A stretch of 64,000 nucleotides of DNA from Ruminococcus sp. (GTDB lineage Bacteria; Bacillota; Clostridia; Oscillospirales; Ruminococcaceae): the NCBI RefSeq assembly GCF_017464355.1, contig NZ_JAFUAG010000003.1, forward strand, positions 98,692 to 162,691. Reading direction: 5' to 3'. Under the pieces are notes generated by a model. It saw only the letters and a program-made list of their open reading frames with translations, had not been told where the DNA came from and did no database searches. Positions 1 to 64,000 of this stretch are shown piece by piece (position 1 is the first letter of the stretch; every line of letters starts with the position of its first letter). The position numbers and the translations under genes are program-made.

Positions 1-700
1 CGATGCTGTGCTTGATGATGTGGAGCATGGCGGGCTTATAAAGGTCGAGGCGGTCTACTACGTTGAGGGCACCTTCGATAATGAGTTTGAGTGGTTCCCC
101 GAAAAGCTTGAAAAGCTGGGCGGGAACAGGATATTCACCATGACCCGTGAGATAGCCGGCAGGATAAGCGATACCGACAGCTGTCAGGGTATATTCGTGA
201 CGGCTAAGTGCATGGATAAGCCGTTCTCGGAGGAGGCGCTGAAAGCAGGGGGCAGATACCTGATACTTGATGAACTGCAGGACCCGGGCAATCTGGGAAC
301 GATGATACGCACCTCAGATGCCATGGGGCTGGACGGCATAGTGCTGTCAGGCAACTGCGTTGACCTCTACAATCCCAAGACAGTCAGGTCTGCGGTGGGC
401 AGTATGCCCAGGGTGGATATCTTCGTGGAGAAGGACTTTGCGAAAGTCACCGATACCTTTGCGCTAAAGGGCATACCTACGGCCGCAGCGGTCATCGGGG
501 GCGGCACCGATGTGCTTGAGTATGACTTCACTGATGGCTGCGCTGTGGTCATCGGCAATGAGGGCAGAGGCCTTACGAAAGAACACGCAGATATGTGCAG
601 CAGCAAAGTCACCATAAGTATGCACGGCCATATCGACTCGCTGAATGCGGCCACGGCTGCCACTATACTGCTGTGGGAAATGACAAGGCGGGGTGACTGA
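1..700 (+). CDS. TrmH/SpoU-family RNA 2'-O-methyltransferase, 5' end missing
   Basis: SPOUT-fold methyltransferase that would methylate a ribose in rRNA or tRNA using SAM. The C-terminal catalytic domain is complete: LILDELQDPGNLGTMIRTSD is the family motif 1, followed by GNEGRGL (motif 2) and SLNAATAATILLWE (motif 3), which together form the knotted SAM site. The reading frame is open to the first base of the window, so the GTG at position 8 is probably internal and the N-terminal substrate-binding part lies outside. The stop overlaps the start of dprA by 8 bases, which implies translational coupling. The exact target nucleotide cannot be read from the sequence. Confidence 0.9.
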   Translation, partial: DAVLDDVEHGGLIKVEAVYYVEGTFDNEFEWFPEKLEKLGGNRIFTMTREIAGRISDTDSCQGIFVTAKCMDKPFSEEALKAGGRYLILDELQDPGNLGTMIRTSDAMGLDGIVLSGNCVDLYNPKTVRSAVGSMPRVDIFVEKDFAKVTDTFALKGIPTAAAVIGGGTDVLEYDFTDGCAVVIGNEGRGLTKEHADMCSSKVTISMHGHIDSLNAATAATILLWEMTRRGD

Positions 701-1838
701 CTTGGATAATAAAGCATACTGGCTGCTGGCCGAGCTCGTCTTCGGTATTGGCGGCAAAAGGCTGTGGGAATTTATCCCGAAAAACGGCGACCCCGAAGCG
801 CTCTGCAAAGGCCTTGCAGGGGCTGAGGGCCTCACCGCAGGCGAAAGGGACAGGGCAGCCCACCTCAGGCTGAGCGATGCCGAAGCCCTGCTGAATGAAG
901 CCTACGAGCTGGGGCAGAGCGTGACCTGCATAAGCGATGAGGATTTCCCCGAAAGGCTGAAAGACCTTGATGACTGCCCCGCAGTGCTGTTTTATCGGGG
1001 AGATATCGGGCTGGCCGCGGGAGATGTGCTGCATATGGTCGGCACACGCAAGCCCACAAAGTATACCGCATCACTGGTGCGGGTGCTGTGCCATGAACTT
1101 ACCGTCAGGGACTTCGTGCTTTCGGGCGGTATGGCGGAGGGCGTGGATACCCGTGTCATCGAGGAGACCCTGTCGAGAGGCGGCAGGATCCTCAGCGTGC
1201 TGCCCTGTCCGCTGGAAGCCGATCATCCCAAGGATAACGGCGGGCTGAAAGAACGGCTGGCGGCGGAAGGTCTGGTCATCAGCGAACAGCCTCCCGAGAG
1301 CAAGGCACGCATGAACTTCCAGCGGCGCAACAAGCTGGCGGTGGCGCTGTCAAAGGCCGTTATAGTGGCAGAAGCCCATGAGGACAGCAAAGGCCTTGAT
1401 AACTGTAAGCAGGCCGAAAGGCTGGGCAGACCGGTATTCGCGGTACCGCCCCATTTGCTGTACAGCAAGGAATATTTCGGCCAGCGGGACCTGCTGAGGG
1501 CAGGGGCTGAACCTCTGTTTGACGGCAGCGACATAGTCCGTGTGCTGACGGAACGGGGAGATATCCGCAAGGATACCCACGGCACAGGTGCGGCTGTGAG
1601 AACGGAGAATGCTTCCGCAAAGACGGCGGCAAAAAGCCCCGAGCCTGTCTTTTCAAGAGAGCTTGCCCCCGAGGAAAAGGCCGTCACCGAACTTCTGAAA
1701 AAACACGGATCCCTCACCCTGGAGGAGATATGCGAAGCAGGCGGAACATCTGCCTTCTATACCCTGCCCGTGATCACAGGGCTGGAGCTTGACGGCATAC
1801 TGACCTCCACCGACGAGGGAAAATACAAACTGAATTAA
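693..1838 (+). CDS. dprA: DNA-processing protein DprA (Smf)
   Basis: Loads RecA on incoming single-stranded DNA during transformation. The 381-residue protein has a short helical N-terminus, a Rossmann-like core (VGTRKPTKYTASLV, LSGGMAEGVDTRVIEETL, NFQRRNKLAVALSKAVIVAEA, GRPVFAVPPHLL) and a C-terminal winged-helix segment (EKAVTELLKKHGSLTLEEIC). Start is GTG at 693, inside the end of the methyltransferase gene; an in-frame TTG at 702 is an alternative. The order dprA-topA-trmFO is conserved in Firmicutes and supports the call. DprA is widespread in non-competent bacteria too, so competence is not implied by itself. Confidence 0.93.
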   Translation: MTDLDNKAYWLLAELVFGIGGKRLWEFIPKNGDPEALCKGLAGAEGLTAGERDRAAHLRLSDAEALLNEAYELGQSVTCISDEDFPERLKDLDDCPAVLFYRGDIGLAAGDVLHMVGTRKPTKYTASLVRVLCHELTVRDFVLSGGMAEGVDTRVIEETLSRGGRILSVLPCPLEADHPKDNGGLKERLAAEGLVISEQPPESKARMNFQRRNKLAVALSKAVIVAEAHEDSKGLDNCKQAERLGRPVFAVPPHLLYSKEYFGQRDLLRAGAEPLFDGSDIVRVLTERGDIRKDTHGTGAAVRTENASAKTAAKSPEPVFSRELAPEEKAVTELLKKHGSLTLEEICEAGGTSAFYTLPVITGLELDGILTSTDEGKYKLN

Positions 1839-1953
1839 TGATACATAGTTCATGGTCGGAACTTGTCGGGCGCATACAGCGCTCATCAAAAAAGCTGTAT
1901 CCATCACGGGCTGTGTATTGTAAATTACAAATTGAAGAAACGGAGAGAAAATT

Positions 1954-4059
1954 TTGTCTGATCTGGTAATTGTTGAGTCGCCCCACAAGGCGAAAACTGT
2001 AAAGAGATATCTTAGCGGGGATTACGAGGTCGTAGCTTCTATGGGACATCTGAGAGATCTGCCCAAGTCGAAGCTGGGTGTCGATATCGACAACGACTTT
2101 GAACCCCAGTATATAAACATCAAGGATAAGGAGAGCCTTATCAAGGAGATAAAGAAGAAAGCCAAAGCCAGCGACCATGTCTATCTGGCAGGAGACCCTG
2201 ACCGCGAGGGAGAAGCCATAAGCTGGCACTTAGCCCAGCTGCTGGGTCTGGATATGAATGACAAGAACCGCGTGACCTTCAACGAGATCACAAAAAGCGG
2301 TATTGATGCGGGCATGAAAAGCCCCCGCACCATCGACCTCAACCTGGTCAATGCCCAGCAGGCAAGGCGCATACTGGACAGGATAGTGGGCTATAAGCTG
2401 TCGCCCTTTCTCTGGAGAAAGATAAGGCGTGGACTTTCCGCAGGCCGTGTGCAGTCGGTGGCTGTGAAGATGATATGCGACCGTGAGAACGAGATAAGAG
2501 CTTTCGTTTCTCAGGAATACTGGTCCATAGATGCCATGTTCACTGCAAAGTCGGGGAAGAAGCCCTTTGCCGCCAAGGTGGATACCGTTGACGGCAAGAA
2601 GCCCGAGCTGAAAAGCAAGGCCGATGCCGATGCTGTCCTTGACAGGCTGAAAGATGCCGAGTTCACTGTGGACAAGGTGAAAAAGAGCGTGCGCAAGAAA
2701 AATCCTGCCGCACCCTTCACCACATCTACCCTCCAGCAGGAAGCCTCCAGAAGACTGGGCTTCCAGGGCAGACGTACCATGAAAGCCGCCCAGGAGCTTT
2801 ATGAAGGTCTTGATGTCAACGGCTACGGACAGACGGGTCTTATAACCTATATGCGTACCGACAGCCTGCGTATCTCCGATGAGGCAAGGGCTGCAGCCTA
2901 CGACTTCATCAAGGATAAGTACGGCGATGCCTATATACCCGAGAAGCCCCGTATCTACAAGACCAAGGGCAGCGCCCAGGACGCCCACGAAGCTATCAGG
3001 CCTACCAACCCCGCTATCACCCCCGACCTTGTAAAGGCCAGCGGTGTCACCGGCGACCAGTACAAGCTCTATAAGCTCATCTGGGAAAGGTTCATAGCAT
3101 CGCAGATGTCCAACTGCCTTATGGATACCATGTCGGTGGATATCGAAGCCAACGGCGTCATGTTCAAGGCTACAGGTTATTCGGTGAAGTTCGACGGCTT
3201 TACCGTGCTGTATGAGGAGAGCAAGGACGAGGAAGAGGAAAAGAAGAACGTGCTGCCCCCGCTGGTAAAGGGTGATAAGCTCACCGCCAAGGAGATACTG
3301 GGCAACCAGCACTTCACCCAGCCGCCCCCGAGGTATACCGAGGCCACGCTGGTAAAGGCCTTTGAAGAAACAGGCATAGGCAGACCTTCCACCTACGTTA
3401 CTACCGTGACTACTATCATCAACCGCAACTACGTTGAGCGTGACGGCAAGCAGCTCAAGCCCACCAGCCTGGGTGAAGTCACCAATGAGCTGATGAGCGA
3501 GCATTTCGATAAGATAGTGGACGTCAAGTTCACAGCCAATATGGAGAAGAGCCTTGATGACGTCGAAAGCGGCAAGATAAGCTGGGTGAAGACTTTGCAG
3601 AAGTTCTATAAGGAGTTTGACAGCGAGCTTTCCACCGCCGAAAAGGAAATGGAGGGCAAGCGTGTCAAGGTGCCCGATGAAGCCACCGATGAGGTCTGCG
3701 AGGTCTGCGGCAAGCCCATGGTCATAAAGATAGGCCGCTTCGGCAAGTTCATGGCCTGCTCGGGCTTCCCCGACTGCAAGAACACCAAACGCATAGTCCA
3801 GGAAACAGGCGGCGACTGCCCCTTCTGCGGAAAGAGAGTGCTGCTGAAAAAATCCAAAAAGGGCAAGAAGTATTACGGCTGCGAAAACAACCCCGAATGC
3901 AGCTTCATGACCTGGGATATCCCCACCGAGGAGAAGTGCCCAAAGTGCGCAAGCACCCTGTTCCAGAAAGGCGGCAAGAACGGCATACTCATCTGCCATA
4001 AGCCCGACTGCGGATATCAGCGTAACCTTTCGGGTGAGAATGCAGGCGGTGAGGAATAG
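1954..4059 (+). CDS. topA: DNA topoisomerase I (type IA)
   Basis: Relaxes negative supercoils by a transient 5'-phosphotyrosine link. The 701-residue protein opens with the Toprim domain (VIVESPHKAKTVKRYL, then AGDPDREGEAISWHL carrying the metal-binding acidic residues). The catalytic tyrosine is in GLITYMRTDSLRIS at about residue 299. Three C-terminal four-cysteine zinc modules follow (CEVCGKPM..., CPFCGKRV..., CPKCASTL...). Start is TTG, chosen because GGAGAG lies 8 bases upstream and the protein then begins MSDLVIVESPHKAK as in homologues. Length is normal for Firmicutes. Confidence 0.98.
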   Translation: MSDLVIVESPHKAKTVKRYLSGDYEVVASMGHLRDLPKSKLGVDIDNDFEPQYINIKDKESLIKEIKKKAKASDHVYLAGDPDREGEAISWHLAQLLGLDMNDKNRVTFNEITKSGIDAGMKSPRTIDLNLVNAQQARRILDRIVGYKLSPFLWRKIRRGLSAGRVQSVAVKMICDRENEIRAFVSQEYWSIDAMFTAKSGKKPFAAKVDTVDGKKPELKSKADADAVLDRLKDAEFTVDKVKKSVRKKNPAAPFTTSTLQQEASRRLGFQGRRTMKAAQELYEGLDVNGYGQTGLITYMRTDSLRISDEARAAAYDFIKDKYGDAYIPEKPRIYKTKGSAQDAHEAIRPTNPAITPDLVKASGVTGDQYKLYKLIWERFIASQMSNCLMDTMSVDIEANGVMFKATGYSVKFDGFTVLYEESKDEEEEKKNVLPPLVKGDKLTAKEILGNQHFTQPPPRYTEATLVKAFEETGIGRPSTYVTTVTTIINRNYVERDGKQLKPTSLGEVTNELMSEHFDKIVDVKFTANMEKSLDDVESGKISWVKTLQKFYKEFDSELSTAEKEMEGKRVKVPDEATDEVCEVCGKPMVIKIGRFGKFMACSGFPDCKNTKRIVQETGGDCPFCGKRVLLKKSKKGKKYYGCENNPECSFMTWDIPTEEKCPKCASTLFQKGGKNGILICHKPDCGYQRNLSGENAGGEE

Positions 4060-4114
4060 GCCATGATATGCTTGTCACGGCATAGCAAACTTCTGACAAT
4101 GAGGAAACTGATAC

Positions 4115-5437
4115 ATGAGCGAAAAAGTAAAAGTCATAGGTGCGGGGCTTGCGGGCTGCGAGGCTGCATGGCAGCTGGCAAAAGCAGGTATTGAATGTGA
4201 GCTTTACGAGATGAAGCCCAAAAAGTTCACCCCTGCCCATAAATATAAAGGCTTTGCGGAACTGGTCTGCTCGAACTCCCTGAAAGCTGACCGAGTCGAG
4301 TCGGCGGCAGGTATGCTGAAAGAGGAGATGAGAAGACTTGGCTCGGTGACTATGGAATGCGCCGAGCTTGCCAGGGTATCCGCAGGGGGCGCACTGGCGG
4401 TGGACAGGGAGAAGTTCTCTGACGCTGTGACAGAGCGCATAAGAAATAATGAGTTTATAACCGTCATCGAGGAGGAAGTCACTGAGGTGCCCGAGGGAAA
4501 GGTCATCATCGCCACAGGACCCCTTACATCGGACGGCCTGGCGGAAAGCATAGGGAAGATATGCGGCGACTATCTCTACTTCCACGATGCGGCCGCACCT
4601 ATAGTGACCTTTGAGAGCATCGATATGACCAAGGCATTCTTCGCCTCCCGCTACGGCAGGGGAGATGCGGATTATATCAACTGCCCCATGGATAGGGAAG
4701 AATATCTCAGGTTCTACAACGAGCTGATAAATGCCGAGAGCGCACCGCTGAAAGACCATGATAAGGAGCATTTCTCCAGGGACGGCTTCAAGGTCTACGA
4801 GGGCTGTATGCCCGTGGAGGTGCTGGCAAAGCGGGGTGAGGATACCCTGCGCTTCGGCCCCCTGAAACCTGTGGGACTTACCGATCCCAGAACGGACAAG
4901 CGCCCCTACGCAGTAGTACAGCTGAGGGCTGAGAATACTGCGGGCAGTATGTATAATCTGGTGGGCTTCCAGACCAACCTGAAATTCGGCGAGCAGAAAA
5001 GGGTCTTCTCGCTGATAACAGGCCTTGAGAACGCAGAGTTCATGAGGTACGGGGTCATGCACCGCAATACCTTCATAAACTCGCCCAAGCTGCTCAATGA
5101 GCAGTTCAATATGAGAGAGCGCCCCGAGCTGTACTTTGCAGGACAGATGACAGGGGTCGAGGGCTATATAGAAAGCGCCGCCAGCGGCATATCTGCGGGA
5201 CTTAACATGGCAAGGCAGATAAAGGGGCTTGCCCCCGTCAGCCTGCCCGCCACCACCATGCTGGGGGCACTGAGCAAGTATATAAGCTCCCCCGATACCG
5301 AAAATTTCCAGCCCATGGGCTGCAATATGGGTATCCTCCCCGAATGGGGCGAAAGGGTCAGGGATAAGAAACTGAAATATAAACTGCTGGCAGAAAGGGG
5401 TCTTGCTGACCTTGACAGGCTGCTGGCCGGGCTATGA
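4115..5437 (+). CDS. trmFO: tRNA (uracil-54-C5)-methyltransferase, folate/FAD-dependent (TrmFO)
   Basis: Makes ribothymidine at position 54 of tRNA with methylenetetrahydrofolate as carbon donor and FAD as reductant. The N-terminal dinucleotide-binding motif is KVIGAGLAGCEAAWQLA. The family stretch FAELVCSNSLKAD carries the cysteine close to the flavin, and CPMDREEYLRFY and PLKPVGLTDPRT are further TrmFO signatures. At 440 residues it has the usual length. It follows topA by 55 bases, the standard Firmicute arrangement, and is followed 8 bases later by a small membrane protein gene. Confidence 0.97.
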   Translation: MSEKVKVIGAGLAGCEAAWQLAKAGIECELYEMKPKKFTPAHKYKGFAELVCSNSLKADRVESAAGMLKEEMRRLGSVTMECAELARVSAGGALAVDREKFSDAVTERIRNNEFITVIEEEVTEVPEGKVIIATGPLTSDGLAESIGKICGDYLYFHDAAAPIVTFESIDMTKAFFASRYGRGDADYINCPMDREEYLRFYNELINAESAPLKDHDKEHFSRDGFKVYEGCMPVEVLAKRGEDTLRFGPLKPVGLTDPRTDKRPYAVVQLRAENTAGSMYNLVGFQTNLKFGEQKRVFSLITGLENAEFMRYGVMHRNTFINSPKLLNEQFNMRERPELYFAGQMTGVEGYIESAASGISAGLNMARQIKGLAPVSLPATTMLGALSKYISSPDTENFQPMGCNMGILPEWGERVRDKKLKYKLLAERGLADLDRLLAGL

Positions 5438-5445
5438 GGTGACTT

Positions 5446-5850
5446 ATGGAAAGAAAAGACTATAAGGCACAGGTGATAAGGTCCTTTGCAGAACTGGCTG
5501 TTCTGGTGCTGCTTACAGCTGATATAGCCCGCGGCAACACCGTTATGTGGAGCTGGCTGGCCGTCAGGGCGGCAGTGCTGATAGAGTATGTCAGCTTCAG
5601 CCTGAAGGACGAGATAAAGGATATCATCAAAAATTTCATATCCCATGTGCTGACAGGGGCTGTGCTGGCCTTTGCCTGGTACGGGGCATATGTGCTGTTC
5701 GAGCTTAAAAGCAAATTCTTTGATGAGAACACCACGGTGCTGCACGTAACGGTGCCCACCTGCATAAAGTGGTGCGCACTGCTCTCGGTCATAGGGCTGA
5801 CTGTCAGTGCGGTCATGTATATTGTAAGGCAGAAGCGCAGCGGCTTCTGA
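5446..5850 (+). CDS. Small polytopic membrane protein of unknown function
   Basis: I do not recognise a family for this 134-residue protein. Hydrophobic stretches at about residues 12-28, 33-50, 63-84 and 106-125 predict four membrane helices with short loops and a basic C-terminus (RQKRSGF). It starts 8 bases after trmFO and ends 13 bases before a lipoprotein gene, so it is probably cotranscribed with both. Nothing in it indicates a catalytic role. Confidence 0.75.
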   Translation: MERKDYKAQVIRSFAELAVLVLLTADIARGNTVMWSWLAVRAAVLIEYVSFSLKDEIKDIIKNFISHVLTGAVLAFAWYGAYVLFELKSKFFDENTTVLHVTVPTCIKWCALLSVIGLTVSAVMYIVRQKRSGF

Positions 5851-5863
5851 CGGAGGATAATTT

Positions 5864-6550
5864 ATGATAAAGAAAATAACAACAGCGCTGCTGCTGTGTC
5901 TTACCCTGGCAGGCTGCAGCCTGTCAGCAGAGGACAAGGGCGGTGAAAGTGCGGCGGAGACCAATGCTGCACCACCTCAGCAGGCCGCTGCAAGCGAAGA
6001 CAACAACACGAACGTTACTGATACACCAAGCGGTGAGAGCAGGACAGCTGCTTTCGCTGAAAGGATAAACGGCCACGATTTCGCCATAACGCTGAACTCT
6101 CAGCAGCCCGGGGGAGTCACGGTCGTGGAGGAGGTAGAGGTCTGCGGCAATGTGCTGCACGATGTCTACAAGACCCCCGAGGGTCAGGTGACCAGCGAGC
6201 TGTATATAGTTGACGGCGGCATATGGTCAGTGACCAACGAGGGCAGCACCGAGCCTATGTACCTGGGATTTGATAATCAGTATGATGCCCATGTGAGGGA
6301 ATGCGCCCTCCACTGGATGAACATAGGCGAGGGTGATTTCACCCATGAGCAGACAGACGTGGGCGGAGAGAAGATAACCTCCGCTGACGGCAATACGGAG
6401 ATGACCTACGTCTTCGGGGCGGACGGTGTGCCTGTTTACTTTGACGGCGGCGGAGCCCACTATGATGTAACGGGATACCGCGAGGGCCTTGGCAGCATAG
6501 AGCTTCCCGAGAACCTGAAAAACGCCATGGCACAGAGAGAAAGCTCATAA
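5864..6550 (+). CDS. Predicted lipoprotein, function unknown
   Basis: The 228-residue protein begins with a type II signal peptide (MIKKITTALLLCLTLAGCS) whose lipobox LAGC puts the lipidated cysteine at residue 18. A low-complexity Ala/Glu/Asn/Thr linker follows, then a globular domain beginning about residue 65. It should be anchored to the outer face of the membrane. It lies 19 bases upstream of another lipoprotein of similar design, but the two mature domains are not obviously similar in sequence. No family recognised. Confidence 0.8.
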   Translation: MIKKITTALLLCLTLAGCSLSAEDKGGESAAETNAAPPQQAAASEDNNTNVTDTPSGESRTAAFAERINGHDFAITLNSQQPGGVTVVEEVEVCGNVLHDVYKTPEGQVTSELYIVDGGIWSVTNEGSTEPMYLGFDNQYDAHVRECALHWMNIGEGDFTHEQTDVGGEKITSADGNTEMTYVFGADGVPVYFDGGGAHYDVTGYREGLGSIELPENLKNAMAQRESS

Positions 6551-6569
6551 CAAAGAGAGGAAGATAACG

Positions 6570-7316
6570 ATGAATAAAAAGACAGCGGCTGTATTTTCAG
6601 CACTGCTGATGTGCGCGGCCCTTGCTGCCTGCGGCGAAACGAATGAGCCCGCCGCGAGCGACGCGCCTGTGGCAGGGGGTGCTGTTACCAAGCAGACCAC
6701 CGCCGCAGAGGAAAAGACCGAAGCGGAAGAAACAAAGGCTGAAAAAACAGAAGCCCCCGAGGAGGAGGAGCCTGTACTGGCGCAGAACTATGAGGACAGC
6801 TTTACCCGGGCTTTTGTCGCCAAGCTGGATGACCTTGATCTCTACATGGAGTATGAAATGTACAGGACAGACGGTGATGAGGGTATGCAGCTCCTGCAGA
6901 GCACCAGCCTGACAGGCAACGGCGAAACACTTTTCTGCCGCCAGAACGTTCTAGTGTCTGATGTAGGTGATGAGGGCGAGCAGGAAGTCCTGCTTTACCA
7001 AGGCAAGCTGTACCATAAAAAGGGCGATGAGGAAAAGTATACCTATTTCCTTGACTATGCAGAAATGGAAGGCCTGTTCACCACCCAGCTCATGGGCGAC
7101 CCGTGGAACATGGAGTTCGTTTCGTCAGACAGCTACTCTGACGGCACGGTGGAGGAGGTCTTCAACACAGGTGAAAGGACCTATACCTACACCTACGACA
7201 GCAGCGGCATACTGATAAGCGTTGAGACCGAAAGGACCCTCATCAATGTGAACTGCTATGAGGAAGCCGCAGATATCGAGCTGGGCGCAGGCTTTGAGGA
7301 TATGCTTCAGGAATAA
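6570..7316 (+). CDS. Predicted lipoprotein with acidic linker
   Basis: The 248-residue protein has a lipoprotein signal (MNKKTAAVFSALLMCAALAACG, lipobox LAAC). Residues about 45-75 form a repetitive Glu/Lys/Thr/Ala spacer of the kind that holds a domain away from the membrane. The remaining domain is rich in Tyr, Asp and Glu (for example GKLYHKKGDEEKYTYFLDY) and is probably a beta-rich extracytoplasmic fold. No enzyme motif or family is recognised. RBS GAGAGGAAG precedes the ATG. Confidence 0.8.
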   Translation: MNKKTAAVFSALLMCAALAACGETNEPAASDAPVAGGAVTKQTTAAEEKTEAEETKAEKTEAPEEEEPVLAQNYEDSFTRAFVAKLDDLDLYMEYEMYRTDGDEGMQLLQSTSLTGNGETLFCRQNVLVSDVGDEGEQEVLLYQGKLYHKKGDEEKYTYFLDYAEMEGLFTTQLMGDPWNMEFVSSDSYSDGTVEEVFNTGERTYTYTYDSSGILISVETERTLINVNCYEEAADIELGAGFEDMLQE

Positions 7317-7375
7317 AAAATAACGTCAAACAGAGGGAAACGGGGGATAGCCCCTGTCAGGAAAAGGAGCAGAAT

Positions 7376-8380
7376 ATGAATATAGTAATGGACGCATTCG
7401 GAGGGGACAACGCTCCTCTGGAAGTAATAAAGGGCGCAGTTGATGCGCATAAGGATTTCGGCGTGGATATAACACTGGTCGGCGACGAGGCTAAGATAAA
7501 GGAGTGCGCAAAGAAGAACAGCATAGATATCTCAGCGCTGAAAATCAGACACGCAGATACCGTCATCGACGTATGCGAGGAGCCCACCGAGGTCATCAAG
7601 GGCAAGAAGGACTGTTCAATGGCCGTTGGCATGAAGATGCTGGCTGACGGCGAGGGCGATGCTTTCGTTTCCGCAGGCTCCACAGGCGCACTGGTGGTAG
7701 GCGGCGCAAGTATCGTAAAGAGGATAAAGGGCATAAAGCGCCCCGCACTGGCTACCATACTGCCTACCGCAGGCAAGCCCACCATGCTCCTTGACAGCGG
7801 CGCAAATTCCGACTGCCGCCCCGAGATGCTGGTGCAGTTCGGTGTAATGGGCAGCGCCTATATGAACAAGATAATGGGCGTTGACAAGCCCCGTGTGGGA
7901 CTTGCAAATATCGGTGCGGAGGAATCAAAGGGCAGAGAGCTGGAAAAGGAGACCTATCAGCAGCTCAAGACCGCCCCCGTTAATTTCGTAGGCAATATCG
8001 AAGCAAGACAGCTGCCTCTGGGTGACTGCGATGTGTGTGTGGCAGATGGTTTCAGCGGCAACCTGATGCTCAAGCTGTATGAGGGCATGGGCAAGTTCTT
8101 CTCAGGGGAACTGAAAAATATTTTCAAGAGCAGCGCCAAGTCGAAGCTGGCTGCGGTAATGGTCATGAAGGATATAAACAACTTCAAGAAAAAGGTAGAT
8201 TATTCCGAGTACGGCGGAGCGCCCCTGCTGGGTACCGCAAAGCCCGTTATCAAGGCACACGGCAGCTCTGATGCCAAGGCTTTCTACAATGCTGTAAGGC
8301 AGGCTAAGCAGTTCACCGAGACAGGTGTCATAGACACCATCACAGCTGCACTTGAACAGATGAAAAAGGAGCAGGTCTGA
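7376..8380 (+). CDS. plsX: Phosphate acyltransferase PlsX
   Basis: Converts acyl-ACP and phosphate to acyl-phosphate, the acyl donor for PlsY at the start of phospholipid synthesis. The 334-residue protein opens with MNIVMDAFGGDNAPLEVIKG, and carries AFVSAGSTGALVVGG, LLDSGANSDCRPEMLVQF and DVCVADGFSGNLMLKLYEG, all characteristic of PlsX. RBS AAGGAG is 9 bases upstream. Its stop overlaps the start of rnc (TGATG), a linkage common in Firmicutes; the acpP gene often found between the two is absent here. Confidence 0.98.
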   Translation: MNIVMDAFGGDNAPLEVIKGAVDAHKDFGVDITLVGDEAKIKECAKKNSIDISALKIRHADTVIDVCEEPTEVIKGKKDCSMAVGMKMLADGEGDAFVSAGSTGALVVGGASIVKRIKGIKRPALATILPTAGKPTMLLDSGANSDCRPEMLVQFGVMGSAYMNKIMGVDKPRVGLANIGAEESKGRELEKETYQQLKTAPVNFVGNIEARQLPLGDCDVCVADGFSGNLMLKLYEGMGKFFSGELKNIFKSSAKSKLAAVMVMKDINNFKKKVDYSEYGGAPLLGTAKPVIKAHGSSDAKAFYNAVRQAKQFTETGVIDTITAALEQMKKEQV

Positions 8381-9078
8381 TGGACGAGCAGAAATGTCTG
8401 GAGGCTTTCCAGAGGAGGATAGGCTACCATTTCAAAAATGACAGGCTGCTGTTTGAAGCCCTGTCCCATTCAAGCTTTGCCAACGAGAACAAGAAGCTGA
8501 GAAGAAGCAACGAGCGCCTGGAATTCCTGGGGGACTCGGTGCTGAGCATAGTGGTCAGCGACTATATATTCGAGCATTTCAAGCACCTGCCCGAGGGCGA
8601 GCTGACAAAGCTGCGTGCCTCGCTGGTCTGCGAGAAGGCTCTGTTTGAGTTCTCCCATAAGATAGAGCTGGGCAAGTATATCTTCCTGGGCAAGGGCGAA
8701 GAGCTTACAGGCGGCCGTGAAAGGGCTTCCATAGTGTCAGATGCCATGGAGGCTGTCATAGCAGCTATCTACCTTGACGGCGGACTTGAAGCTGCAAGAA
8801 AGCACATAATGAATTTCCTGCCCAGGGATATAGACCCAGGGCACACAGAAACTTTCCATGACTACAAGACGGTGCTGCAGGAGATAATCCAGCGCAACCC
8901 CGAGGAAAAGATAGAGTATTTCCTGAAAGGCGAGGAAGGCCCCGACCACGACAAGCGCTTCACGGTGCAGGTGCTGCTCAACAGCAATGTCATCGGTGAG
9001 GGCATAGGCAGGTCGAAAAAGAGCGCTGAGCAGAATGCAGCCAAGGAGGCCCTGGCTCTTATGGGCGTCAAGGTCTGA
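8380..9078 (+). CDS. rnc: Ribonuclease III
   Basis: Cleaves double-stranded RNA in rRNA and mRNA processing. The 232-residue protein has the RNase III signature NERLEFLGDSVLSIVVSDYI with the catalytic acidic residues, and the second metal-binding region SDAMEAVIAAIYLDGG. A C-terminal double-stranded RNA-binding domain follows (DYKTVLQEIIQRN ... KKSAEQNAAKEALALMG). The ATG overlaps the plsX stop, indicating coupled translation. Confidence 0.97.
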   Translation: MDEQKCLEAFQRRIGYHFKNDRLLFEALSHSSFANENKKLRRSNERLEFLGDSVLSIVVSDYIFEHFKHLPEGELTKLRASLVCEKALFEFSHKIELGKYIFLGKGEELTGGRERASIVSDAMEAVIAAIYLDGGLEAARKHIMNFLPRDIDPGHTETFHDYKTVLQEIIQRNPEEKIEYFLKGEEGPDHDKRFTVQVLLNSNVIGEGIGRSKKSAEQNAAKEALALMGVKV

Positions 9079-9149
9079 CCCGAAATTATCAGCCATGACA
9101 ACGGCTCTGCACGCCCGTTTTTAAAACACCAAAAAGAGGAGACCCGAAA

Positions 9150-10396
9150 ATGCACAGTAACATCTCCATATTCGTGCCCCATGTGGGGTGTCCCCACAAA
9201 TGCGCTTTCTGTGACCAGAATGCCATAACAGGCAAGCAGAAGCTTCCCCATAAAGAGGACGTGGAGAGAGCCTGTCTACAGGCGCTGGGTCAGGTGGACG
9301 ACATTGCCGATACCGAGATAGCTTTCTTCGGCGGGAGCTTTACCGCTATCCCCCGAGAGTATATGCTCGAACTGCTGAGCGCAGCCCATAAGTATGTGGG
9401 GGAGGGCAGATTCAGGGGCATACGCATCTCCACCAGACCCGACTACATCGACGGGGAGATACTTGATATCCTGAAAAGCTTCGGGGTGACGGCCATTGAG
9501 CTGGGCGCCCAGTCCATGTCGGACGAGGTGCTTGAAGCCAACGAGCGCGGCCATACCGCCGAGGACGTCAGAAAGGCAAGCAGGCTTATCCGTGAATGCG
9601 GCTTTGAGCTTGGCCTGCAGATGATGATAGGCCTTTACAAAAGCTGCCGTGAGCAGGAGGACGAAACTTTCAGTGAGATAATGGCCATACACCCCGATAC
9701 GGTGCGTATCTATCCCGTGGTGATACTTAAAAACACAAGGCTAGCAGAACTGCTTGAAAGCGGCGATTACGAGCCCATGAGCTTTGATGAGGTGCTTTCC
9801 CTTTCCGCAAGGGCGCTGGGCGCTTTTACAGAAGCGGGCATAAGGGTGATAAAATGCGGCCTCCATGCCAGCGAGATCGTCGAACAGGATATGGTCGGCG
9901 GATTTTATCATCCTGCTTTCAGGGAGCTTTGTGAGGGTCTGCTTTACAGGCTCAACATGGAAGCCTTGCTGGACAAGGCAGTAGAAGAGGGCAGGCTGCC
10001 CGAAAATAAAAACGCGGTGTTCGCCGTTAAAAAAGGCTGCCTCAGCAAGGCCATAGGCCAGAAGAAAGCGAACATCGGGTACTTTGAAAAAGCGGGCTTC
10101 AAAGTGAAGATGACCGAGGAAAACGACATGGGGCTTTACGAGGTAAGGCTGCTTGATGAACTTGAAGCCGCCCACAGATATTCCATGTATAACAAAAAAC
10201 TGATAAAGCGCAGCAGGGTCTGCGGATGCTTTTACTGCAAAAAACATTTGCCCCCGATGAAGTGTCGGGCTGGATAAACGAGGGCTGCGGCACCGCACTT
10301 TGTCCATACTGCTGCACAGACAGCGTCTTAGGCGATGCAAGCGGCTGCCCCGTTACGGAAGACTTCCTGCAAAAAATGCATGAACGGTGGTTCTGA
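9150..10396 (+). CDS. Elp3-like radical SAM protein with C-terminal zinc ribbon; frame break at 10,239-10,244
   Basis: The N-terminal part is a radical SAM domain: CPHKCAFC gives the CxxxCxxC cluster motif near residue 14, followed by FFGGSFTAIP. After about residue 345 the frame runs into a small zinc-ribbon module (VCGCFYC...). In frame 0 translation stops at 10,277, cutting the ribbon short. If the ribosome slips back one base at the six-A run (TGC AAA AAA C), the ribbon continues for 50 residues with ALCPYC and ends MHERWF at TGA 10,394-10,396, giving about 415 residues. That stop overlaps the next ATG (TGATG). So the -1 frame is the ancestral 3' end; sequencing error, mutation or programmed slippage are all possible. 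Confidence 0.8.
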
Positions 10397-10821
10397 TGTA
10401 TGATGACCTCATAAAGAGCATATTGCTTGAAACATTTCTTGCGGCAGTGCTGGCAAGGAATATCGTCATGCTGATAAAGGCATTGCGCCTGCGGCGGGAC
10501 GTCAGGCAGAAGAACACGGAAGTAACAGCGGCAAGGATAACGAGGATATGGCCCTCAGCAGGCAGAAGCCGCATGGCAAGGGCTGTGTATACTGCGGGCG
10601 GAAAAAAGGTAAAAGGCACCTCGGTGTGCGCCGTCGGCATGGGGATATTCAGGCGGGGCGACGACAGAAAAGTCATAGTCGGAAAGACGGACAGCAGCGT
10701 GTTCGCCGACGATGAACAGCAGACAAAAGATGCCGTGCTGACCTGGTGGGTGTTCAGCGCGCTTGCGGGCATGGCTGTGCTTACCCTGGCGGCGGCCATA
10801 GTTTACGATGTGATGAGGTAG
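10396..10821 (+). CDS. Small membrane protein of unknown function
   Basis: A 141-residue protein with a hydrophobic N-terminal segment (ILLETFLAAVLARNIVMLI), a basic soluble middle part and a C-terminal membrane helix (WWVFSALAGMAVLTLAAAIVY). I do not recognise its family. The ATG was chosen because it overlaps the TGA that ends the shifted frame of the preceding radical SAM gene; an in-frame GTG nine bases upstream is the only nearby alternative. Confidence 0.6.
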   Translation: MYDDLIKSILLETFLAAVLARNIVMLIKALRLRRDVRQKNTEVTAARITRIWPSAGRSRMARAVYTAGGKKVKGTSVCAVGMGIFRRGDDRKVIVGKTDSSVFADDEQQTKDAVLTWWVFSALAGMAVLTLAAAIVYDVMR

Positions 10822-10826
10822 ATGCT

Positions 10827-11189
10827 ATGATGCTTGATATTGACCATTCCGACAAAATGCACCATTATTTTTCGCTGATGTGCAGGAGCGAGAGAGCTTT
10901 TCTTGACGGGCTGAGATATTTCTCCCTGGGCACTGGCCTGCAGCAGGGCGAGATAATGACAGAGTTCCCCGACAGCCCCGACAGAGAGGAGCATTTCAGG
11001 GAGCTTTACCCCGACTGCGTGGGCTTTTACAATGACTATGACCCGCCCCCGCATTTTGTTCCCATCGGGGGATTTCTGGCATACCTTGATGAGGTGTGCC
11101 GCAGATATACCGAAGATAAGGAAGAAGAATATAAGGAAAAAGTATGTGCATACCTTAAGGCCATTTCCGATAGGTACGGACATACATAG
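10827..11189 (+). CDS. Hypothetical acidic protein
   Basis: A 120-residue soluble protein beginning MMLDIDHSDKMHHYFSLMCR. It is rich in Asp, Glu, Tyr and His, without signal peptide or membrane segment. No known domain recognised. It starts five bases after the preceding membrane-protein gene and ends 45 bases before smc, so it belongs to the same transcription unit. The longer frame beginning at 10,746 is rejected because it would read through the previous gene. Confidence 0.6.
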   Translation: MMLDIDHSDKMHHYFSLMCRSERAFLDGLRYFSLGTGLQQGEIMTEFPDSPDREEHFRELYPDCVGFYNDYDPPPHFVPIGGFLAYLDEVCRRYTEDKEEEYKEKVCAYLKAISDRYGHT

Positions 11190-11234
11190 TGTACCGTTGC
11201 AGGTATACAACAACAGCTGGAAGGCGGTGAAGAA

Positions 11235-14200
11235 ATGTATCTTCGCGGACTTGAATTACAGGGATTCAAATCTTTTCCCGATAAGACCGTGCTGACCTTC
11301 GGCAAGGGCATAACCGCCGTTGTCGGGCCTAACGGTTCGGGAAAAAGTAATATATCAGACGCCATGCGCTGGGTAATGGGCGAACAGTCCTCAAAGGCGC
11401 TGCGCGGCGAGAAGATGGCAGGCGTCATCTTCCATGGGTGTGCTACCAGGAAGGAGTCGCCCTTTGCACAGGTAACGCTGACCATAGATAACGAGGACGG
11501 CGCCCTGGGCATCGACAGCGAGATAGTATCGGTGTCGAGAAAGCTTTATAAGAACGGTGACAGCGAATACCTCATAAACGGCAGCCCCGTCAGGCTTAAG
11601 GACGTAAACGAGCTTTTCATGGATACAGGCCTTGGCAAGGACGGCTATTCCATAGTCGGTCAGGGACGTATCGCGGATATCGTCAACGGCAAGGGCAGCG
11701 ACAGGAGAGAGATATTTGAGGAAGCCGCAGGTGTGGCAAAATTCCGCTATAAGAAGTCAGAGGCTGAGCGCAGGCTGGTGGAAGCGGAAGACAATATCGA
11801 GCGCCTGACGGATATACTTTCAGAGCTTGAAGGCCGTATCGGCCCGCTGGAAAAGCAGTGTGAAAAGGCAAAAAAATTCAAGGTGCTGGACGATGAGAAG
11901 ACCGCACTGGAGATCTCGGTGTGGGTCACAAGACTTGAAGAATACAGGCAGAAGCTGGCAGATACCGAGGAGCGTATAAAACTGCTGAACGAGCAGTATT
12001 CCGCCCTCAGCGAGGAACTGGCAGAGTCTGAGGATAAGATAGAGAGCGACCTGCGGGAAAGCGCTCAGTGCGCCTCCAACGCAGATGACATCAGTGAAAA
12101 GATACACGAAGCCGAACTGGCAGGCCGCAGCGGCGAAGCCGAGATAGCTGTCTGCGAGAACGACATAGCCCATATCGAAGAGAACATAAACAGGCTCAAG
12201 GAGCAGATAGAGAATTCAAGGGCGGATAAGTATTTTCTTGAAAGCGAGCTGAAACAGCGCAGGGAAGAGCTTACAGCCCTGAACGAAAAGCAGGTGCAGG
12301 ACGCAAAGGCTGTCACCGATAAGGAGCAGGAGTTCAATGACCTGCTGGACGAAGCAGATAAGTCCGATAAGGCGGTAAGCGAGGTAAATTCTGCCATAAG
12401 CGCCGCTTATCTGGAAAAATCAAGGCTCAGCTTCACGGCGGAGAGCCTGAAAAATACCATACAGGAAACTGCCGACAGACTGGCCGAGATAGCCGAGGAC
12501 AGGCAGGAGATAAGCAAAAATAAAGACCTTGCAGACAAGGAGCTGGAAAAGCTCAGAAAACAGCATACCGAAAAGCAGGAAGCCAAAAGCGAAAAGGATA
12601 ACGTCCTGGGGGGCATGACCAGGCTGCTGGAAAAGCGAAGAGAAAAGCTGGGTGCAGCGGTCAATGCTTTCTCTCAGGCGGAGAGCAGGCTGACGGAAAC
12701 GGTCAGCAGGCTCAATATCCTCAAAGACCTCGAACGCTCCATGGAGGGCTTCGGCTACTCGGTAAAGCATATAATGAACGCAGTGAAGCAGGGGCGCATA
12801 AGCGGTGTCTGCGGAACTGTGGCACAGCTGGTGGGCGTTGAGAGCAGCTACTCGGTGGCGGTGGAAACTGCCCTGGGGGGCGCTTTGCAGAACATCGTGG
12901 TGGAGAACGAAGACTCCGCCAAAAGGGGCATACGTCTGCTGAAAGAGAGCAAGGCAGGCAGGGCGACTTTCCTGCCCATAACCTCCGTAAAGGGGCAGCG
13001 CCTTGACGACCGCAGCCTTGAAAACGAGGAAGGCTTTGTGGCGCTGGGCTGCGATATAGTCACCTATGACAAGAAGTATGAGGGCATAGTCCGCAGCCTG
13101 CTGGGCAGGATATGCATTGCTGAGGATATCGACTCAGCCTCCCGCATAGCAAGGGCCCATGGCTATAAGTTCCGTATAGTCACGCTGGACGGCCAGGTGG
13201 TAAACGCAGGCGGTTCCTACACAGGCGGCAGCGTTTCAAAAAGCACAGGCATACTCACCAGAAAAAATGAGATAAACGACCTCGAAGCAAAAAAGCAGAA
13301 GCTTGAAGCCGACAAGGCGCAGGCAGGGGACGAAAAGGAAAAACTCCGGAACGAAGCCAACAAGCTGGCAGCTGATATCGAGGGCGTTAAGGAAAACCTC
13401 AATCAGCTTGGGGGAGATATCCTCCGACTTGAACTGGAGATAAAGCGTGTCACCGAACTGTCAGCGGGATATGAGAAGTCCCTGGAGGACAGCGGCGAGG
13501 AGGAAAAGAAACTCCGTGAAAAGGCCGTGCAGGCCGATAAGGAGCTGGACAAGACCCTGAAAGATACCGCCGAGGTGGACAAGCGCATATTTGAAAAAGA
13601 AGCAGAGCTGAACGATTCCCGGGGGGAGCAGGAAAGGCTGAAGACCCGCCGCAGCGAGATAAGCACTGAGCTTTCCGAGCTGAGGATAAAGGGCGCCGAG
13701 ACCGCCAAGGATATCGAGAACTGCAAGGAGTCCATAGCGAGCCTTGAAAAGACCATAACCGAACGCGACAGCGACGGTGGCAGGCTGGCACTGGATATAG
13801 AGAACGAAAAGGAAAAGATAAAGGGCAAGCAGGCGGATATAGAGTTCATCAGGCAGAAGATAAAGGACAGCGGTGCCGAGGCCGAAAAGCTCAAAGCCGA
13901 GCTGGAAGACCAGCGCCGCAAGCAGCGGGAGTTCAGTGAGAGCGCCGAAAAACTCAGGGCAGCCCAGAAGAACAAGCTGGACGAAAAGGAAAACCTAGCC
14001 ACCCAACTGAGTCGGGGCGAGGAAAGGAAGAACTCCATTTCTGCGGACTTTGACAAGCTGGTCAACAAGCTGTGGGACGAGTACGAGCTGACCCGCACCA
14101 CCGCCGCCGAGCAGGCACAGCCTGTGGAGGATATGGCGGACGCAGAAAAGCACCTGGCTGAACTGAGGAACAAGATACGCGCTCTGGGAAACGTAAATCT

Positions 14201-14801
14201 TGGTGCTATCGAGGAGTATGCCGAGGTGAAGGAGAGGTACGATTTCCTTTCCGCACAGCTGACAGATGTGAACGTATCCAAGGAGGAACTCTGCAAACTC
14301 ATCGACGAACTCACCGAGAAGATGAAGTCGGTGTTCATGCAGAGCTTTGAGGAGATAAACCGCAACTTCGGCAGTATCTTCAAGGAACTCTTCGGCGGCG
14401 GCAGCGGCGAGCTGATACTCACCGACCCTGAGAACGTCCTTGAATGCGGCGTGGAGATAAACGTGCAGCCCCCGGGCAAGGTAATAACCAGCCTTATGTC
14501 CCTTTCGGGCGGCGAGCAGGCCATGGCGGCCATAGCTATATATTTTGCCATATTCAGGTATTCTCCAGCACCTTTCTGCCTGCTTGATGAGATAGAGGCT
14601 GCCCTGGACGACGTCAACGTTTCCAGATATGCCCAGTATCTCCACAGGCTCACGGACAAGACCCAGTTCATCACCATAACCCACCGCCGCGGTACCATGG
14701 AGGAAGCCGATGTGCTGTACGGTGTGACCATGCAGGAAAAGGGCATATCCAAACTACTGAAGATGAACGCAGGCCAGACGGTCATGCTCGATGAGCAGTG
14801 A
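11235..14801 (+). CDS. smc: Chromosome segregation protein SMC
   Basis: ATPase that, with ScpA and ScpB, organises and separates replicated chromosomes. The 1,188-residue protein begins MYLRGLELQGFKSFPDKT and has Walker A GPNGSGKS at about residue 32. Two long coiled coils flank a hinge around residues 500-670 (YSVKHIMNAVKQGRISGVCG). The ABC signature LSGGEQAM and Walker B FCLLDEIEAALDD are at the C-terminus. Length is typical. The gene lies upstream of ftsY, as in many Firmicutes, but ftsY has its own promoter here. Confidence 0.98.
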   Translation: MYLRGLELQGFKSFPDKTVLTFGKGITAVVGPNGSGKSNISDAMRWVMGEQSSKALRGEKMAGVIFHGCATRKESPFAQVTLTIDNEDGALGIDSEIVSVSRKLYKNGDSEYLINGSPVRLKDVNELFMDTGLGKDGYSIVGQGRIADIVNGKGSDRREIFEEAAGVAKFRYKKSEAERRLVEAEDNIERLTDILSELEGRIGPLEKQCEKAKKFKVLDDEKTALEISVWVTRLEEYRQKLADTEERIKLLNEQYSALSEELAESEDKIESDLRESAQCASNADDISEKIHEAELAGRSGEAEIAVCENDIAHIEENINRLKEQIENSRADKYFLESELKQRREELTALNEKQVQDAKAVTDKEQEFNDLLDEADKSDKAVSEVNSAISAAYLEKSRLSFTAESLKNTIQETADRLAEIAEDRQEISKNKDLADKELEKLRKQHTEKQEAKSEKDNVLGGMTRLLEKRREKLGAAVNAFSQAESRLTETVSRLNILKDLERSMEGFGYSVKHIMNAVKQGRISGVCGTVAQLVGVESSYSVAVETALGGALQNIVVENEDSAKRGIRLLKESKAGRATFLPITSVKGQRLDDRSLENEEGFVALGCDIVTYDKKYEGIVRSLLGRICIAEDIDSASRIARAHGYKFRIVTLDGQVVNAGGSYTGGSVSKSTGILTRKNEINDLEAKKQKLEADKAQAGDEKEKLRNEANKLAADIEGVKENLNQLGGDILRLELEIKRVTELSAGYEKSLEDSGEEEKKLREKAVQADKELDKTLKDTAEVDKRIFEKEAELNDSRGEQERLKTRRSEISTELSELRIKGAETAKDIENCKESIASLEKTITERDSDGGRLALDIENEKEKIKGKQADIEFIRQKIKDSGAEAEKLKAELEDQRRKQREFSESAEKLRAAQKNKLDEKENLATQLSRGEERKNSISADFDKLVNKLWDEYELTRTTAAEQAQPVEDMADAEKHLAELRNKIRALGNVNLGAIEEYAEVKERYDFLSAQLTDVNVSKEELCKLIDELTEKMKSVFMQSFEEINRNFGSIFKELFGGGSGELILTDPENVLECGVEINVQPPGKVITSLMSLSGGEQAMAAIAIYFAIFRYSPAPFCLLDEIEAALDDVNVSRYAQYLHRLTDKTQFITITHRRGTMEEADVLYGVTMQEKGISKLLKMNAGQTVMLDEQ

Positions 14802-14842
14802 GCCCATAAAGTAAAACAAATGTAAAAAGATATAGCAGAACA

Positions 14843-14871
14843 TTGACAGCAGGCAAGCTGTGGTTTATAAT
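14843..14871 (+). promoter_or_regulatory. Promoter of ftsY
   Basis: TTGACA at 14,843-14,848 and TATAAT at 14,866-14,871 with a 17-base spacer, both perfect sigma-A consensus boxes, 45 bases upstream of the chosen ftsY start. Confidence 0.85.
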
Positions 14872-14916
14872 AAATGGTGGAAGACCCATATCATATTCAC
14901 AAGGAGGAACAGGACT

Positions 14917-15822
14917 TTGGGATTTTTTGAAAAACTGAAAAACGGACTTAGAAAGACCAAAGAATCAATGATGGGCAGGATAGAAAGACTCCTGCACGCA
15001 TTTACCAAGATAGACGAGGACCTTTTTGAAGAGCTGGAGGAAACACTGATACTTTCCGATATCGGTGTAAATACCTCCATGAAGATCTGCGACAGGGTCA
15101 GGGACTACGTCAAGCAGAAGGGCATAACCGACCCCACCCAGATAAAGGATATCCTCAAAGATGTCATAGCTGAGATGCTGGGCGAGGAACAGCCCCTCGA
15201 TATGTCCACCACACCCTCGGTGATCCTGGTCATCGGCGTCAACGGCGTGGGCAAGACCACTACCATAGGCAAGCTGGCATACCAGCTCAAAAACGAGGGC
15301 AAGCGTGTCATCGTCGCAGCGGCAGATACTTTCCGTGCGGCCGCTATAGACCAGCTTGAAGTCTGGACAGACAGGGCAGGTGTAGAGCTTATCAAGCATA
15401 AGGAAGGCTCCGACCCTGCGGCAGTTGTCTTCGATGCGCTGACCGCCGCCAAGGCAAGGCAGGCAGATGTGGTCATCTGTGATACCGCAGGCAGGCTCCA
15501 TAACAAGAAGAACCTGATGAACGAGCTGGAAAAGATCTCCCGTATAGTCCACCAGCAGGCTGAGGGCTGTGCGCTGGAGGTACTGCTGGCGCTGGACGCT
15601 ACCACAGGCCAGAACGCAGTAAATCAGGCCGAGCAGTTCAACGAGGCCGCCAACATCACAGGCATAATACTGACAAAGCTTGACGGCACAGCCAAGGGCG
15701 GTATCGTCATAACTATCTGCGATGACCTTAAGATACCAGTAAAGCTTGTGACAGTAGGCGAGAAGATAGACGATATCCAGCCTTTCATAGCAAGGGATTT
15801 TGTGGACGCACTGTTTGAATAA
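14917..15822 (+). CDS. ftsY: Signal recognition particle receptor FtsY
   Basis: GTPase that docks SRP-bound ribosomes at the membrane. The protein begins MGFFEKLKNGLRKTKESMMG, the short form without the acidic A domain. The NG domain carries GVNGVGKTTTIGKLAYQL (G1), DTFRAAAIDQL, CDTAGRLHNKKNLMNELEKI (G3) and TKLDGTAKGG (G4/G5). Start is TTG at 14,917, preceded by AAGGAGG; an upstream in-frame ATG at 14,860 would place the promoter -10 box inside the gene and is rejected. The resulting length is 301 residues, normal for Firmicutes. Confidence 0.96.
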   Translation: MGFFEKLKNGLRKTKESMMGRIERLLHAFTKIDEDLFEELEETLILSDIGVNTSMKICDRVRDYVKQKGITDPTQIKDILKDVIAEMLGEEQPLDMSTTPSVILVIGVNGVGKTTTIGKLAYQLKNEGKRVIVAAADTFRAAAIDQLEVWTDRAGVELIKHKEGSDPAAVVFDALTAAKARQADVVICDTAGRLHNKKNLMNELEKISRIVHQQAEGCALEVLLALDATTGQNAVNQAEQFNEAANITGIILTKLDGTAKGGIVITICDDLKIPVKLVTVGEKIDDIQPFIARDFVDALFE

Positions 15823-15833
15823 GGTGCGGCTGA

Positions 15834-16286
15834 ATGATACTTATCGACTTTGGCATAATATGCCGTGAGCAGAAAAGGCGCAGGGTTCCCGAGCATATAC
15901 CAAAGGTAAGGTTTGAGAGCCACATCAGGAAAGAAAACTCAGGTGCCATGTATTACGGATACTACAACTTTGAAGCTGCCGATAAGCTGACGGGTGTGTG
16001 GTATTTTGCATGGCTGACAGATGATGTATTCCTTGAACAGAGTTTCTTCGATATTGCAGACAAAGGCAGTCCGTGGGTATATGCCGTACCCGAATGGGAG
16101 AAAACCGTAAGAGAGATACTTGCGTTTTATCTCAAAGCATCACCCATACACAAAATAGCCGTACTGCTGAGGATACAGGACAGATCCGAAAATGTGACCC
16201 ACGAGGAATGCAGCCTTGATGAGTTCATGGATAAGCTGAGAACGGGAGATGTAAGGTGGAACGAGCTTTACAACATCGGCGGATAA
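15834..16286 (+). CDS. Hypothetical protein
   Basis: A 150-residue soluble protein rich in aromatic residues (GAMYYGYYNFEAADKLTGVW, FAWLTDDVFLEQSFF). No signal peptide, membrane segment or known motif. It lies 11 bases after ftsY and 25 bases before rdgB, so it is probably cotranscribed with them. I do not recognise a family. Confidence 0.65.
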   Translation: MILIDFGIICREQKRRRVPEHIPKVRFESHIRKENSGAMYYGYYNFEAADKLTGVWYFAWLTDDVFLEQSFFDIADKGSPWVYAVPEWEKTVREILAFYLKASPIHKIAVLLRIQDRSENVTHEECSLDEFMDKLRTGDVRWNELYNIGG

Positions 16287-16311
16287 CAGAGATAAGAGTG
16301 GAAGTGGAAAA

Positions 16312-16890
16312 ATGAAACTTGTAATAGCAAGCAACAATAAGGGCAAGATAAGAGAATATAAGCAGCTGCTGGAAAAGCACGGCTATGAGGTCATGAGCCA
16401 GGCAGAGGCGGGGCTTGAACTTGAAGTTGAAGAAACAGGCACCACCTTTGCCGAGAACTCAGCCCTGAAAGCAAGGGCAGCCTATGAAAAGCTGGGCTGT
16501 GCAGTGCTGGCAGACGACAGCGGTCTTGCGGTAGATGCCCTGAACGGCGAGCCGGGGGTCTATTCAGCAAGATACGGCGGTATCGACGACGACAAGGAAA
16601 GATGTGCCTACCTGCTGAAAAATCTGGAAGATGTTCCCGATGACAAGAGGGGCGCCCACTTTGTCTGCACCATACACTTCATAGATACCGACGGCAACGA
16701 GATCTGTGTAGAGGGCAGGGTGTACGGCGAGATAAGCCGTGAACCCGTGGGCGAGAACGGCTTCGGCTATGACCCCGTGTTTATCTACAAGGGCAGAAGC
16801 TTCGCTGAGATACCCGCTGAGGAGAAGAATGCAGTTTCCCATAGGGGAGATGCCCTGCGCAAGCTTGAAGAGAAGCTCAGTGAAAGATGA
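16312..16890 (+). CDS. rdgB: XTP/dITP diphosphatase (RdgB/HAM1 family)
   Basis: Removes deaminated purine nucleotides from the pool by hydrolysis to the monophosphate and pyrophosphate. The 192-residue protein opens with the family motif KLVIASNNKGKIREYKQLL. It also has the conserved ETGTTFAENSALKARAAYEK, LADDSGLAVDALNGEPGVYSAR and GFGYDPVFIY stretches, which bind substrate and magnesium. Its end overlaps the next gene by four bases (ATGA). Confidence 0.96.
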   Translation: MKLVIASNNKGKIREYKQLLEKHGYEVMSQAEAGLELEVEETGTTFAENSALKARAAYEKLGCAVLADDSGLAVDALNGEPGVYSARYGGIDDDKERCAYLLKNLEDVPDDKRGAHFVCTIHFIDTDGNEICVEGRVYGEISREPVGENGFGYDPVFIYKGRSFAEIPAEEKNAVSHRGDALRKLEEKLSER

Positions 16891-17537
16891 GATACGCAGA
16901 ACTTGAAAAACACTGGCAGCGTGTATTTGAGCTGGAGTGGCTTTCCCTGAGGGAGGGCAGCAAGGCCATTGCCGCAGTTATCACCGATGACAAAGGCAAT
17001 ATAATTTCCGAGGGCAGGAACATGACCTGCGAAGCTGTCATACCCAACCCCGCCGCAGCCCATGCGGAAACAGAAGCCGTAAGGGCGCTGGACAGGAGCA
17101 GATACCCCGATAAGTGGGGCTGTGTCCTCCATGCAGGGCTGGAGCCTTGCGTGATGTGCATGGGTACCCTGGTCATGGGCGGTATAAGACGGGTGGAGAT
17201 AGCCGCCCGTGATGATTTCGGCGGCGCCATGAAGCTTATAGATATGTTCGGTTTTTCAAGGAGCAAGGGCATTCAGGTAAGCTGGCTGGATAACGGCCTG
17301 GGCGATATGCAGCGGGCTTTCCAGACCCTGCGTGAACTGCTTTACAATGAGGATAAGGAAAAGCTTGAGCGCATGATGAAGGATCTCAGCGTGCATAATA
17401 AAAAGGGCGTTGAAGCCGCAAAGAAATTTTTTGAAGACAATAAACTCACAATAGACAGCCTGAGCCGTTTTACCGCAGAAATGGTATTTGACGGCCTGGC
17501 AGACTATATTGAAGAATACCGAAAGGAAAGAATATGA
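16887..17537 (+). CDS. Nucleoside/cytidine deaminase-like protein
   Basis: Zinc-dependent deaminase fold: AAHAETEAV supplies the zinc ligand and catalytic glutamate, and GLEPCVMCMG the PCxxC pair. The 216-residue protein has about 70 extra residues after the deaminase core, ending in a helical segment that includes KKFFEDNKLTIDSLSRFTAE. The substrate is unclear: the HAE...PCxxC spacing is shared by TadA, guanine deaminase and free-nucleoside deaminases. It overlaps rdgB upstream and yhbY downstream by four bases each, so it is translationally coupled in an operon with nucleotide and RNA maintenance genes. Confidence 0.8.
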   Translation: MRYAELEKHWQRVFELEWLSLREGSKAIAAVITDDKGNIISEGRNMTCEAVIPNPAAAHAETEAVRALDRSRYPDKWGCVLHAGLEPCVMCMGTLVMGGIRRVEIAARDDFGGAMKLIDMFGFSRSKGIQVSWLDNGLGDMQRAFQTLRELLYNEDKEKLERMMKDLSVHNKKGVEAAKKFFEDNKLTIDSLSRFTAEMVFDGLADYIEEYRKERI

Positions 17538-17830
17538 TAACAACTAAGCAGAGAGCAGAACTGAAAAGTATCGCCATGAAGCTTCGCCCCGCATTCCAGA
17601 TAGGCAAGGGCGGCCTCAACGATGCACAGACCGCCCAGATAGATGACTATCTGAGGGTGCATGAGATAATAAAGGTCAAGGTGCTGGATAACTCGCTGTA
17701 TACCGCAAGGGAAGCCGCAGAGGAACTGGCAGAAAAGATAAGCGCTGAGGTGGTGCAGGTCATCGGGTCAAATCTGGTGCTGTATAAGCGCAATGAGGAG
17801 GAGCCTGTCATAAGGTTCAGGTCAAAGTGA
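17534..17830 (+). CDS. yhbY: YhbY-type CRM-domain RNA-binding protein
   Basis: A 98-residue single CRM-domain protein associated with assembly of the large ribosomal subunit. Diagnostic stretches are LKSIAMKLRPAFQIGKGGLN with the GKGG loop that contacts RNA, HEIIKVKVLDNS, and the C-terminal VVQVIGSNLVLYKRN. It overlaps the deaminase gene upstream and nadD downstream. Clustering with nadD, yqeK and rsfS is typical in Firmicutes. Confidence 0.93.
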   Translation: MITTKQRAELKSIAMKLRPAFQIGKGGLNDAQTAQIDDYLRVHEIIKVKVLDNSLYTAREAAEELAEKISAEVVQVIGSNLVLYKRNEEEPVIRFRSK

Positions 17831-18438
17831 AAAATATAGGCATCTACGGCGGCACCTTCGACCCTGTCCATAGGGGACACAGGCGGCTGCTCGAAATGGC
17901 CGTGAAGCACTGCGGCCTCGATGAAGCCATAGTCCTCCCCGACAGGATACCGCCCCATAAGCAGGCGGACGGCCTGGTCTCAGGGCAGGACAGACTTGAA
18001 ATGTGCAGACTGGCTTTCGGGGATATGGAAAACGTCACCGTCAGCAGCTGGGAGATAGACCGTGAGGGCAAAAGCTATTCGGTCATCACCCTCAGACATT
18101 TCAGGGAGGTGTTTCCCGAGGACAAGCTGTGGTTCATCATGGGCAGCGATATGCTCACAAGCTTCCGCAAATGGTACCGCTATGAGGAGATACTCACCCT
18201 GGCAGGACTCATCTGTATGACCCGCTATAACGGCGATGACGCCGAGCTTGAAGCTGCTGCCGAAAGCCTGCGGGCAGAGGGCGGCGATATAAAGCTGGTG
18301 CCTGTGGAGGCGCTGGAGGTCTCAAGCTCTCACATCAGGGCTGCCCTGGCAGCAGGGGACAGATGTGATGATATGCTGGACGAAAGGGTGCTTCGGTACA
18401 TACGCAGCAAAGGGCTGTATAGAAAGCAAGAGGGGTAA
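17827..18438 (+). CDS. nadD: Nicotinate-nucleotide adenylyltransferase
   Basis: Forms deamido-NAD from nicotinate mononucleotide and ATP. The 203-residue protein has the nucleotidyltransferase motif GGTFDPVHRGHRRLLEMA (with the HxGH of this superfamily), then LPDRIPPHK and LWFIMGSDMLTSFRKWYRYE. The C-terminal VSSSHIRAALAAG is the ISSTxIR-type motif. Start is GTG overlapping the yhbY stop. NadD-YqeK-RsfS order is standard. Confidence 0.96.
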   Translation: MKNIGIYGGTFDPVHRGHRRLLEMAVKHCGLDEAIVLPDRIPPHKQADGLVSGQDRLEMCRLAFGDMENVTVSSWEIDREGKSYSVITLRHFREVFPEDKLWFIMGSDMLTSFRKWYRYEEILTLAGLICMTRYNGDDAELEAAAESLRAEGGDIKLVPVEALEVSSSHIRAALAAGDRCDDMLDERVLRYIRSKGLYRKQEG

Positions 18439-18440
18439 AG

Positions 18441-19019
18441 TTGAAAGAATCCAAGCAAATAGGAATTTATAAAAAATATCTAAGAGAACATCTCTCGAAA
18501 AAACGCTACACTCATTCGCTCAACGTGGCTGCCTCCGCAGTGGCGCTGGCGAAGAAATATGAAGCCGACAGCGACAAGGCCTACACCGCAGGTCTGCTGC
18601 ACGATATCGCCAAGGAGCTTCCCGCTGAGGAACAGCTGGCGCTGGTGAAAAACTCAGGGCTTATGGTCAGTGAGGTGGAAACAAAGTCCCTGCCCCTGTA
18701 CCATGCCATTGCAGGAGCCGAGCTGGTGCAGCAGCTTTTCGATATCCGTGATGAGGAGATGATCTGGGCCATACGCTGGCATACCGTGGCAGCAGGGGAT
18801 ATGAGCAGGCTGGCAGAGGTCATCTACCTGGCAGATCTTATCTCAGCTGACCGCGACTATAAAGATGTGGGCCGCATGAGAAAGCTGGCAGACAAAAGCC
18901 TTGAACGGGCCATGTGCGAAGCTTTGCGCTTCTCCATAGGAGACTCGGTGGGCAAGGGCAACAGCATACCCCTTTCCACGCTGGAGGCTTATAACAGATA
19001 CATAGTTTATAAAAAGTAG
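18441..19019 (+). CDS. yqeK: YqeK-family HD hydrolase (Ap4A hydrolase type)
   Basis: HD-domain phosphohydrolase; members of this family cleave diadenosine tetraphosphate symmetrically. The 192-residue protein has KRYTHSLNVAASAVALAKKY (first His), AGLLHDIAKELP (the HD pair) and IRWHTVAAGDMSRLAEVIYLADLIS (the remaining metal ligands). Start is TTG two bases after the nadD stop, since an AGAGGGG RBS lies at the end of nadD. Position between nadD and rsfS is conserved. Confidence 0.92.
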   Translation: MKESKQIGIYKKYLREHLSKKRYTHSLNVAASAVALAKKYEADSDKAYTAGLLHDIAKELPAEEQLALVKNSGLMVSEVETKSLPLYHAIAGAELVQQLFDIRDEEMIWAIRWHTVAAGDMSRLAEVIYLADLISADRDYKDVGRMRKLADKSLERAMCEALRFSIGDSVGKGNSIPLSTLEAYNRYIVYKK

Positions 19020-19121
19020 ATACCGATTTGGCCATTGCTGCCCTGCCGTCGGCGGAGGGAGCAATACAGACCGGATCGGGAAAACAGTAAACACACTGAA
19101 AGAAATATCAGGAGGGATAAT

Positions 19122-19490
19122 ATGGCAGAAACTACTACCGAGCAGAAGCTTGAAATTATCGTAAAAGCGCTGGATTCAAAGCGCGGCGAAGACATACAGG
19201 CCATAGGCATAGGCGACCTTACCATTCTGGCGGACTACTTTGTCATCGCCAACGGCGGTTCCACCGTGCAGACAAAGGCCATGGCAGAAGAGGTGGAATT
19301 CAGGCTGTCTCAGCTGGGACTCCAGCCCCACCACACCGAGGGCTACGGCCCCAATAACTGGATAGTGCTGGACTACCGTGATATAGTGGTACACGTCTTC
19401 AATAAGGAGACCCGTGACCAGTATAAGCTGGAAAGACTCTGGAGCGACGGCCATGAGGTGGATATCTCAAAGTTCGTGACAAAGGATTGA
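19122..19490 (+). CDS. rsfS: Ribosomal silencing factor RsfS
   Basis: Binds ribosomal protein uL14 and blocks subunit joining under nutrient limitation. The 122-residue protein contains IQAIGIGDLTILADYFVIAN, then TEGYGPNNWIVLDYRDIVVH and the C-terminal YKLERLWSD, all family signatures. Start ATG at 19,122 follows a strong GGAGGG; the frame is open further upstream but has no RBS there. Confidence 0.96.
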   Translation: MAETTTEQKLEIIVKALDSKRGEDIQAIGIGDLTILADYFVIANGGSTVQTKAMAEEVEFRLSQLGLQPHHTEGYGPNNWIVLDYRDIVVHVFNKETRDQYKLERLWSDGHEVDISKFVTKD

Positions 19491-19502
19491 CAGCCTGCCC
19501 CC

Positions 19503-19531
19503 TTGCAAACGGGGGAATAATGTGATATAAT
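19503..19531 (+). promoter_or_regulatory. Promoter of leuS
   Basis: TTGCAA at 19,503-19,508 and TATAAT at 19,526-19,531 with a 17-base spacer. The -35 box is in the loop of a small CCCCC/GGGGG inverted repeat. No T-box leader is visible in the roughly 60-base 5' UTR. Confidence 0.75.
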
Positions 19532-19597
19532 AAATTTCGTGAAATTTGTGCGCCCCGTGGCGGGGCTATCTTTACATAACAAAGGTGATGAATTAAA

Positions 19598-22027
19598 ATG
19601 CAGAATTACGATCACAGTGTCGTTGAAAAGAAATGGCAGAAGTACTGGGAGGAGCATGAAACATTCAAGACAGATGTCTGGGATTTCTCAAAGCCCAAGT
19701 TCTATGCACTGGATATGTTCCCTTATCCCTCAGGTGTAGGTCTTCACGCAGGCCACCCCGAGGGCTATACCGCCAGTGATATAGTTTCCCGTATGAAGAG
19801 AATGCAGGGCTACAACGTGCTGCACCCCATGGGCTATGACTCCTTCGGTCTGCCTGCCGAGCAGTATGCCATAACCACAGGCAACCACCCCAACGGCTTC
19901 ACTCAGGAGAATATACAGACCTTCTCCAAGCAGCTGAAAGAACTGGGCTTTGACTATGACTGGTCGAAGATGATAGCTACCTCCGACCCTGAGTACTATA
20001 AGTGGACCCAGTGGATATTCAAGCAGCTGTACCTTGACGGCTATGCCAAGTATGTAGATATGCCCGTAAACTGGTGCGAGGAGCTGGGCACCGTGCTTTC
20101 CAACGATGAGGTCATCGACGGCAAGTCTGAGCGCGGCGGTTTCCCCGTTGTAAGAAAGAACATGAAGCAGTGGGTCATCGACCAGCCCGCTTTTGCAGAA
20201 AAGCTGCTGGAAGGCCTCGATGAGATAGACTGGCCTGAGTCCACCAAGTCCATGCAGCGTAACTGGATAGGCAAGTCCACAGGTGTAGAGGTCGAGTTCG
20301 ATATCGTCGGCGGCGGAAAGTTCTCTATCTTCACCACCTGTATCGAAACTATCTACGGTATCACCTTCATGGTGCTGGCACCTGACGGCGCTATCACCGA
20401 GAGCCTCCTTGACAGGGTGCAGAACCGTGAGGAAGTTCAGGCCTATATCGACGAAACAAAGAAGAAGAACGACATGGACCGCACCGAGCTGAACAAGACC
20501 AAGTCGGGCTGTGAGCTTAAGGGCGTTACCTGCATAAACCCCGTAAACGGCAAGGAAGTCCGTATGTTCATCGGCGACTTCGTGCTGGCAAGCTACGGCA
20601 CAGGTGCAGTTATGGCAGTTCCCAGCCATGACCAGCGTGACTTTGAATACGCTGTTGCCCACAATATCGACATGATACAGGTCATCGACGGCAAGGACGG
20701 CCACATCGATGTCACCGAGGCCGCCATGGAAAAGGGCGAGTACCTGGGCAAGGGCTATAAGCTCATAAACTCCGAGGAATTCACAGGCATGACCGTTGAG
20801 GAGGCCAAGGAGGCTATCACTGTCAAGCTGGAGAAAATGGGCAGGGCAAAGCGCACTGTCAACTACCATTTCCGTGAGTGGATATTTGCCCGCCAGAGAT
20901 ACTGGGGCGAGCCTGTTCCCGTGGTACATACCGCGAACGGTATCCATGTGCTCGATGATGAAGAGCTGCCCCTGATACTCCCCGAGCTGGACGACTACAA
21001 GGGCAAGAACGGCAAGGCACCTCTGGAGAACGCAGAGGAGTGGAAACAGTATGACAGGAACGGGATCAAGGGTGTGAGAGAAACCTCTACTATGCCGGGC
21101 AGTGCAGGTTCAAGCTGGTACTTCCTCAGATATATCGACCCCCACAATGATAAGGAGTTCGCAGATCAGGAACTGCTGAAGCACTGGATGCCCGTTGACC
21201 TCTACATCGGCGGACCCGAGCACGCTGTAGGCCACCTGATGTACTCCCGTATCTGGAACAGATACCTGTACGACAAGGGTCTGGCACCTACCAAGGAGCC
21301 TTTCAAGAAGCTGGTGCATCAGGGCATGATACTTGGCGAGAACGGCGTAAAAATGGGCAAGCGTTTCCCCAAGTATGTGGTAAATCCCTCGGATATAATC
21401 AGGGACTTCGGTGCTGATACCCTCAGGCTCTACGAGATGTTCATGGGACCCCTGGAGGTCTCCAAGCCCTGGAGCCAGAGCGGTGTTGAGGGCGCAAAGC
21501 GCTTCCTGAACCGTGTATGGAACTTCTTTACCGAGCCCGCAAATATCACCGAGGATAACGACGGCGCACTGACCAAGGTATACCACCAGACCGTCAAGAA
21601 AGTCACCGATGACTACGAGCAGCTGGCATTCAACACTGCTATCGCCCAGATGATGATCTTCGTGAACGCAGTTTACAAAAACGGCACCTGCCCCAGAGAG
21701 TATGCTGAGGGTCTTATCAAAATGCTCTCCTGCATATCCCCCCATATCGGTGAGGAGATGTGGAGCATTCTCGGCCATGACGATACTATAGCTTACGAAA
21801 GCTGGCCCACCTACGATGAAGCCCAGCTGGTAGAAGATACCGTTGAGATAGTCGTACAGGTGAACGGCAAGGTAAAGGCCAAGCTGAACATAGCTGTCGA
21901 TGAGGATAAGGACAGCGTCCTTGCAAAGGCAAAGGCCGAAGAAAGCATTGCCAAGCTCACCGAGGGCAAGACAGTTGTCAAGGAGATATATGTCCCCAAC
22001 AAGCTTGTTAACATCGTGGTAAAGTAA
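19598..22027 (+). CDS. leuS: Leucyl-tRNA synthetase
   Basis: Class I synthetase of 809 residues. The HIGH motif is present as HAGH in PSGVGLHAGHPEGYTASD. The CP1 editing domain is intact (FVLASYGTGAVMAVPSHDQR). The usual KMSKS loop reads KMGKR in ENGVKMGKRFPKYVVNPSD, an uncommon variant that keeps both lysine-type positions. The C-terminal domain ends in a VVQVNGKVKAKLNI-type segment as expected. Its own promoter and a strong downstream terminator make it a single-gene unit. Confidence 0.97.
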   Translation: MQNYDHSVVEKKWQKYWEEHETFKTDVWDFSKPKFYALDMFPYPSGVGLHAGHPEGYTASDIVSRMKRMQGYNVLHPMGYDSFGLPAEQYAITTGNHPNGFTQENIQTFSKQLKELGFDYDWSKMIATSDPEYYKWTQWIFKQLYLDGYAKYVDMPVNWCEELGTVLSNDEVIDGKSERGGFPVVRKNMKQWVIDQPAFAEKLLEGLDEIDWPESTKSMQRNWIGKSTGVEVEFDIVGGGKFSIFTTCIETIYGITFMVLAPDGAITESLLDRVQNREEVQAYIDETKKKNDMDRTELNKTKSGCELKGVTCINPVNGKEVRMFIGDFVLASYGTGAVMAVPSHDQRDFEYAVAHNIDMIQVIDGKDGHIDVTEAAMEKGEYLGKGYKLINSEEFTGMTVEEAKEAITVKLEKMGRAKRTVNYHFREWIFARQRYWGEPVPVVHTANGIHVLDDEELPLILPELDDYKGKNGKAPLENAEEWKQYDRNGIKGVRETSTMPGSAGSSWYFLRYIDPHNDKEFADQELLKHWMPVDLYIGGPEHAVGHLMYSRIWNRYLYDKGLAPTKEPFKKLVHQGMILGENGVKMGKRFPKYVVNPSDIIRDFGADTLRLYEMFMGPLEVSKPWSQSGVEGAKRFLNRVWNFFTEPANITEDNDGALTKVYHQTVKKVTDDYEQLAFNTAIAQMMIFVNAVYKNGTCPREYAEGLIKMLSCISPHIGEEMWSILGHDDTIAYESWPTYDEAQLVEDTVEIVVQVNGKVKAKLNIAVDEDKDSVLAKAKAEESIAKLTEGKTVVKEIYVPNKLVNIVVK

Positions 22028-22060
22028 TATCGGCTGATAACACGAACAAACAGAAATGAT

Positions 22061-22110
22061 ACAGGCAGATGTCCCGAAAATTTGGGCATCTGCCTGTTTT
22101 GTATTTTTTT
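22061..22110 (+). terminator. Rho-independent terminator after leuS
   Basis: ACAGGCAGATGtCCC pairs with the matching GGGcATCTGCCTGT around a short A/T loop, followed by a T-rich tail including seven consecutive T. Confidence 0.9.
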
Positions 22111-22142
22111 GGTAATAAAAGTTAATATAAATAACAAAGTTT

Positions 22143-22156
22143 TGAAAACGTTTACA
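22143..22156 (+). promoter_or_regulatory. cre-like operator (CcpA-type palindrome)
   Basis: TGAAAACGTTTACA matches the CcpA catabolite-repression consensus TGWAANCGNTNWCA at every specified position. It lies about 90 bases upstream of the lipoprotein start, near its promoter (TATAAT at 22,188). No CcpA gene is in the window, and other LacI-family proteins bind similar sites, so the cognate regulator is an inference. Confidence 0.5.
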
Positions 22157-22233
22157 CTATACTTCATTTGTATTCATAAGTTAATTATATAATAAATAGG
22201 CAACAATATTAATATTTTACAGGAGGCAACGAT

Positions 22234-23589
22234 ATGAAACAAAATATTTCCAGACTTGCAGCCTTTTTGCTGGCAGCATCTATGTGTGTGTCACTGGCAG
22301 GCTGCGGCGACAGCAAGACCGAAGAAAAGACCGAAAAAGAGCAGATCAGCGAAGCCGTAGAAGAACTTGACGACGCCGAAAAGGCAGAACTCGCCGAGAT
22401 AAAGGAAGAAGTCGATGCAGAGATCAACAATGATGACGGGCAGGCAGCCGACTCCTCCGAAGAGGAAGCCCCCGCTGAGGACCTCGGCCTGAAAGACCCT
22501 AAGTATTACACCTACTACGAAGACCTGGCTAAAAGCTATGCCGAGGACGGTATGCCTGACTGTGCAGGCGAGATATTCTATATCTCGGGTCCCTCACCGA
22601 TCATGTACGCTAACGGCAAGGTCTATATCACCTACGGCGGTTCCAAAAAATGGCTGTACAGCTATGACATCGCAAGCGGTTCCCTTGAAAAGGTGTTTGA
22701 ATTCGCAGGTAAGGAAGACGGCAAGTACGATTACAGTTCATGGTTCGTAAAGGGCGATGATCTCTACCTGATGTATAATGCCACAGTATACGGCGATGCC
22801 CACATCGAAAAGGTCGGCAAGGACGGCAGCGTTGAAGACTATGACCCGACCGATGGCTTTATGGTCAACCGCATATCATATGTTTTTGATAACGGCAAAA
22901 TACTCATCACCGCCAATAACAATGACAGCTTTGAGATTTATGACCCCGCCGAGAAAAAGCTGACAAAGCTCGATGTCATACCCGTACCCTCAGACCACGC
23001 AGGTGTCACACAGGACGCTGAAAACCCGATGTTCCTCTTTGGAAAGGGCAGCAGCTTCTATTTCGGTGATGGAGTTTCTTCCATGCTGGGCGGCGACAAG
23101 ATAAAGGACGGCACTGTATATGAGTACAACACCGATACTGATGAAGCTTCCGTTTTCCTGACCGATGACGCGCTCAAAGGTGAAAGCCTCTCTATCAGTA
23201 TATTCGGCGATTATCTGATGAGCAGCACAGGCAGCAGCATTGACCGTGTGTTCAGCCTGATGAAGCTGAGCGACGGCACTAAGATAGTGGATAATTCTCC
23301 TCAGTTCGCACCCTACCTGGGCGGAGAATGCAGCTATTACAGAGATCACTCTGCGGGCAAATGGTATGAGCTGAGATACCCTGACAGCACCTGCACCCTT
23401 ACCTATGAAAATGCAGATGCCCTCATAAATGCAGACGAGCCGATCTCCGATGAGGACGGCAGCACGATCTATCAGCTCGATGACAAGTACTATGTCTACA
23501 ACGACGACGCAGGCTACTTCCTGCGTACCTACGAAAAGGGCAAAGCCGATGAACAGCTGATAATATCCCAGAACCAGCTTGATGAATAG
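22234..23589 (+). CDS. Large secreted lipoprotein, probably beta-propeller-like
   Basis: The 451-residue protein has a lipoprotein signal (RLAAFLLAASMCVSLAGCG, lipobox LAGC). About 70 residues of acidic, low-complexity linker follow. The mature part consists of repeated beta-rich units with Tyr/Gly/Asp patterns such as MYANGKVYITYGG, KGDDLYLMYNA and DNGKILITANNND, which suggest a propeller built of similar blades. It could bind ligand or protein at the cell surface; no enzyme motif is seen. Strong RBS CAGGAGG. It is monocistronic, between the leuS terminator and the rpsU promoter. Confidence 0.8.
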   Translation: MKQNISRLAAFLLAASMCVSLAGCGDSKTEEKTEKEQISEAVEELDDAEKAELAEIKEEVDAEINNDDGQAADSSEEEAPAEDLGLKDPKYYTYYEDLAKSYAEDGMPDCAGEIFYISGPSPIMYANGKVYITYGGSKKWLYSYDIASGSLEKVFEFAGKEDGKYDYSSWFVKGDDLYLMYNATVYGDAHIEKVGKDGSVEDYDPTDGFMVNRISYVFDNGKILITANNNDSFEIYDPAEKKLTKLDVIPVPSDHAGVTQDAENPMFLFGKGSSFYFGDGVSSMLGGDKIKDGTVYEYNTDTDEASVFLTDDALKGESLSISIFGDYLMSSTGSSIDRVFSLMKLSDGTKIVDNSPQFAPYLGGECSYYRDHSAGKWYELRYPDSTCTLTYENADALINADEPISDEDGSTIYQLDDKYYVYNDDAGYFLRTYEKGKADEQLIISQNQLDE

Positions 23590-23913
23590 TTCTCTGTACG
23601 GGATAGTATAAAGCTGTCGGCATAGCCGGAAAAACGTTAAAAAAACACGGCCATTGTCAAAATAACCAAATTATGAACGAAAATATTTGCAGGTAAATTT
23701 TAAAAATATCATTGATACTATTGACTTTTGGAACAAAATATAGTATAATTAACTTGTAATTTATTCGACTGTAAGGTTTCCGCAGATCTTAGACAGAGAG
23801 AACGTTTTGGCGTTTCAAGTTTGCACAAAGCAGACCTTCACTATCACCCTTGTGGTGTGCGGAAGCGGTCGTGAAATTACCTCTGTCACAGGTGGCAAAG
23901 GGAGGGAAACATT
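23590..23913 (+). other. Intergenic region with the rpsU promoter and long leader
   Basis: The first 130 bases are AT-rich with no gene. A consensus promoter at 23,721-23,749 begins transcription near 23,756, leaving a leader of about 155 bases before rpsU. The leader has short inverted repeats (for example CACC-CTTGT-GGTG near 23,847) and could fold, but no known leader class is recognised. Confidence 0.5.
23721..23749 (+). promoter_or_regulatory. Promoter of rpsU
   Basis: TTGACT at 23,721-23,726 and TATAAT at 23,744-23,749, 17-base spacer. Confidence 0.85.
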
Positions 23914-24087
23914 TTGGCAGAAATTCGTGTTGGCAAAAACGAAACTCTGGATACCGCACTGAAGCGTTTTAAGAGATCTTGCGCAAGGGATGGCGTTATC
24001 GCTGAGGTTCGTAAGAGAGAACACTACGAAAAGCCTTCGGTAAAGCGTAAGAAGAAGTCCGAAGCTGCTCGTAAGCGTAAGTATTGA
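23914..24087 (+). CDS. rpsU: 30S ribosomal protein S21
   Basis: A 57-residue basic protein beginning [19 protein letters not shown] and ending in Lys/Arg-rich helices ([12 protein letters not shown]), which is S21 over its full length. Start is TTG, preceded by GGGAGGG. It has its own promoter, a long leader and a strong terminator 13 bases after the stop, so it forms a monocistronic unit. Confidence 0.96.
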
Positions 24088-24100
24088 TTTTTGGATAAAG

Positions 24101-24131
24101 AGAGGATATCGCAGGATATCCTCTTTTTTAT
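24101..24131 (+). terminator. Rho-independent terminator after rpsU
   Basis: Perfect 10-bp stem AGAGGATATC / GATATCCTCT with loop GCAG, followed by six T and A. Confidence 0.92.
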
Positions 24132-24145
24132 TTTGCGTAAAAGTC

Positions 24146-24174
24146 TTTACTTTGAGGGGATTATATGTTATAAT
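24146..24174 (+). promoter_or_regulatory. Promoter of the small ORF and yqeG
   Basis: TTTACT at 24,146-24,151 and TATAAT at 24,169-24,174 with a 17-base spacer, about 45 bases upstream of the small membrane ORF. Confidence 0.7.
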
Positions 24175-24218
24175 GAATGTGAACAATATCTAAATAAAGG
24201 CAGGTATAATAAGGTCAA

Positions 24219-24326
24219 ATGTTTTGTCTGATCTATCATATTGTCGTTGTTTATGTGTGTCTGGTGGTGGTTGACCTGACAATGTATGCTGTATATAAAT
24301 TAAGAAAAAGGAAAGTTAAAGAATGA
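24219..24326 (+). CDS. Candidate 35-residue membrane microprotein
   Basis: The frame encodes MFCLIYHIVVVYVCLVVV... with a single hydrophobic helix and a basic tail (KLRKRKVKE), the layout of a small inner-membrane protein with its C-terminus in the cytoplasm. AAGG lies five bases before the ATG, and the stop overlaps the yqeG start (ATGA), so it could be a leader peptide coupled to yqeG translation. Evidence is compositional only. Confidence 0.4.
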   Translation: MFCLIYHIVVVYVCLVVVDLTMYAVYKLRKRKVKE

Positions 24327-24814
24327 TATTTTTTTTCAAGCCCACCTATGTGTTCGACAAGGTGGTGGATATAACCCCCGAATTTCTTAGGAAAAAGCAG
24401 ATAAAAGGGCTTCTGCTCGACCTTGACAACACCCTCACGACGCACAACAACCCCGTTGTGCCGCAGTCAAGCCTTGACTGGATAAAGAAAATGAAGTCGG
24501 CAGGCATAAAGCTTATGATAGTTTCAAATAACCATGCCCCTAGAGTTACCCCCTTTGCAGAACAGCTGGGGCTGGACTTTGAGTGCGAGGGCGCCAAGCC
24601 CCTGACCTTCGGCTATACCAGGGCCATAAAGCGCATGGGTCTTGAAAAGCGCCATGTGGCAGCCGTGGGGGATCAGATCTTCACGGATATAATGGGCTCA
24701 AATCTCAAAGGGATACGCTCGATATTCGTTTTCCCCATAAAGCCCGAAGAAAGTCTGCCCTTCCGCTTCAAGCGTGCCTGCGAGAAGCCTTTCCTGCCAA
24801 AGCTGAAAAAGTGA
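24323..24814 (+). CDS. yqeG: YqeG-family HAD phosphatase (IIIA)
   Basis: HAD-superfamily phosphatase of 163 residues. The nucleophile motif is LLLDLDNTLTTHN, motif II is LMIVSNN, and motif III/IV is AAVGDQIFTDIMGSN. The N-terminal FFFKPTYVFDKVVDITPEFL is specific to the YqeG family. The physiological substrate is not established with certainty. It follows a possible microprotein and precedes the broken acetyltransferase. Confidence 0.9.
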   Translation: MIFFFKPTYVFDKVVDITPEFLRKKQIKGLLLDLDNTLTTHNNPVVPQSSLDWIKKMKSAGIKLMIVSNNHAPRVTPFAEQLGLDFECEGAKPLTFGYTRAIKRMGLEKRHVAAVGDQIFTDIMGSNLKGIRSIFVFPIKPEESLPFRFKRACEKPFLPKLKK

Positions 24815-24821
24815 GTTGTAA

Positions 24822-25280
24822 ATGAAAGTAGTAAAATTTGAAGAGAAATACCGTCAGGCATTCATTGATTTCAATACCGACTGGATAGTTACCTATTTCG
24901 GGCGGCTTGAATAGCACGATATTGAAACCTTTGAACGCATAGATGACGAACTTGACGCGGGCGCGATGATATTCATAGCGGTCGAGGACGATATCCCCCT
25001 TGCCTGCTGCATGGCTATGCCGATGGAAGGCGATACGTGGGAGATATGCAAGCTGGGTTCAAACAAAACTGTTCCCCACAAGGGCGCAGGCAGTGCAGTG
25101 TTCAGCGCATCTATGGAGTGGGCTGAAGAACATGGTGCAAAGCGGCTGTTCATACTTTCAAACAGCAGACTTAAGACCGCCCTGCATATCTACCGCAAAC
25201 ACGGCTTCAAAGAGATAAAGCTGGAAGACTACAGCTATGACAGGGGCGACATCGCCTTTGAGAAACTGCTTGGTAAATAA
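24822..25280 (+). pseudogene. GNAT acetyltransferase interrupted by an in-frame TAG
   Basis: The frame reads MKVVKFEEKYRQAFIDFN... for 30 codons, meets TAG at 24,912-24,914 (YFGRLE-stop-HDIETFERID), and then continues without further breaks through a complete GNAT domain. The acetyl-CoA loop is VPHKGAGSAVFSASMEWAEE and the C-terminal motif LFILSNSRLKTALHIYRKHG. The segments on both sides of the stop belong to one protein. An ATG at 24,966 could restart translation but would lose the N-terminal substrate-binding part. Recent inactivation, sequencing error or readthrough are possible. Confidence 0.8.
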
Positions 25281-25319
25281 CGGCGAAACGCCGAAATATA
25301 TAAAACGGAGGTATTTAAC

Positions 25320-25514
25320 ATGAGTGATTTTTTCAGAGAACTGATAGGAGTTAAGTGCAACTTTGCCACCACCGACGGCGAGTATCGCAACTATGTGCTG
25401 AGAGATATTTCCAACGATTGGATAGTTATCGAGAAGAACGCAGAGTCTGTTTATCTCAACCTTTCTCACGTTGCGTCTATCAAGGTCGCAGCTGACGTCA
25501 AGGAAGAAGCCTGA
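25320..25514 (+). CDS. Small conserved-looking protein, possibly SH3/Sm-like barrel
   Basis: A 64-residue protein with alternating hydrophobic residues in strand-like blocks (VKCNFATTDGEYRNYVLRD, WIVIEKNAESVYLNLSHVAS), which suggests a small beta-barrel. The last segment (NLSHVASIKV) resembles the C-terminal strand of Sm/SH3-type folds, but this is only a pattern. Good RBS (GGAGG). Its stop overlaps the next start (TGATG). Confidence 0.65.
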   Translation: MSDFFRELIGVKCNFATTDGEYRNYVLRDISNDWIVIEKNAESVYLNLSHVASIKVAADVKEEA

Positions 25515-26377
25515 TGTCCGCAAAATTCGGCCCTGCGGGCAGCAGCGACAGATTTTCCGCTGAGTGCAGATCGTCCCTGCAGCTGCCGGGCTGGCTTGCT
25601 AAAATGGGGCTTGACCACTTTGAGTATCAGTGCGGACGGGGTGTCCGTGTCAGCGATAAGCTGGCTGTGGGGCTGAAGGCTAAGGCGGAGGAACATGGTG
25701 TCACCATTTCTCTCCATGCGCCCTACTTCATCTCCCTTTCAAGCCTTGAAGAAGAAAAGCGTGACAAGAGCATTGAGTATATCCTCCAGTCCGCCGATGC
25801 CGCCAAACGTCTTGGAGCTGAGCGCATAGTTATCCACAGCGGTTCCTGCGCTAAAATGTCCCGCGGCGAAGCCCTGGAGCTTGCTAAGGATACCCTGCTG
25901 CGTGCAAGAAAAGCCGCAGTTGAACAGGGTCTCGGGGATATCATCTTCTGCCCCGAAACTATGGGCAAGGTAAACCAGCTGGGTGATCTTGATGAGGTGC
26001 TTGAGCTTTGTGCGCTGGACGAAAGCTTTCTTCCCTGTATAGATTTCGGCCACCTCAATGCCCGTGAATTCGGCCGTATTAAGGGCAGGGCTGAGTATGA
26101 GGAGATACTTGCTGCCATTGAAAACAAGCTGGGCGCTGACAGGCTGAAAGTCTTCCACAGCCATTTCTCAAAGATCGAGTTCACCGTGCCCGGGGGCGAA
26201 AAGCGCCACCTGACCTTTGCGGAAAATAACGGCTTCGGCCCCGACTATGAGCCCCTTATGGAGCTTGTGGCCAAAAAAGGCCTGTCTCCCGTTTTCATCT
26301 GCGAAAGCGCAGGTACCCAGGACGACGACGCCCTCACCATGAAACAGTGCTACCTCAATGCACTTGCAAATGCCTGA
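25514..26377 (+). CDS. Endonuclease IV-like TIM-barrel protein
   Basis: AP endonuclease 2 family: the trinuclear zinc ligands are in ISLHAPY, RIVIHSGS, IFCPETMG, CIDFGHLNA, VFHSHFSK and ICESAG, matching the order of His69, His109, Glu145, Asp179/His182, His216 and Glu261 of endonuclease IV. The protein has 287 residues, near the usual length. Function in base-excision repair of abasic sites is the likely role; sugar isomerases share the fold but not this complete set of ligands. Translationally coupled to the small gene upstream. Confidence 0.85.
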   Translation: MSAKFGPAGSSDRFSAECRSSLQLPGWLAKMGLDHFEYQCGRGVRVSDKLAVGLKAKAEEHGVTISLHAPYFISLSSLEEEKRDKSIEYILQSADAAKRLGAERIVIHSGSCAKMSRGEALELAKDTLLRARKAAVEQGLGDIIFCPETMGKVNQLGDLDEVLELCALDESFLPCIDFGHLNAREFGRIKGRAEYEEILAAIENKLGADRLKVFHSHFSKIEFTVPGGEKRHLTFAENNGFGPDYEPLMELVAKKGLSPVFICESAGTQDDDALTMKQCYLNALANA

Positions 26378-26384
26378 GAACATT

Positions 26385-26412
26385 CCCACCGCTTAACGGT
26401 GGGATTTTTTTT
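26385..26412 (+). terminator. Terminator after the endonuclease IV-like gene
   Basis: CCCACCG-CTTAA-CGGTGGG followed by A and eight T. Confidence 0.92.
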
Positions 26413-26426
26413 GTGCAAAAATATAC

Positions 26427-26455
26427 TTGGATTATTCATACAGGTGTGGTATAAT
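26427..26455 (+). promoter_or_regulatory. Promoter of the radical SAM gene
   Basis: TTGGAT at 26,427-26,432, TATAAT at 26,450-26,455, 17-base spacer, with an extended -10 TGG just before TATAAT. Confidence 0.75.
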
Positions 26456-26489
26456 ATGAAAGAGCAAAGCTCTGAACGGAGGAATGAAA

Positions 26490-27107
26490 ATGAAAAAGAC
26501 AGCTATGACCATATCTTACGAGCTGTGGGGCAAGCTTTATCTTAATATCACCAACAAGTGCCCCTGCGCCTGCACTTTCTGCCTGCGACAGAACGATGAC
26601 GGCGCCTATGGCTCCGACCCCTTGTGGCTGGAACATCAGCCTACCCTGGAGGAAGTGCTTGAAAACCTGAAACAGCGTGACCTTTCGTCTTATAAGGAGA
26701 TAATCTTCTGCGGCTACGGCGAGCCTACCAGCGAGCTGGATATACTTCTTGCTACCGCAAAATATATCCGCAGCGTGTGCGATACACCGATCAGGCTCAA
26801 CACCAACGGCCTTGCCAACCTTATCCATGAGCGCCGCACCGAGGCTGACTTCAAGGGGCTTATCGACACAGTTTCTATCAGCCTGAACGCTTCGGACAGC
26901 AAGGCCTATATGGAGATAACCCGCCCCAGGTGGAAGGATAAGGATTGCTTTGCAGAAATGCTCAGCTTCGCCGAGACCATGAAGCAGTATGTGCCCAACG
27001 TGGTGCTTACCGTGGTAGATGTCATCGGTGAGGAAGAGATAGCAAAGTCACAGAAAGTGGCTGACAGCATTGGTGTAAAGCTGAGAGTACGTCCGCTGGA
27101 AAGCTGA
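26490..27107 (+). CDS. Radical SAM protein (TatD-associated family)
   Basis: The 205-residue protein carries the cluster motif CPCACTFC (CxxxCxxC) after YLNITNKC, then FCGYGEPTSELDILL and RLNTNGLANLI, typical of the short radical SAM family often found beside tatD nucleases. No tatD lies here; the neighbours are the endonuclease IV-like gene and thrB. It lacks a SPASM domain. Start ATG at 26,490 is seven bases from GGAGG; the ATG at 26,484 is too close to it. Confidence 0.85.
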   Translation: MKKTAMTISYELWGKLYLNITNKCPCACTFCLRQNDDGAYGSDPLWLEHQPTLEEVLENLKQRDLSSYKEIIFCGYGEPTSELDILLATAKYIRSVCDTPIRLNTNGLANLIHERRTEADFKGLIDTVSISLNASDSKAYMEITRPRWKDKDCFAEMLSFAETMKQYVPNVVLTVVDVIGEEEIAKSQKVADSIGVKLRVRPLES

Positions 27108-27131
27108 CATAAACAGGAATGAGGAAGTAAA

Positions 27132-28025
27132 ATGTATAAGATACAGATACCCGCCACCTCGGCAAATCTCGGTGCGGGCTTTGATGCGCTGGGACTGGCG
27201 CTGAACTATTATAACTACGTTGAGATGGAGGAAAGCGATGTCATCGACATAGCCTCCGCTGACGGGGTGGAAGTGCCCTGTGATGAGCGAAATCTCATAT
27301 ACGTTTCCGCCAAGGACCTCTATAACGTCTGCGGCAAAAAACTCAGCGGACTAAAGCTCCGCCAGACCAACAATATCCCCATGGCAAGAGGGCTGGGCTC
27401 CTCCTCCGCCTGCATTATCGCAGGCCTGGTGGGCGCCAATAAAATGCTGGGCGACCCCCTTACCAAGGACGACTTGGTAGACCTCGCCGCCCAGATAGAA
27501 GGCCACCCCGACAACACCGCCCCCGCACTTCTCGGCGGCATAGTTACCGCAGTGTTCGACGGCAGGAAAGTCCACTGGGTCAAGCAGGAGGTCTATACAA
27601 AGCTCAAATTCGTGGCCATGATACCCGATTTTGAACTCAAGACCGAAGAAGCCCGTGCCTGCCTCCCCAAGGAGGTCAGCCATAAGGACGCAGTTTATAA
27701 CCTATCCCGTGCTGCATTGTTCTCCGCTTCTCTGCTCACAGGCAAGTTCGAGAATTTGCGCACAGCCGTCCACGATAAACTCCACCAGCCCTACCGTATG
27801 GAGCTTATCCCGGGCTGCAGGGAAGTCTTCGATATCGCCTATACCCACGGCGCCTATGCCGGCTACATAAGCGGCGCAGGCCCCACAGTGATGTCCATAG
27901 TCGATGTGGAAAATCAGTTCTTCGCAGGCAAAATGAAGTTCTCTCTGGATAACGCAGGCCTTAAAGGCTGGCAGGTCAGAGAACTGGCCATAGATAACGA
28001 GGGCACCCAGATAACCGAGATATAA
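27132..28025 (+). CDS. thrB: Homoserine kinase
   Basis: Phosphorylates homoserine for threonine synthesis. GHMP kinase of 297 residues: N-terminal PATSANLGAGFDALGLALNYY, ATP loop NNIPMARGLGSSSACIIAGL, and C-terminal SGAGPTVMSI. It competes with MetA, encoded in this window, for homoserine. No thrC is present. It follows the radical SAM gene by 24 bases. Confidence 0.96.
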   Translation: MYKIQIPATSANLGAGFDALGLALNYYNYVEMEESDVIDIASADGVEVPCDERNLIYVSAKDLYNVCGKKLSGLKLRQTNNIPMARGLGSSSACIIAGLVGANKMLGDPLTKDDLVDLAAQIEGHPDNTAPALLGGIVTAVFDGRKVHWVKQEVYTKLKFVAMIPDFELKTEEARACLPKEVSHKDAVYNLSRAALFSASLLTGKFENLRTAVHDKLHQPYRMELIPGCREVFDIAYTHGAYAGYISGAGPTVMSIVDVENQFFAGKMKFSLDNAGLKGWQVRELAIDNEGTQITEI

Positions 28026-28029
28026 AAGC

Positions 28030-28352
28030 GCAAAAGACACCCCTGCCGTAAGGCGGGTTCCCACAACGAAGCTTATGTATTTTATCGGGGGAAACCTTTC
28101 TGAAGAAAGGTTATCCCCCGAACCCCTTTCCAAAGACTTTTTATATTGGGTGGGCGAAAGGTCACTGTTCTATGATAGAACAACAAATGTTTGACACTTG
28201 CTATACTTCGCAAGTGCAGTGACTTTTCGCCCACCCAATATAGAAGTTTTAGGAAGGGGGCCTGGGGGATAACCCTTTTTCAAAAGGGTTTCCCCCAGTA
28301 GAACACATGAACTTCGTTATGAGTACCCCCCTACAGCAGGGGTGTCTTTTTG
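28030..28352. repeat. Nested palindromic element between convergent genes
   Basis: A 320-bp intergenic region folding on itself at several levels. Outer arms AAAAGACACCCCTGC (28,032) and GCAGGGGTGTCTTTT (28,336) are a perfect 15-bp inverted repeat. Next come approximate arms AACGAAGCTTATGT / ACATGAACTTCGTT. Two separate hairpins follow (GGGGGAAACCTTTCT... near 28,086 and CTGGGGGATAACCC... near 28,262). In the centre a 25-bp stem, starting ATATTGGGTGGGCGAAA, faces its complement near 28,220. The outer arms could end transcription of both thrB and addA. The inner part looks like a miniature palindromic mobile element. No ORF is supported. Confidence 0.75.
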
Positions 28353-28357
28353 CGGGT

Positions 28358-31300
28358 CTATCTCACAGCTATGTGGTATATCCTGCTCTCGGCTTCGACA
28401 CCGAGCACCTCTTTCAGTGCCTTGCGGTAAGCTGAAAGCTGCGAGGCATACTTTTCGTCCAGCCCTTTGCCCTCGGTGTTGGTCTTGTAGTCAACTATGT
28501 ACCACTTGCCGCCCTTTTGGTAAACAAGGTCCATGATACCGTTGACCAGCCTGTCCCCGTCATAGGTGCAGAATGGGAATTCGCAGTGGCACTCGGCATC
28601 TGCCAGCAGACCCAGCAGGTCGGCCTCACTGCCGTTTTCCTGCCTGTAGCCCCCGCCTGTCATGGTGTCGTATACCTCTTTCAGCTTGGCGGAAACTGCT
28701 TCGTCCTCGTGCCAGTAGTCGTTTATTATCTCCTCTACTGTGCCGTCCCGTTCAGCCCTGCCCTTTGAAGATACCAGCACCTCCATGAGCCTGTGTACCA
28801 TGGTGCCTATGACATTTGCGGGTATGCCCAAAGCTTCTGCCTTTTCGGTGATCTCAGCTTCTTCGCCCTCAGCCCTGGCCTCGGTGTCATCGGGAACTTC
28901 TCCTGCGTTCACAGGCATAGCTGTCTTCTCGTCCTCCAGGTCGCTGGGACGTTTCAGGCTGTAGCTTGGCTCGCGGACATCTTTTGCTTCCAGGTCAGTG
29001 CATTCCGCCTCAGCCCTGAGTTTTGCGATATCAGCCTCAGCCCTGGGCTTTGCCGCCCTGTCATCGGCGGGTATGCCGAACTTTGTGAAGAAGTTGTCAT
29101 CCTTGCCGAAAATGTCAGCAATGTCAGACCAGTACACAGTGTCCCTCAGTGCGTCGGGGTCTTTCTTGGTCTCGGTGTACCACTGTGAAACTATCAGCAG
29201 CTTTTCCGCACGGGTGGCAGCCACATACAAAAGCCTCAGGTGTTCTGCGGCCAGCTTGTCAGCAGCCTTGTCTTTCTCATTGGGGCAGCTGTCTGTCTTT
29301 ACATATATGGTGTTGTTGGTGCCGTTTGATTCCGATACCTCCAGCACCCTGAACTCTTCGCCGCTGGCGGTGGCCTTTGTGCTGCTCTCAGGTGCAAATA
29401 TCTTTCCCCCGGGTGAAGCCAGTATGACCACAGGTGCCTCCAGACCCTTTACCTTGTGCAGGTTCGCAAGCCTTACTCTGTCCGAACCCTTTTGCAGAGA
29501 TATGCACCTCTCCTCGCTAAGGCTGCCCGCCAGCAGCCTCCGCAGAAGTTCCGCGCCGTCACGGTAGGTCATCACCTCGCCGCAGCATTCAGCCTGCCGC
29601 AGAAGCTCCATGGCAAAGCAGTAATACTCCAGGTCAGCAGCCCCGCTTTTCTCCCACAGCTCAAGCTCAGCCGCTGTAAAGTCCATGGCAGCCGCAGGGG
29701 AAAGCCCCTGTATCTTCCTGTAAACACCCATGAGTTCTTTTACAGCCTTGCTGATGTTCGGGTGGCCTGCCAGCTCTTCCTCCTTGCAGTAAAGCGAAAG
29801 CCTCAGGCCGTCATTTCTCAGCTTTATCAGCTCGTTCACGCTTATGCCGAAGACAGGGCCCGTCAGCACCGAAAATACAGCCTCTGCATCGTCAGGCCTT
29901 GCCAGCGCCTCTGCGGCAGTGGCAAGGTTATCCAGCAGCGGGCAGTTCTCAAAGGATATCCTGCCCTCCGCCATGGCGGGTATGTTGTTCTCTGAAAGCA
30001 CTTTAAGAGCCTCGCCCACCGCAGCCTTCGAGCGCACTATCACCATGATGTCACTGTAGCGTATCTCATCAAGATATATGCTGCCGTCCTTTTTTTTGCG
30101 GCTTATCTTCCGCCTTGGGTCGCCCACCAGGCTGTTTATTATGTTCACTGTCTGCAAGCGGTCGTTCATGGTGGCATAGCGTGGGTCGCCTTTGCTCTCG
30201 TAGGCCTTGTAGAAGTATGTCCCCGTCAGCCCCTTGTCAGCCGCCCCGTCCTCCACGGGTATCTCGCTGAACTTGCTGTTTACCGCAGTGTCCTCAGGCA
30301 TAAGGGCTGCAAAGGTGTGGTTGAACTTTCTGCAAAGCTCAGGCGATGAACGGAAGTTCTTCGTCAGCCGCAGTACCTTGCCTGCGCCCTTTTCAAATAA
30401 CTCCCTCACCCTCAGGAACTGCTCTATGTCCGCCCCCTTGAAGCTGTATATGGATTGCTTGGGGTCGCCCACTATGAACAGCGAGCCCTCTCTGGGCACG
30501 CACTTCGTCCAGTCTCCGCAGGGCTTTTTAGCCGCCAGATAGAAAACTATCTCCGATTGCAGCGGGTCGGTGTCCTGGAACTCGTCCACCAGAAAATAGC
30601 GGTGCTTCCCTGTTATGTAGTTTATGAGCCTGCCGTCCTTTTCAGCGTCAGCCTTAAGCATATCCCGCAGGTACAGCAGGTAGTCGTAGAACCTCAGCTC
30701 GCCCTTTTCCCTGAGCTTTTCGGTGATAGCCTGCACCGCCGACCACACAAAGTCCATCGCCGCACGGTATTTCTCCTCGCTCATATCCCCGAAGAAAGCC
30801 TGCATCGCATCTTCGTTCATGCGCCAGCCGTTCTTGTATTCCCCAAACAGGTCGGCTATATTTACAGGCACCGCGGGCATTTGTGCAAAGGTCGCCTTCT
30901 GCAGGTCTTTGGAAAGCTTTATGAAAGTATCAAAGTTATCCGATACCCTGCCTTTCACCGAGGTGCGGTTTCTTTTTATGCTTTCCAGCACACCATCGTT
31001 GCCCTTGCTTGCGTTCAGCTTTGTGTTGGGGTCGGTGATGACAGCGCACAGCTGCCTCAGCGCATCTGCCTGTGGTTTATAGGTCGCATCAGGACTGCCC
31101 TTGGGCTTGTCGTAAATGATATCAGCGTTGCGGTGCCCCGCCAGCATACCCAGCAGCAGCCTGAAAACTGCGTCCCGCTGATAGGCAGGTATGCATACCG
31201 CGAAAAGGTCAGCCTTCTTTTTCAGGTCATCGCCGTATTCTCCCGAAAGTATGGCCGCATATTCTCTGCGGCACCTGGCGCTGAAATCCTCCTCCGATAT

Positions 31301-31690
31301 CACCGCCGATGACGCAGGCACACCCGCCTCGTTTGGGTGTTCGCTGACTATGGTGTGGCAGAAGGAGTCTATGGTGCCCATAAAGCACAGGTCTATGTTG
31401 CTGAGCGCCTGCCGGCATCTCTCCCGCATCACAGGGTCCTTCTCGTCCTTTATGACCTCAGTGAGCTTCTTCTGAAATCTCCCGTAGAATTCCTTGGCAG
31501 CCGCCTTGGTGTAGGTTATGGCGCATATCTTGTCCACCTCACGGCCCGCCCTGACCATGGCTATCATTCTGGCCACCAGCCCCGTGGTCTTGCCCGAGCC
31601 AGCACCTGCCTCCACGAAGAAGTTGGTGTCTATGTCGCTCTTTATAAGCTCCCTTGCCGGGGTGTCTTCATCTGTCATAAGTGCGTTCAT
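28358..31690 (-). CDS. addA: ATP-dependent helicase/nuclease subunit A (AddA)
   Basis: UvrD-type helicase with a C-terminal nuclease, part of the AddAB double-strand-break resection complex. Walker A is EAGAGSGKTTG near residue 30, motif Ia CAITYTKAAAKEF, motif II YFLVDEFQDTDPLQ, motif III FIVGDPKQSIYSFKGAD and motif VI YVAATRAEKLL. The nuclease motif is NGIMDLVYQ...YIVDYKTN near the C-terminus. At 1,110 residues it is slightly shorter than Bacillus AddA. Its start overlaps the end of addB by four bases. Confidence 0.95.
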   Translation of the reverse strand: MNALMTDEDTPARELIKSDIDTNFFVEAGAGSGKTTGLVARMIAMVRAGREVDKICAITYTKAAAKEFYGRFQKKLTEVIKDEKDPVMRERCRQALSNIDLCFMGTIDSFCHTIVSEHPNEAGVPASSAVISEEDFSARCRREYAAILSGEYGDDLKKKADLFAVCIPAYQRDAVFRLLLGMLAGHRNADIIYDKPKGSPDATYKPQADALRQLCAVITDPNTKLNASKGNDGVLESIKRNRTSVKGRVSDNFDTFIKLSKDLQKATFAQMPAVPVNIADLFGEYKNGWRMNEDAMQAFFGDMSEEKYRAAMDFVWSAVQAITEKLREKGELRFYDYLLYLRDMLKADAEKDGRLINYITGKHRYFLVDEFQDTDPLQSEIVFYLAAKKPCGDWTKCVPREGSLFIVGDPKQSIYSFKGADIEQFLRVRELFEKGAGKVLRLTKNFRSSPELCRKFNHTFAALMPEDTAVNSKFSEIPVEDGAADKGLTGTYFYKAYESKGDPRYATMNDRLQTVNIINSLVGDPRRKISRKKKDGSIYLDEIRYSDIMVIVRSKAAVGEALKVLSENNIPAMAEGRISFENCPLLDNLATAAEALARPDDAEAVFSVLTGPVFGISVNELIKLRNDGLRLSLYCKEEELAGHPNISKAVKELMGVYRKIQGLSPAAAMDFTAAELELWEKSGAADLEYYCFAMELLRQAECCGEVMTYRDGAELLRRLLAGSLSEERCISLQKGSDRVRLANLHKVKGLEAPVVILASPGGKIFAPESSTKATASGEEFRVLEVSESNGTNNTIYVKTDSCPNEKDKAADKLAAEHLRLLYVAATRAEKLLIVSQWYTETKKDPDALRDTVYWSDIADIFGKDDNFFTKFGIPADDRAAKPRAEADIAKLRAEAECTDLEAKDVREPSYSLKRPSDLEDEKTAMPVNAGEVPDDTEARAEGEEAEITEKAEALGIPANVIGTMVHRLMEVLVSSKGRAERDGTVEEIINDYWHEDEAVSAKLKEVYDTMTGGGYRQENGSEADLLGLLADAECHCEFPFCTYDGDRLVNGIMDLVYQKGGKWYIVDYKTNTEGKGLDEKYASQLSAYRKALKEVLGVEAESRIYHIAVR

Positions 31691-34212
31691 ACCGTTTCCT
31701 CCTTACCGCAAATGCCGCCGAGCCTGCAATACTTGCAGTTGTCATCACCTGGGTTGCATTCAAATGTGCAGTTTTTCAGTGCCTCTGCAAATTCCGCCAG
31801 CTTGCTGTCAAGCTTTTGTTCCATGTCGCTGTCGTATCTGCATGGTACGACCTCGTTCTTGCGCACATACCTGTATTCGCAGCCCGTCACGTTCAGCCCC
31901 TGCTGCCTGAGCATATATGCGTATATCACCGTCTGTAAGCAGCTGTCGATGTCGTCCTTTATGTGCTTTACTTTCCGGCCCGACTTGTAGTCGATGATAG
32001 TGGCTTCGCCCTTGTCGTTCACCGCCACCCTGTCAGGCAGACCATACAGCGTCAGCCCGCTTTTTTCGTGCTCCACAGAATAGGCTTCCTCTGCCGATAC
32101 CACACTGCCGTCACCCGCATTCATGGCAAAGGCGTTCTCTGCCATTTCCATAAACTCGTGCCTCATGGCAGCAGCCCTGTCATCGTGCATCGGGGGACGT
32201 CTTTTCATGGCCCCGTCAAAAAGCCCGCCTGCCAGCGCCAGTATGTCGTCCTTGGTCATGTGGGGGTCCCCCGCACTTTCTTCCATTACCTTGTGCAGCA
32301 GTGTGCCCTGATCGTTGGCCGCCAGTATTTCCAGCGGGTCGTCGCTTTCCGCAGGCCTTATTCCCAGTATGCTCTCAAGCAAAAAGTGCTTCGGGCACTG
32401 GAAGAATACTTCTATGGCCGAGGGCGAAAACTTCCTGAATTTTCTCAGGTCGGTGACTAACGTGTCTTCGCTTTTCTCAGCAGCCTTGCCCGCAGGCAGC
32501 CTGCCGTCTATGTAAGCTCTGCCCGCAGCCGCGTCCACTGAAAGGGCAGCCGTGAAAAATCCTGCCTTGCGCTTTTCGATATCCTGCCCCCCGCTCAGTT
32601 CATCTATGACCGATGAGGGGTTCTCGTCCTTAAGCTCCGAAAGCTCGTAGTTGTAGTATGAAAGCCTTACCTTGCACCCAAGCCCCGCCGCCAGCGACAT
32701 CAGCGAGAACAGCTGCTCTCTCCTGCGCATCAGGTCCTCCGCCGAGGTCGGCAGCGCACCCTTTTCAAACAGCTCGCAGTCGCAGTCCAGTACCAGGTGG
32801 TCTTCGCACCTCTCCCCGGGGAAATTGTCCGCCGACAGCCCCGCGATGAAGATGTTCTCCCTCATGGAGAATACCGCATTTTCCACCGATACCAGGTGCA
32901 GCGCTCCGCCGCAGCTGTTTTCGGGACGAACATAGCCTTTCAGCAGCTGGGGTATCACCTCCGTGATATCTTCACCCACCAGCTCCCTCAGCTGACTGCC
33001 CAGCCGTACTGCCGCAGCCTTGTCCCCTGCACCCAGGGCGTTCCTGCGGCGCACAGCATACTTGTCTATTATGTACCCCGCACCTCTGCCCAGCTCCTCA
33101 AACAGAGCCTCCGCATCTTTCAACGCGGCCAGCTGTTCTATGACGTCCTTGTCGGTGCTTGCTGGGTCCAGCGTCATTGAGTATTCCCTTATCCGCCTGC
33201 TGTTCATCTCCCTGTCAAACCCCAGCCGCAGTTCACCCGCAGCCCTCACCGCAGCTTTCAGCCTGCCCGAGGGGTGTTCTTCTTTTTCGGGGAAGATAGC
33301 CTTGTAAAGCTTCTTGCGGTCAAAGGCCTCACTGAAAAGCATATCGCTCAACCCGTCAATGCCGAAGCAGCCCTCTGCCGCCCAGCTGCGTATAAGACTC
33401 AGCAGCTTTGCAGGATATGTGGAGGTCAGCAGCGTGCCGCAGCCCAGGGTCAGGGGTATGTCGTACCTGCCGCACACCTCGCTGAAAAGCTGTGAATATT
33501 TTGCTGTGTCCGTCACTGCGATAAGGCAGCTGTCCAGGGGCAGGCCTTTTTTAAATATGCAGTCGATGATGTCCTCCGCTTCGTTTGAAGCCCCGTAAGC
33601 CTCCGTCAGCGCCTCAGCCTTCGGCTCGGCATTTTCCGCCCCGTAAAGCCCCGCCAGGGTCACGCACTCAGCCTTCCCCCCCGAAAGCTTTTCCAGCAGC
33701 CTGCTCTCCAAAGGCGAAAGGGGATACCCCTCCGCATACAGGAATTCGTACAGCTCGCCGTCAAGGGCTTCACATTCCGCCAGCGCCTGCCGCATGACAG
33801 TTATGCGGTCGGTCAGTCCCTGCTCCTCCAGATGATTTTCGTAAGCGTCCAGCGCCTCCAGCAAAGCCGCGTTCTTGTCAGCAAAAAGCCCCTCGGGAAG
33901 CTTCTCGTGCAGCACATCGTCATCTGCCGCGCCCCTCAGCTTGTCCAGTGCCGAGGCCAGCAGCTGTGCATCGGTGTAAGCCGCAGGCCTGAAATATTCT
34001 ATATCCTTCATGACAGCCCCCGCAGCTGCCGCCTGAGAACGGGGGCTTATGAGCCTGCCCTTTACAGACTTCCCGCTGACAGCCAGCCCCAGCCTTGCCA
34101 GCTCCGTGCCGTCCACTATGCGCAGCCCCGCAGGACATACCCCGCGCTTAGCCAGACTTCTCATAAACTCCGTGCCGTTGGCCGAGGGTATAAGACATAT
34201 CTTCTCTTTCAT
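31687..34212 (-). CDS. addB: ATP-dependent nuclease subunit B (AddB)
   Basis: Partner of AddA. This 841-residue protein has a degenerate helicase body and a C-terminal PD-(D/E)XK nuclease (YGLPDRVAVN...ATIIDYKSG). The iron-sulfur cysteines are present: CPKHF before the nuclease domain and a final C-x2-C-x5-C (NCKYCRLGGIC). It is shorter than Bacillus AddB (about 1,160), and no clear Walker A is visible. Start at 34,212 follows GGGAGG; an in-frame ATG five codons earlier lies upstream of that RBS. It precedes addA in the usual order. Confidence 0.9.
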   Translation of the reverse strand: MKEKICLIPSANGTEFMRSLAKRGVCPAGLRIVDGTELARLGLAVSGKSVKGRLISPRSQAAAAGAVMKDIEYFRPAAYTDAQLLASALDKLRGAADDDVLHEKLPEGLFADKNAALLEALDAYENHLEEQGLTDRITVMRQALAECEALDGELYEFLYAEGYPLSPLESRLLEKLSGGKAECVTLAGLYGAENAEPKAEALTEAYGASNEAEDIIDCIFKKGLPLDSCLIAVTDTAKYSQLFSEVCGRYDIPLTLGCGTLLTSTYPAKLLSLIRSWAAEGCFGIDGLSDMLFSEAFDRKKLYKAIFPEKEEHPSGRLKAAVRAAGELRLGFDREMNSRRIREYSMTLDPASTDKDVIEQLAALKDAEALFEELGRGAGYIIDKYAVRRRNALGAGDKAAAVRLGSQLRELVGEDITEVIPQLLKGYVRPENSCGGALHLVSVENAVFSMRENIFIAGLSADNFPGERCEDHLVLDCDCELFEKGALPTSAEDLMRRREQLFSLMSLAAGLGCKVRLSYYNYELSELKDENPSSVIDELSGGQDIEKRKAGFFTAALSVDAAAGRAYIDGRLPAGKAAEKSEDTLVTDLRKFRKFSPSAIEVFFQCPKHFLLESILGIRPAESDDPLEILAANDQGTLLHKVMEESAGDPHMTKDDILALAGGLFDGAMKRRPPMHDDRAAAMRHEFMEMAENAFAMNAGDGSVVSAEEAYSVEHEKSGLTLYGLPDRVAVNDKGEATIIDYKSGRKVKHIKDDIDSCLQTVIYAYMLRQQGLNVTGCEYRYVRKNEVVPCRYDSDMEQKLDSKLAEFAEALKNCTFECNPGDDNCKYCRLGGICGKEETV

Positions 34213-34296
34213 ATCAAAGCCTCCCATTACCGTAATGCTCCATCAGGCCGCCCCCTGACAGGACAGCCTCCATGCTTTATTATAAGTTCGTTCATT

Positions 34297-34325
34297 ATTA
34301 TATCACATTTCAAATGATAATGCAA
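34297..34325 (-). promoter_or_regulatory. Promoter of addB-addA
   Basis: On the minus strand, TTGCAT (34,320-34,325) and TATAAT (34,297-34,302) with a 17-base spacer, 85 bases before the addB start. Confidence 0.8.
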
Positions 34326-34355
34326 GGGATATAAGTCCGAATATCCGTACAGTAA

Positions 34356-34391
34356 ATAGAAAAGACCGCAGGCACACGCCCACGGTCTCAG
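34356..34391 (-). terminator. Terminator after cheA-cheW
   Basis: On the minus strand AGACCG...CGGTCT forms an imperfect stem with GGGC/GCC inner pairs, followed by TTTTCTATTT. It separates the chemotaxis operon from addB. Confidence 0.75.
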
Positions 34392-34414
34392 AACACTCCC
34401 GCTTTTGATGATAT

Positions 34415-34447
34415 CGTATTTTCCCCGCCGAAGGCAGGGAAAATACG
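34415..34447. repeat. Hairpin element, copy 1
   Basis: CGTATTTTCCC and GGGAAAATACG are perfect 11-bp arms around an inner GCC-GAA-GGC. A longer relative (GTATTGTTTCCCCCGCC arms, TTC loop) lies at 54,712-54,748. Both sit in intergenic DNA. Confidence 0.6.
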
Positions 34448-34470
34448 CAAGCAGATCATGTCTCAAAATA

Positions 34471-34905
34471 TCATGTCCTCGCCACAACGCTCGGGTCAAG
34501 CACGGATATCCTCGGCTTGCCCTCCCGCACAACGAAGCCTCTTACAATGCCGTTGTCAACAGGTGAACGGGCTATATCCCCCGGGGATATGTTCTCCACG
34601 TCCGTTACCCTGTCCACCAGCAGCCAGCAGAGCATGGTGTTTATCTCCGCCACTATAACGCAGCTGCGCTCATCGTATTCCCCCGCGGGAAGCCCCAGCC
34701 TCAGCCGCAGGTCCATAACAGGCACCGCCTTGCCGCGGTGGTTCATAAGTCCCAGCACATAGGGTGGTGCCGTGGGTATCTTTGTCACCTCGGGGGGCTC
34801 GATTATGTCCGAAACATCAAGTATGTAAAACCCGAACATCTCGTCGCCTGCCATAAAGGTCAGTATCTGCCCGCCGTTTTCTATCAGCTCGTTCAGGTCA
34901 GCCAT
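34471..34905 (-). CDS. cheW: Chemotaxis coupling protein CheW
   Basis: A 144-residue CheW-domain protein that links receptors to CheA. Family features are ILTFMAGDEMFGFYILDVSDII at the N-terminus, VLGLMNHRGKAVPVMDLRLRLG in the middle and the C-terminal VRGFVVREGKPRISVLD. Its start overlaps the cheA stop by 8 bases. No receptor, cheY, cheR or cheB gene is in the window. Confidence 0.93.
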   Translation of the reverse strand: MADLNELIENGGQILTFMAGDEMFGFYILDVSDIIEPPEVTKIPTAPPYVLGLMNHRGKAVPVMDLRLRLGLPAGEYDERSCVIVAEINTMLCWLLVDRVTDVENISPGDIARSPVDNGIVRGFVVREGKPRISVLDPSVVART

Positions 34906-37306
34906 TCTGCCCCTCCTCTCCCACTTCGCCGCCTAACAGCGAAAGCATATCAAGTATAATGGTCATGCTGCCGTCACCCAGTATGGAGCAGCCTGCCAGC
35001 CCCGCCTCTTTCAGGTGCAGCCCGTCCAGCAGCGGCGAAAAAGGCTTTACCACCACCTGCTGGTCGCAGACTATCCTGTCTGCCAGCAGCACGGCCTCGT
35101 ACTGCCCCTCACGGCAGTATATGCATATGCCCTTGGTGGGGTCTGTCACCTCGGTGGAAAGCTGCAGCTTGTCCCCCAGCCTTATCAGCGGGAAGCACCT
35201 GTCTCTCAGGTACACGAACTCGTGTCCCTCAGGGTCGGTGATAAGGTTCTCTTCCTTGCAGGAGAAAGCCTCCCTTACCGAAGCCGCAGGTATGGATATG
35301 CTGCTGTCCCCGATGTCAACGCTCAGCACATCAACTATTGAGAGCGAAAGGGGTATGCGTATGGTGAAGGTACTGCCCTTGCCCAGCTTTGAGGAAACTA
35401 TAAGCTTGCCCCCGACCTTCTCTATGTTCTGCTTTACCACGTCCATGCCCACGCCTCGGCCGCTGTACTGCGTTACCTGCTCGTTGGTGGAAAATCCTGC
35501 CGCCACCACAAAGTTGAATATCTCTTTCTCGGTGTACTCGCTCTCGGGCTTGGTCAGCATACCGTTCTTCTTGGCCTTTGCCAGTATCTTCGCCGCGTCC
35601 ATGCCCGCACCGTTGTCCTTGCATGATATAACTACCTCGTTGGACTCATACCCCGCACTCAGCGTTACCGTGGGGGCATTGGTCTTGCCCGCGGCCGCAC
35701 GCTCCTCGGGAGTCTCTATGCCGTGATCCACCGCATTCCTCACGATATGCATAAGCGGGTCGCCCAGCATATCCACTATGGACTTGTCCACCTCCGTGTC
35801 CTCCCCGCGGAAGACCAGCGTGGCATTCTTTTTCAGGGTGTTGTTCATGTCACGGACAACTCTGTTCATCTTCTGGAAAGCCGTCGATACAGGCACCATT
35901 CGCAGTGACATCACCACGTCCTGCAATTCGTCCGTCAGCTTTTTCAGCTCTCTGGAACTCTTGTTGAACCTGTCGAGCCTGGTCTCCAGCCCCCTCAGGT
36001 CAGGGGAAGATGTCACCGAGCTTTCGGTTATTACTATCTCTGATACCAGGTCAAGGAGCCTGTCCAGCTTTTCCAGCTTTACGGTCAGCAGGCTCTGCTC
36101 CTTTTTGGGAGCCTTGGCAGCCTGCTTTTTAGGCTCCTCAGCCTTCTTCGCAGGCTCTTCCTTCACCTCCGCCTTTTCTTCCTGCTTTTCCTCCCCGGCA
36201 GGCGCCTGAACCTTCGCAGGCTTCTTCACAGGCAAGGCGCTCTCCACATTAATGCCGCTGTCCAGCAGCTTTTCCACCGCATTGGTGTCGTCGGTCATCA
36301 GCTTTATGTAAAGCCCGTCTTTCTTGATAGCGTCATCTGCCCCGTCATCGTCCATGTCCGCAGGCACCGTCCTGCATACCTCCGCAAAGGCACCCAGCTT
36401 TCTCAGCAGCACTATGGCTCTCGCCGAGGGCATAGCGCAGTTCTCGCTGTAGATAACGTGGTAGGTCAGCATATCCTCAGGATCCTCAGGCAGAAATACC
36501 CCTGCGGGTATGACTGCCTCCTGCTTAGCAGGCGCAGCCGAAGTCTGTGCCTTTAACATCTCAGGGGTGAACAGCTCAAAGCTCTCCACATTCAGCCCCG
36601 AGGCCAGCACCTTTTCCACCGCAGCCCTGTCATCTGTCACCAGCTTGATGAACAGCCCCGCCGCCTTTATTTTGCCGTCAGCACTGTCATCGTCCATGTC
36701 AGGGGGTATGGTGCGGCAGACCTCCGCCACAGCCCCAAGCTTCCTGAAAAGCACTATGGCTCTCGCCGAGGGCATCTCGCAGCTGTCCGCATAGGTGAGC
36801 TTGTAGGTGAACATATCCGCAGGCTCGTTATCATCAAAAATGTCCGCAGGAAGCCCCCCGTCTTCCCCCGCAGGGGCTTCACCCTCCCCCTTGAAAAAAG
36901 CCGCCAGAGCGTGTATGTCGTTTATCAGCCCCGAGAAATCCGTCAGGGGCTTGTCCTCGTCCGTCAGGTCCTCCAGCTCGCCCTTAAGCGCGTCACTGCT
37001 CTTGTAAAGCAGGTCGAACAGGGCAGACTTGTCCGTCTGCACATAGGTCTTCTCCCTGATTATGTAGAACATATCCTCCATGGCATGAGCCAGCGTAGAC
37101 ATATTCTGCAGACCCATCATGGCTGCCGAACCCTTTATGGTGTGCATGGTACGGAATATCTCCGCAATGTCAGTCTCCTCGATGAGCGCTATCTCCTCAG
37201 CCTGCTCAGCCCTCATGAGTATCTCATCAAGGTTCTCCAGAAGTTCCCCTGTCTCAAATAGAAAGGTATCAAGCATACCCTCCATGCTCTCGTCAAATTT
37301 TGGCAT
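34898..37306 (-). CDS. cheA: Chemotaxis histidine kinase CheA with duplicated P2-like segment
   Basis: The 802-residue kinase has an Hpt domain with the phosphorylated His in FRTMHTIKGSAAMMGL (about residue 55). Two similar P2-like units follow, at about residues 164-245 and 278-357, each with EMPSARAIVL or AMPSARAIVL, then FRKLGA/LRKLGA, AEVCRT and DMDDD. A Lys/Glu/Ala/Pro linker covers 360-400. The dimerisation helix, ATPase domain (MHIVRNAVDHGIETPEE, CKDNGAGMD, GRGVGMDVVKQNIEK) and CheW-like P5 domain come next. The paired P2 units look like an internal duplication. The gene is 27 bases downstream of an unknown gene in the same operon. Confidence 0.93.
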   Translation of the reverse strand: MPKFDESMEGMLDTFLFETGELLENLDEILMRAEQAEEIALIEETDIAEIFRTMHTIKGSAAMMGLQNMSTLAHAMEDMFYIIREKTYVQTDKSALFDLLYKSSDALKGELEDLTDEDKPLTDFSGLINDIHALAAFFKGEGEAPAGEDGGLPADIFDDNEPADMFTYKLTYADSCEMPSARAIVLFRKLGAVAEVCRTIPPDMDDDSADGKIKAAGLFIKLVTDDRAAVEKVLASGLNVESFELFTPEMLKAQTSAAPAKQEAVIPAGVFLPEDPEDMLTYHVIYSENCAMPSARAIVLLRKLGAFAEVCRTVPADMDDDGADDAIKKDGLYIKLMTDDTNAVEKLLDSGINVESALPVKKPAKVQAPAGEEKQEEKAEVKEEPAKKAEEPKKQAAKAPKKEQSLLTVKLEKLDRLLDLVSEIVITESSVTSSPDLRGLETRLDRFNKSSRELKKLTDELQDVVMSLRMVPVSTAFQKMNRVVRDMNNTLKKNATLVFRGEDTEVDKSIVDMLGDPLMHIVRNAVDHGIETPEERAAAGKTNAPTVTLSAGYESNEVVISCKDNGAGMDAAKILAKAKKNGMLTKPESEYTEKEIFNFVVAAGFSTNEQVTQYSGRGVGMDVVKQNIEKVGGKLIVSSKLGKGSTFTIRIPLSLSIVDVLSVDIGDSSISIPAASVREAFSCKEENLITDPEGHEFVYLRDRCFPLIRLGDKLQLSTEVTDPTKGICIYCREGQYEAVLLADRIVCDQQVVVKPFSPLLDGLHLKEAGLAGCSILGDGSMTIILDMLSLLGGEVGEEGQNG

Positions 37307-37332
37307 CGATCCTCACCGCCTGTCCTCTTAAA

Positions 37333-37734
37333 CTATATGGAACCAAACCATTCCTCCGCAAATCTGTCCTGTGCCATGCTGTCAGGAAATTCCGTCATGG
37401 CCGTTTCCATGAATATCCATACCGCATCGGTCAGGGCAGGCTTACGGCCTTTCATCACCAGGTATACCCTGTCACTGCCCGCCAGCATACCCGATTGCAC
37501 AGCGTTTGTCATCGCACCTGCACAGCACATTCCGTAGCCGCCTTTCAGCAGGTCATCTCTCAGCTTTTTAAATGCCGTGAAGTTGTCCTCGTCCTCTCCC
37601 GAAAACTCCATTCCCTCCACCTCAGCCCTGTAGGCTATCGTCTGCCCGTTGTCCCTCTGCCATACCGAGGTATCGATATACCCCGCAGTACCAAGCCTTT
37701 TCAGGCTGACCTCGTATTCTTCTATCTCTTCCAT
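37333..37734 (-). CDS. Hypothetical protein in the cheA operon
   Basis: A 133-residue soluble protein with no recognised domain. It begins MEEIEEYEVSLKRLGTAGYI and contains the Cys pair GMCCAGAMTNAVQSG. It overlaps the end of the unknown gene upstream by 13 bases and precedes cheA by 27 bases, so cotranscription with cheA is likely. No link to chemotaxis can be shown from its sequence. Confidence 0.65.
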   Translation of the reverse strand: MEEIEEYEVSLKRLGTAGYIDTSVWQRDNGQTIAYRAEVEGMEFSGEDEDNFTAFKKLRDDLLKGGYGMCCAGAMTNAVQSGMLAGSDRVYLVMKGRKPALTDAVWIFMETAMTEFPDSMAQDRFAEEWFGSI

Positions 37735-38597
37735 ATGCTTTCCTCCCGATCCGTGGCCGAAGCCAGCATTACCACAAAACTGTCAGCCGCCCTGTCATAT
37801 ACCGATACGCACAGGCAACCCCGCCATTCCTTGCTCTCATCAAAATAGTCAGACCAGTCACAGCTCCAGCTGTAGACCTCCAGTGTCTGTGCCCCCATGG
37901 GGAACAGCACCTTGTTCAGCCTGTCAAAGTCCTCCCGCGTCAGGCCGTTCCCGCAGGGCGGGTCATAAAAAGCGAACCGGTAGCTTTTGGCCGTGCACGA
38001 CCACGAACCGTCGTCTCGGGGCTCCGTGTTCCATGGCCGCACTGTATCGCCAAGCAGCCTGTCTGCTGAAAACTCTGTTCCCCGCAAAAGGGAAGTGTCA
38101 CAGCTGTATCCTACGCCGCCCTCAGCCTTTTGCTTATTGCTTTCCTGCTCCAGGGCAAAAAGCACCGCGTCACGGTGGGACTTCTCTCCCTGATAAGGCT
38201 CCAGCCCCCGCATTGTGTGATAAGCAATAACGCAGTCTTCATACTCTTCAAGCAGCCTGTTCACAGCAGGTATCACCACAGGGGACATCTTCCCCCGCTT
38301 GTCCCTGTCCTGCACCACCAGACTTTTCTCCACCTCAAAACGGCTCATACCCTCCTCGTCCTCCAGACCGTCAGGGTACGCAAGGTCAATGAGGTAATAG
38401 TCTTCATGCTCCTCTTCTATAAAACACCCCGCAGCCCCCTCGCAGGGTACGGCTGCGTCCTCCTCTGCCGTGAAAACAGGCAGCTTGTCCAGCAGCAGGT
38501 GTTCCTTCCCGTATCGGTCGCAGAACCTTGCCTGCGCAAAGTCAGGCTGGCTGCCGCTGCTTATGATCCCTGTCAGGGTAACTTTCAGTGAAGTCAT
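37722..38597 (-). CDS. Hypothetical protein
   Basis: A 291-residue acidic protein without signal peptide or membrane helices. It contains many aromatic and Cys residues near the C-terminus (VYSWSCDWSDYFDESKEW). No family recognised. RBS GGAGAAA precedes its ATG, and it lies 49 bases after the PH-domain gene. It overlaps the next gene by 13 bases. Confidence 0.65.
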   Translation of the reverse strand: MTSLKVTLTGIISSGSQPDFAQARFCDRYGKEHLLLDKLPVFTAEEDAAVPCEGAAGCFIEEEHEDYYLIDLAYPDGLEDEEGMSRFEVEKSLVVQDRDKRGKMSPVVIPAVNRLLEEYEDCVIAYHTMRGLEPYQGEKSHRDAVLFALEQESNKQKAEGGVGYSCDTSLLRGTEFSADRLLGDTVRPWNTEPRDDGSWSCTAKSYRFAFYDPPCGNGLTREDFDRLNKVLFPMGAQTLEVYSWSCDWSDYFDESKEWRGCLCVSVYDRAADSFVVMLASATDREESIWKR

Positions 38598-38646
38598 GTT
38601 TTCTCCTTATAGTTGTCGTTTACGCATCGCTTTTTTTCAAAGATCC

Positions 38647-40167
38647 TCAGACCGTTTCAGCCTGTTCCTCATTCTCCCACAGCCCCGCATTCTCCATGGC
38701 TGCCGTCAGTGCCTTGTAGTTCAGCCCCTTGACGATGTGGCAGCTCGAGCTCTCCGCCGCAGTGTACACCAGCAGGTTGCAGGTGCCGTACATACGCTGC
38801 ATGGGGTTGCGGGTAAGCTTTATCTTGCTTATCCTGTCAAGACTTATGGCCGTCCGATGAAAACGGTAGAACGTGCAGTAGGAAAGTACGCAGTGTCCCC
38901 CCTCAAAGCCCACCGCCGTGTTGAAAGCCGCAGTGGCCTTAACGATGACCAGCCATACCAGCGGTATTATGGATATCACCGCCAGATTTGTCAGGGCGCT
39001 CTTCCAGTCGGGTATGGTCTTCACCACCAGCTCGAACTGGGGTATCAGCCAACACAGTACCTCGTAAAGCCCCCAGGGCAGCAGGCAGAACACCAGCGGC
39101 AAAGTCACAAAGACCCTCAGGTCAGCAAGCCCCGTCCGCACATCATACCTCACCTTGGGCACCCCCGGCATAAGCAGCTTCACCGAGGTGTTTGCCGCCC
39201 TGTTGGTGGTCACGGGCACCAGCGCCGAAAGCTCCAGCCTTCGCTTGCCGTAGCCCGTGCAGTGTACCTGCACCGAGCATATCCCGAAAAGCTTCATCAG
39301 CATGGATTGCTGATAGTCAATATAGTTTATCCTGTCCCTCATTATGATGTGCCGCCGCTTGGTGCCCTTGCCGCTGCTTATCAGCAGCATATCCGCACAT
39401 CTGGTGCAGCTGAATCCCCAGTGCCTCATCAGGTTCGATACGAATGAGACCAGCCAGCTGCTCGCCACTATAAGTCCCGCTACTATGAGGTACTTGGGTA
39501 TGTGTATGGTTAGCTTTTCCAGCTCACTGTTCACCCTCGCCAGAAATTCCTCCTCTATCTCACGGCCCACAATGCGGTATGCCTGGTAGATAAAGGTCAG
39601 CGTCAGCAGCATTCCCGACAGGGTCGAGGAAAACAGCAGCGAAAATATGACCAGGCTCTTCTTCTGGGAATTGTATATATATTTGGGCTTGCTCCTGAAT
39701 TTCTGCGTGGCCAGCTCGTATATCCTGAAAGCCTGTTTCTGGCTGATATCCAGCCTTATATCCGTGCTTTGTATGCTCTTGGCGTCCGTGTCGATGTATA
39801 CTGTACACGCCCCCAGCAGCCTGAAAATGTACCCCTGGCACAGTGACATCGAAGACATCTCGCTGAAATATACCTTCGTCTTCTCTATGCCGAAATACCC
39901 CGTGTGGGCCACCACACTGTCTTCCTCTATCTCAAAATAGATGAACACCCACCGCAGTATGCCGTAGCCTATTATCACCGAAAGGGTCAGTATATCCACC
40001 CAGTTGGTCTTCACCCAGTTCTGGAAATTCTCAAACCTTGTGGCAATAAGGTACTTGGCCATGGGTATCAGCAGCAGCCACAGGTACCTGGCGATATACA
40101 TCAGTATTTTTACAGGGTGCTGCCGCCGCCTGAAAAAGCCCCTTATCCCCCTTATCTCGTCGTTCAT
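38647..40167 (-). CDS. YdbT-like membrane protein with bacterial PH domains
   Basis: A 506-residue membrane protein. Hydrophobic helices occur near residues 20-40 and 58-75, in the pair around 175-240, and near 340-400. Bacterial PH-like (bPH2) modules lie between them, for example FEIEEDSVVAHTGYFGIEKTKVYF and the later VGFEGGHCVLSYCTFYRFHRTA with LDRISKIKLTRNPMQR. The pairing with a small PH membrane protein upstream is the YdbS-YdbT arrangement of Bacillus. Cellular role is not well established. Its start overlaps the small gene's stop (ATGA). Confidence 0.8.
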   Translation of the reverse strand: MNDEIRGIRGFFRRRQHPVKILMYIARYLWLLLIPMAKYLIATRFENFQNWVKTNWVDILTLSVIIGYGILRWVFIYFEIEEDSVVAHTGYFGIEKTKVYFSEMSSMSLCQGYIFRLLGACTVYIDTDAKSIQSTDIRLDISQKQAFRIYELATQKFRSKPKYIYNSQKKSLVIFSLLFSSTLSGMLLTLTFIYQAYRIVGREIEEEFLARVNSELEKLTIHIPKYLIVAGLIVASSWLVSFVSNLMRHWGFSCTRCADMLLISSGKGTKRRHIIMRDRINYIDYQQSMLMKLFGICSVQVHCTGYGKRRLELSALVPVTTNRAANTSVKLLMPGVPKVRYDVRTGLADLRVFVTLPLVFCLLPWGLYEVLCWLIPQFELVVKTIPDWKSALTNLAVISIIPLVWLVIVKATAAFNTAVGFEGGHCVLSYCTFYRFHRTAISLDRISKIKLTRNPMQRMYGTCNLLVYTAAESSSCHIVKGLNYKALTAAMENAGLWENEEQAETV

Positions 40168-40637
40168 TTCCCACCTCTGCTCCTGATGGAATTGTTTACC
40201 AGCTCAGCTATCTCCTCTGCGTCCCGCCTGGATAGAAAAGGTATCACCAGCCGCGACCCCAGGGCATTCAGCACGATGAAGTTCATGCCCGTCAGCCGCC
40301 CCAAAGGCAGCAGTATGGAGGTCACTGATTTCACCGCCGAGGTCAGCATGAACTGCTTCGAGGTGATGACAAGGCCGCCCTTTGCGGTTATCTCCTTGCT
40401 GCTCACCGTGTACTGCGCCTTGTGGAAATAAAAGGGCAGCACCAGCACCGCAAACAGCGCCGCTATGACCCATACGGGCAGCAATACATAATAATCCGCA
40501 AAACCGCGGTAATCAGGCACAAATCTGTCTATCAGCTCCAGCACCAGATTGAGCGCAAATTTTATAAGCAGCAGTATGGCCCCCAGCAGTACATAAATAA
40601 GCACCAGCGGCCTCTTGGACAGCTTATATATCTTCAT
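40164..40637 (-). CDS. YdbS-like small membrane protein with PH domain
   Basis: A 157-residue protein with two N-terminal membrane helices (LVLIYVLLGAILLLIKFAL, then LLPVWVIAALFAVLVLPFYF). A bPH2 domain follows (YTVSSKEITAKGGLVITSKQ...RLTGMNFIVLNALG). Start chosen at MKIYKLSKRP, which has AAGGAGAAA upstream; the frame extends further upstream without an RBS. First gene of the probable operon that ends with cheA-cheW. Confidence 0.8.
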   Translation of the reverse strand: MKIYKLSKRPLVLIYVLLGAILLLIKFALNLVLELIDRFVPDYRGFADYYVLLPVWVIAALFAVLVLPFYFHKAQYTVSSKEITAKGGLVITSKQFMLTSAVKSVTSILLPLGRLTGMNFIVLNALGSRLVIPFLSRRDAEEIAELVNNSIRSRGGK

Positions 40638-40676
40638 ATCACTTTCTCCTTCTTGATACGCATTTTTCTTATGCAT

Positions 40677-40682
40677 ATCATA
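40677..40682 (-). promoter_or_regulatory. Extended -10 element before the PH-domain operon
   Basis: On the minus strand the sequence TGTGGTATGAT gives a TGn-TATGAT extended -10 box about 40 bases upstream of the first PH gene. No good -35 box is seen at 17 bases. Confidence 0.4.
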
Positions 40683-40833
40683 CCACACTATCATCGGGAT
40701 ATAAGCTGAAATCCGCCGTGACCCGCACAATAGTTATATATCATCAGTATAACACATTTTTTTAATATTTACAAGTGCAGCCGCAGAATTTCTTGTCTGC
40801 TGCCCCCGCCCCTGTCCCGCGGCCTTTTCCCTA

Positions 40834-40862
40834 TTGACATTTACTTACAGATGTGCTATAAT
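40834..40862 (+). promoter_or_regulatory. Promoter of metA
   Basis: TTGACA at 40,834-40,839 and TATAAT at 40,857-40,862 with a 17-base spacer, both perfect consensus. Confidence 0.9.
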
Positions 40863-40866
40863 ACAA

Positions 40867-40886
40867 ATATCATATTATTTTGATAT
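40867..40886. promoter_or_regulatory. Palindrome at the metA transcription start
   Basis: ATATCA-N8-TGATAT begins four bases after the -10 box, where a repressor could block initiation. Distinct from the LacI-type sites of the sulfur operons. Regulator unknown. Confidence 0.4.
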
Positions 40887-40923
40887 GAATACAATGAATT
40901 TTGAGAAACGGAGGAAAGTAATT

Positions 40924-41826
40924 ATGCCATTAAGATTAAAAGAGACACTTCCCGTCATCGAGAAGCTGAAAAAGGAAAACATTTTTGCCATGACAGAAGA
41001 ACGGGCAAAGCACCAGGATATCCGTGAACTGAAAATAGCCGTGCTGAACCTCATGCCCGACAAGGAGAACACCGAGCAGCAGCTGCTCAGGCTGCTTTCA
41101 AACTCTCCTCTGCAGATAGAGGTCACTTTCATAAGGCTGGTGACTCACCGCTACAAAAACACCTCCATGACCTACCTGATGAAGAACTACCAGCCCTTCT
41201 ACCAGATAGAGCATAAGTATTTCGACGGCCTTATCATCACAGGGGCGCCCGTTGAAAAGCTGGAATATGAAGATGTGGACTACTGGGGCGAATATACCTC
41301 CATACTTGAATGGTCAAGGATACACGTTACCTCGGTGCTGCACCTGTGCTGGGCTGCCCAGGCGGGGCTGTATTATCATTACGGGGTGCCCAAGTTCAAC
41401 TATGAGAAGAAGCTTTCGGGCATATACGAGCATACTGTCACCGATACCACCCACGAGCTGCTGCGGGGCTTCGATAAGAATTTCTATGCGCCCCATTCAC
41501 GCTACACGGGCATAAGCGCCGATGAGATAGCAAAGGTCCCCGAGCTTACTGTGCTGGCAGAGTCTGACATAACAGGCCCCTATATCATCACCGACGGCGG
41601 CAGCAATATCTTCGTGAACGGCCACCCCGAGTACGATCTCTACCGCCTGGCGGAGGAATATATCCGTGATACGGACAAGGGGCTGTCACCGGATATCCCC
41701 GCCAACTATTTCCCCGATGACGACCCCGACAAGGAACCCGTCAGCCGCTGGCTGTCAGCCTCGAGCCTGCTGTTCTCCAACTGGCTGAACTACTTCGTGT
41801 ATCAGATAACGCCCTATCAGTTTTGA
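40924..41826 (+). CDS. metA: Homoserine O-acetyltransferase (MetA family)
   Basis: Acylates homoserine as the first step of methionine synthesis. The 300-residue protein has the catalytic Cys142 in SVLHLCWAAQAG and His235/Glu237 in NGHPEYDLYRL. Position 111 is glutamate in ITGAPVEKLEYEDVDYW. In characterised MetA enzymes Glu111 goes with acetyl-CoA and Gly111 with succinyl-CoA, so O-acetylhomoserine is the predicted product, which is the substrate of the MetY-type enzyme encoded 12 kb away. The family is commonly annotated as succinyltransferase. Start ATG follows GAGGAAAG. Single-gene unit with its own promoter and terminator. Confidence 0.95.
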   Translation: MPLRLKETLPVIEKLKKENIFAMTEERAKHQDIRELKIAVLNLMPDKENTEQQLLRLLSNSPLQIEVTFIRLVTHRYKNTSMTYLMKNYQPFYQIEHKYFDGLIITGAPVEKLEYEDVDYWGEYTSILEWSRIHVTSVLHLCWAAQAGLYYHYGVPKFNYEKKLSGIYEHTVTDTTHELLRGFDKNFYAPHSRYTGISADEIAKVPELTVLAESDITGPYIITDGGSNIFVNGHPEYDLYRLAEEYIRDTDKGLSPDIPANYFPDDDPDKEPVSRWLSASSLLFSNWLNYFVYQITPYQF

Positions 41827-41840
41827 GGGATATAAAACAA

Positions 41841-41866
41841 CGGCAGCTGCGTGCTGCCGTTTTTTG
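41841..41866 (+). terminator. Terminator after metA
   Basis: CGGCAGC-TGCGT-GCTGCCG followed by six T. Confidence 0.93.
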
Positions 41867-41895
41867 TTGACTTATTCTTTGCTATCTGATATAAT
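41867..41895 (+). promoter_or_regulatory. Promoter of the HEAT-repeat-like gene
   Basis: TTGACT at 41,867-41,872 and TATAAT at 41,890-41,895, 17-base spacer, directly after the metA terminator. Confidence 0.85.
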
Positions 41896-41929
41896 ACATA
41901 CATATCACAGCAGAGAAAGGAGAACAGCT

Positions 41930-43483
41930 ATGAGTGATACTGCAAAGAAAACAGGCTATGCCAAGCATATAATAAAATGCTACAAAAAAGAGCTGAAATA
42001 CGGCATTTCAAAAAAGCTGATGTACAAGCTGACTTATTTGGACGACAGGACAAAGTATTACACAGACTCTCTCATGAAATACTGTGGCTTTCCCTATCTG
42101 TATTCAGCGCTGTTCCATGACCCTGATGAAGAAGATATAAAATACATAAGAAATATCGCCTATGATATCATGAGTTTTCATCACAGTGACCCTTTCTATG
42201 CGGAGATACTGATGAAGAAAGCCAATTACGAAAGCGGTTTTCCCGACTTTGATGAATGGGACAAGCTTGACCCAAAGGACTACTACGGCGGCGACCGTCC
42301 GCTGCTGGCAGCAGGCTCGGCTCACCCGAACGGATATGTCCGTGAACAGTGCCTGCGGCGGTGTATCAAGCACGACAATATGCTTGGTTTCATCATATAC
42401 CGCCTGAACGACCATGTACCTGAGGTGCGCAAAGCGACACGGGAGGTGCTGGAAGAATATCTCAGAAGACCCGACACGGAATGGGCGCTTATCAAGTCTG
42501 CACCGACCTATCTGGAATGTGTCAGGCGGAGAAAACGTGTATCGGGGGACGAGTCCTTCAGAACAGAGAAGCTGGACAGTCTGATACGCAAAGTTATCAC
42601 TGAAAATATCACAAAGCTGCCCACAACTGTATGCTGCAAGGCCTTTGAGATATATCCCGAGCTCCTTGATCGTGATAGGCTGGCTAAGGTATTTCACAGA
42701 GAAAGAAACGGCGAGCAGAGGGTAATGCTGGAACGGACATATATGCACTCCTCCCCTGAGCCCATACCCCGCGAGGTTCTGGATATGTTTATGGAGGACG
42801 AATACGAGGGCGTGCGCAGGGTCGCTTATGCATACCGCTTTGAGCATGAGGGCATATGGGAAGGCTTTGAAAAACTGCTTTGCTCAAAGTCCCGCAGGAT
42901 AAGGAAGTTTGCCGAACAGAAGCTTTCAGCAAGGGACTTTGATATAGCTGCCTACTGCCGTGAACACCTGCCTGATACAATGCTTGCCCTCTCCGATACG
43001 GGAACAAAGGAGGATATCCCCCTTATACGACCCTATCTCGATACCCACCCCTGTGAAGCCCTGACCGCCCTTGTCCGCCTTAAAGCCGAGGACACGGCTA
43101 AGCTTATATACGACCATATGCACAGCGAGGACAAAGCCGCCGCAAAGACAGCCTACTGCATTGCCAGAGATGTCGGGTGCTTTGACAGAGATATACTGCT
43201 CAGCATGATAAACAGCGAAACAGACACGGTGATACAGTGGCATGAGATATGTCTGCTGACAAGGGAGGGCGTATGGCAGGTAATGCCCCACCTTATACGT
43301 TTTGCAAGAAAGTATCCCAAACAGAACATAGATATCATTTATCTTATCAAAAAAAATCTTGGCAATAAAGTCAGGCTGCCTGCCCGGCTCAATAATGAGA
43401 TACAGCAGGCGCTCAGAGAAAACTGCGGCAAGGGCATACCTGTTGAGGTAAACAACCGCATATTCTTTGCTATCAGCGGATAA
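41930..43483 (+). CDS. Helical-repeat protein of unknown function
   Basis: A 517-residue cytoplasmic protein made of consecutive helix pairs resembling HEAT repeats, for example GYVREQCLRRCIKH, PEVRKATREVLEEYLRR, EGVRRVAYAYRFEHEGIW and SRRIRKFAEQKLSARD. Such repeats usually form protein- or nucleic-acid-binding scaffolds. No catalytic motif is seen. Own promoter, RBS AAAGGAGA and a bidirectional terminator make it monocistronic. It is convergent with the nitrogenase-like operon, and a shared function is not implied. Confidence 0.75.
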   Translation: MSDTAKKTGYAKHIIKCYKKELKYGISKKLMYKLTYLDDRTKYYTDSLMKYCGFPYLYSALFHDPDEEDIKYIRNIAYDIMSFHHSDPFYAEILMKKANYESGFPDFDEWDKLDPKDYYGGDRPLLAAGSAHPNGYVREQCLRRCIKHDNMLGFIIYRLNDHVPEVRKATREVLEEYLRRPDTEWALIKSAPTYLECVRRRKRVSGDESFRTEKLDSLIRKVITENITKLPTTVCCKAFEIYPELLDRDRLAKVFHRERNGEQRVMLERTYMHSSPEPIPREVLDMFMEDEYEGVRRVAYAYRFEHEGIWEGFEKLLCSKSRRIRKFAEQKLSARDFDIAAYCREHLPDTMLALSDTGTKEDIPLIRPYLDTHPCEALTALVRLKAEDTAKLIYDHMHSEDKAAAKTAYCIARDVGCFDRDILLSMINSETDTVIQWHEICLLTREGVWQVMPHLIRFARKYPKQNIDIIYLIKKNLGNKVRLPARLNNEIQQALRENCGKGIPVEVNNRIFFAISG

Positions 43484-43529
43484 AAAATGAGCTTCCGAAA
43501 ACTCAGTGTTTTCGGAAGCTTTGATTTTA
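43484..43529. terminator. Bidirectional terminator
   Basis: Perfect 13-bp stem AGCTTCCGAAAAC / GTTTTCGGAAGCT with loop TCAGT. T-rich tails flank it on both strands (TTGATTTT on plus, six T on minus), ending the helical-repeat gene and the nif-like operon. Confidence 0.92.
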
Positions 43530-43859
43530 GACTATCCTGTCCGCTATGAACTTTTTAAGCACCCCGTCGATGCTGCCGCTGACCTCGAAGACACGCACGC
43601 CCCTTTCGATGAGGTATGCTGCTGCGCCCTCGCCTATCTTCTGCACCAGCAGCGCATCGCAGTCAGAGAGCAGCTCTATTATCTTGTCGAAACGGGTGGT
43701 GTCATGTCCCAGCCTTTGCTGACAGACAGCCACTGCGTCCCGCACCTCGGTGAAAACATAGTCCTCTTCGCCAAGCTCGTATACACGGAAGAATTTTGCG
43801 TGCCCGAAATGCTCGTTCACTGTAAAGCCGTCGCCTGTGGCCACTGCAACTTTTGCCAT
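43527..43859 (-). CDS. NifX/NafY-family cofactor-binding protein
   Basis: A 110-residue member of the dinitrogenase iron-molybdenum cofactor family, which carries FeS cofactor precursors such as NifB-co. It begins AKVAVATGDGFTVNEHFGHAKFFRVYE, with the His-containing segment typical of the family, and ends with EVSGSIDGVLKKF. Start at 43,859 is nine bases from AAAGGA; two upstream ATGs are too close to it. Last gene after the NifK-like gene, 19 bases away. Confidence 0.88.
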   Translation of the reverse strand: MAKVAVATGDGFTVNEHFGHAKFFRVYELGEEDYVFTEVRDAVAVCQQRLGHDTTRFDKIIELLSDCDALLVQKIGEGAAAYLIERGVRVFEVSGSIDGVLKKFIADRIV

Positions 43860-43878
43860 TGTCATCATTCCTTTGCGC

Positions 43879-45219
43879 TTACTTGTAGGAAGCCAGTGCG
43901 GTGTTGTAGATATCCTCTATAACTCTGAGGCCTCCTGTGTAGCCCACATAATTTGTGGTCAGCACTATGCGGTAGGGTGTGGGGCAGGCAATGGAAAGGA
44001 AATCTGCGTCTATCTCGCCTGCCAGCTCCTTGTCCCAGCCGCTGCCGAGAATGAGCCCCCTGCCCTTGTGGTCAAGTCCGCGGATAACGTCCTGCATTGC
44101 GCCTGCATCGGGGTCAAAGTACACGGGTATCTCCCGCTTGTCTGAAGCCGACTTTATATCCGCCTCGATCTTATCCTGATACTTTTTGGGAACATTGTCC
44201 ACGATGAACTGCTCCTTGGGGACAAGGCCTGTTTCGTGGAGCAGGAACTTTGTCAGCCCCGTAACATAGCCCGAATCGTGCAGTATGTGTACATAGCTCG
44301 GCAGGCCGTAGCGGAATTCCAGCAGGAATGTGGCCAGGTTGTCAAGCTCCTCATAGTAAGCCTTTTCCTCTTCCTCGATGAAAGCCCTTGCCTTTTTCTC
44401 GTCAATGCCCGCACCCTGTTCAAGGGCGAAGTCCAGCACACCGTTTAAAAACTTTGTGGTCTCGTTGGCGCCTATGGGCATATAGCCGAACTGATAGTAG
44501 GGCTGGCCGTAGCGCCTTTCAAGGTTCTTCACGATGGGCTCGCCGTACCAGGGCGAGATGAACACATTGAAATTCGCCTTTGGTATGGTCTGCCACTCCT
44601 TAACGCCGCCCGAGTGGGGTCCGAAAAGGATATTGACCTTTAGCCCCAGCCCCTCCAGCAGGCGCTTGTATTCTTTCAGGTTGCCCTTCCAGAACTGATC
44701 CTGGTAGGGTATGGAAGCTATGACATTCACCAGGTTTTTCTCGCTGCGGGAGGGATTATCCTCCTCAAAGCGGCTGACATACTGGTCGATTATGGCATTT
44801 ACCACCGCCGAATGGGAAACATAGTTGTTGGACTTGAAGCCCGAAGTCTCCACATGGACGATAGGCCTGTCCTCCTCCCAGAGGAACTCATCTGTTACGC
44901 TGGCCACATCATCGCCCACTATGCCTGCGGTACAGCCTGTTACTACCACCTGCAGGTCGGTGTCCAGCACCTTGTAGGTGTTCTTTATCAGTGTCCTCAG
45001 CCTGTCAGTTCCGCCGAAGACGACCTCTTTCTCGCTGAAATTGGTGCAGGGTGCAGTTTCGCCTCCTGCATAGCCTGCCGAACGCTCAAAAAATCCCTTT
45101 ATCATAACACCGCAGCCCGGGCCCGAATGAAGTATGGGCACCGCCCTGGGTATAGCAACTACTGTCTGCAGCGCACCGATGGCGCAGGTGTAGCGCTCCT
45201 GTTCAATTAGTCCTGCCAT
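43879..45219 (-). CDS. Nitrogenase-like component 1, beta (NifK-like) subunit
   Basis: A 446-residue component 1 subunit. Three P-cluster cysteines align with NifK Cys70, Cys95 and Cys153: Cys12 in RYTCAIGALQTV, Cys36 in LHSGPGCGVMI and Cys96 in VTGCTAGIVGDDV. It lacks the roughly 50-residue N-terminal extension of many NifK proteins. It lies 11 bases downstream of the NifD-like gene, and the two should form an alpha2beta2 protein receiving electrons from the NifH encoded nearby. Context with met and cys genes suggests the marK branch rather than true nifK; that is inference. Confidence 0.88.
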   Translation of the reverse strand: MAGLIEQERYTCAIGALQTVVAIPRAVPILHSGPGCGVMIKGFFERSAGYAGGETAPCTNFSEKEVVFGGTDRLRTLIKNTYKVLDTDLQVVVTGCTAGIVGDDVASVTDEFLWEEDRPIVHVETSGFKSNNYVSHSAVVNAIIDQYVSRFEEDNPSRSEKNLVNVIASIPYQDQFWKGNLKEYKRLLEGLGLKVNILFGPHSGGVKEWQTIPKANFNVFISPWYGEPIVKNLERRYGQPYYQFGYMPIGANETTKFLNGVLDFALEQGAGIDEKKARAFIEEEEKAYYEELDNLATFLLEFRYGLPSYVHILHDSGYVTGLTKFLLHETGLVPKEQFIVDNVPKKYQDKIEADIKSASDKREIPVYFDPDAGAMQDVIRGLDHKGRGLILGSGWDKELAGEIDADFLSIACPTPYRIVLTTNYVGYTGGLRVIEDIYNTALASYK

Positions 45220-45230
45220 TTATATCCACC

Positions 45231-46700
45231 TTACTTTCCAAGAAATGTGTAGGGCTCCTGTTCAAGCCACCACTTGGTATACGGATTTACCGAATGCTTC
45301 TCCAGATTTTTCACGAACTCATCGTTCTCTATAGTTTCAAGTATCCTCTCACCGTAAGCCACAAGACCCTCGTAGCCCATGCCGAAATGCTCATCACCTA
45401 TGAGCAGTGAGGGTATGCCCAGCTTTGCGCCCCACAGGGTCATGCCGCCGTGACGGGCAAGCAGTATATCGGGATGTATCCTGTTCAGCACATTGACCAG
45501 CTCAAACTCCTGCTTGTTGCAGACATTGTAGTTGGGTACATCGCCATAGTCCTCCACCGTATGCTTAAGCGTATCGGCTCTCTCGTCCTCGTTGTCATAC
45601 TGGGGGTCATGGTGGAAGATAGCTGCGCCCTGGGGGTCCATGCCAAGCTCCTTGAGCAGTGCCAGCAGCGAATGTCCGTGGGAAGCGCCTGCTGTCACAT
45701 AGGCGGTCTTGCCTTTCAGCTTTTCACGCAGCGCCTCTATCTTTGGCATATACTCCTTTTTCTTTCTCGCCAGAAGTTCCTCCACTTCCTTTTCCTTGCC
45801 GAGTATCTGCCCCAGCTCCCTGAACCAACGGTCGGTCTGGGCAATGCCGTAAGGGGGAGAATTGCGTATCTCAGGCACCCCGAAGCCCTGCTCCAGCGCA
45901 GCGCCCAGGTAGCTGCCCAGCGTTGAGCAGGCCTGTATGGTCAGCACCGCCTCGCTGGAATAGCTGAGGCTGTCCACCGTAGCAAAGGGGGTTATGTAAT
46001 TGGGCTCATAGCCCAGCTCACCGAACCATTCCCTGAAAATATCGCTGCCCCAGAAGTTTATGACATTGATGATATTCCTCTTCTGCCTTGCAGGCTTGAT
46101 GATCTTCCTTGCAATGCCGTGATAGCCCGCATCAAATCCCGATGTCCACATCTTCGACCTGAATCCCTCACAGAACACAGCCACAACAGGTATGCCCAGC
46201 TCCCTTTCCGCCGCATTGGTAACGCTTTCCACATCATCACCGATGATACCTGCGGCGCAGGTGGTTATTACGAAGATAGCCTTTGGCTTAGCCCTTTTGT
46301 GGACCTCACGTATAGCGGCCTCCAGCTTTTTTGAACCGCCGTAAATGGTATCCTTTTCCTCCAGGTTGGTGGAAAATATCTTCCTCTGTGTGGGGTGTTC
46401 CAGCTGTCTGAGGTAAGCATTCACCCTGTAGGTGAAAGCAAATTCATGCAGACAAGTTGAACAGCCCACAGGTCCGTGGGAGATTATGGCCGCGTCCTGT
46501 ATCAGTGTCAGTGTGCAGGCCGCATTAGATGTACCGCACCCCAGACACTGGCTGAATGACCTGCTCTTGTCCTTTATCTTCCCGCCGCACCCCGAACAGG
46601 CGCTGACAAGTTCCTTAGCTGTTCCTTGAAATCCTGTTATCGAATTAAGACGTATCTCACGAATTTCGACCTCAGGTATATTAAGATTTACTTTACTCAT
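45231..46700 (-). CDS. Nitrogenase-like component 1, alpha (NifD-like) subunit
   Basis: A 489-residue catalytic subunit. P-cluster ligands correspond to Cys55 (QCLGCGTSNAACT), Cys80 (ISHGPVGCSTC) and Cys148 (ITTCAAGIIGDDV). Cofactor ligands also appear present: Cys258 in TIQACSTLGSYLGAALEQ (NifD Cys275) and His438 in LIGDEHFGMGYEGL (NifD His442). The NifD segment with Gln191 and His195 (SQSLGHH) is replaced by FRSKMWTSGFDAGYHG, which argues against a standard dinitrogen site. Extra cysteines Cys35, Cys38 and Cys52 precede Cys55, a possible added metal site. Predicted substrate class: methyl-thio compounds, by analogy with MarD. Confidence 0.88.
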   Translation of the reverse strand: MSKVNLNIPEVEIREIRLNSITGFQGTAKELVSACSGCGGKIKDKSRSFSQCLGCGTSNAACTLTLIQDAAIISHGPVGCSTCLHEFAFTYRVNAYLRQLEHPTQRKIFSTNLEEKDTIYGGSKKLEAAIREVHKRAKPKAIFVITTCAAGIIGDDVESVTNAAERELGIPVVAVFCEGFRSKMWTSGFDAGYHGIARKIIKPARQKRNIINVINFWGSDIFREWFGELGYEPNYITPFATVDSLSYSSEAVLTIQACSTLGSYLGAALEQGFGVPEIRNSPPYGIAQTDRWFRELGQILGKEKEVEELLARKKKEYMPKIEALREKLKGKTAYVTAGASHGHSLLALLKELGMDPQGAAIFHHDPQYDNEDERADTLKHTVEDYGDVPNYNVCNKQEFELVNVLNRIHPDILLARHGGMTLWGAKLGIPSLLIGDEHFGMGYEGLVAYGERILETIENDEFVKNLEKHSVNPYTKWWLEQEPYTFLGK

Positions 46701-47167
46701 ATTTTAACTCCTATCTTAAATGGGGGTGGGCCCCCCATGCCCCCACGCGACAACGTCGGCGTGTGCGAGCCTTTTTAGCCTATTACAGCTTTGGCTTTGC
46801 GTTCACTCCAAGCCAAAAGGCGCAAAAGTTCTCGCTGGTTGCTATGCTTATATAACCTTGTTTGGGACATCTGTTATTCTGACAAAACTCTCGGCTTTAG
46901 CAAACCTTCTGTAGGGCGGGGGCTTGCCCCCGCCGCTGTTTGTATGCCATGCTTATAAAACTTTGTTTTGGCTCTTGCCGTTCTTGCAAAGCTTTGTTTT
47001 TATCAGACTGCGGGGGTCATACCGACGCTGTCGTATGCGCCCCCGCCCTACTGTTTTTGCTGTTCTTGCGAAGCCTGTTCTCCGCAAATATGGCGCCTTG
47101 CCATTCCGGGAACAACAAAGCCCTCGCCCCTGTCAACAATTATGAATTATGCATTGTGAATTATGAA
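46701..47167. repeat. Repeat-rich spacer between nifH-like and nifD-like genes
   Basis: No coding frame is convincing in this 467-base gap. It contains hairpins GCGGGGGC-TT-GCCCCCGC (46,916) and a GCGGGGG...CCCCCGC stem with an inner ATAC/GTAT arm (47,010-47,046). Diverged direct repeats of the type ATGCTTATAAnnnTTGTTT occur near 46,848 and 46,949, and TTCTTGCAAAGC / TTCTTGCGAAGC near 46,981 and 47,061. There is a double AATTATGAATTA at 47,128-47,160. It looks like decayed insertion material that split a once tighter operon. A weak LacI-type core (GACAACGTCGGC) lies at 46,749-46,760. Confidence 0.6.
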
Positions 47168-48031
<864 letters not shown>

Positions 48032-48065
48032 TTACCTCGTTTCATGATATCGTTTTTTTATCTTG

Positions 48066-48083
48066 AATACCATATATGGTATT
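48066..48083. promoter_or_regulatory. nifH upstream palindrome 1
   Basis: AATACCA-TATA-TGGTATT, a perfect 18-bp palindrome about 40 bases before the NifH-like start. Confidence 0.7.
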
Positions 48084-48116
48084 TTTATAAGTTTCAACTA
48101 TACTTCTTCATCAATA

Positions 48117-48140
48117 TACTGTATTCCATATAACAGTATC
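48117..48140. promoter_or_regulatory. nifH upstream palindrome, diverged copy
   Basis: ATACTG-N12-CAGTAT with an inner CCATATAA, a weaker relative of the sites on either side. Confidence 0.4.
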
Positions 48141-48143
48141 AGC

Positions 48144-48167
48144 TTAAATACCACATATGGTATTTAA
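48144..48167. promoter_or_regulatory. nifH upstream palindrome 2
   Basis: TTAAATACCA-CATA-TGGTATTTAA: perfect 10-bp arms, same core and same four-base spacer as palindrome 1. Centre-to-centre distance is 81 bases. Confidence 0.7.
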
Positions 48168-48188
48168 TATATATCGGAATATATCCTC

Positions 48189-48207
48189 AATATCAACATA
48201 TGGTATT
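48189..48207. promoter_or_regulatory. nifH upstream half-palindrome
   Basis: AATATCAACATA-TGGTATT: one intact TGGTATT arm and a degenerate opposite arm, touching the end of the NifB-like gene. Confidence 0.4.
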
Positions 48208-49088
48208 CACCCGTGAGAAAATGTATCTTTTCTCGATAATCTCTGCAGGTTCTGATATACCCTGTCCCCGAAGTCCTCGCCCCCGGGTATGCCTACCGCG
48301 TCAGCCCTGCACCGCTGGCAGTGCCTGAAAACATCAATGTACTTTGAAGCTTTCAGTATCGCCCGTTCAAGCTCCATGCAATCGGGCTCTCGGCAGTCTT
48401 TAAGCTTGTGCTGGGGTATCAGGGGGATAATGTTGTATATGCTCGCCCCTGCCTCTGCTACTGTACGGGCTATGTCCTCAATGTGTTCACCGTTTATCTC
48501 GGGAACAAGCACCGTGTTCACCTTGACGGTTATCCCCGCCTCGCTTATGAGCCTTATGCCCTCCAGCTGCTGTTCAATGAGTATCTTCGCCGCCGTAACG
48601 CCCGTGTAGTGCTTGCCGTGCCAGACTATGCCGTCATTCAGCTGAGCCTCTATCTCGGGGTCAACGGCATTGACCGTCACCGTCAGCGAGTCTACGCCCA
48701 CCTCGATGACCTCCTGCGCCTTTTCCGCCAGCAGCAGGCCGTTGGTGCTCATGCACTTTACCAGTTCGGGATACTTTTCCTTCACCAGCCTGAAAGTCTC
48801 CAGCGCATAACCGCTTGCCAGGGTGTCCCCGGGGCCTGCAATGCCCGCAACGTGTATGTCGGGACAGTATTTAAGTGCCTCCCCGATAGCCTCAATGGCT
48901 TCCTCGGGGGTTATCACCGTTGAAGCCACCCCCGGGCGCTTCTCGTAGGTGTTGAATTTTCTCTCGCAGAACCTGCACTCAATGTTGCAGCTGGGGCTTG
49001 TGGGCAGATGTATCCGTCCGCTGCCGTTTTTATCACCTCTGGCAAAGCAGGGGTGCTTTGTGGTCAGCTCTTCGTATGATATTGCCAT
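48207..49088 (-). CDS. NifB-like radical SAM cofactor synthase
   Basis: The 293-residue protein has the NifB signature KHPCFARG then GRIHLPTSPSCNIECRFC, in which Cys34, Cys38 and Cys41 bind the SAM cluster, followed by GPGDTLASG. The distal cysteines of NifB core proteins are present (KDCREPDC, RHCQRCRADAVG). NifB fuses two 4Fe-4S clusters with carbide into NifB-co. The C-terminal NifX domain of many NifB proteins is absent, but a separate NifX-family gene overlaps its 5' end. Start at 49,088 follows GGGAGGTGG. Its presence implies the component 1 proteins hold a NifB-derived cofactor. Confidence 0.9.
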   Translation of the reverse strand: MAISYEELTTKHPCFARGDKNGSGRIHLPTSPSCNIECRFCERKFNTYEKRPGVASTVITPEEAIEAIGEALKYCPDIHVAGIAGPGDTLASGYALETFRLVKEKYPELVKCMSTNGLLLAEKAQEVIEVGVDSLTVTVNAVDPEIEAQLNDGIVWHGKHYTGVTAAKILIEQQLEGIRLISEAGITVKVNTVLVPEINGEHIEDIARTVAEAGASIYNIIPLIPQHKLKDCREPDCMELERAILKASKYIDVFRHCQRCRADAVGIPGGEDFGDRVYQNLQRLSRKDTFSHG

Positions 49089-49435
49089 TCGTCCACCTCC
49101 CATTGCTTTTCTTCCATAAGCAGACAGACCGCCTGCTCTATATCAAGGGGTATCTCATATGCCGCTATGCCCTTTTCCTTTATGTACTTTTTCGCCCCGG
49201 GGCCTATCCTCTGCGCCACTATGGCAGATACCTCCCCAAGCTGCGAAAGCATAGCTTCAAACCCGCTTACCTCGTGTTCTCCGCCCTTGCAGGCAGGCCT
49301 TGCGGACACATTTTCTGTTATGTCACAGTCCTCCTTTTCGGTGTCAAGCTCTGCGATGTAAAATCGCTCCGCCGCCCCGAAGTGGCTGTCCACCCGCACG
49401 CCGTCCGTGCTTGCAAAGGCTATCCTGTATATCAT
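49064..49435 (-). CDS. NifX-family protein upstream of the NifB-like gene
   Basis: A 123-residue member of the dinitrogenase cofactor family: IAFASTDGVRVDSHFGAAERFYIAE resembles the other NifX-like protein here and the C-terminal domain of fused NifB proteins. An inserted Cys/Gly/Glu segment (ARPACKGGEHEVSGFE) replaces the shorter loop of its paralogue. It overlaps the NifB-like start by 25 bases, so translation is coupled. It probably receives the product of NifB. It lies 10 bases downstream of the cysteine synthase-like gene, tying cofactor synthesis to sulfur metabolism in one operon. Confidence 0.85.
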   Translation of the reverse strand: MIYRIAFASTDGVRVDSHFGAAERFYIAELDTEKEDCDITENVSARPACKGGEHEVSGFEAMLSQLGEVSAIVAQRIGPGAKKYIKEKGIAAYEIPLDIEQAVCLLMEEKQWEVDEWQYHTKS

Positions 49436-49445
49436 CTCATCACCG

Positions 49446-50351
49446 CTATCCGAATAATCCTGTGCTGAAATATCTGTCGCCCCTGTCAGGGAAAACTACC
49501 ACGATATTCCCGCTTTCGATCTCCTGTGCCAGTTTAAGCGCCGCCGCCATGGCCGCCCCTGAGGAAGAGCCTGCGATAATGCCCTCCCGCCTTGCCAGTT
49601 CCTTTACTGTGCGGAAGGCTTCCTCATCGTTGACCTTGATGACTTTGTCCACCAGCGTTATGTCCATGGTATCGGGGATAAAATCGTTGCCGATACCCTC
49701 AATGTTGTAATCAAAATGTTCTCCGCCGCCTATGGTCGAGCCCTCCGGGTCCGCAAGAATGCCCTGCGTGTCTCCGTGTTCTTTCAGGTAACGGACTATT
49801 CCCGTATAAGTTCCGCCGCTGCCTGCACCTGCCACCAGGTAGTCCACCCTGCCCTCCAGGTCATCGTATATCTCCTTGCCTGTGGTCTCATAATGTGCAA
49901 GGGGGTTCTGGGGATTTTTGAACTGCTCCAGCGATATGGAGTCGGGTATCTCCTTTTTCAGCTCCTCAGCCTTTCTCACCGCCCCCAGCATACCCTCAGC
50001 GCGGGGGGTGTTTATGACCTCAGCACCCAGCGCCCGCATGAGCGCCTGCTTTTCTGCGGAAAACTTTGTGGGAACTGTGAAGATCACCCTGTAGCCTCTG
50101 CCGAGTGCTGCGAATGCAATACCCAGTCCCGTATTTCCTGCGGTGGCCTCTATGATAGTGCCGCCCTTTTTAAGTCTGCCCTCTTTCTCAGCTGCCTTGA
50201 CCATATACTCACCAATGCGGTCTTTGACGCTGCCCGAGGGGTTGTACATTTCCAGCTTCGCATAAATATTTACCTTGGGGGAGACCCCCATATTCGTAAG
50301 CCTCACCAGCGGGGTGCGGCCTATCAGCTCCCGCATACTGTTGTATAACAT
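49446..50351 (-). CDS. Cysteine synthase / cystathionine beta-synthase-like enzyme (CysK/MccA)
   Basis: PLP enzyme of fold type II, 301 residues. The cofactor lysine is in NPSGSVKDRIGEYM; IEATAGNTGLGIA and GAGSGGTYTGI bind the substrate carboxylate and PLP phosphate. Members make cysteine from O-acetylserine and sulfide, or cystathionine from O-acetylserine and homocysteine (MccA). EATAGNTG and the GIGNDFIP segment lean towards MccA, and the partner upstream is MccB/MetB-like, the classical mccA-mccB pair. Activity cannot be fixed from sequence alone. It begins one base after the partner's stop codon. Confidence 0.88.
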   Translation of the reverse strand: MLYNSMRELIGRTPLVRLTNMGVSPKVNIYAKLEMYNPSGSVKDRIGEYMVKAAEKEGRLKKGGTIIEATAGNTGLGIAFAALGRGYRVIFTVPTKFSAEKQALMRALGAEVINTPRAEGMLGAVRKAEELKKEIPDSISLEQFKNPQNPLAHYETTGKEIYDDLEGRVDYLVAGAGSGGTYTGIVRYLKEHGDTQGILADPEGSTIGGGEHFDYNIEGIGNDFIPDTMDITLVDKVIKVNDEEAFRTVKELARREGIIAGSSSGAAMAAALKLAQEIESGNIVVVFPDRGDRYFSTGLFG

Positions 50352-50352
50352 C

Positions 50353-51510
50353 TTATCTTACCTCACTTTTCCTGATAGCCTGTTCCAGGTCTGCCAGTAT
50401 GTCATCAATGTTCTCAATGCCGATCGAAAGCCTTATGAGCCCGTCTGTTATGCCCACCTTTCTGCGTATATCCCCAGGGATAGAAGCGTGGGTCATGCTT
50501 GAGGGGTGGCATACCAGCGACTCCACACCTCCAAGGCTCTCCGCCAGTGTTATAAGCTCCAGGCTCTCAAAGAACACCCTGATATCGTAGCCGTCCTTAA
50601 GCTCAAAGCTTATCATCACACCGCCGTTCTTCGCCTGCTTTTTGTTGACCTCATATCCCTTGTCCGTGGGAAGTCCGGGGTAGTGTACGCTCTTTACCGC
50701 CTCGTGCTTTGTAAGATATTCAGCCGCTGCCAGCGCATTCTCGACGTGCCTGTCAAGCCGCACGCCCAGGGTCTTTATGCCCCGTATCAGCAGGAAACTG
50801 TCAAAGGGCGCCAGCACACCGCCTGTGGAATTCTGTATGAATGCCAGCTTATCAGCCAGCTCTCTGGTTTTTACCACTGCCAGACCTGCCACCACATCGC
50901 TGTGTCCGCCAAGATATTTTGTGGCGCTGTGTACCACGATGTCTGCCCCGAGTTCAAGGGGACGCTGTATATAAGGTGTCATGAAGGTGTTGTCAACTAT
51001 TACCAGCAGACCATGTCTGTGGGCTATGTCAGCCACCGCCCTTATATCGGTTATGGTCATCAGAGGATTTGCAGGGCTCTCTATCAGCACCGCCTTTACG
51101 TCTTCGGTGATATCCTTCTCAAAGGCCTCAGGGTCTTCGGTGTCGGATATGGTGTAGTTTATGCCGAAGTGGTCAAAGACCTGATTTAACAGCCTGAAAG
51201 TCCCGCCGTAAACATTTGAGGATATCAGCACCCTGTCCCCCTTGTGCAGAAGACTCAGCACTGCCGTTTCAGCTGCCAGGCCGCTGGCAAAGGCAAAGCC
51301 TGCCTCGCCGCCCTCCAGCTCAGCTATGAGAGCCTCCAGCGCCTCACGGGTGGGGTTGCCTGTGCGGGAATATTCATACCCCCTCATCTTTCCCAGGCCG
51401 TCCTGCTTAAAGGTGGAGGTCTGGTAGATAGGCACGTTCACCGCTCCTGTGCGCTCGTCTATGGATATGCCCCCGTGTATCAGGGCTGTGTCTATGTTCT
51501 TGAAGCTCAT
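50353..51510 (-). CDS. Cystathionine gamma-synthase/gamma-lyase-like PLP enzyme (MccB/MetI type)
   Basis: Cys/Met metabolism PLP enzyme of 385 residues. The cofactor lysine is in VHSATKYLGGHSDVVAG; SRTGNPTREALE and ASGLAAETAV are family motifs, and the C-terminus has LGGVESLVCHPSSMTHASIP. These fit either cystathionine gamma-lyase (cysteine from cystathionine) or gamma-synthase. With the MccA-like neighbour the lyase direction is favoured, but O-acetylhomoserine could also be used. Start at 51,510 is nine bases from AAAGGA. First gene of an operon that continues into nifX-like and nifB-like genes; three LacI-type sites lie upstream. Confidence 0.88.
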   Translation of the reverse strand: MSFKNIDTALIHGGISIDERTGAVNVPIYQTSTFKQDGLGKMRGYEYSRTGNPTREALEALIAELEGGEAGFAFASGLAAETAVLSLLHKGDRVLISSNVYGGTFRLLNQVFDHFGINYTISDTEDPEAFEKDITEDVKAVLIESPANPLMTITDIRAVADIAHRHGLLVIVDNTFMTPYIQRPLELGADIVVHSATKYLGGHSDVVAGLAVVKTRELADKLAFIQNSTGGVLAPFDSFLLIRGIKTLGVRLDRHVENALAAAEYLTKHEAVKSVHYPGLPTDKGYEVNKKQAKNGGVMISFELKDGYDIRVFFESLELITLAESLGGVESLVCHPSSMTHASIPGDIRRKVGITDGLIRLSIGIENIDDILADLEQAIRKSEVR

Positions 51511-51556
51511 CTTATTCATTCCTTTCATATATTTCCTATTTGTTTGGTATGCATTT

Positions 51557-51585
51557 ATGATACACCATAAACCCGCATACGTCAA
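51557..51585 (-). promoter_or_regulatory. Promoter of the MccB-like/cysK/nifX/nifB operon
   Basis: On the minus strand TTGACG (51,580-51,585) and TATCAT (51,557-51,562), 17-base spacer. A LacI-type site starts 12 bases upstream of the -35 box. Confidence 0.75.
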
Positions 51586-51596
51586 TGAGAATGTGC

Positions 51597-51610
51597 GATA
51601 ACGTTGTCAC
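51597..51610. promoter_or_regulatory. LacI-type operator A
   Basis: GATAACGTTGTCAC, near-palindromic around a central CG as in LacI/GalR operators; centre near -52 of the MccB-like promoter. Confidence 0.65.
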
Positions 51611-51711
51611 GCTTCCCGCCAAAGGGTCGCCGACAGCCCTCCCACAGGCAGAAATTTAAGTTTGATATGGTAAATTCTTTTGAACAATATATTTCCGACC
51701 CCTTTTTGAAT

Positions 51712-51725
51712 GATAACGTTGTCAC
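51712..51725. promoter_or_regulatory. LacI-type operator B
   Basis: GATAACGTTGTCAC, identical to site A over 14 bases; 115 bases further upstream. Confidence 0.65.
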
Positions 51726-51798
51726 CGTATTTCTCCGCATTTATGCCCTTTGCAGATATTATCGCCCGCCCGCAAGCCGATAATATCCCGCTTGCCGA

Positions 51799-51812
51799 GA
51801 TAACGTTGTCAC
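51799..51812. promoter_or_regulatory. LacI-type operator C
   Basis: GATAACGTTGTCAC, third identical copy, 87 bases beyond site B and just before the end of the LacI-type gene. Confidence 0.65.
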
Positions 51813-51856
51813 GAAGCGCAAAAAAATCTGCCGACACAGCTGTATCGGCAGAGATA

Positions 51857-52930
51857 TCATATATAATATTCGGGTTCGTTCAGTTCTCCCGCAGGACGGC
51901 AGCTTTCCCGTATGACCAGCGTGCCTTCGACCTCTACCCTGGAAATTATCCTGTGTCCTCCCTTGATACGGTCAAGGAGCAGCATAAGTGCAAAGCGCAC
52001 CATTTCCTTTTTGGGCAGTGATATAGTCGTCAGCATAGGTCTGGTGTACTGGGCGGTCTCGATATCGTCGCTGGCTATCACCGAGGGCATATACCCCCTT
52101 GACCTGCGCCTGCCCAGCGCCCCCAGCAGACCCACTGCCAGTATATCGTTGGCACAGTATATGCCCGTGGGCGGGTCGTCCAGCGAAGCGAAATACTCCA
52201 TGGCAGCAATGCCCCCCTCCTCGTTGGGCAGGGTATCGAAGATGTGGTCGATGTCGGGGGTCAGGTGACTGTTCATCAGGGCAGTCTGGTAGCCTGTAAA
52301 TCTCGCCTCGTTGTGGCATGGACCCACATAGCCTATCTTCGTGTGACCCAGCTTTGTCAGGTAGCTTACAGCGGTGCGGGCTATCCTGCCGCCGTCACAC
52401 AGCACCTCGTCCGCTTCGCAGCCGGAAGAATTGCGGTTTATGGATACCAGGTTCTTCTCCTTGGCCTTCAGCAGCTTCAGCGCCCTCACTGTCACCCTGC
52501 CTATGACGATCAGCCCGTCAGAACGGGGCGCACCCTCAGGGAAAAGCTCCTCCGCCAGCTTTGGCAGCCTGTCCGTCCTGCTGAGCTTTTCATCTGAGAA
52601 CTCTGAGTTTTGCCACACGTTCCCCACTATGCAGCCGCTGCTGCGCAGTTCCTTTTCAAGCAGCATGAGCAGTTCATCGTAAAAGGGGTCGGTCATCTCG
52701 TGGGCAGCCCTTGTCAGCAGTATATCTATGCGGTATATCTTCTCCTCATTTTTTACACCTGTCTTGAGAGCTCTGGCGCTGGCATTGGGGATATAGCTTA
52801 TCTCTCTGGCCGCCTCTATGACCTTCCGCCTGACCTCCTCGCTGGCGCACTTGTGGTTGGGGTCGCTGAGTATCCTGCCCACGGTGGATACCGACACCCC
52901 TGTCATTTGTGCTATTTTTTTCAGTGACAT
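51857..52930 (-). CDS. LacI-family transcriptional regulator
   Basis: A 357-residue regulator. The N-terminal helix-turn-helix is SLKKIAQMTGVSVSTVGRIL followed by the hinge helix region IPNASARALKTG. The periplasmic-binding-like effector domain includes SDGLIVIGRVT, GHTKIGYVGP and PTGIYCANDILAVGLLGALG. It sits between two sulfur operons, each preceded by three matching palindromes, so it is the probable regulator of both. The effector is unknown; LacI-family proteins usually sense sugars or nucleotides, so a role in sulfur metabolism would be unusual. Start at 52,930 follows GAGGTGA. Confidence 0.88.
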   Translation of the reverse strand: MSLKKIAQMTGVSVSTVGRILSDPNHKCASEEVRRKVIEAAREISYIPNASARALKTGVKNEEKIYRIDILLTRAAHEMTDPFYDELLMLLEKELRSSGCIVGNVWQNSEFSDEKLSRTDRLPKLAEELFPEGAPRSDGLIVIGRVTVRALKLLKAKEKNLVSINRNSSGCEADEVLCDGGRIARTAVSYLTKLGHTKIGYVGPCHNEARFTGYQTALMNSHLTPDIDHIFDTLPNEEGGIAAMEYFASLDDPPTGIYCANDILAVGLLGALGRRRSRGYMPSVIASDDIETAQYTRPMLTTISLPKKEMVRFALMLLLDRIKGGHRIISRVEVEGTLVIRESCRPAGELNEPEYYI

Positions 52931-52962
52931 ACAGTTCACCTCACAATTAATCATAGTAAACA

Positions 52963-52977
52963 TATACTTTTAGTATG
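52963..52977. promoter_or_regulatory. Palindrome at the LacI-type gene start site
   Basis: ATACT-TTT-AGTAT immediately downstream of the -10 box of the regulator gene. Different in sequence from operators A-F. Confidence 0.35.
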
Positions 52978-53006
52978 ATTATAACGCAAAATGTTCTGTT
53001 TGTCAA
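52978..53006 (-). promoter_or_regulatory. Promoter of the LacI-type regulator
   Basis: On the minus strand TTGACA (53,001-53,006) and TATAAT (52,978-52,983), 17-base spacer; perfect boxes. Confidence 0.85.
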
Positions 53007-53027
53007 GCGCGAATGTGTAAATTTTTG

Positions 53028-54317
53028 TCAGATGATACCTGCCGCCTTGAAAGCCTGCTCCAGGTCGGTAATGAGGTCGTCGGCATCTTCAAGGCCTGCC
53101 GAAATGCGTATGAGGTTTGAGGGTATATCAGCCAGCTTTAGCTCTTCTTCGGTAAGCTCGCTGTGGGTGGTGTTGGGTGAGTCCACTATCAGCGACCTCG
53201 CATCGCCCAGGTTAACATGGTAGTGGAACAGCTTTATGTTGTTCAGGAAAGCCGCTTCCTGCTCAGCAGTGCCCTTTATGCCGAAGCTCAGCACTCCGCC
53301 GCCGCCGTTGGGCAGGTGCTTGTCAGCCAGTTCACGGTATTTGTAGCTTGCAAGGCTGGGGTGGCGCACCCATTCCACAGCAGGGGAGCTTTCAAGGTAA
53401 GCCGCTATCTTCGCCGCATTGGCAGACTGCTTTGCCACTCTCTCCGAAAGAGTTTCCAGCCCGATGATACCCAGGTAAGCGTCCTGGGGCGAAAGCGCCG
53501 CACCCAGCAGGTTCAGGTACACCAGTGTCGCACGGAAGATAAAGAAGTTGTCAGGGAAGATATCAGCAGGGGACTTGCCTTTGAGCATAACTATAGGCTC
53601 ATAGAACTGGGGGTAGCGTTCCTTGGTGTAAAGGCTCATGTCGCCGTTGTCAAGTATAAGTCCCGCTATGATATTGCCGTGGCCTGTCAGCGACTTTGTG
53701 GCTGAGTACACAACAATGTCCGCGCCATGCTCAAAGGGTCTGTAGAGGTAGGGTGTGGCCAGGGTGTTGTCAACTACCACGGGTACCCCGTGCCTGTGGG
53801 CGACTTCGGATATAGCATCTATGTCAGCAAGGTAAGCGTTTGGGTTGCTTACAGACTCCACATACACAGCCTTTACATCGTCGGTCAGCTCGGCCTCCAG
53901 CCTTTCGGGGTCAAGGACGGCATCGGTTATCTTAATGGTAACTCCCAGCTCGGGGAAGAGCCTGTCAAAGGCGTCTATAGTTCCTCCGTAAACATAGGGC
54001 GAAGCCAGTATGGTGCCGCCTTTCGAGGCCAGGTTCAGCAGGGTATAGGTTATGGCCGCCATGCCCGAACCTACAGCCAGAGCATTCTTTGCGCCGTCCA
54101 GCGCCTTTACCCTCTCGGCAAAATAGGTGACGGTGGGGTTGCCCACACGGGTGTAAAGGTAGCCTGCCTCCTTGTAGGTGAACAGGTTCTGAGCGTGCTC
54201 GGTATCTCTGAAATCGTATGAAGCTGTCTGATAGATCGGGGGAGATACTGCCTGCCTGTTGTCCTTAGGCTCGTAGCCCGCCCTTATCTTTCTGGTGTCA
54301 AATCTCAGTTCTGCCAT
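53028..54317 (-). CDS. metY: O-acetylhomoserine sulfhydrylase (MetY)
   Basis: PLP enzyme of 429 residues that joins O-acetylhomoserine with sulfide to make homocysteine, or with methanethiol to make methionine directly. It begins LRFDTRKIRAGYEPKDNRQA and has LYTRVGNPTVTYFAERV, SGMAAITYTLLNLA and the cofactor lysine in VYSATKSLTGHGNIIAGL. The insertion after the lysine (LDNGDMSLYTKERYPQF) and the C-terminal ARSLIVDSPNTTHSELTEEE are typical of OAH sulfhydrylases rather than cystathionine enzymes. Three LacI-type sites lie upstream. It would use the MetA product and could capture a thiol released by the nitrogenase-like enzyme. Confidence 0.93.
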   Translation of the reverse strand: MAELRFDTRKIRAGYEPKDNRQAVSPPIYQTASYDFRDTEHAQNLFTYKEAGYLYTRVGNPTVTYFAERVKALDGAKNALAVGSGMAAITYTLLNLASKGGTILASPYVYGGTIDAFDRLFPELGVTIKITDAVLDPERLEAELTDDVKAVYVESVSNPNAYLADIDAISEVAHRHGVPVVVDNTLATPYLYRPFEHGADIVVYSATKSLTGHGNIIAGLILDNGDMSLYTKERYPQFYEPIVMLKGKSPADIFPDNFFIFRATLVYLNLLGAALSPQDAYLGIIGLETLSERVAKQSANAAKIAAYLESSPAVEWVRHPSLASYKYRELADKHLPNGGGGVLSFGIKGTAEQEAAFLNNIKLFHYHVNLGDARSLIVDSPNTTHSELTEEELKLADIPSNLIRISAGLEDADDLITDLEQAFKAAGII

Positions 54318-54350
54318 TATCATCATTTCCTTTCGGTTTAAGTTGACTAC

Positions 54351-54379
54351 AGTTTACCTTATATCTCAGCTTTGGTCAA
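54351..54379 (-). promoter_or_regulatory. Promoter of metY
   Basis: On the minus strand TTGACC (54,374-54,379) and TAAACT (54,351-54,356), 17-base spacer. Operator D begins 12 bases upstream of the -35 box, as operator A does at the MccB-like promoter. Confidence 0.75.
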
Positions 54380-54390
54380 TAAAAATCGGT

Positions 54391-54402
54391 GACAACGTTC
54401 GC
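54391..54402. promoter_or_regulatory. LacI-type operator D
   Basis: GACAACGTTCGC, flanked by GT and AC; one arm diverged. Centre near -52 of the metY promoter. Confidence 0.55.
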
Positions 54403-54495
54403 ACCCTCCCCCGAAAGAACTGCCCGCCCTGTGCCAAAACTTCCCCGAAAGCCCCGCAGAAAAGGGCGTTCAGCAGGGCATACCTCCCCTTATAC

Positions 54496-54507
54496 GACAA
54501 CGTTATC
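54496..54507. promoter_or_regulatory. LacI-type operator E
   Basis: GACAACGTTATC, exact reverse complement of the A/B/C core, 105 bases beyond operator D. Confidence 0.65.
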
Positions 54508-54575
54508 ACTGCCTTTCTGCGCCATTATGGGGCTATCCGCCCCGGATATATGCACCTTTCCCCGACGGGATATAA

Positions 54576-54587
54576 GATAACGCTATC
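54576..54587. promoter_or_regulatory. LacI-type operator F
   Basis: GATAACGCTATC, one base different from a perfect GATAAC-G-type palindrome, 80 bases beyond operator E. Confidence 0.55.
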
Positions 54588-54711
54588 ATAAAGCAATTCA
54601 CTTATAGGCAGAGCTTATAAGGGATTATAGCAGGCATATATATTGAAGGCCGTTAAAATTTATCTTCCAATTTTGAAGTGTATTGCTGATGATACAGAAT
54701 GTCTTTTTTTC

Positions 54712-54748
54712 GTATTGTTTCCCCCGCCTTCGGCGGGGGAAACAATAC
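54712..54748. repeat. Hairpin element, copy 2
   Basis: Perfect 17-bp arms GTATTGTTTCCCCCGCC with a TTC loop. No T-tract follows on either strand, so it is not a simple terminator. Related in sequence to the hairpin at 34,415-34,447. Confidence 0.7.
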
Positions 54749-54774
54749 ACAACCAAATTGGGATAAAATTATAC

Positions 54775-54803
54775 TTGCATTTTTTCCCGTCATGTGATAT
54801 AAT
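54775..54803 (+). promoter_or_regulatory. Promoter of the LysR-type gene
   Basis: TTGCAT at 54,775-54,780 and TATAAT at 54,798-54,803, 17-base spacer. The -10 box is inside the palindrome TGATAT-A-ATATCA, which might serve autoregulation. Confidence 0.75.
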
Positions 54804-54835
54804 ATCATACAAATCAAATCAGGCAGGTGGGAATT

Positions 54836-55777
54836 ATGACACTACAACAGATAAACTATGCCCTCGCTATCTCCGAATGCGGCTCCATGAACAAGGCGGC
54901 GGAAAAGCTGGGCATATCTCAGCCCACGCTGACAAGTGCGGTGAGGGAGCTGGAAAAAGAGCTGGGCATGGATATTTTTATGCGTACCCACAAGGGCGCT
55001 GTGCCCTCCGCTGAGGGGCAGGGTTTTCTTCATAACGCAGGCCAGCTTTTCAGGCAGTATGAGCTTTTGCAGGAAAAATATATCCTCAAGGAAAAAAAGC
55101 GCCGCTTCGGGGTCTCCACCCAGCATTACTCCTTTGCGGTAAGCGCCTTTATACAGACGGTGCGGCATTATAACACCCTTGAATTCGAGTTCGCCGTCCG
55201 CGAGACCGAGACCCTTGATGTTATCCGTGATGTGGCTGCCTTGCGCAGTGAGATAGGCGTGCTTTATATCTCCGACTTCAACCGCAAGCCCATTGAAAAA
55301 CAGCTTGAAGAAAACGAACTTGTCTTCACCGAGCTTGTGCGCTGCAAGGCCTATGTCTACCTGTGGAAAGGCCACCCCCTGGCCAATGAGCCCTCCATAA
55401 GCCTTGAACAGCTGGAGCCCTATCCCTGCCTTTCCTTTGAGCAGAACGGCAGGGACGGCTATCTCTATGCCGAGGAGATACTCAGCGAGAACATCTACCC
55501 CCGCATGATAAAAGCCACCGACCGCGCCGCCATGGGCGAGATGATGCAGGAGCTTGACGGCTACACCCTCTGCTCGGGCATACTCTGCAAAGAGCTGGGC
55601 GGCGATGACTACAGGGTAGTCCCTTTCCGTGAGGACAGCCGCAGCAGCAACAGCATTATGGAGATAGGCTATATCCGCAAAAAGCACTGCCCCCTCAGTG
55701 ACATAGGCCGCACATACATCGACGAGGTCAGAAAAAGCCTGGCTGTGAATGCGGTGCGGCAGACGGATGATATCTGA
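54836..55777 (+). CDS. LysR-family transcriptional regulator
   Basis: A 313-residue regulator. The winged helix-turn-helix is ISECGSMNKAAEKLGISQPT followed by LTSAVRELEKELGMDIFMR. A linker helix and LysR substrate-binding domain come next (FAVRETETLDVIRDVAALRS, PYPCLSFEQNGRDG). Divergent from metY, the usual position for a LysR regulator of its neighbour, and LysR proteins (CysB, MetR, CysL, YtlI) often control sulfur genes; both are suggestive only. Start at ATG 54,836; an in-frame GTG three codons earlier is part of the RBS region. Confidence 0.9.
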   Translation: MTLQQINYALAISECGSMNKAAEKLGISQPTLTSAVRELEKELGMDIFMRTHKGAVPSAEGQGFLHNAGQLFRQYELLQEKYILKEKKRRFGVSTQHYSFAVSAFIQTVRHYNTLEFEFAVRETETLDVIRDVAALRSEIGVLYISDFNRKPIEKQLEENELVFTELVRCKAYVYLWKGHPLANEPSISLEQLEPYPCLSFEQNGRDGYLYAEEILSENIYPRMIKATDRAAMGEMMQELDGYTLCSGILCKELGGDDYRVVPFREDSRSSNSIMEIGYIRKKHCPLSDIGRTYIDEVRKSLAVNAVRQTDDI

Positions 55778-55795
55778 AATGCAAAGTGATAAAAC

Positions 55796-55852
55796 AAAAA
55801 CGCCCCTTGCGAGATAAGGTTGCTCCTCATCTCACAAAGGCCGTTTTCTTTA
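55796..55852. terminator. Bidirectional terminator between the LysR and ABC exporter genes
   Basis: Imperfect stem AAAAACG..CCTTGcGAGAT / ATCTCaCAAAGG..CGTTTT with T-rich sequence on both strands. Confidence 0.7.
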
Positions 55853-55859
55853 GATCATC

Positions 55860-57629
55860 TTATGCCGACTGCGATGTATACAGCTCGTAGTAAGCGCCCC
55901 GCTTTTCCATAAGCTCATCGTGGCTGCCGCTTTCGAGTATGCCCTTGTCGTCGATGTACATTATGCGGTCGCAGCCCCGTATGGTGGAGAGCCTGTGGGA
56001 TATGATGAACGATGTCCGTCCTTTCAGCAGGCGGTTTATGCCCTGCTGCAAAAGCGCCTCTGTCTTGGCATCAATGGAAGATGTTGCCTCGTCCAGCACC
56101 AGTATCTTCGGGTCACTGAGCAGCGTCCTCGCAAAGCTTATCAGCTGCTTCTCGCCGCCCGAAAGCTTGCTGCCCCTCTCGTTTACCTCGGTATCGTAGC
56201 CCTGTGCCATCTGGCTGATGAATTCGTCCGCACAAACGGTCTTCGCCGCCGCCCGCACTTCTTCGTCGGTGGCATCCAGCTTGCTGTAGCGTATGTTGTC
56301 CATTATGGTGCCGCTGAAAATAAAACTGTCCTGCAGCATTATGCCCATCTGGCTCCTCAGAGACTTCAGCGTCACGTCAGATATCGGCACACCGTCCACC
56401 GTTATCCGTCCCTTGTCAATGTCGTAAAAACGGGATATCAGCGATACTATGGTGGATTTGCCCGCGCCCGTAGGTCCTACCAGCGCAATGCTCTCGCCTG
56501 CCTTCACATCAAAGGAGATATGCTCCAGTACGTTTATGTCCTTCTCATACCCGAAGGTCACGTCCTCAAAGCTTACCTGACCTGTTATCTCGCCCAGCTC
56601 CTTTGCGCCTTCCTTGTCGCTTATGGTCACAGGCTCGTCCAGGGTCTCAAATATGCGCTCCAGATAAGCTATGTTGTTGATGAAGTTGTTCATTATGTTC
56701 GATATGTTCATTATAGGCTGCCAGAAGCGGCTGGCGTAACCCGTCATAGCCGCCAGCACACCCAGCGATACAGTTTCACGGGGCAGCACCAGCAGCCCTA
56801 TCACGAACAGCGCCGCCCTTATCAGGGTGGATATGTTGTCCGTAGCAGGCCATACCAGGTTCGAGAACTTAACAGCCCTCATCCAGGCGGTGCGGTACTT
56901 TTCGTTGAGCTTGTCGTATATCTCAGCGTTCTCTTCCTCACGGTTGAATACCTGGGTTATCCTTGCGCCTACAATGTTCTCCTGCAAATATGCATTCATG
57001 TTTGAGGACTTGTTCGATACGTCCTGCCATGCCCGTCTCTGCTGCTTCTTTATAGCGAACATCACCAGCATGAATATGGGCAGACCCGACAGCGCCACCA
57101 GCGTCAGCTTGGGGCTTACTATCAGCATGAACACCAGTATGAATATCATGTTCAGTATCTCCATGACAAAGTTGATGATACCGTTTGAAAGCATATCCGA
57201 TACCGAGTTCACATAGTTTATCACCCTTATGAGTATCTTGCCGTGGGGTCTGTCATCATAGTAGGTAAAGGGCAGCTTCTGCAAATGGGCGAACAGGTCT
57301 TCTCTTATGTCGAAGATTATGTTCTGCCCCACCACGGTCATTATCCTGCCGCGGATATTTCCCAGGGCCGTTGCCGCAATGTTGAAGCCCAGCAGCCCCA
57401 GCCCCAGCAGCATAAGCTCCTTAATGTCCTTTTCGGGAATGGTCACGTCCAGCGCCCGCTGTGTCAGCAAAGGCCCTATCAGCCCGAAGACCGCCGCCGC
57501 CATGCTTATTATCAGCGAGAGTATCATCTTCCCCTGATATTTCTTTATGTATACATATGAACGTTTCAGGTGGGTAAAGTCAAAGGGGGTCTCCAGCTGT
57601 TCGTCAACGTCGTATTTGTTCCTTGCCAT
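55860..57629 (-). CDS. ABC exporter half-transporter with canonical ATPase site
   Basis: A 589-residue fused permease-ATPase. Six membrane helices occupy about residues 30-320 (for example MILSLIISMAAAVFGLIGPL). The nucleotide-binding domain has Walker A GPTGAGKST, signature LSGGEKQL and Walker B LVLDEATSSID with the catalytic Glu. Its start overlaps the stop of its partner (TAATG), indicating a heterodimer like BmrCD or TM287/288. Substrate (drug, lipid or peptide) is unknown. Confidence 0.92.
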   Translation of the reverse strand: MARNKYDVDEQLETPFDFTHLKRSYVYIKKYQGKMILSLIISMAAAVFGLIGPLLTQRALDVTIPEKDIKELMLLGLGLLGFNIAATALGNIRGRIMTVVGQNIIFDIREDLFAHLQKLPFTYYDDRPHGKILIRVINYVNSVSDMLSNGIINFVMEILNMIFILVFMLIVSPKLTLVALSGLPIFMLVMFAIKKQQRRAWQDVSNKSSNMNAYLQENIVGARITQVFNREEENAEIYDKLNEKYRTAWMRAVKFSNLVWPATDNISTLIRAALFVIGLLVLPRETVSLGVLAAMTGYASRFWQPIMNISNIMNNFINNIAYLERIFETLDEPVTISDKEGAKELGEITGQVSFEDVTFGYEKDINVLEHISFDVKAGESIALVGPTGAGKSTIVSLISRFYDIDKGRITVDGVPISDVTLKSLRSQMGIMLQDSFIFSGTIMDNIRYSKLDATDEEVRAAAKTVCADEFISQMAQGYDTEVNERGSKLSGGEKQLISFARTLLSDPKILVLDEATSSIDAKTEALLQQGINRLLKGRTSFIISHRLSTIRGCDRIMYIDDKGILESGSHDELMEKRGAYYELYTSQSA

Positions 57630-59416
57630 TATGCCCCCACCTCACTTTCAGCCTTGCAGTTTATGCCGCTTTGCAGCTCGTATATCTGTTTGTAGTAGCC
57701 CTCACGCTTTATCAGCTCATCGTGAGTGCCTATGTCGGCTATCCTGCCGTCATGCAGTATTATTATCTTGTCCGCATTCTTAGAAGAGCTTATCCTCTGT
57801 GCAATGATTATCTTGGTGCATTCAAAATCCAGCCCGCCGTTCAGGCTCTGCTGAATGTAATGCTCCGTTTCCATATCCACCGCCGAGGTCGTGTCGTCCA
57901 GTATCAGCACCGAGGGCTTTATAGCTATGGCTCTCGCCAGTGATATACGCTGCTTCTGTCCGCCCGAAAGGCCTACGCCCCTCTCTCCCACAATGGTGTC
58001 GTACTTCTCGGGCAGCTTCTCAATGAATTCGCTGGCCGCCGCCAGTTCGGCACAGCGGTGTACATAGGCTTCCTCCATGTCGCTGTCGCCGTAGGCTATG
58101 TTCGAGTCTATGGTGTCCGAATAAAGCAGAACGTCCTGGGTAGCTATGCCTATGCCCCTTCGCAGGGTGTGCAGCTTGTGCATACGCACGTTCATGCCGT
58201 CCACCAGCACCTCGCCCTTGTCGCAGTCGAAAAACCTGGGTATCAGGTTTATCAGCGAGGTCTTGCCGCTGCCTGTCTCACCCATTATGACCACAGTTTC
58301 CCCCGGCTCGATGTGGAAGCTTATGTTGTCAAGTATGCGCTTGTCCCCGATGGAGAAAGATACGTTTCTGAACTCCACCTCGCCCCTGAGCTTTTCTTCC
58401 TTTTCCTCAGCGTCCTCACGGTCAACAATACGGGGCGCCTCATAGTATATCTCAATGACCTTGCTGGCCGAAGCCATAAAGCGGTAAAAGTCGTTGACGT
58501 AGTTGCCCATGTTCCTCATGGGGTTGCTCACCGCCCACAGCAGACCCGAGATAGCCACATACTGCCCCATGGTCAGGTGCTGCTTTATCATGAAGTATCC
58601 GCCGCACATCAGCAGCATCACGCTCAGCGCACCTGCCGCTATGTCGATGAAGGGGTGGTATTTCAGCCATACCATAGCCGCCTTGATGTTTGCGCTCCTG
58701 TACTCTTCGTCCTTTTTGCGGAACTTCTCTATCTCGTATTCTTCCTTGGCAAAGGCCTTTACCACCCTGTTGCCCGAGATGTTCTCCTGCGCCGCTGTGT
58801 TCAGCTCCGAGGAAGTCTCTCTCACCTTGCGGTAAGCAGGCTTCGCATGGCGTGAGAACAGCCTGGTCACAAAGAATATCACAGGCGTCATGGCAAGTAT
58901 GCATAAAGCCGTCCGCCAGTCAATGGTGAAAAAGTATATCATCGAGGCCGCAAACAGCGCCAGGCTCTCCACACAGCCCTTTATCACCCAGGATACCATG
59001 TGCCTTACCATGTCCAGGTCGCCTGTCAGCCTGGTCATCAGGTCGCCCGTCCTGAACCTGTCATAGAAATCCATATCCTGGTTCTCTATCTTGCGGAAAA
59101 GGTGGGTCCTTATCTTGTATATCATGCCCTGAGAAGCCTTCTCGTAGTACATATTGCAGGCATACTGCATACTGGTCCTCAGCAGGGTGAAGCCCACCAT
59201 GCCCACTATCAGCCAGATCAGCAGACCCCTCTGCTCCCTCAGGTTCTCCGCCGCATTCTCGTTCGATATGAACGTGTCGATTATCTTCGACTGAAAATAA
59301 GGCGAGGTTATGTAAAGCCCGTTGCAGGCTATCGAAAGCATCAGCGCCACAATGTAGGCCGCCCTGCTCTCTTTCATGTTCACCCATAGCCATTTCAGCT
59401 GGAACATATTCTTCAC
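57629..59416 (-). CDS. ABC exporter half-transporter with degenerate ATPase site
   Basis: A 595-residue fused permease-ATPase, first of the two genes. Walker A is GETGSGKTS, signature LSGGQKQR and Walker B VLILDDTTSAVD, in which Asp replaces the catalytic Glu, the usual mark of the inactive site in heterodimeric ABC exporters. The loop ends AQRIS instead of the common SHRLS, another degenerate-site feature (switch His lost). Six membrane helices occupy the N-terminal half. RBS AAGGAG. Confidence 0.92.
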   Translation of the reverse strand: MKNMFQLKWLWVNMKESRAAYIVALMLSIACNGLYITSPYFQSKIIDTFISNENAAENLREQRGLLIWLIVGMVGFTLLRTSMQYACNMYYEKASQGMIYKIRTHLFRKIENQDMDFYDRFRTGDLMTRLTGDLDMVRHMVSWVIKGCVESLALFAASMIYFFTIDWRTALCILAMTPVIFFVTRLFSRHAKPAYRKVRETSSELNTAAQENISGNRVVKAFAKEEYEIEKFRKKDEEYRSANIKAAMVWLKYHPFIDIAAGALSVMLLMCGGYFMIKQHLTMGQYVAISGLLWAVSNPMRNMGNYVNDFYRFMASASKVIEIYYEAPRIVDREDAEEKEEKLRGEVEFRNVSFSIGDKRILDNISFHIEPGETVVIMGETGSGKTSLINLIPRFFDCDKGEVLVDGMNVRMHKLHTLRRGIGIATQDVLLYSDTIDSNIAYGDSDMEEAYVHRCAELAAASEFIEKLPEKYDTIVGERGVGLSGGQKQRISLARAIAIKPSVLILDDTTSAVDMETEHYIQQSLNGGLDFECTKIIIAQRISSSKNADKIIILHDGRIADIGTHDELIKREGYYKQIYELQSGINCKAESEVGA

Positions 59417-59462
59417 TCCTTAGAATATCTCGTCTTCTGTCCGTTTTCTTGAAATCCTATTA

Positions 59463-59490
59463 ATTATATCACAAGTAGCGAGAATTTGAA
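59463..59490 (-). promoter_or_regulatory. Promoter of the ABC exporter genes
   Basis: On the minus strand TTCAAA (59,485-59,490) and TATAAT (59,463-59,468), 16-base spacer. The palindrome TAGTATATACTA abuts the -35 box, a probable regulator site. Confidence 0.65.
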
Positions 59491-59670
59491 TAGTATATAC
59501 TATACTTTTTTTAACATATCCTATTTTTATAGAACTGAAAACGTTTAACACTCCCCGCCGCAGCCCCGCATAAAACGCTGTGATATTTCTGTCAGCCGAC
59601 GCAGACGGTTTACGCTTTCTAGCAACAAGCCCTCTGCCAATTATTGCTCTGCCGATATAGATCCACCCTC

Positions 59671-59807
59671 TCCCCCGAAGCCTCCCCGGCTCCAGTACCT
59701 TCCGCACCTTTATCCCCGTTATCTCCATGAAACACCCTCCCGCCGCATATGCCGCCCCCGCCGCCGACAGCGCACCGCCCTCGTAAACCCCGCCTTTTGT
59801 CAGACAA
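59671..59807 (-). pseudogene. Truncated duplicate of the spoVG 5' region
   Basis: About 137 bases closely match 60,008-60,151: upstream DNA, RBS and the first codons (MEITGIKVRKVLEPGRLRG). After codon 19 the frame runs into unrelated sequence (RGWIYIGRAI...) and stops at 59,420, so it cannot make SpoVG. Most differences from the intact copy are point changes plus a small indel. Confidence 0.8.
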
Positions 59808-59809
59808 AC

Positions 59810-60067
59810 TCACTCCGCCGCCCGCTCAAAGGCCTTCAGCACCCTCTCCTCTATCTCCTCCCTGGCCTCCGCCGTTATCGGGTGAACAATATCGCGGAAG
59901 ACCCCGTTCTCGTCCCGCCTACTGGGCATGGCCACAAACAGCCGCCTGTCCCCCTGAACTATCTTTATGTCATGTACCGCGAACACCCCGTCAAAGGTCA
60001 CGCTCACTATCCCCCGAAGCCGCCCCTGCTCCAAAACCTTCCGCACCTTTATCCCCGTTATCTCCAT
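59810..60067 (-). CDS. spoVG: Regulator SpoVG
   Basis: An 85-residue RNA/DNA-binding regulator. Sequence MEITGIKVRKVLEQGRLRG, then VSVTFDGVFAVHDIKIVQG, RRLFVAMPSRRDENGVFRDI and VHPITAEAREEIEERVLKAF is SpoVG over its whole length. Start chosen at the MEITGIKV methionine with GGGAGGG upstream. SpoVG occurs in many non-sporulating Firmicutes, so sporulation is not implied. Divergent from murC. Confidence 0.95.
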   Translation of the reverse strand: MEITGIKVRKVLEQGRLRGIVSVTFDGVFAVHDIKIVQGDRRLFVAMPSRRDENGVFRDIVHPITAEAREEIEERVLKAFERAAE

Positions 60068-60322
60068 GAAACACCCTCCCGCTGCATATGCCGCCCGTGC
60101 CGCCGACAGCGCACCGCCCTCGGGAAAACCCCGCCTTTTGTCAGACAAATTTCCCCGAAGCCCACGCGCTGCCGCCCCACGGACGGCAGACCTTTCGTCC
60201 TACGGGATTATTTTTGCACCAAATGAAAAAAATATTCGTAAAAGGTCTTTATTTTTCTGAAAAAATGTAGTATAATAAAAAAGGATATATGTACATTTGT
60301 TTTTTTGAGGAGGAATAACTCG

Positions 60323-61756
60323 ATGAGTCAGGTTCTTACAGAAGAGATCCTTAAAAGTATAAAGAGAGTTCATTTTATAGGCATAGGCGGATCGGGTATG
60401 TATCCGCTGGCACAGATATTCCATTCCAAAGGCTATGAGATAACAGGCTCCGACAATAACGAGACCGAGACCCTTGAAGCTGTCCGCAAGCTGGGCATAA
60501 AGGTGTACCTCGGCCAGCGCGCCGAAAATATCGAGGGCGCCGAGCTTATAATATATACCGCCGCTATCATGGCGGATAACCCCGAGCTTATCGCAGCTAA
60601 GGCCAGCAGTGCCATCGTCTGCGAAAGGGCTGATATACTGGGCGTCATCACAGGCTGGTACGATAATGCCATATGCGTATGCGGCACCCACGGCAAGACC
60701 ACTACCTCTTCCATGCTCACCCAGATATTCGTTGACGCAGGGGAGGATATCAGCTGTGTCATCGGCGGAAAGCTCCCCAGCATAGGCGGCTCGGGCAGGG
60801 CAGGCTCTTCGGATAACATGGTCTGCGAGGCCTGTGAGTATCAGGATCATTTCCTTAAGCTCTACCCCGACTGCGCTGTCATACTCAACGTTGATGCCGA
60901 CCACCTGGAGTATTTCAAGACTATCGACAATATTATAAAGAGTTTCCATAAATTTGCAGAAATGGCCGCCAAAGCCGTCATCTATAACGGCGATGACGCC
61001 AATACCCTCAAAGCTATGGAGGGTATAAGCGGCAAGACCCTCATCAGCTTCGGCTGGGATAAGAAGAATGACTATTCCGCCGAGATCATCAGCAAAAAAG
61101 GCCTCGTCACTAAGTTTGAGGTCTTCGTAAAGGGCGAGAGCGCAGGGGAGTTCGAGATAAATGTCCCCGGCGACCATAATGTGCTGAACGCCCTGGCAGC
61201 TCTGGCTGCCGCCGACTATTCAGGCCTGGAGCTTCCTGTTGCCGCCAAAGGCCTTGCAAGCTTCCACGGCGCTATAAGACGTTTCCAGCTCATAGATAAA
61301 GTGGGCGGTATCACCATAGTCGATGACTATGCCCACCACCCCAAGGAGATAGAGGTCACTCTGCGGGCAGCCAAAGGCCTTGATTTCAACAGGGTCTGGG
61401 CAGTGCTGCAGCCCTTTACCTATTCCCGCACCGAGATACTCATGGACGATTTCGCAAGGGCGCTGGAGATAGCAGATATCTCCGTCATCACCGATATCAT
61501 GGGCTCCCGCGAGAAGAACGACCACGGCATCTATACCGAGATGCTGGGCGCTAAAACAAAGAACGCAGTCTGGTTCGATACCCCCCATGAGGTCGTCGAT
61601 AAGCAGACCGCCGAGCAGAAAGAAAAGAACTTCGATGAGTGCATAGACTATATCATCAAAAATAAGCAGGACGGAGATATCGTTATAACTCTGGGCTGCG
61701 GCGATGTTTATAAGCTGGCCAAAAAGCTGGCAAAAAGGCTGAGAGATACCGAGTAG
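60323..61756 (+). CDS. murC: UDP-N-acetylmuramate-L-alanine ligase
   Basis: Adds the first amino acid to the peptidoglycan precursor. The 477-residue ligase has HFIGIGGSGMYPLAQIFHSK (UDP-binding loop), CGTHGKTTTSSMLTQIF (ATP P-loop), PGDHNVLNALAALAAA and VDDYAHHPKEIEVTLRAA. Start ATG at 60,323 lies 9 bases after GAGGAGG; the -10 box TATAAT is at 60,271. lexA follows 20 bases downstream and is probably cotranscribed. Confidence 0.97.
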   Translation: MSQVLTEEILKSIKRVHFIGIGGSGMYPLAQIFHSKGYEITGSDNNETETLEAVRKLGIKVYLGQRAENIEGAELIIYTAAIMADNPELIAAKASSAIVCERADILGVITGWYDNAICVCGTHGKTTTSSMLTQIFVDAGEDISCVIGGKLPSIGGSGRAGSSDNMVCEACEYQDHFLKLYPDCAVILNVDADHLEYFKTIDNIIKSFHKFAEMAAKAVIYNGDDANTLKAMEGISGKTLISFGWDKKNDYSAEIISKKGLVTKFEVFVKGESAGEFEINVPGDHNVLNALAALAAADYSGLELPVAAKGLASFHGAIRRFQLIDKVGGITIVDDYAHHPKEIEVTLRAAKGLDFNRVWAVLQPFTYSRTEILMDDFARALEIADISVITDIMGSREKNDHGIYTEMLGAKTKNAVWFDTPHEVVDKQTAEQKEKNFDECIDYIIKNKQDGDIVITLGCGDVYKLAKKLAKRLRDTE

Positions 61757-61776
61757 CGGCCGGGAAGGAGGTTACT

Positions 61777-62361
61777 ATGAAAGTCACCGAGAATGAGCGT
61801 AAGGTCTTTGAATTCATAAAGTCGAGAGTTGAGGAGGGCTATCCTCCCACTGTCAGGGAGATATGCTCCCACTTCGGGTTCAAGTCTACGTCCACAGCCC
61901 ACAGGTATATCAAGACCCTGACCAACAAGGGCTTCCTTGAAAAGGGCGATAACCAGAACCGCGCTATCAGGCTGGTGGGCGGCGGCGGTATGCTTATCCC
62001 GCTGGTGGGCACCGTGACCGCAGGTACACCCATAACCGCTATCGAGTATGTCAGTGAGTATATCAGCTTCCAGCCCGCCCGCAATTATTCAGGCCCCCTG
62101 TTCGCCCTTAAGGTCAGGGGCGAGTCTATGATAAATGCGGCTATCCTTGACGGTGATATGGTGGTGGTCGAGCAGACCCCCTATGCCGAAAACGGCGATA
62201 TAGTCGTGGCTATGGTGGACGGCAGCGACGCCACGGTAAAAACATTCTATAAAGAGGACGGACATTTCCGCCTGCAGCCCGAAAATGATACCATGGATCC
62301 CATTATAGTAGACAGCGTGGATATCCTGGGCAGGGTAGTGGGCATCATAAGATATATCTGA
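61777..62361 (+). CDS. lexA: SOS repressor LexA
   Basis: Represses DNA-damage genes and cleaves itself when RecA is activated. The winged helix is GYPPTVREICSHFGFKSTST followed by AHRYIKTLTNKGFLEKG. The scissile Ala82-Gly83 bond is in TVTAGTPI. Catalytic Ser117 is in RGESMINAAILDGD and Lys155 in DATVKTFYKED. Length 194 is normal. No clear LexA box was seen in the short gap after murC. Confidence 0.96.
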   Translation: MKVTENERKVFEFIKSRVEEGYPPTVREICSHFGFKSTSTAHRYIKTLTNKGFLEKGDNQNRAIRLVGGGGMLIPLVGTVTAGTPITAIEYVSEYISFQPARNYSGPLFALKVRGESMINAAILDGDMVVVEQTPYAENGDIVVAMVDGSDATVKTFYKEDGHFRLQPENDTMDPIIVDSVDILGRVVGIIRYI

Positions 62362-62392
62362 CAGATAAAGACATGAAAGGAAAGGTATCAAC

Positions 62393-63175
62393 ATGAATAT
62401 CACTTGCAGATTTTGCGGCGCAAGCGTTGACAGCTCAGCTAAGATATGCCCCGGCTGCGGCAAGGTAATGCCGTCGTTCAGAGGGTCTGAGCTTAAGAAC
62501 CGGAGCAGCTTTTCAAATCAGGACGAACGCGACGGCCTGACCCAGAGCCGTACCCGCGCCCAGACTCCTTATGCAGCCAACCGTTCAGGCAGACAAATGG
62601 ACAAGCTTGACGAAAACTACGGCACCGACAAGGCCAGAAAGGAACACCTCCCCGATAACTATGACCCCAAGAAGGATCTCAAAGGCTCCCGCTATTCTTC
62701 CCCTACAGGCAGCGGCAAGCAGGCAAACCGCAGCTTCATAGGCCCCGGGCTCTCCTATGTGATAAAGTTCATCATCATAATCATAGTCGGCCTGCTGCTC
62801 TACGCAGTGGGAAGAGTCTTCCTCGTTACCCGTGCAAGCTACGATTTCAAGCTTGATGAGAGCATCACCCTCGAAAGCAAGAACTACGGCGAAGCCTTCG
62901 ATAACTTCTTCACCGATAAGCGCTGGTGGTTCGATTTCAGCAAGAATAAGGTGACGTTCAAGGGTACTTCCCCCGAGGGCGAAAAATACGAAATGGTCTT
63001 CGGCAGAACAGACGACGGCCAGACCGCAGTAAAAGAACTGCGTGTGGACGGCAGGAAGATATCCAACGATAAAAATAATATCATGGATAATTACATACTC
63101 GGCACCTTCATGGTGCAGAAGGAGATAAAGCACGCCACCGCCCTTGGCAAAGGCGTCGATGCCGACAAGATATAA
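62393..63175 (+). CDS. Zinc-ribbon membrane protein of unknown function
   Basis: A 260-residue protein. The N-terminal zinc ribbon is CRFCGASVDSSAKICPGCGK. A polar Ser/Arg/Gln-rich linker covers about 30-115, a single membrane helix about 121-142 (YVIKFIIIIIVGLLLYAVG), and an extracytoplasmic domain starts at ASYDFKLDESITLES. It lies 31 bases after lexA. This architecture is frequent in Firmicutes, but no specific role is known to me. Confidence 0.75.
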   Translation: MNITCRFCGASVDSSAKICPGCGKVMPSFRGSELKNRSSFSNQDERDGLTQSRTRAQTPYAANRSGRQMDKLDENYGTDKARKEHLPDNYDPKKDLKGSRYSSPTGSGKQANRSFIGPGLSYVIKFIIIIIVGLLLYAVGRVFLVTRASYDFKLDESITLESKNYGEAFDNFFTDKRWWFDFSKNKVTFKGTSPEGEKYEMVFGRTDDGQTAVKELRVDGRKISNDKNNIMDNYILGTFMVQKEIKHATALGKGVDADKI

Positions 63176-63181
63176 ACAGCC

Positions 63182-63217
63182 ATACCCCGAGGCTTCCCGC
63201 TTCGGGGTATTTTTTGT
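63182..63217 (+). terminator. Terminator after the murC-lexA unit
   Basis: TACCCCGA...TTCGGGGTA stem followed by six T. Confidence 0.9.
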
Positions 63218-63226
63218 CCGCAGGTA

Positions 63227-63255
63227 TTGCAAAACCAAAGGATATGTGCTATAGT
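63227..63255 (+). promoter_or_regulatory. Candidate promoter of a non-coding transcript
   Basis: TTGCAA at 63,227-63,232 and TATAGT at 63,250-63,255, 17-base spacer. No gene follows before the terminator at 63,503. Confidence 0.5.
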
Positions 63256-63261
63256 ATCTCC

Positions 63262-63548
63262 ACTTTATCGCCAATTATCGTCATTTATCGCTGAGTGTTA
63301 CCAAATCACCGTAAAATCGGCATTTTCGAGGGTGGAAACGGAGAAAACGGCGTAACTGCGCTGTTTCGGAAAAATCATCAAAATGAAGATTTTTGGTAGA
63401 AAATCTGGTAGAAGTCTACCACCGACAATGTTGGTAGAAAGTTGGTAGAAACCCGAAAAAGACGGTAGATAGCCTGTTGACAAAGAAAACTGAATCATGG
63501 ATATAGCGGACGGTGTTTCATACAAGTGAAGCGCTGTCCGCTATTTTT
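63262..63548 (+). ncRNA. Possible untranslated RNA of about 285 bases
   Basis: Bounded by the promoter above and the hairpin ending in five T at 63,548. Internal GGTAGA/TCTACC segments could pair. It may equally be the leftover leader of an integrated element. No known RNA family recognised. Confidence 0.3.
63503..63548 (+). terminator. Terminator-like hairpin 1 in the junction region
   Basis: ATAGCGGAC pairs with GTCCGCTAT within an 18-bp stem that includes G-T pairs, loop TACAAG, then TTTTTA. Confidence 0.8.
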
Positions 63549-63574
63549 ATGTCCAAAATTTAATATTGCACATC

Positions 63575-63622
63575 GCTTCTCACTGAGCCTGTATGCAAAC
63601 AGGACGATGAGGAGCTTTTTTA
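63575..63622 (+). terminator. Terminator-like hairpin 2 upstream of the SNF2-like frame
   Basis: Outer arms GCTTCTCA / TGAGGAGC and an inner CCTGT / ACAGG stem, followed by six T. Confidence 0.75.
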
Positions 63623-63655
63623 TTTTCAGACGAAATTTGTCAAGGAGGTCTTTCT

Positions 63656-64000
63656 ATGCCAAACCCTATCGAAGTACCTGACGGCTTGGGCGATACAAAG
63701 GAAAAGCGTGTAATTGACGATGATGCTACCCGTGTAGTACAGAATAAAGCCGATAAAATCCGCAAGGCATTCAAGGAGTGGATTTTCAAAGATCCGACTC
63801 GCCGTGAAGCTATCGTGCAGAGGTACAATGAGCTGTTCAATTCTGTCCGTCCTCGTGAGTATGACGGCAGCGCTCTTTCTTTCCCGATGATGACGGCTGA
63901 TATTAAGCTCCACGATCATCAGAAAAATGCTATCGCTCACGCTATGTTTGGCGGTAATACCTTGTTTGCACATAGTGTGGGTGCAGGCAAGACCTTTGAA
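63656..64000 (+). CDS. SNF2-type helicase region of an integrative-element protein, 3' end beyond the window
   Basis: The 115 codons visible encode a segment ending in LHDHQKNAIAHAMFGGNTLFAHSVGAGKTFE, whose GAGKT is helicase motif I. It is preceded by FNSVRPREYDGSALSFP. In the large methyltransferase-helicase proteins of gut conjugative elements this segment lies deep inside the chain. Here it starts with its own ATG after AAGGAGG, so it is either a rearranged, shortened version or a remnant. The frame is open upstream only to 63,611. Full extent and activity cannot be judged. Confidence 0.7.
   Translation, partial: MPNPIEVPDGLGDTKEKRVIDDDATRVVQNKADKIRKAFKEWIFKDPTRREAIVQRYNELFNSVRPREYDGSALSFPMMTADIKLHDHQKNAIAHAMFGGNTLFAHSVGAGKTFE

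Follow-up and report, generated by a model that had tools for sequence, protein, structure and literature searches.

A group IV-A nitrogenase-like gene cluster of Ruminococcus as a probable carbon-sulfur reductase feeding methionine and cysteine synthesis

The window, i.e., the whole 64,000-nucleotide stretch of Ruminococcus DNA analyzed here, contains a nitrogenase-like gene cluster of group IV-A. Its best explanation, which we hold to be likely, is a C-S reductase that passes the released thiol to MetY and to a CysK/MccB pair, with the system probably controlled by a LacI-family repressor. This explanation is based on the genes, the clade and ligands of the catalytic pair, the predicted fold of its D subunit, the neighborhood counts and the operator pattern.

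Results

Ten genes, each confirmed as an open reading frame, occupy positions 43527..54326, all on the minus strand. The nearest named relatives of the host are Ruminococcus albus, and it is near kin of rumen strains. The outermost gene, metY (53028..54326), belongs to the O-acetylhomoserine sulfhydrylase family (PF01053; 460.7 bits to TIGR01326, below the cut-off of 495.1) and is followed by a gene for a LacI-family regulator (51857..52963; PF00356 and PF13377). Next comes an mccB-like gene for a cystathionine gamma-lyase/synthase (50353..51585; PF01053), whose real start, judged by comparison with the related locus L015, probably lies near 51510; the best NCBIfam match of its product is a bifunctional CGL/homocysteine desulfhydrase (546 bits, below the cut-off of 594), and the closest solved structures are 4l0o and 7d7o. 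The adjoining cysK/mccA-like gene (49446..50351) encodes a PLP enzyme recognized by CysK/CBS-type profiles, with closest solved structures that mix CysK and MccA types (cysteine synthase or cystathionine beta-synthase).

The nitrogenase-like part begins with a first NifX-like cluster-binding protein (49064..49435; PF02579, Nitro_FeMo-Co/NifX-like) and a NifB/MarB-like radical SAM protein (48207..49103). The latter matches TIGR01290 over residues 12-278 with 268 bits, below the cut-off of 343.65, and has no NifX domain, the NifX tail being absent. It keeps HPC, CxxxCxxC, ExRPG, AGPG, TxTxN and CxxCRxDAxG, the motifs expected in such a protein. A NifH-like reductase (47168..48025) scores 462 bits to TIGR01287, above the cut-off of 394, and has Cys99, Cys134 and the P-loop. 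The catalytic subunits D (45231..46700) and K (43879..45219), both PF00148, were assigned to group IV-A from sequence, tree and residues. A second NifX-like protein (43527..43868; PF02579) and a terminator-like inverted repeat (43481..43529) close the cluster. On the plus strand nearby, metA (40834..41826) encodes a homoserine O-acyltransferase whose best NCBIfam match is the acetyl-type NF047918 (432 bits, cut-off 460.5), the succinyl-type TIGR01001 giving 416 bits (cut-off 495), both scores lying below their cut-offs. Being nearest to the acetyl type, MetA would supply the substrate of MetY.

The intergenic gaps are 64 bp between metY and lacI, 271 bp between lacI and mccB, 1 bp between mccB and cysK and 10 bp between cysK and the first nifX, which overlaps nifB by 40 bp; gaps of 181 bp (nifB-nifH), 467 bp (nifH-D), 11 bp (D-K) and 10 bp (K to the second nifX) follow. 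The cluster therefore probably comprises more than one transcription unit. Open reading frames and profiles bore out the genes listed in the original prediction (NifH-, NifD-, NifK- and NifB-like, two NifX-like, CysK/MccA- and MccB-like, metY and metA). The absence of nifE and nifN was likewise upheld in the 91% complete genome, in which the only six PF00148 matches are the window pair and four divergent genes on contig C24. The genome (3.48 Mb) holds five PF01053 genes at E<1e-100; because two of these lie at the window locus and such neighborhoods recur elsewhere, the association with sulfur genes is not due to chance.

By sequence, the window pair is a member of group IV-A (Nfa), related to the methylthio-alkane reductase Mar and set apart from N2-fixing NifDK. 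In the D tree, IV-A (38 rows) and Mar (10 rows) are sister clades with a support of 100/97 each and 100/98 jointly; 27 of 101 rows had been dropped, 3 as distant sequences of the C24 type and 24 others, including 21 of IV-A, for size. The K tree, from which 29 of 99 rows were dropped, has IV-A (35 rows) and Mar (9 rows) each on one side of a 100/100 branch, with 27 ungrouped rows uncounted. Neither tree contains a sequence known as Isr. Window D and K fall outside the clade of R. rubrum MarDK and within the separate IV-A/Nfa clade, together with E. proavitum NfaDK and H. fasciatum NflDK1, the latter picked out by its contig and adjoining nifH. The proposed relationship to Mar and distance from N2-fixing NifDK is thus supported by sequence and residues; membership in the Mar clade itself, our initial working idea, was abandoned once the trees separated IV-A from Mar and placed the pair in a group claimed, in the case of E. 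proavitum, to fix N2. We consider it unlikely that the enzyme is a methylthio-alkane reductase proper, with DMS or 2-methylthioethanol as its substrate: it shares scaffold, ligands and context with MarDK, but the two groups stand apart in both trees, and three loci (L032, L055 and L092) carry both DK types, which suggests different substrates.

The closest solved proteins are MarD and MarK, with 440 bits for D and 389 bits for K, the best nitrogenase chains reaching 135 and 66 bits; identity to R. rubrum Mar is 41% for D and 44% for K. The D fold predicted by AlphaFold2 (mean pLDDT 80.5) comes nearest to Mar 9fmg_A (TM 0.87/0.91), compared with TM values of 0.61-0.67, by query length, for the nitrogenases listed. 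As residues 179-185 of the model, Trp included, have a pLDDT <50, no distances were taken and the model serves as a fold match only. The P-cluster Cys (three in D, three in K), Cys270 and Arg428-His429 of Mar are all present in the window pair. All 59 non-redundant IV-A D proteins (those called at ≥55% to window D, thinned at 92% identity) conserve C66, C73, C91, C158, W195, F199, C270, H375, R428 and H429 (Mar numbers), and all 58 IV-A K proteins conserve the three Cys. The ligands in the pair are those of a P-cluster and of an [Fe8S9C]-type cluster, and it would presumably contain both. Two active-site residues of Mar are missing in window D, where MarD His194 is replaced by Met and Gln74 by Thr. 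Position 194 is Val, Ile or Met in all 59 IV-A D proteins and His in 8 of 10 proteins of the Mar group; the Gln74 position is mostly changed across IV-A as well. Because His194 is replaced throughout IV-A, its chemistry or substrate may differ from that of Mar, and both replacements argue against a bona fide Mar enzyme.

A second alternative takes IV-A for a primitive nitrogenase with an Fe-only cofactor that fixes N2, a capacity claimed for E. proavitum and predicted for H. fasciatum, the sulfur genes being incidental or feeding cluster sulfur. It draws on reports, as quoted in PMC9147875 (see also PMC11257099), that E. proavitum incorporates 15N2 and that H. fasciatum reduces acetylene in the absence of canonical nifDK, both without NifEN, and on a slight N2 reduction by L-cluster NifEN, as quoted in PMC12552129. 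We regard this as quite improbable. Where nitrogenase has Gln191 and His195, window D has Trp and Phe, as do 59 of 59 IV-A D proteins, and the His aligned to MarD His429 sits on an Arg-His loop of the type found in Mar, an enzyme giving no 15NH3. Moreover, metY, mccB and cysK serve sulfur metabolism, not cluster assembly.

The C-S reductase is also backed by the gene neighborhoods of IV-A relatives. Of at least 579 relatives, the 80 best matches were kept, a set biased toward close kin. Gene calling by a simple script overlooked a full-length D at five of these loci (L052, L054, L085, L092 and L093), and genes were labeled by their best BLAST match to window genes; “MetY,” “CysK” and “MccB” in the counts are family-level matches. 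Leaving out 18 of the 59 D proteins used as anchors, which had <9 kb of total flank, gave 41 loci (≥9 kb). MetY, MccB or CysK occurred in 31 of these, MetQ/MetI-like proteins in 25 and SsuA-like proteins, with scores below the NCBIfam cut-off, in 20. At least one of these sulfur enzymes or transporters was found in 37 loci, which supports the predicted sulfur context of the nitrogenase-like system, and four had no recognized sulfur gene. Neighborhoods of the metY/mccB/cysK type recur in all five phyla represented among the best 80 matches. The original prediction had suggested that a version joined to an MccA/MccB pair and a LacI regulator may be undescribed; the pair is not special to this host, as MccB and CysK each occur in 19 of 41 loci, and the LacI gene was seen in Ruminococcus-type loci only.

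The neighborhoods speak against a nitrogenase, too. A PII gene was found in 0 of 41 IV-A loci but in three of seven NifD control loci, from which the PII queries came (identity confirmed by Pfam); one of the seven controls also gave a weak MccB-like match (29%). Five of 12 IV-A host genomes hold other PF00148 genes at ≥330 bits, verified as NifD/NifK-like in four (G298, G303, G304 and G306) and assigned by score only in G305. The DK genes of E. proavitum have a neighborhood of the metY-mccB-cysK-transporter type and the same active-site residues as the window. The IV-A pair is the sole PF00148 pair of E. proavitum, which, given the reported 15N2 incorporation, counts against a C-S reductase. 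A pure nitrogenase was rejected from residues and gene context and is kept as an alternative owing to the 15N2 report.

The predicted control sites point to sulfur genes as well. One palindrome precedes metY, mccB and an SsuABC-like operon elsewhere in the genome; in five of eight relatives examined, it stands ahead of the orthologous transporter or of the metY-led operon to which that transporter belongs. Predicted operators lie before metY at 54389..54404 (2 mismatches, 63 bp from the ORF start) and, 105 bp from the first, at 54494..54509 (2 mismatches), and before mccB at 51797..51812, 51710..51725 and 51595..51610 (1 mismatch each). These putative sites support the proposed link to LacI. 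Seven of the 13 sites in the genome fall within the three promoter regions, an enrichment that is no independent test, as the palindrome was derived from the window locus and its kin; of the others, three fall within called genes (L166-L168), one precedes a different LacI gene (L165), and two (L197 and L198) have flanks without a match in a BLAST confined to the known parts. The palindrome is perhaps the LacI operator; probable targets of the repressor, which would bind there, are metY, the mccB-cysK-nifXB unit and the SsuABC-like transporter. Matches to the regulator (59-87%) occurred in 16 fetched loci, every one from Ruminococcus or near it. Control by a riboswitch or T-box was rejected, as Rfam gave no match in the window or eight related loci (143,214 bases).

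In line with the proposed C-S reductase, the sulfite reductase family PF01077 was absent from the window genome, R. albus 8, R. albus AR67, C. sporosphaeroides and E. proavitum; it was present in four of nine IV-A host genomes searched, and its absence is not general. PF01008/MtnA gave no match in the window genome, E. proavitum, R. albus 8, AR67, C. sporosphaeroides or Pectinatus and was present in three of nine IV-A hosts (H. fasciatum, E. oxidoreducens and A. tundrae). Lacking an MtnA-type gene for 2-methylthioethanol, the window genome argues further against a Mar enzyme, and a supply of this compound by the host's own MTA/DHAP shunt was rejected on the same ground. Likewise, small neutral thioethers should need no transporter, and the predicted regulon includes one. 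An isethionate- or sulfonate-type (Isr-like) reductase releasing sulfite would suit this SsuABC/TauABC-like transporter and the SsuA-like genes beside 20 of 41 IV-A loci, but is very improbable, as IsrD retains a single P-cluster Cys out of three and lacks a counterpart of Cys275 (PMC11423573) where IV-A has all, its radical SAM partner is BciD-like and not NifB-like, and the window host has no PF01077 match for the use of sulfite.

Discussion

In the C-S reductase proposed here, the NifB-type protein would make the cofactor, the NifH-type protein would act as ATP-driven reductase and DK as the catalytic pair, the main task being the reductive break of a C-S bond in an imported organosulfur compound. 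The freed thiol, presumably methanethiol or sulfide, would enter MetY together with O-acetylhomoserine from MetA, as well as the CysK/MccB pair, yielding methionine and cysteine. Methane, ethane or ethylene, put forward as possible products in the original prediction, might be given off, depending on the substrate. As guts and other anoxic habitats are the source of many IV-A hosts, the substrate could, speculatively, be a thioether-sulfonate or an S-methyl amino acid. We see about even chances that IV-A as a whole differs from Mar and Isr and consists of C-S reductases acting on organosulfur compounds that are imported and probably charged. The E. proavitum enzyme would be among them, and the diazotrophy reported for it would then be a side activity of an [Fe8S9C] enzyme or have another cause.

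The sulfur association of such nitrogenase-like genes was noted already in 2012 (PMC3464626). What looks new is the conflict between nitrogenase and sulfur roles in IV-A, which we did not find in the open-licence literature. IV-A genes have been assigned the role of nitrogenase in a termite-gut bacterium and in a phototroph, and the six-gene rule for N2 fixation has been seen as possibly not holding for them. If they encode C-S reductases, surveys that read such nifH/nifD as N2 fixation overcount fixers, and E. proavitum gives no ground to relax the minimal nif gene set. Cellulose-degrading rumen bacteria would then possess one more enzyme with a nitrogenase cofactor and a substrate of its own; this enzyme could supply the synthesis of methionine and cysteine and might also emit small gases. 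Should IV-A instead be capable of both N2 fixation and C-S cleavage, it would directly link sulfur reductases to nitrogenases. The clade shared with the termite-gut enzyme makes a C-S-breaking role of the whole group testable now.

Compared with known systems, the window pair shares the overall fold, the P-cluster Cys and the Cys275 equivalent with Mo-, V- and Fe-nitrogenases, but is without NifEN, Gln191/His195 and an adjoining PII gene, and its cofactor His is on a different loop. R. capsulatus IsrBHDK resembles it as a nitrogenase-like system of sulfur assimilation with proposed C-S bond cleavage; it differs in lacking two of three P-cluster Cys in D and the cofactor Cys, in its radical SAM partner and in its product, sulfite, and the window system shows none of this signature of a single Cys, absent cofactor Cys and BciD-like partner (Isr side from PMC11423573).

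E. proavitum NfaHDK (D 71%) and H. fasciatum NflDK1 (D 63%) share clade, ligands, hallmark residues and MetY and CysK-family neighbors with the window, E. proavitum also MccB, NifB, two NifX and an SsuA-like gene. Both are described as nitrogenases, the DK of E. proavitum reportedly having been published as a functional group IV nitrogenase by Zheng in 2016; their gene order differs, and no LacI gene was seen in the fetched stretches. In R. rubrum, methanethiol is converted to methionine through an OAH sulfhydrylase. Its MarBHDK (group IV-C) has in common with the window this route, the cluster ligands, the Arg428-His429 loop, Trp195, Phe199, His375 and a NifB-type partner, while the window pair stands in a clade of its own, has Met and Thr for His194 and Gln74, and adds the MccB-CysK pair, two NifX, a LacI gene and an SsuABC-like transporter in the predicted regulon.

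Gene cluster and host genome

The original prediction that nitrogenase-like genes lie among methionine and cysteine genes was confirmed. The minus strand carries, in order, metY, a LacI-family gene, mccB, cysK, nifX-a, nifB, nifH, the catalytic subunit genes D and K, and nifX-b, with metA nearby on the plus strand; MetA was nearest to the acetyl type, which fits MetY. Gaps are short within mccB-cysK-nifX-nifB and within D-K-nifX, and longer ahead of nifH (181 bp) and D (467 bp). The spacer between nifH and D (window 46701-47167, 467 bp) contains short repeated AT-rich motifs, and its R. albus 8 counterpart measures 263 bp. The host genome comprises 3.48 Mb (completeness 91%), and its D protein is 96% identical to that of Ruminococcus albus 8 and 94% to that of R. 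albus AR67; D at ≥94% identity was present in 8 of 297 genomes of the host's family, host included.

A second nitrogenase-like locus of the host (L014, G000:C24:8000-27500) holds two NifH-like and four divergent PF00148 genes at about 2919-14105, adjoined by hypE, hypD and hypF. A comparable set occurs in R. albus 8 (L128), adjoined by genes of fitting size. A hyp link of nitrogenase-like genes in Firmicutes is on record since 2012 (PMC3464626), and no match to the NiFe hydrogenase large subunit (PF00374) was found in any of five genomes (host, R. albus 8, AR67, C. sporosphaeroides, and A. tundrae).

The enzyme resembles Mar and belongs to a separate clade

Compared with solved structures, D scored 440 bits against MarD of the Rhodospirillum rubrum methylthio-alkane reductase (Mar) and 135 bits against the best nitrogenase; for K the values were 389 bits (MarK) and 66 bits (best NifK). 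An AlphaFold2 model of D (18 sequences, mean pLDDT 80.5, pTM 0.82) was nearest to the Mar complex 9fmg_A (TM 0.87/0.91), followed by a second Mar structure (0.71/0.90-0.91) and then by nitrogenases (TM 0.61-0.67 by query length).

The ligands named in the Mar structure paper (PMC12552129) were mapped onto the window proteins via the numbering of the solved chain, and every mapped ligand was kept in D and K. Cys55, Cys80, Cys148, and Cys258 of D correspond to MarD C66, C91, C158, and C270, and Arg416-His417 to R428-H429, suggested as a possible Mar hallmark versus nitrogenases (PMC12552129). D also has the mapped residues Trp185, Phe189, and His364, and K has Cys12, Cys36, and Cys96. All ligands were invariant across the window's clade, sampled as 59 non-redundant D proteins. 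At the position of the Mar active-site His194 (MarD numbering) these 59 proteins carry Val (27), Ile (26), or Met (6); His was found in 8 of 10 Mar-group proteins, the other two being the deepest branch of that group. The Gln74 position is held by Met (25), Thr (21), Gln (8), Ala (4), or Val (1).

Maximum-likelihood analysis of 75 D proteins placed the window D inside a clade of 38 (100/97); the sister of that clade, with 10 members (100/97), contained R. rubrum MarD, and the two were joined at 100/98. In the K tree (71 rows), the window group (35 rows) and the Mar group (9) were each set off by a 100/100 branch, and the remaining 27 rows fell in neither group. The expectation of a Mar-related enzyme distinct from true nitrogenases was supported in so far as both clades stood apart from NifD and NifE in the D tree, but the window enzyme lay outside the R. 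rubrum Mar clade in both trees and, on this phylogeny, is not Mar proper.

Three loci (L032, L055, and L092) carried both DK types, a pattern that would suit two enzymes supplying a common pathway from distinct substrates; L092 has a Mar-type D truncated at the edge of the contig and a window-clade D (61%) that the gene caller overlooked. These clusters also hold MccB, CysK, and MetY genes. A further clade of D-like proteins, about 39-41% identical to the window's, was seen in L105 and L131 (14282-15748), and L106-L108 resemble L105; the L105/L131 clade keeps the Arg-His hallmark and has Gly at the Cys73 position. NifH of L105-L108 is 78-79% identical to the window NifH, and a CysK-family gene lies between H and D in L105-L107.

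Group IV-A and Endomicrobium proavitum

By its membership, the window's clade is group IV-A (Nfa), described as the DK pair of E. proavitum plus NflDK1 of Heliophilum fasciatum (PMC9147875, PMC11423573). According to these papers, E. proavitum incorporates 15N2 and has no nif-like genes besides this DK pair; its genome gave two PF00148 matches only. The enzyme has been published as a functional group IV nitrogenase (PMC11257099, PMC8399215). E. proavitum D is 71% identical to the window D, 39% to MarD, and 26% to Rhizobium NifD, and its K is 65% identical to the window K. The gene order is metY, SsuA-like binding protein, ABC ATPase, D, K, a short MetQ-like remnant, NifX, MccB (63% to the window's), CysK (62%), NifB, NifX, and NifH; no permease gene was called in this stretch. 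Its D has Trp and Phe in place of nitrogenase Gln191 and His195 (NifD numbering), together with the Mar-type Arg-His. Judged by neighbours and residues, the published "group IV nitrogenase" therefore shares nearly the whole parts list and the same key residues with the Ruminococcus system. In H. fasciatum, MetY and a CysK-family gene also adjoin the contig 7 pair with adjoining nifH (L121), taken as NflDK1.

Two nitrogenase-like DK sets with ABC transporter genes were seen in a stretch of each of two plasmids, pTS2 of Treponema saccharophilum (L013) and that of Candidatus Chlorohelix allophototropha (L012), the latter with an OAH sulfhydrylase gene near its IV-A pair.

Sulfur genes around IV-A loci

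Neighbours were counted within 9 kb either side of 41 of the 59 IV-A D anchors, those with a total flank of ≥9 kb. MetY was found in 24 loci, MccB in 19, CysK in 19, and any of the three in 31; MetQ/MetI-like transporter genes were found in 25 and SsuA-like genes in 20. Any of these five occurred in 37 of 41 loci, and none in the other four (L038, L060, L080, and L081). NifB was near 28 anchors and NifH near 26. Transporter labels are family-level only: MetQ/NlpA lipoproteins scored well above the Pfam cut-off, SsuA-type proteins above the Pfam NMT1 and below the NCBIfam cut-off. Seven NifD control loci with ≥9 kb flank had no MetY or CysK and a weak MccB-like gene (29%) in one (L133); PII was present in three of them and in 0/41 IV-A loci. 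The seven PII queries came from these three control loci; six are P-II by Pfam, and the seventh, a ferredoxin-like 109-aa protein that is not, likewise had no match in IV-A loci. As the host has five strong PF01053 genes in 3.48 Mb, we estimate the chance of one within 18 kb at a few percent.

A predicted LacI regulon with a transporter

The palindrome GTGAYAACGTTRTCAC, which came out of a scan of upstream regions in the window and 17 related loci, occurs in three copies ahead of mccB and two ahead of metY. Six window sites with ≤3 mismatches (one elsewhere, at 61674) compare with 0.36 expected, a count that is no independent test because the pattern came from these loci. The rest of the genome offers one: 13 sites were found genome-wide at ≤2 mismatches versus 1 for the reversed pattern. 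A site pair on host contig C22 has 105-bp spacing and lies 63 bp from the ORF start, both identical to the metY arrangement. Behind it stand an SsuA-like binding protein (64% identical to the IV-A-adjacent one of Clostridium sporosphaeroides, 48% to that of E. proavitum), a permease, and an ATPase.

All eight relatives with IV-A had a site with ≤1 mismatch, and in five the palindrome was linked to the transporter: ahead of the orthologous transporter in R. albus 8, R. albus AR67, G158, and G192, and as a site pair with metY and then the transporter behind it in G113. In G035 and G279, the transporter was absent from the stretches covered around some of the sites; G065 counts here by its sites only. 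The congeneric G226, which lacks an IV-A-like D (best match 23%), had four sites, each with two mismatches. The LacI gene was found next to 16 clusters of Ruminococcus type; elsewhere in the loci a LacI label occurred once, on a 26% match in a nif control locus. The product of the LacI gene may bind the predicted sites. One-mismatch palindromes also precede two further genes, one of the LacI family (family by eye; L165, G000:C31, about 7977-9127) by about 140 bp, and a second one of the CysK family, 47% identical to the window's (L196, G113:C2, about 4463-5653), by about 280 bp.

Sulfur supply and proposed function

Sulfite reductase (PF01077) had no match in the host, R. albus 8, AR67, C. sporosphaeroides, or E. 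proavitum; it was present in 4 of 9 IV-A hosts searched (H. fasciatum, E. oxidoreducens, A. tundrae, and Pectinatus) and in 11 of 14 control genomes. Sulfate or sulfite use by the PF01077 route is therefore probably impossible in the window host, which probably depends on reduced sulfur. MtnA (PF01008) had no match in the host genome, thus giving no sign of its own 2-methylthioethanol supply.

From its relation to Mar and its gene context, the window DK most likely performs C-S chemistry. NifB, in which 6/6 motifs searched for were present, would build an [Fe8S9C]-type cluster, and the NifX proteins may carry it. NifH would deliver electrons to DK, with ATP, and DK would cleave the C-S bond of a compound imported by the SsuABC-like transporter. 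MetY would combine the freed thiol with O-acetylhomoserine, and homocysteine would be converted to cysteine via CysK/MccB.

Two findings weigh seriously against C-S cleavage: the reported 15N2 incorporation by E. proavitum and the acetylene reduction in H. fasciatum (PMC9147875). Both could be compatible with it if the cluster also reduces N2 slowly; for Mar itself, 15NH3 was reported as not above background (PMC12552129).

Mar and isethionate reductase (Isr) are already known. Dos Santos et al. (2012; PMC3464626) observed that nitrogenase-like proteins bearing Cys275 are often accompanied by O-acetylhomoserine sulfhydrylase or cysteine synthase, and a 2026 paper describes, for a termite spirochete, an operon that combines group-IV nifDK with cysteine synthase (PMC13067680). 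In the open-licence literature searched, we found no report placing the E. proavitum/IV-A "nitrogenase" in a methionine/cysteine locus with Mar-type residues, and none of a window-type LacI regulon. The conflict over IV-A, nitrogenase versus sulfur enzyme, is directly testable.
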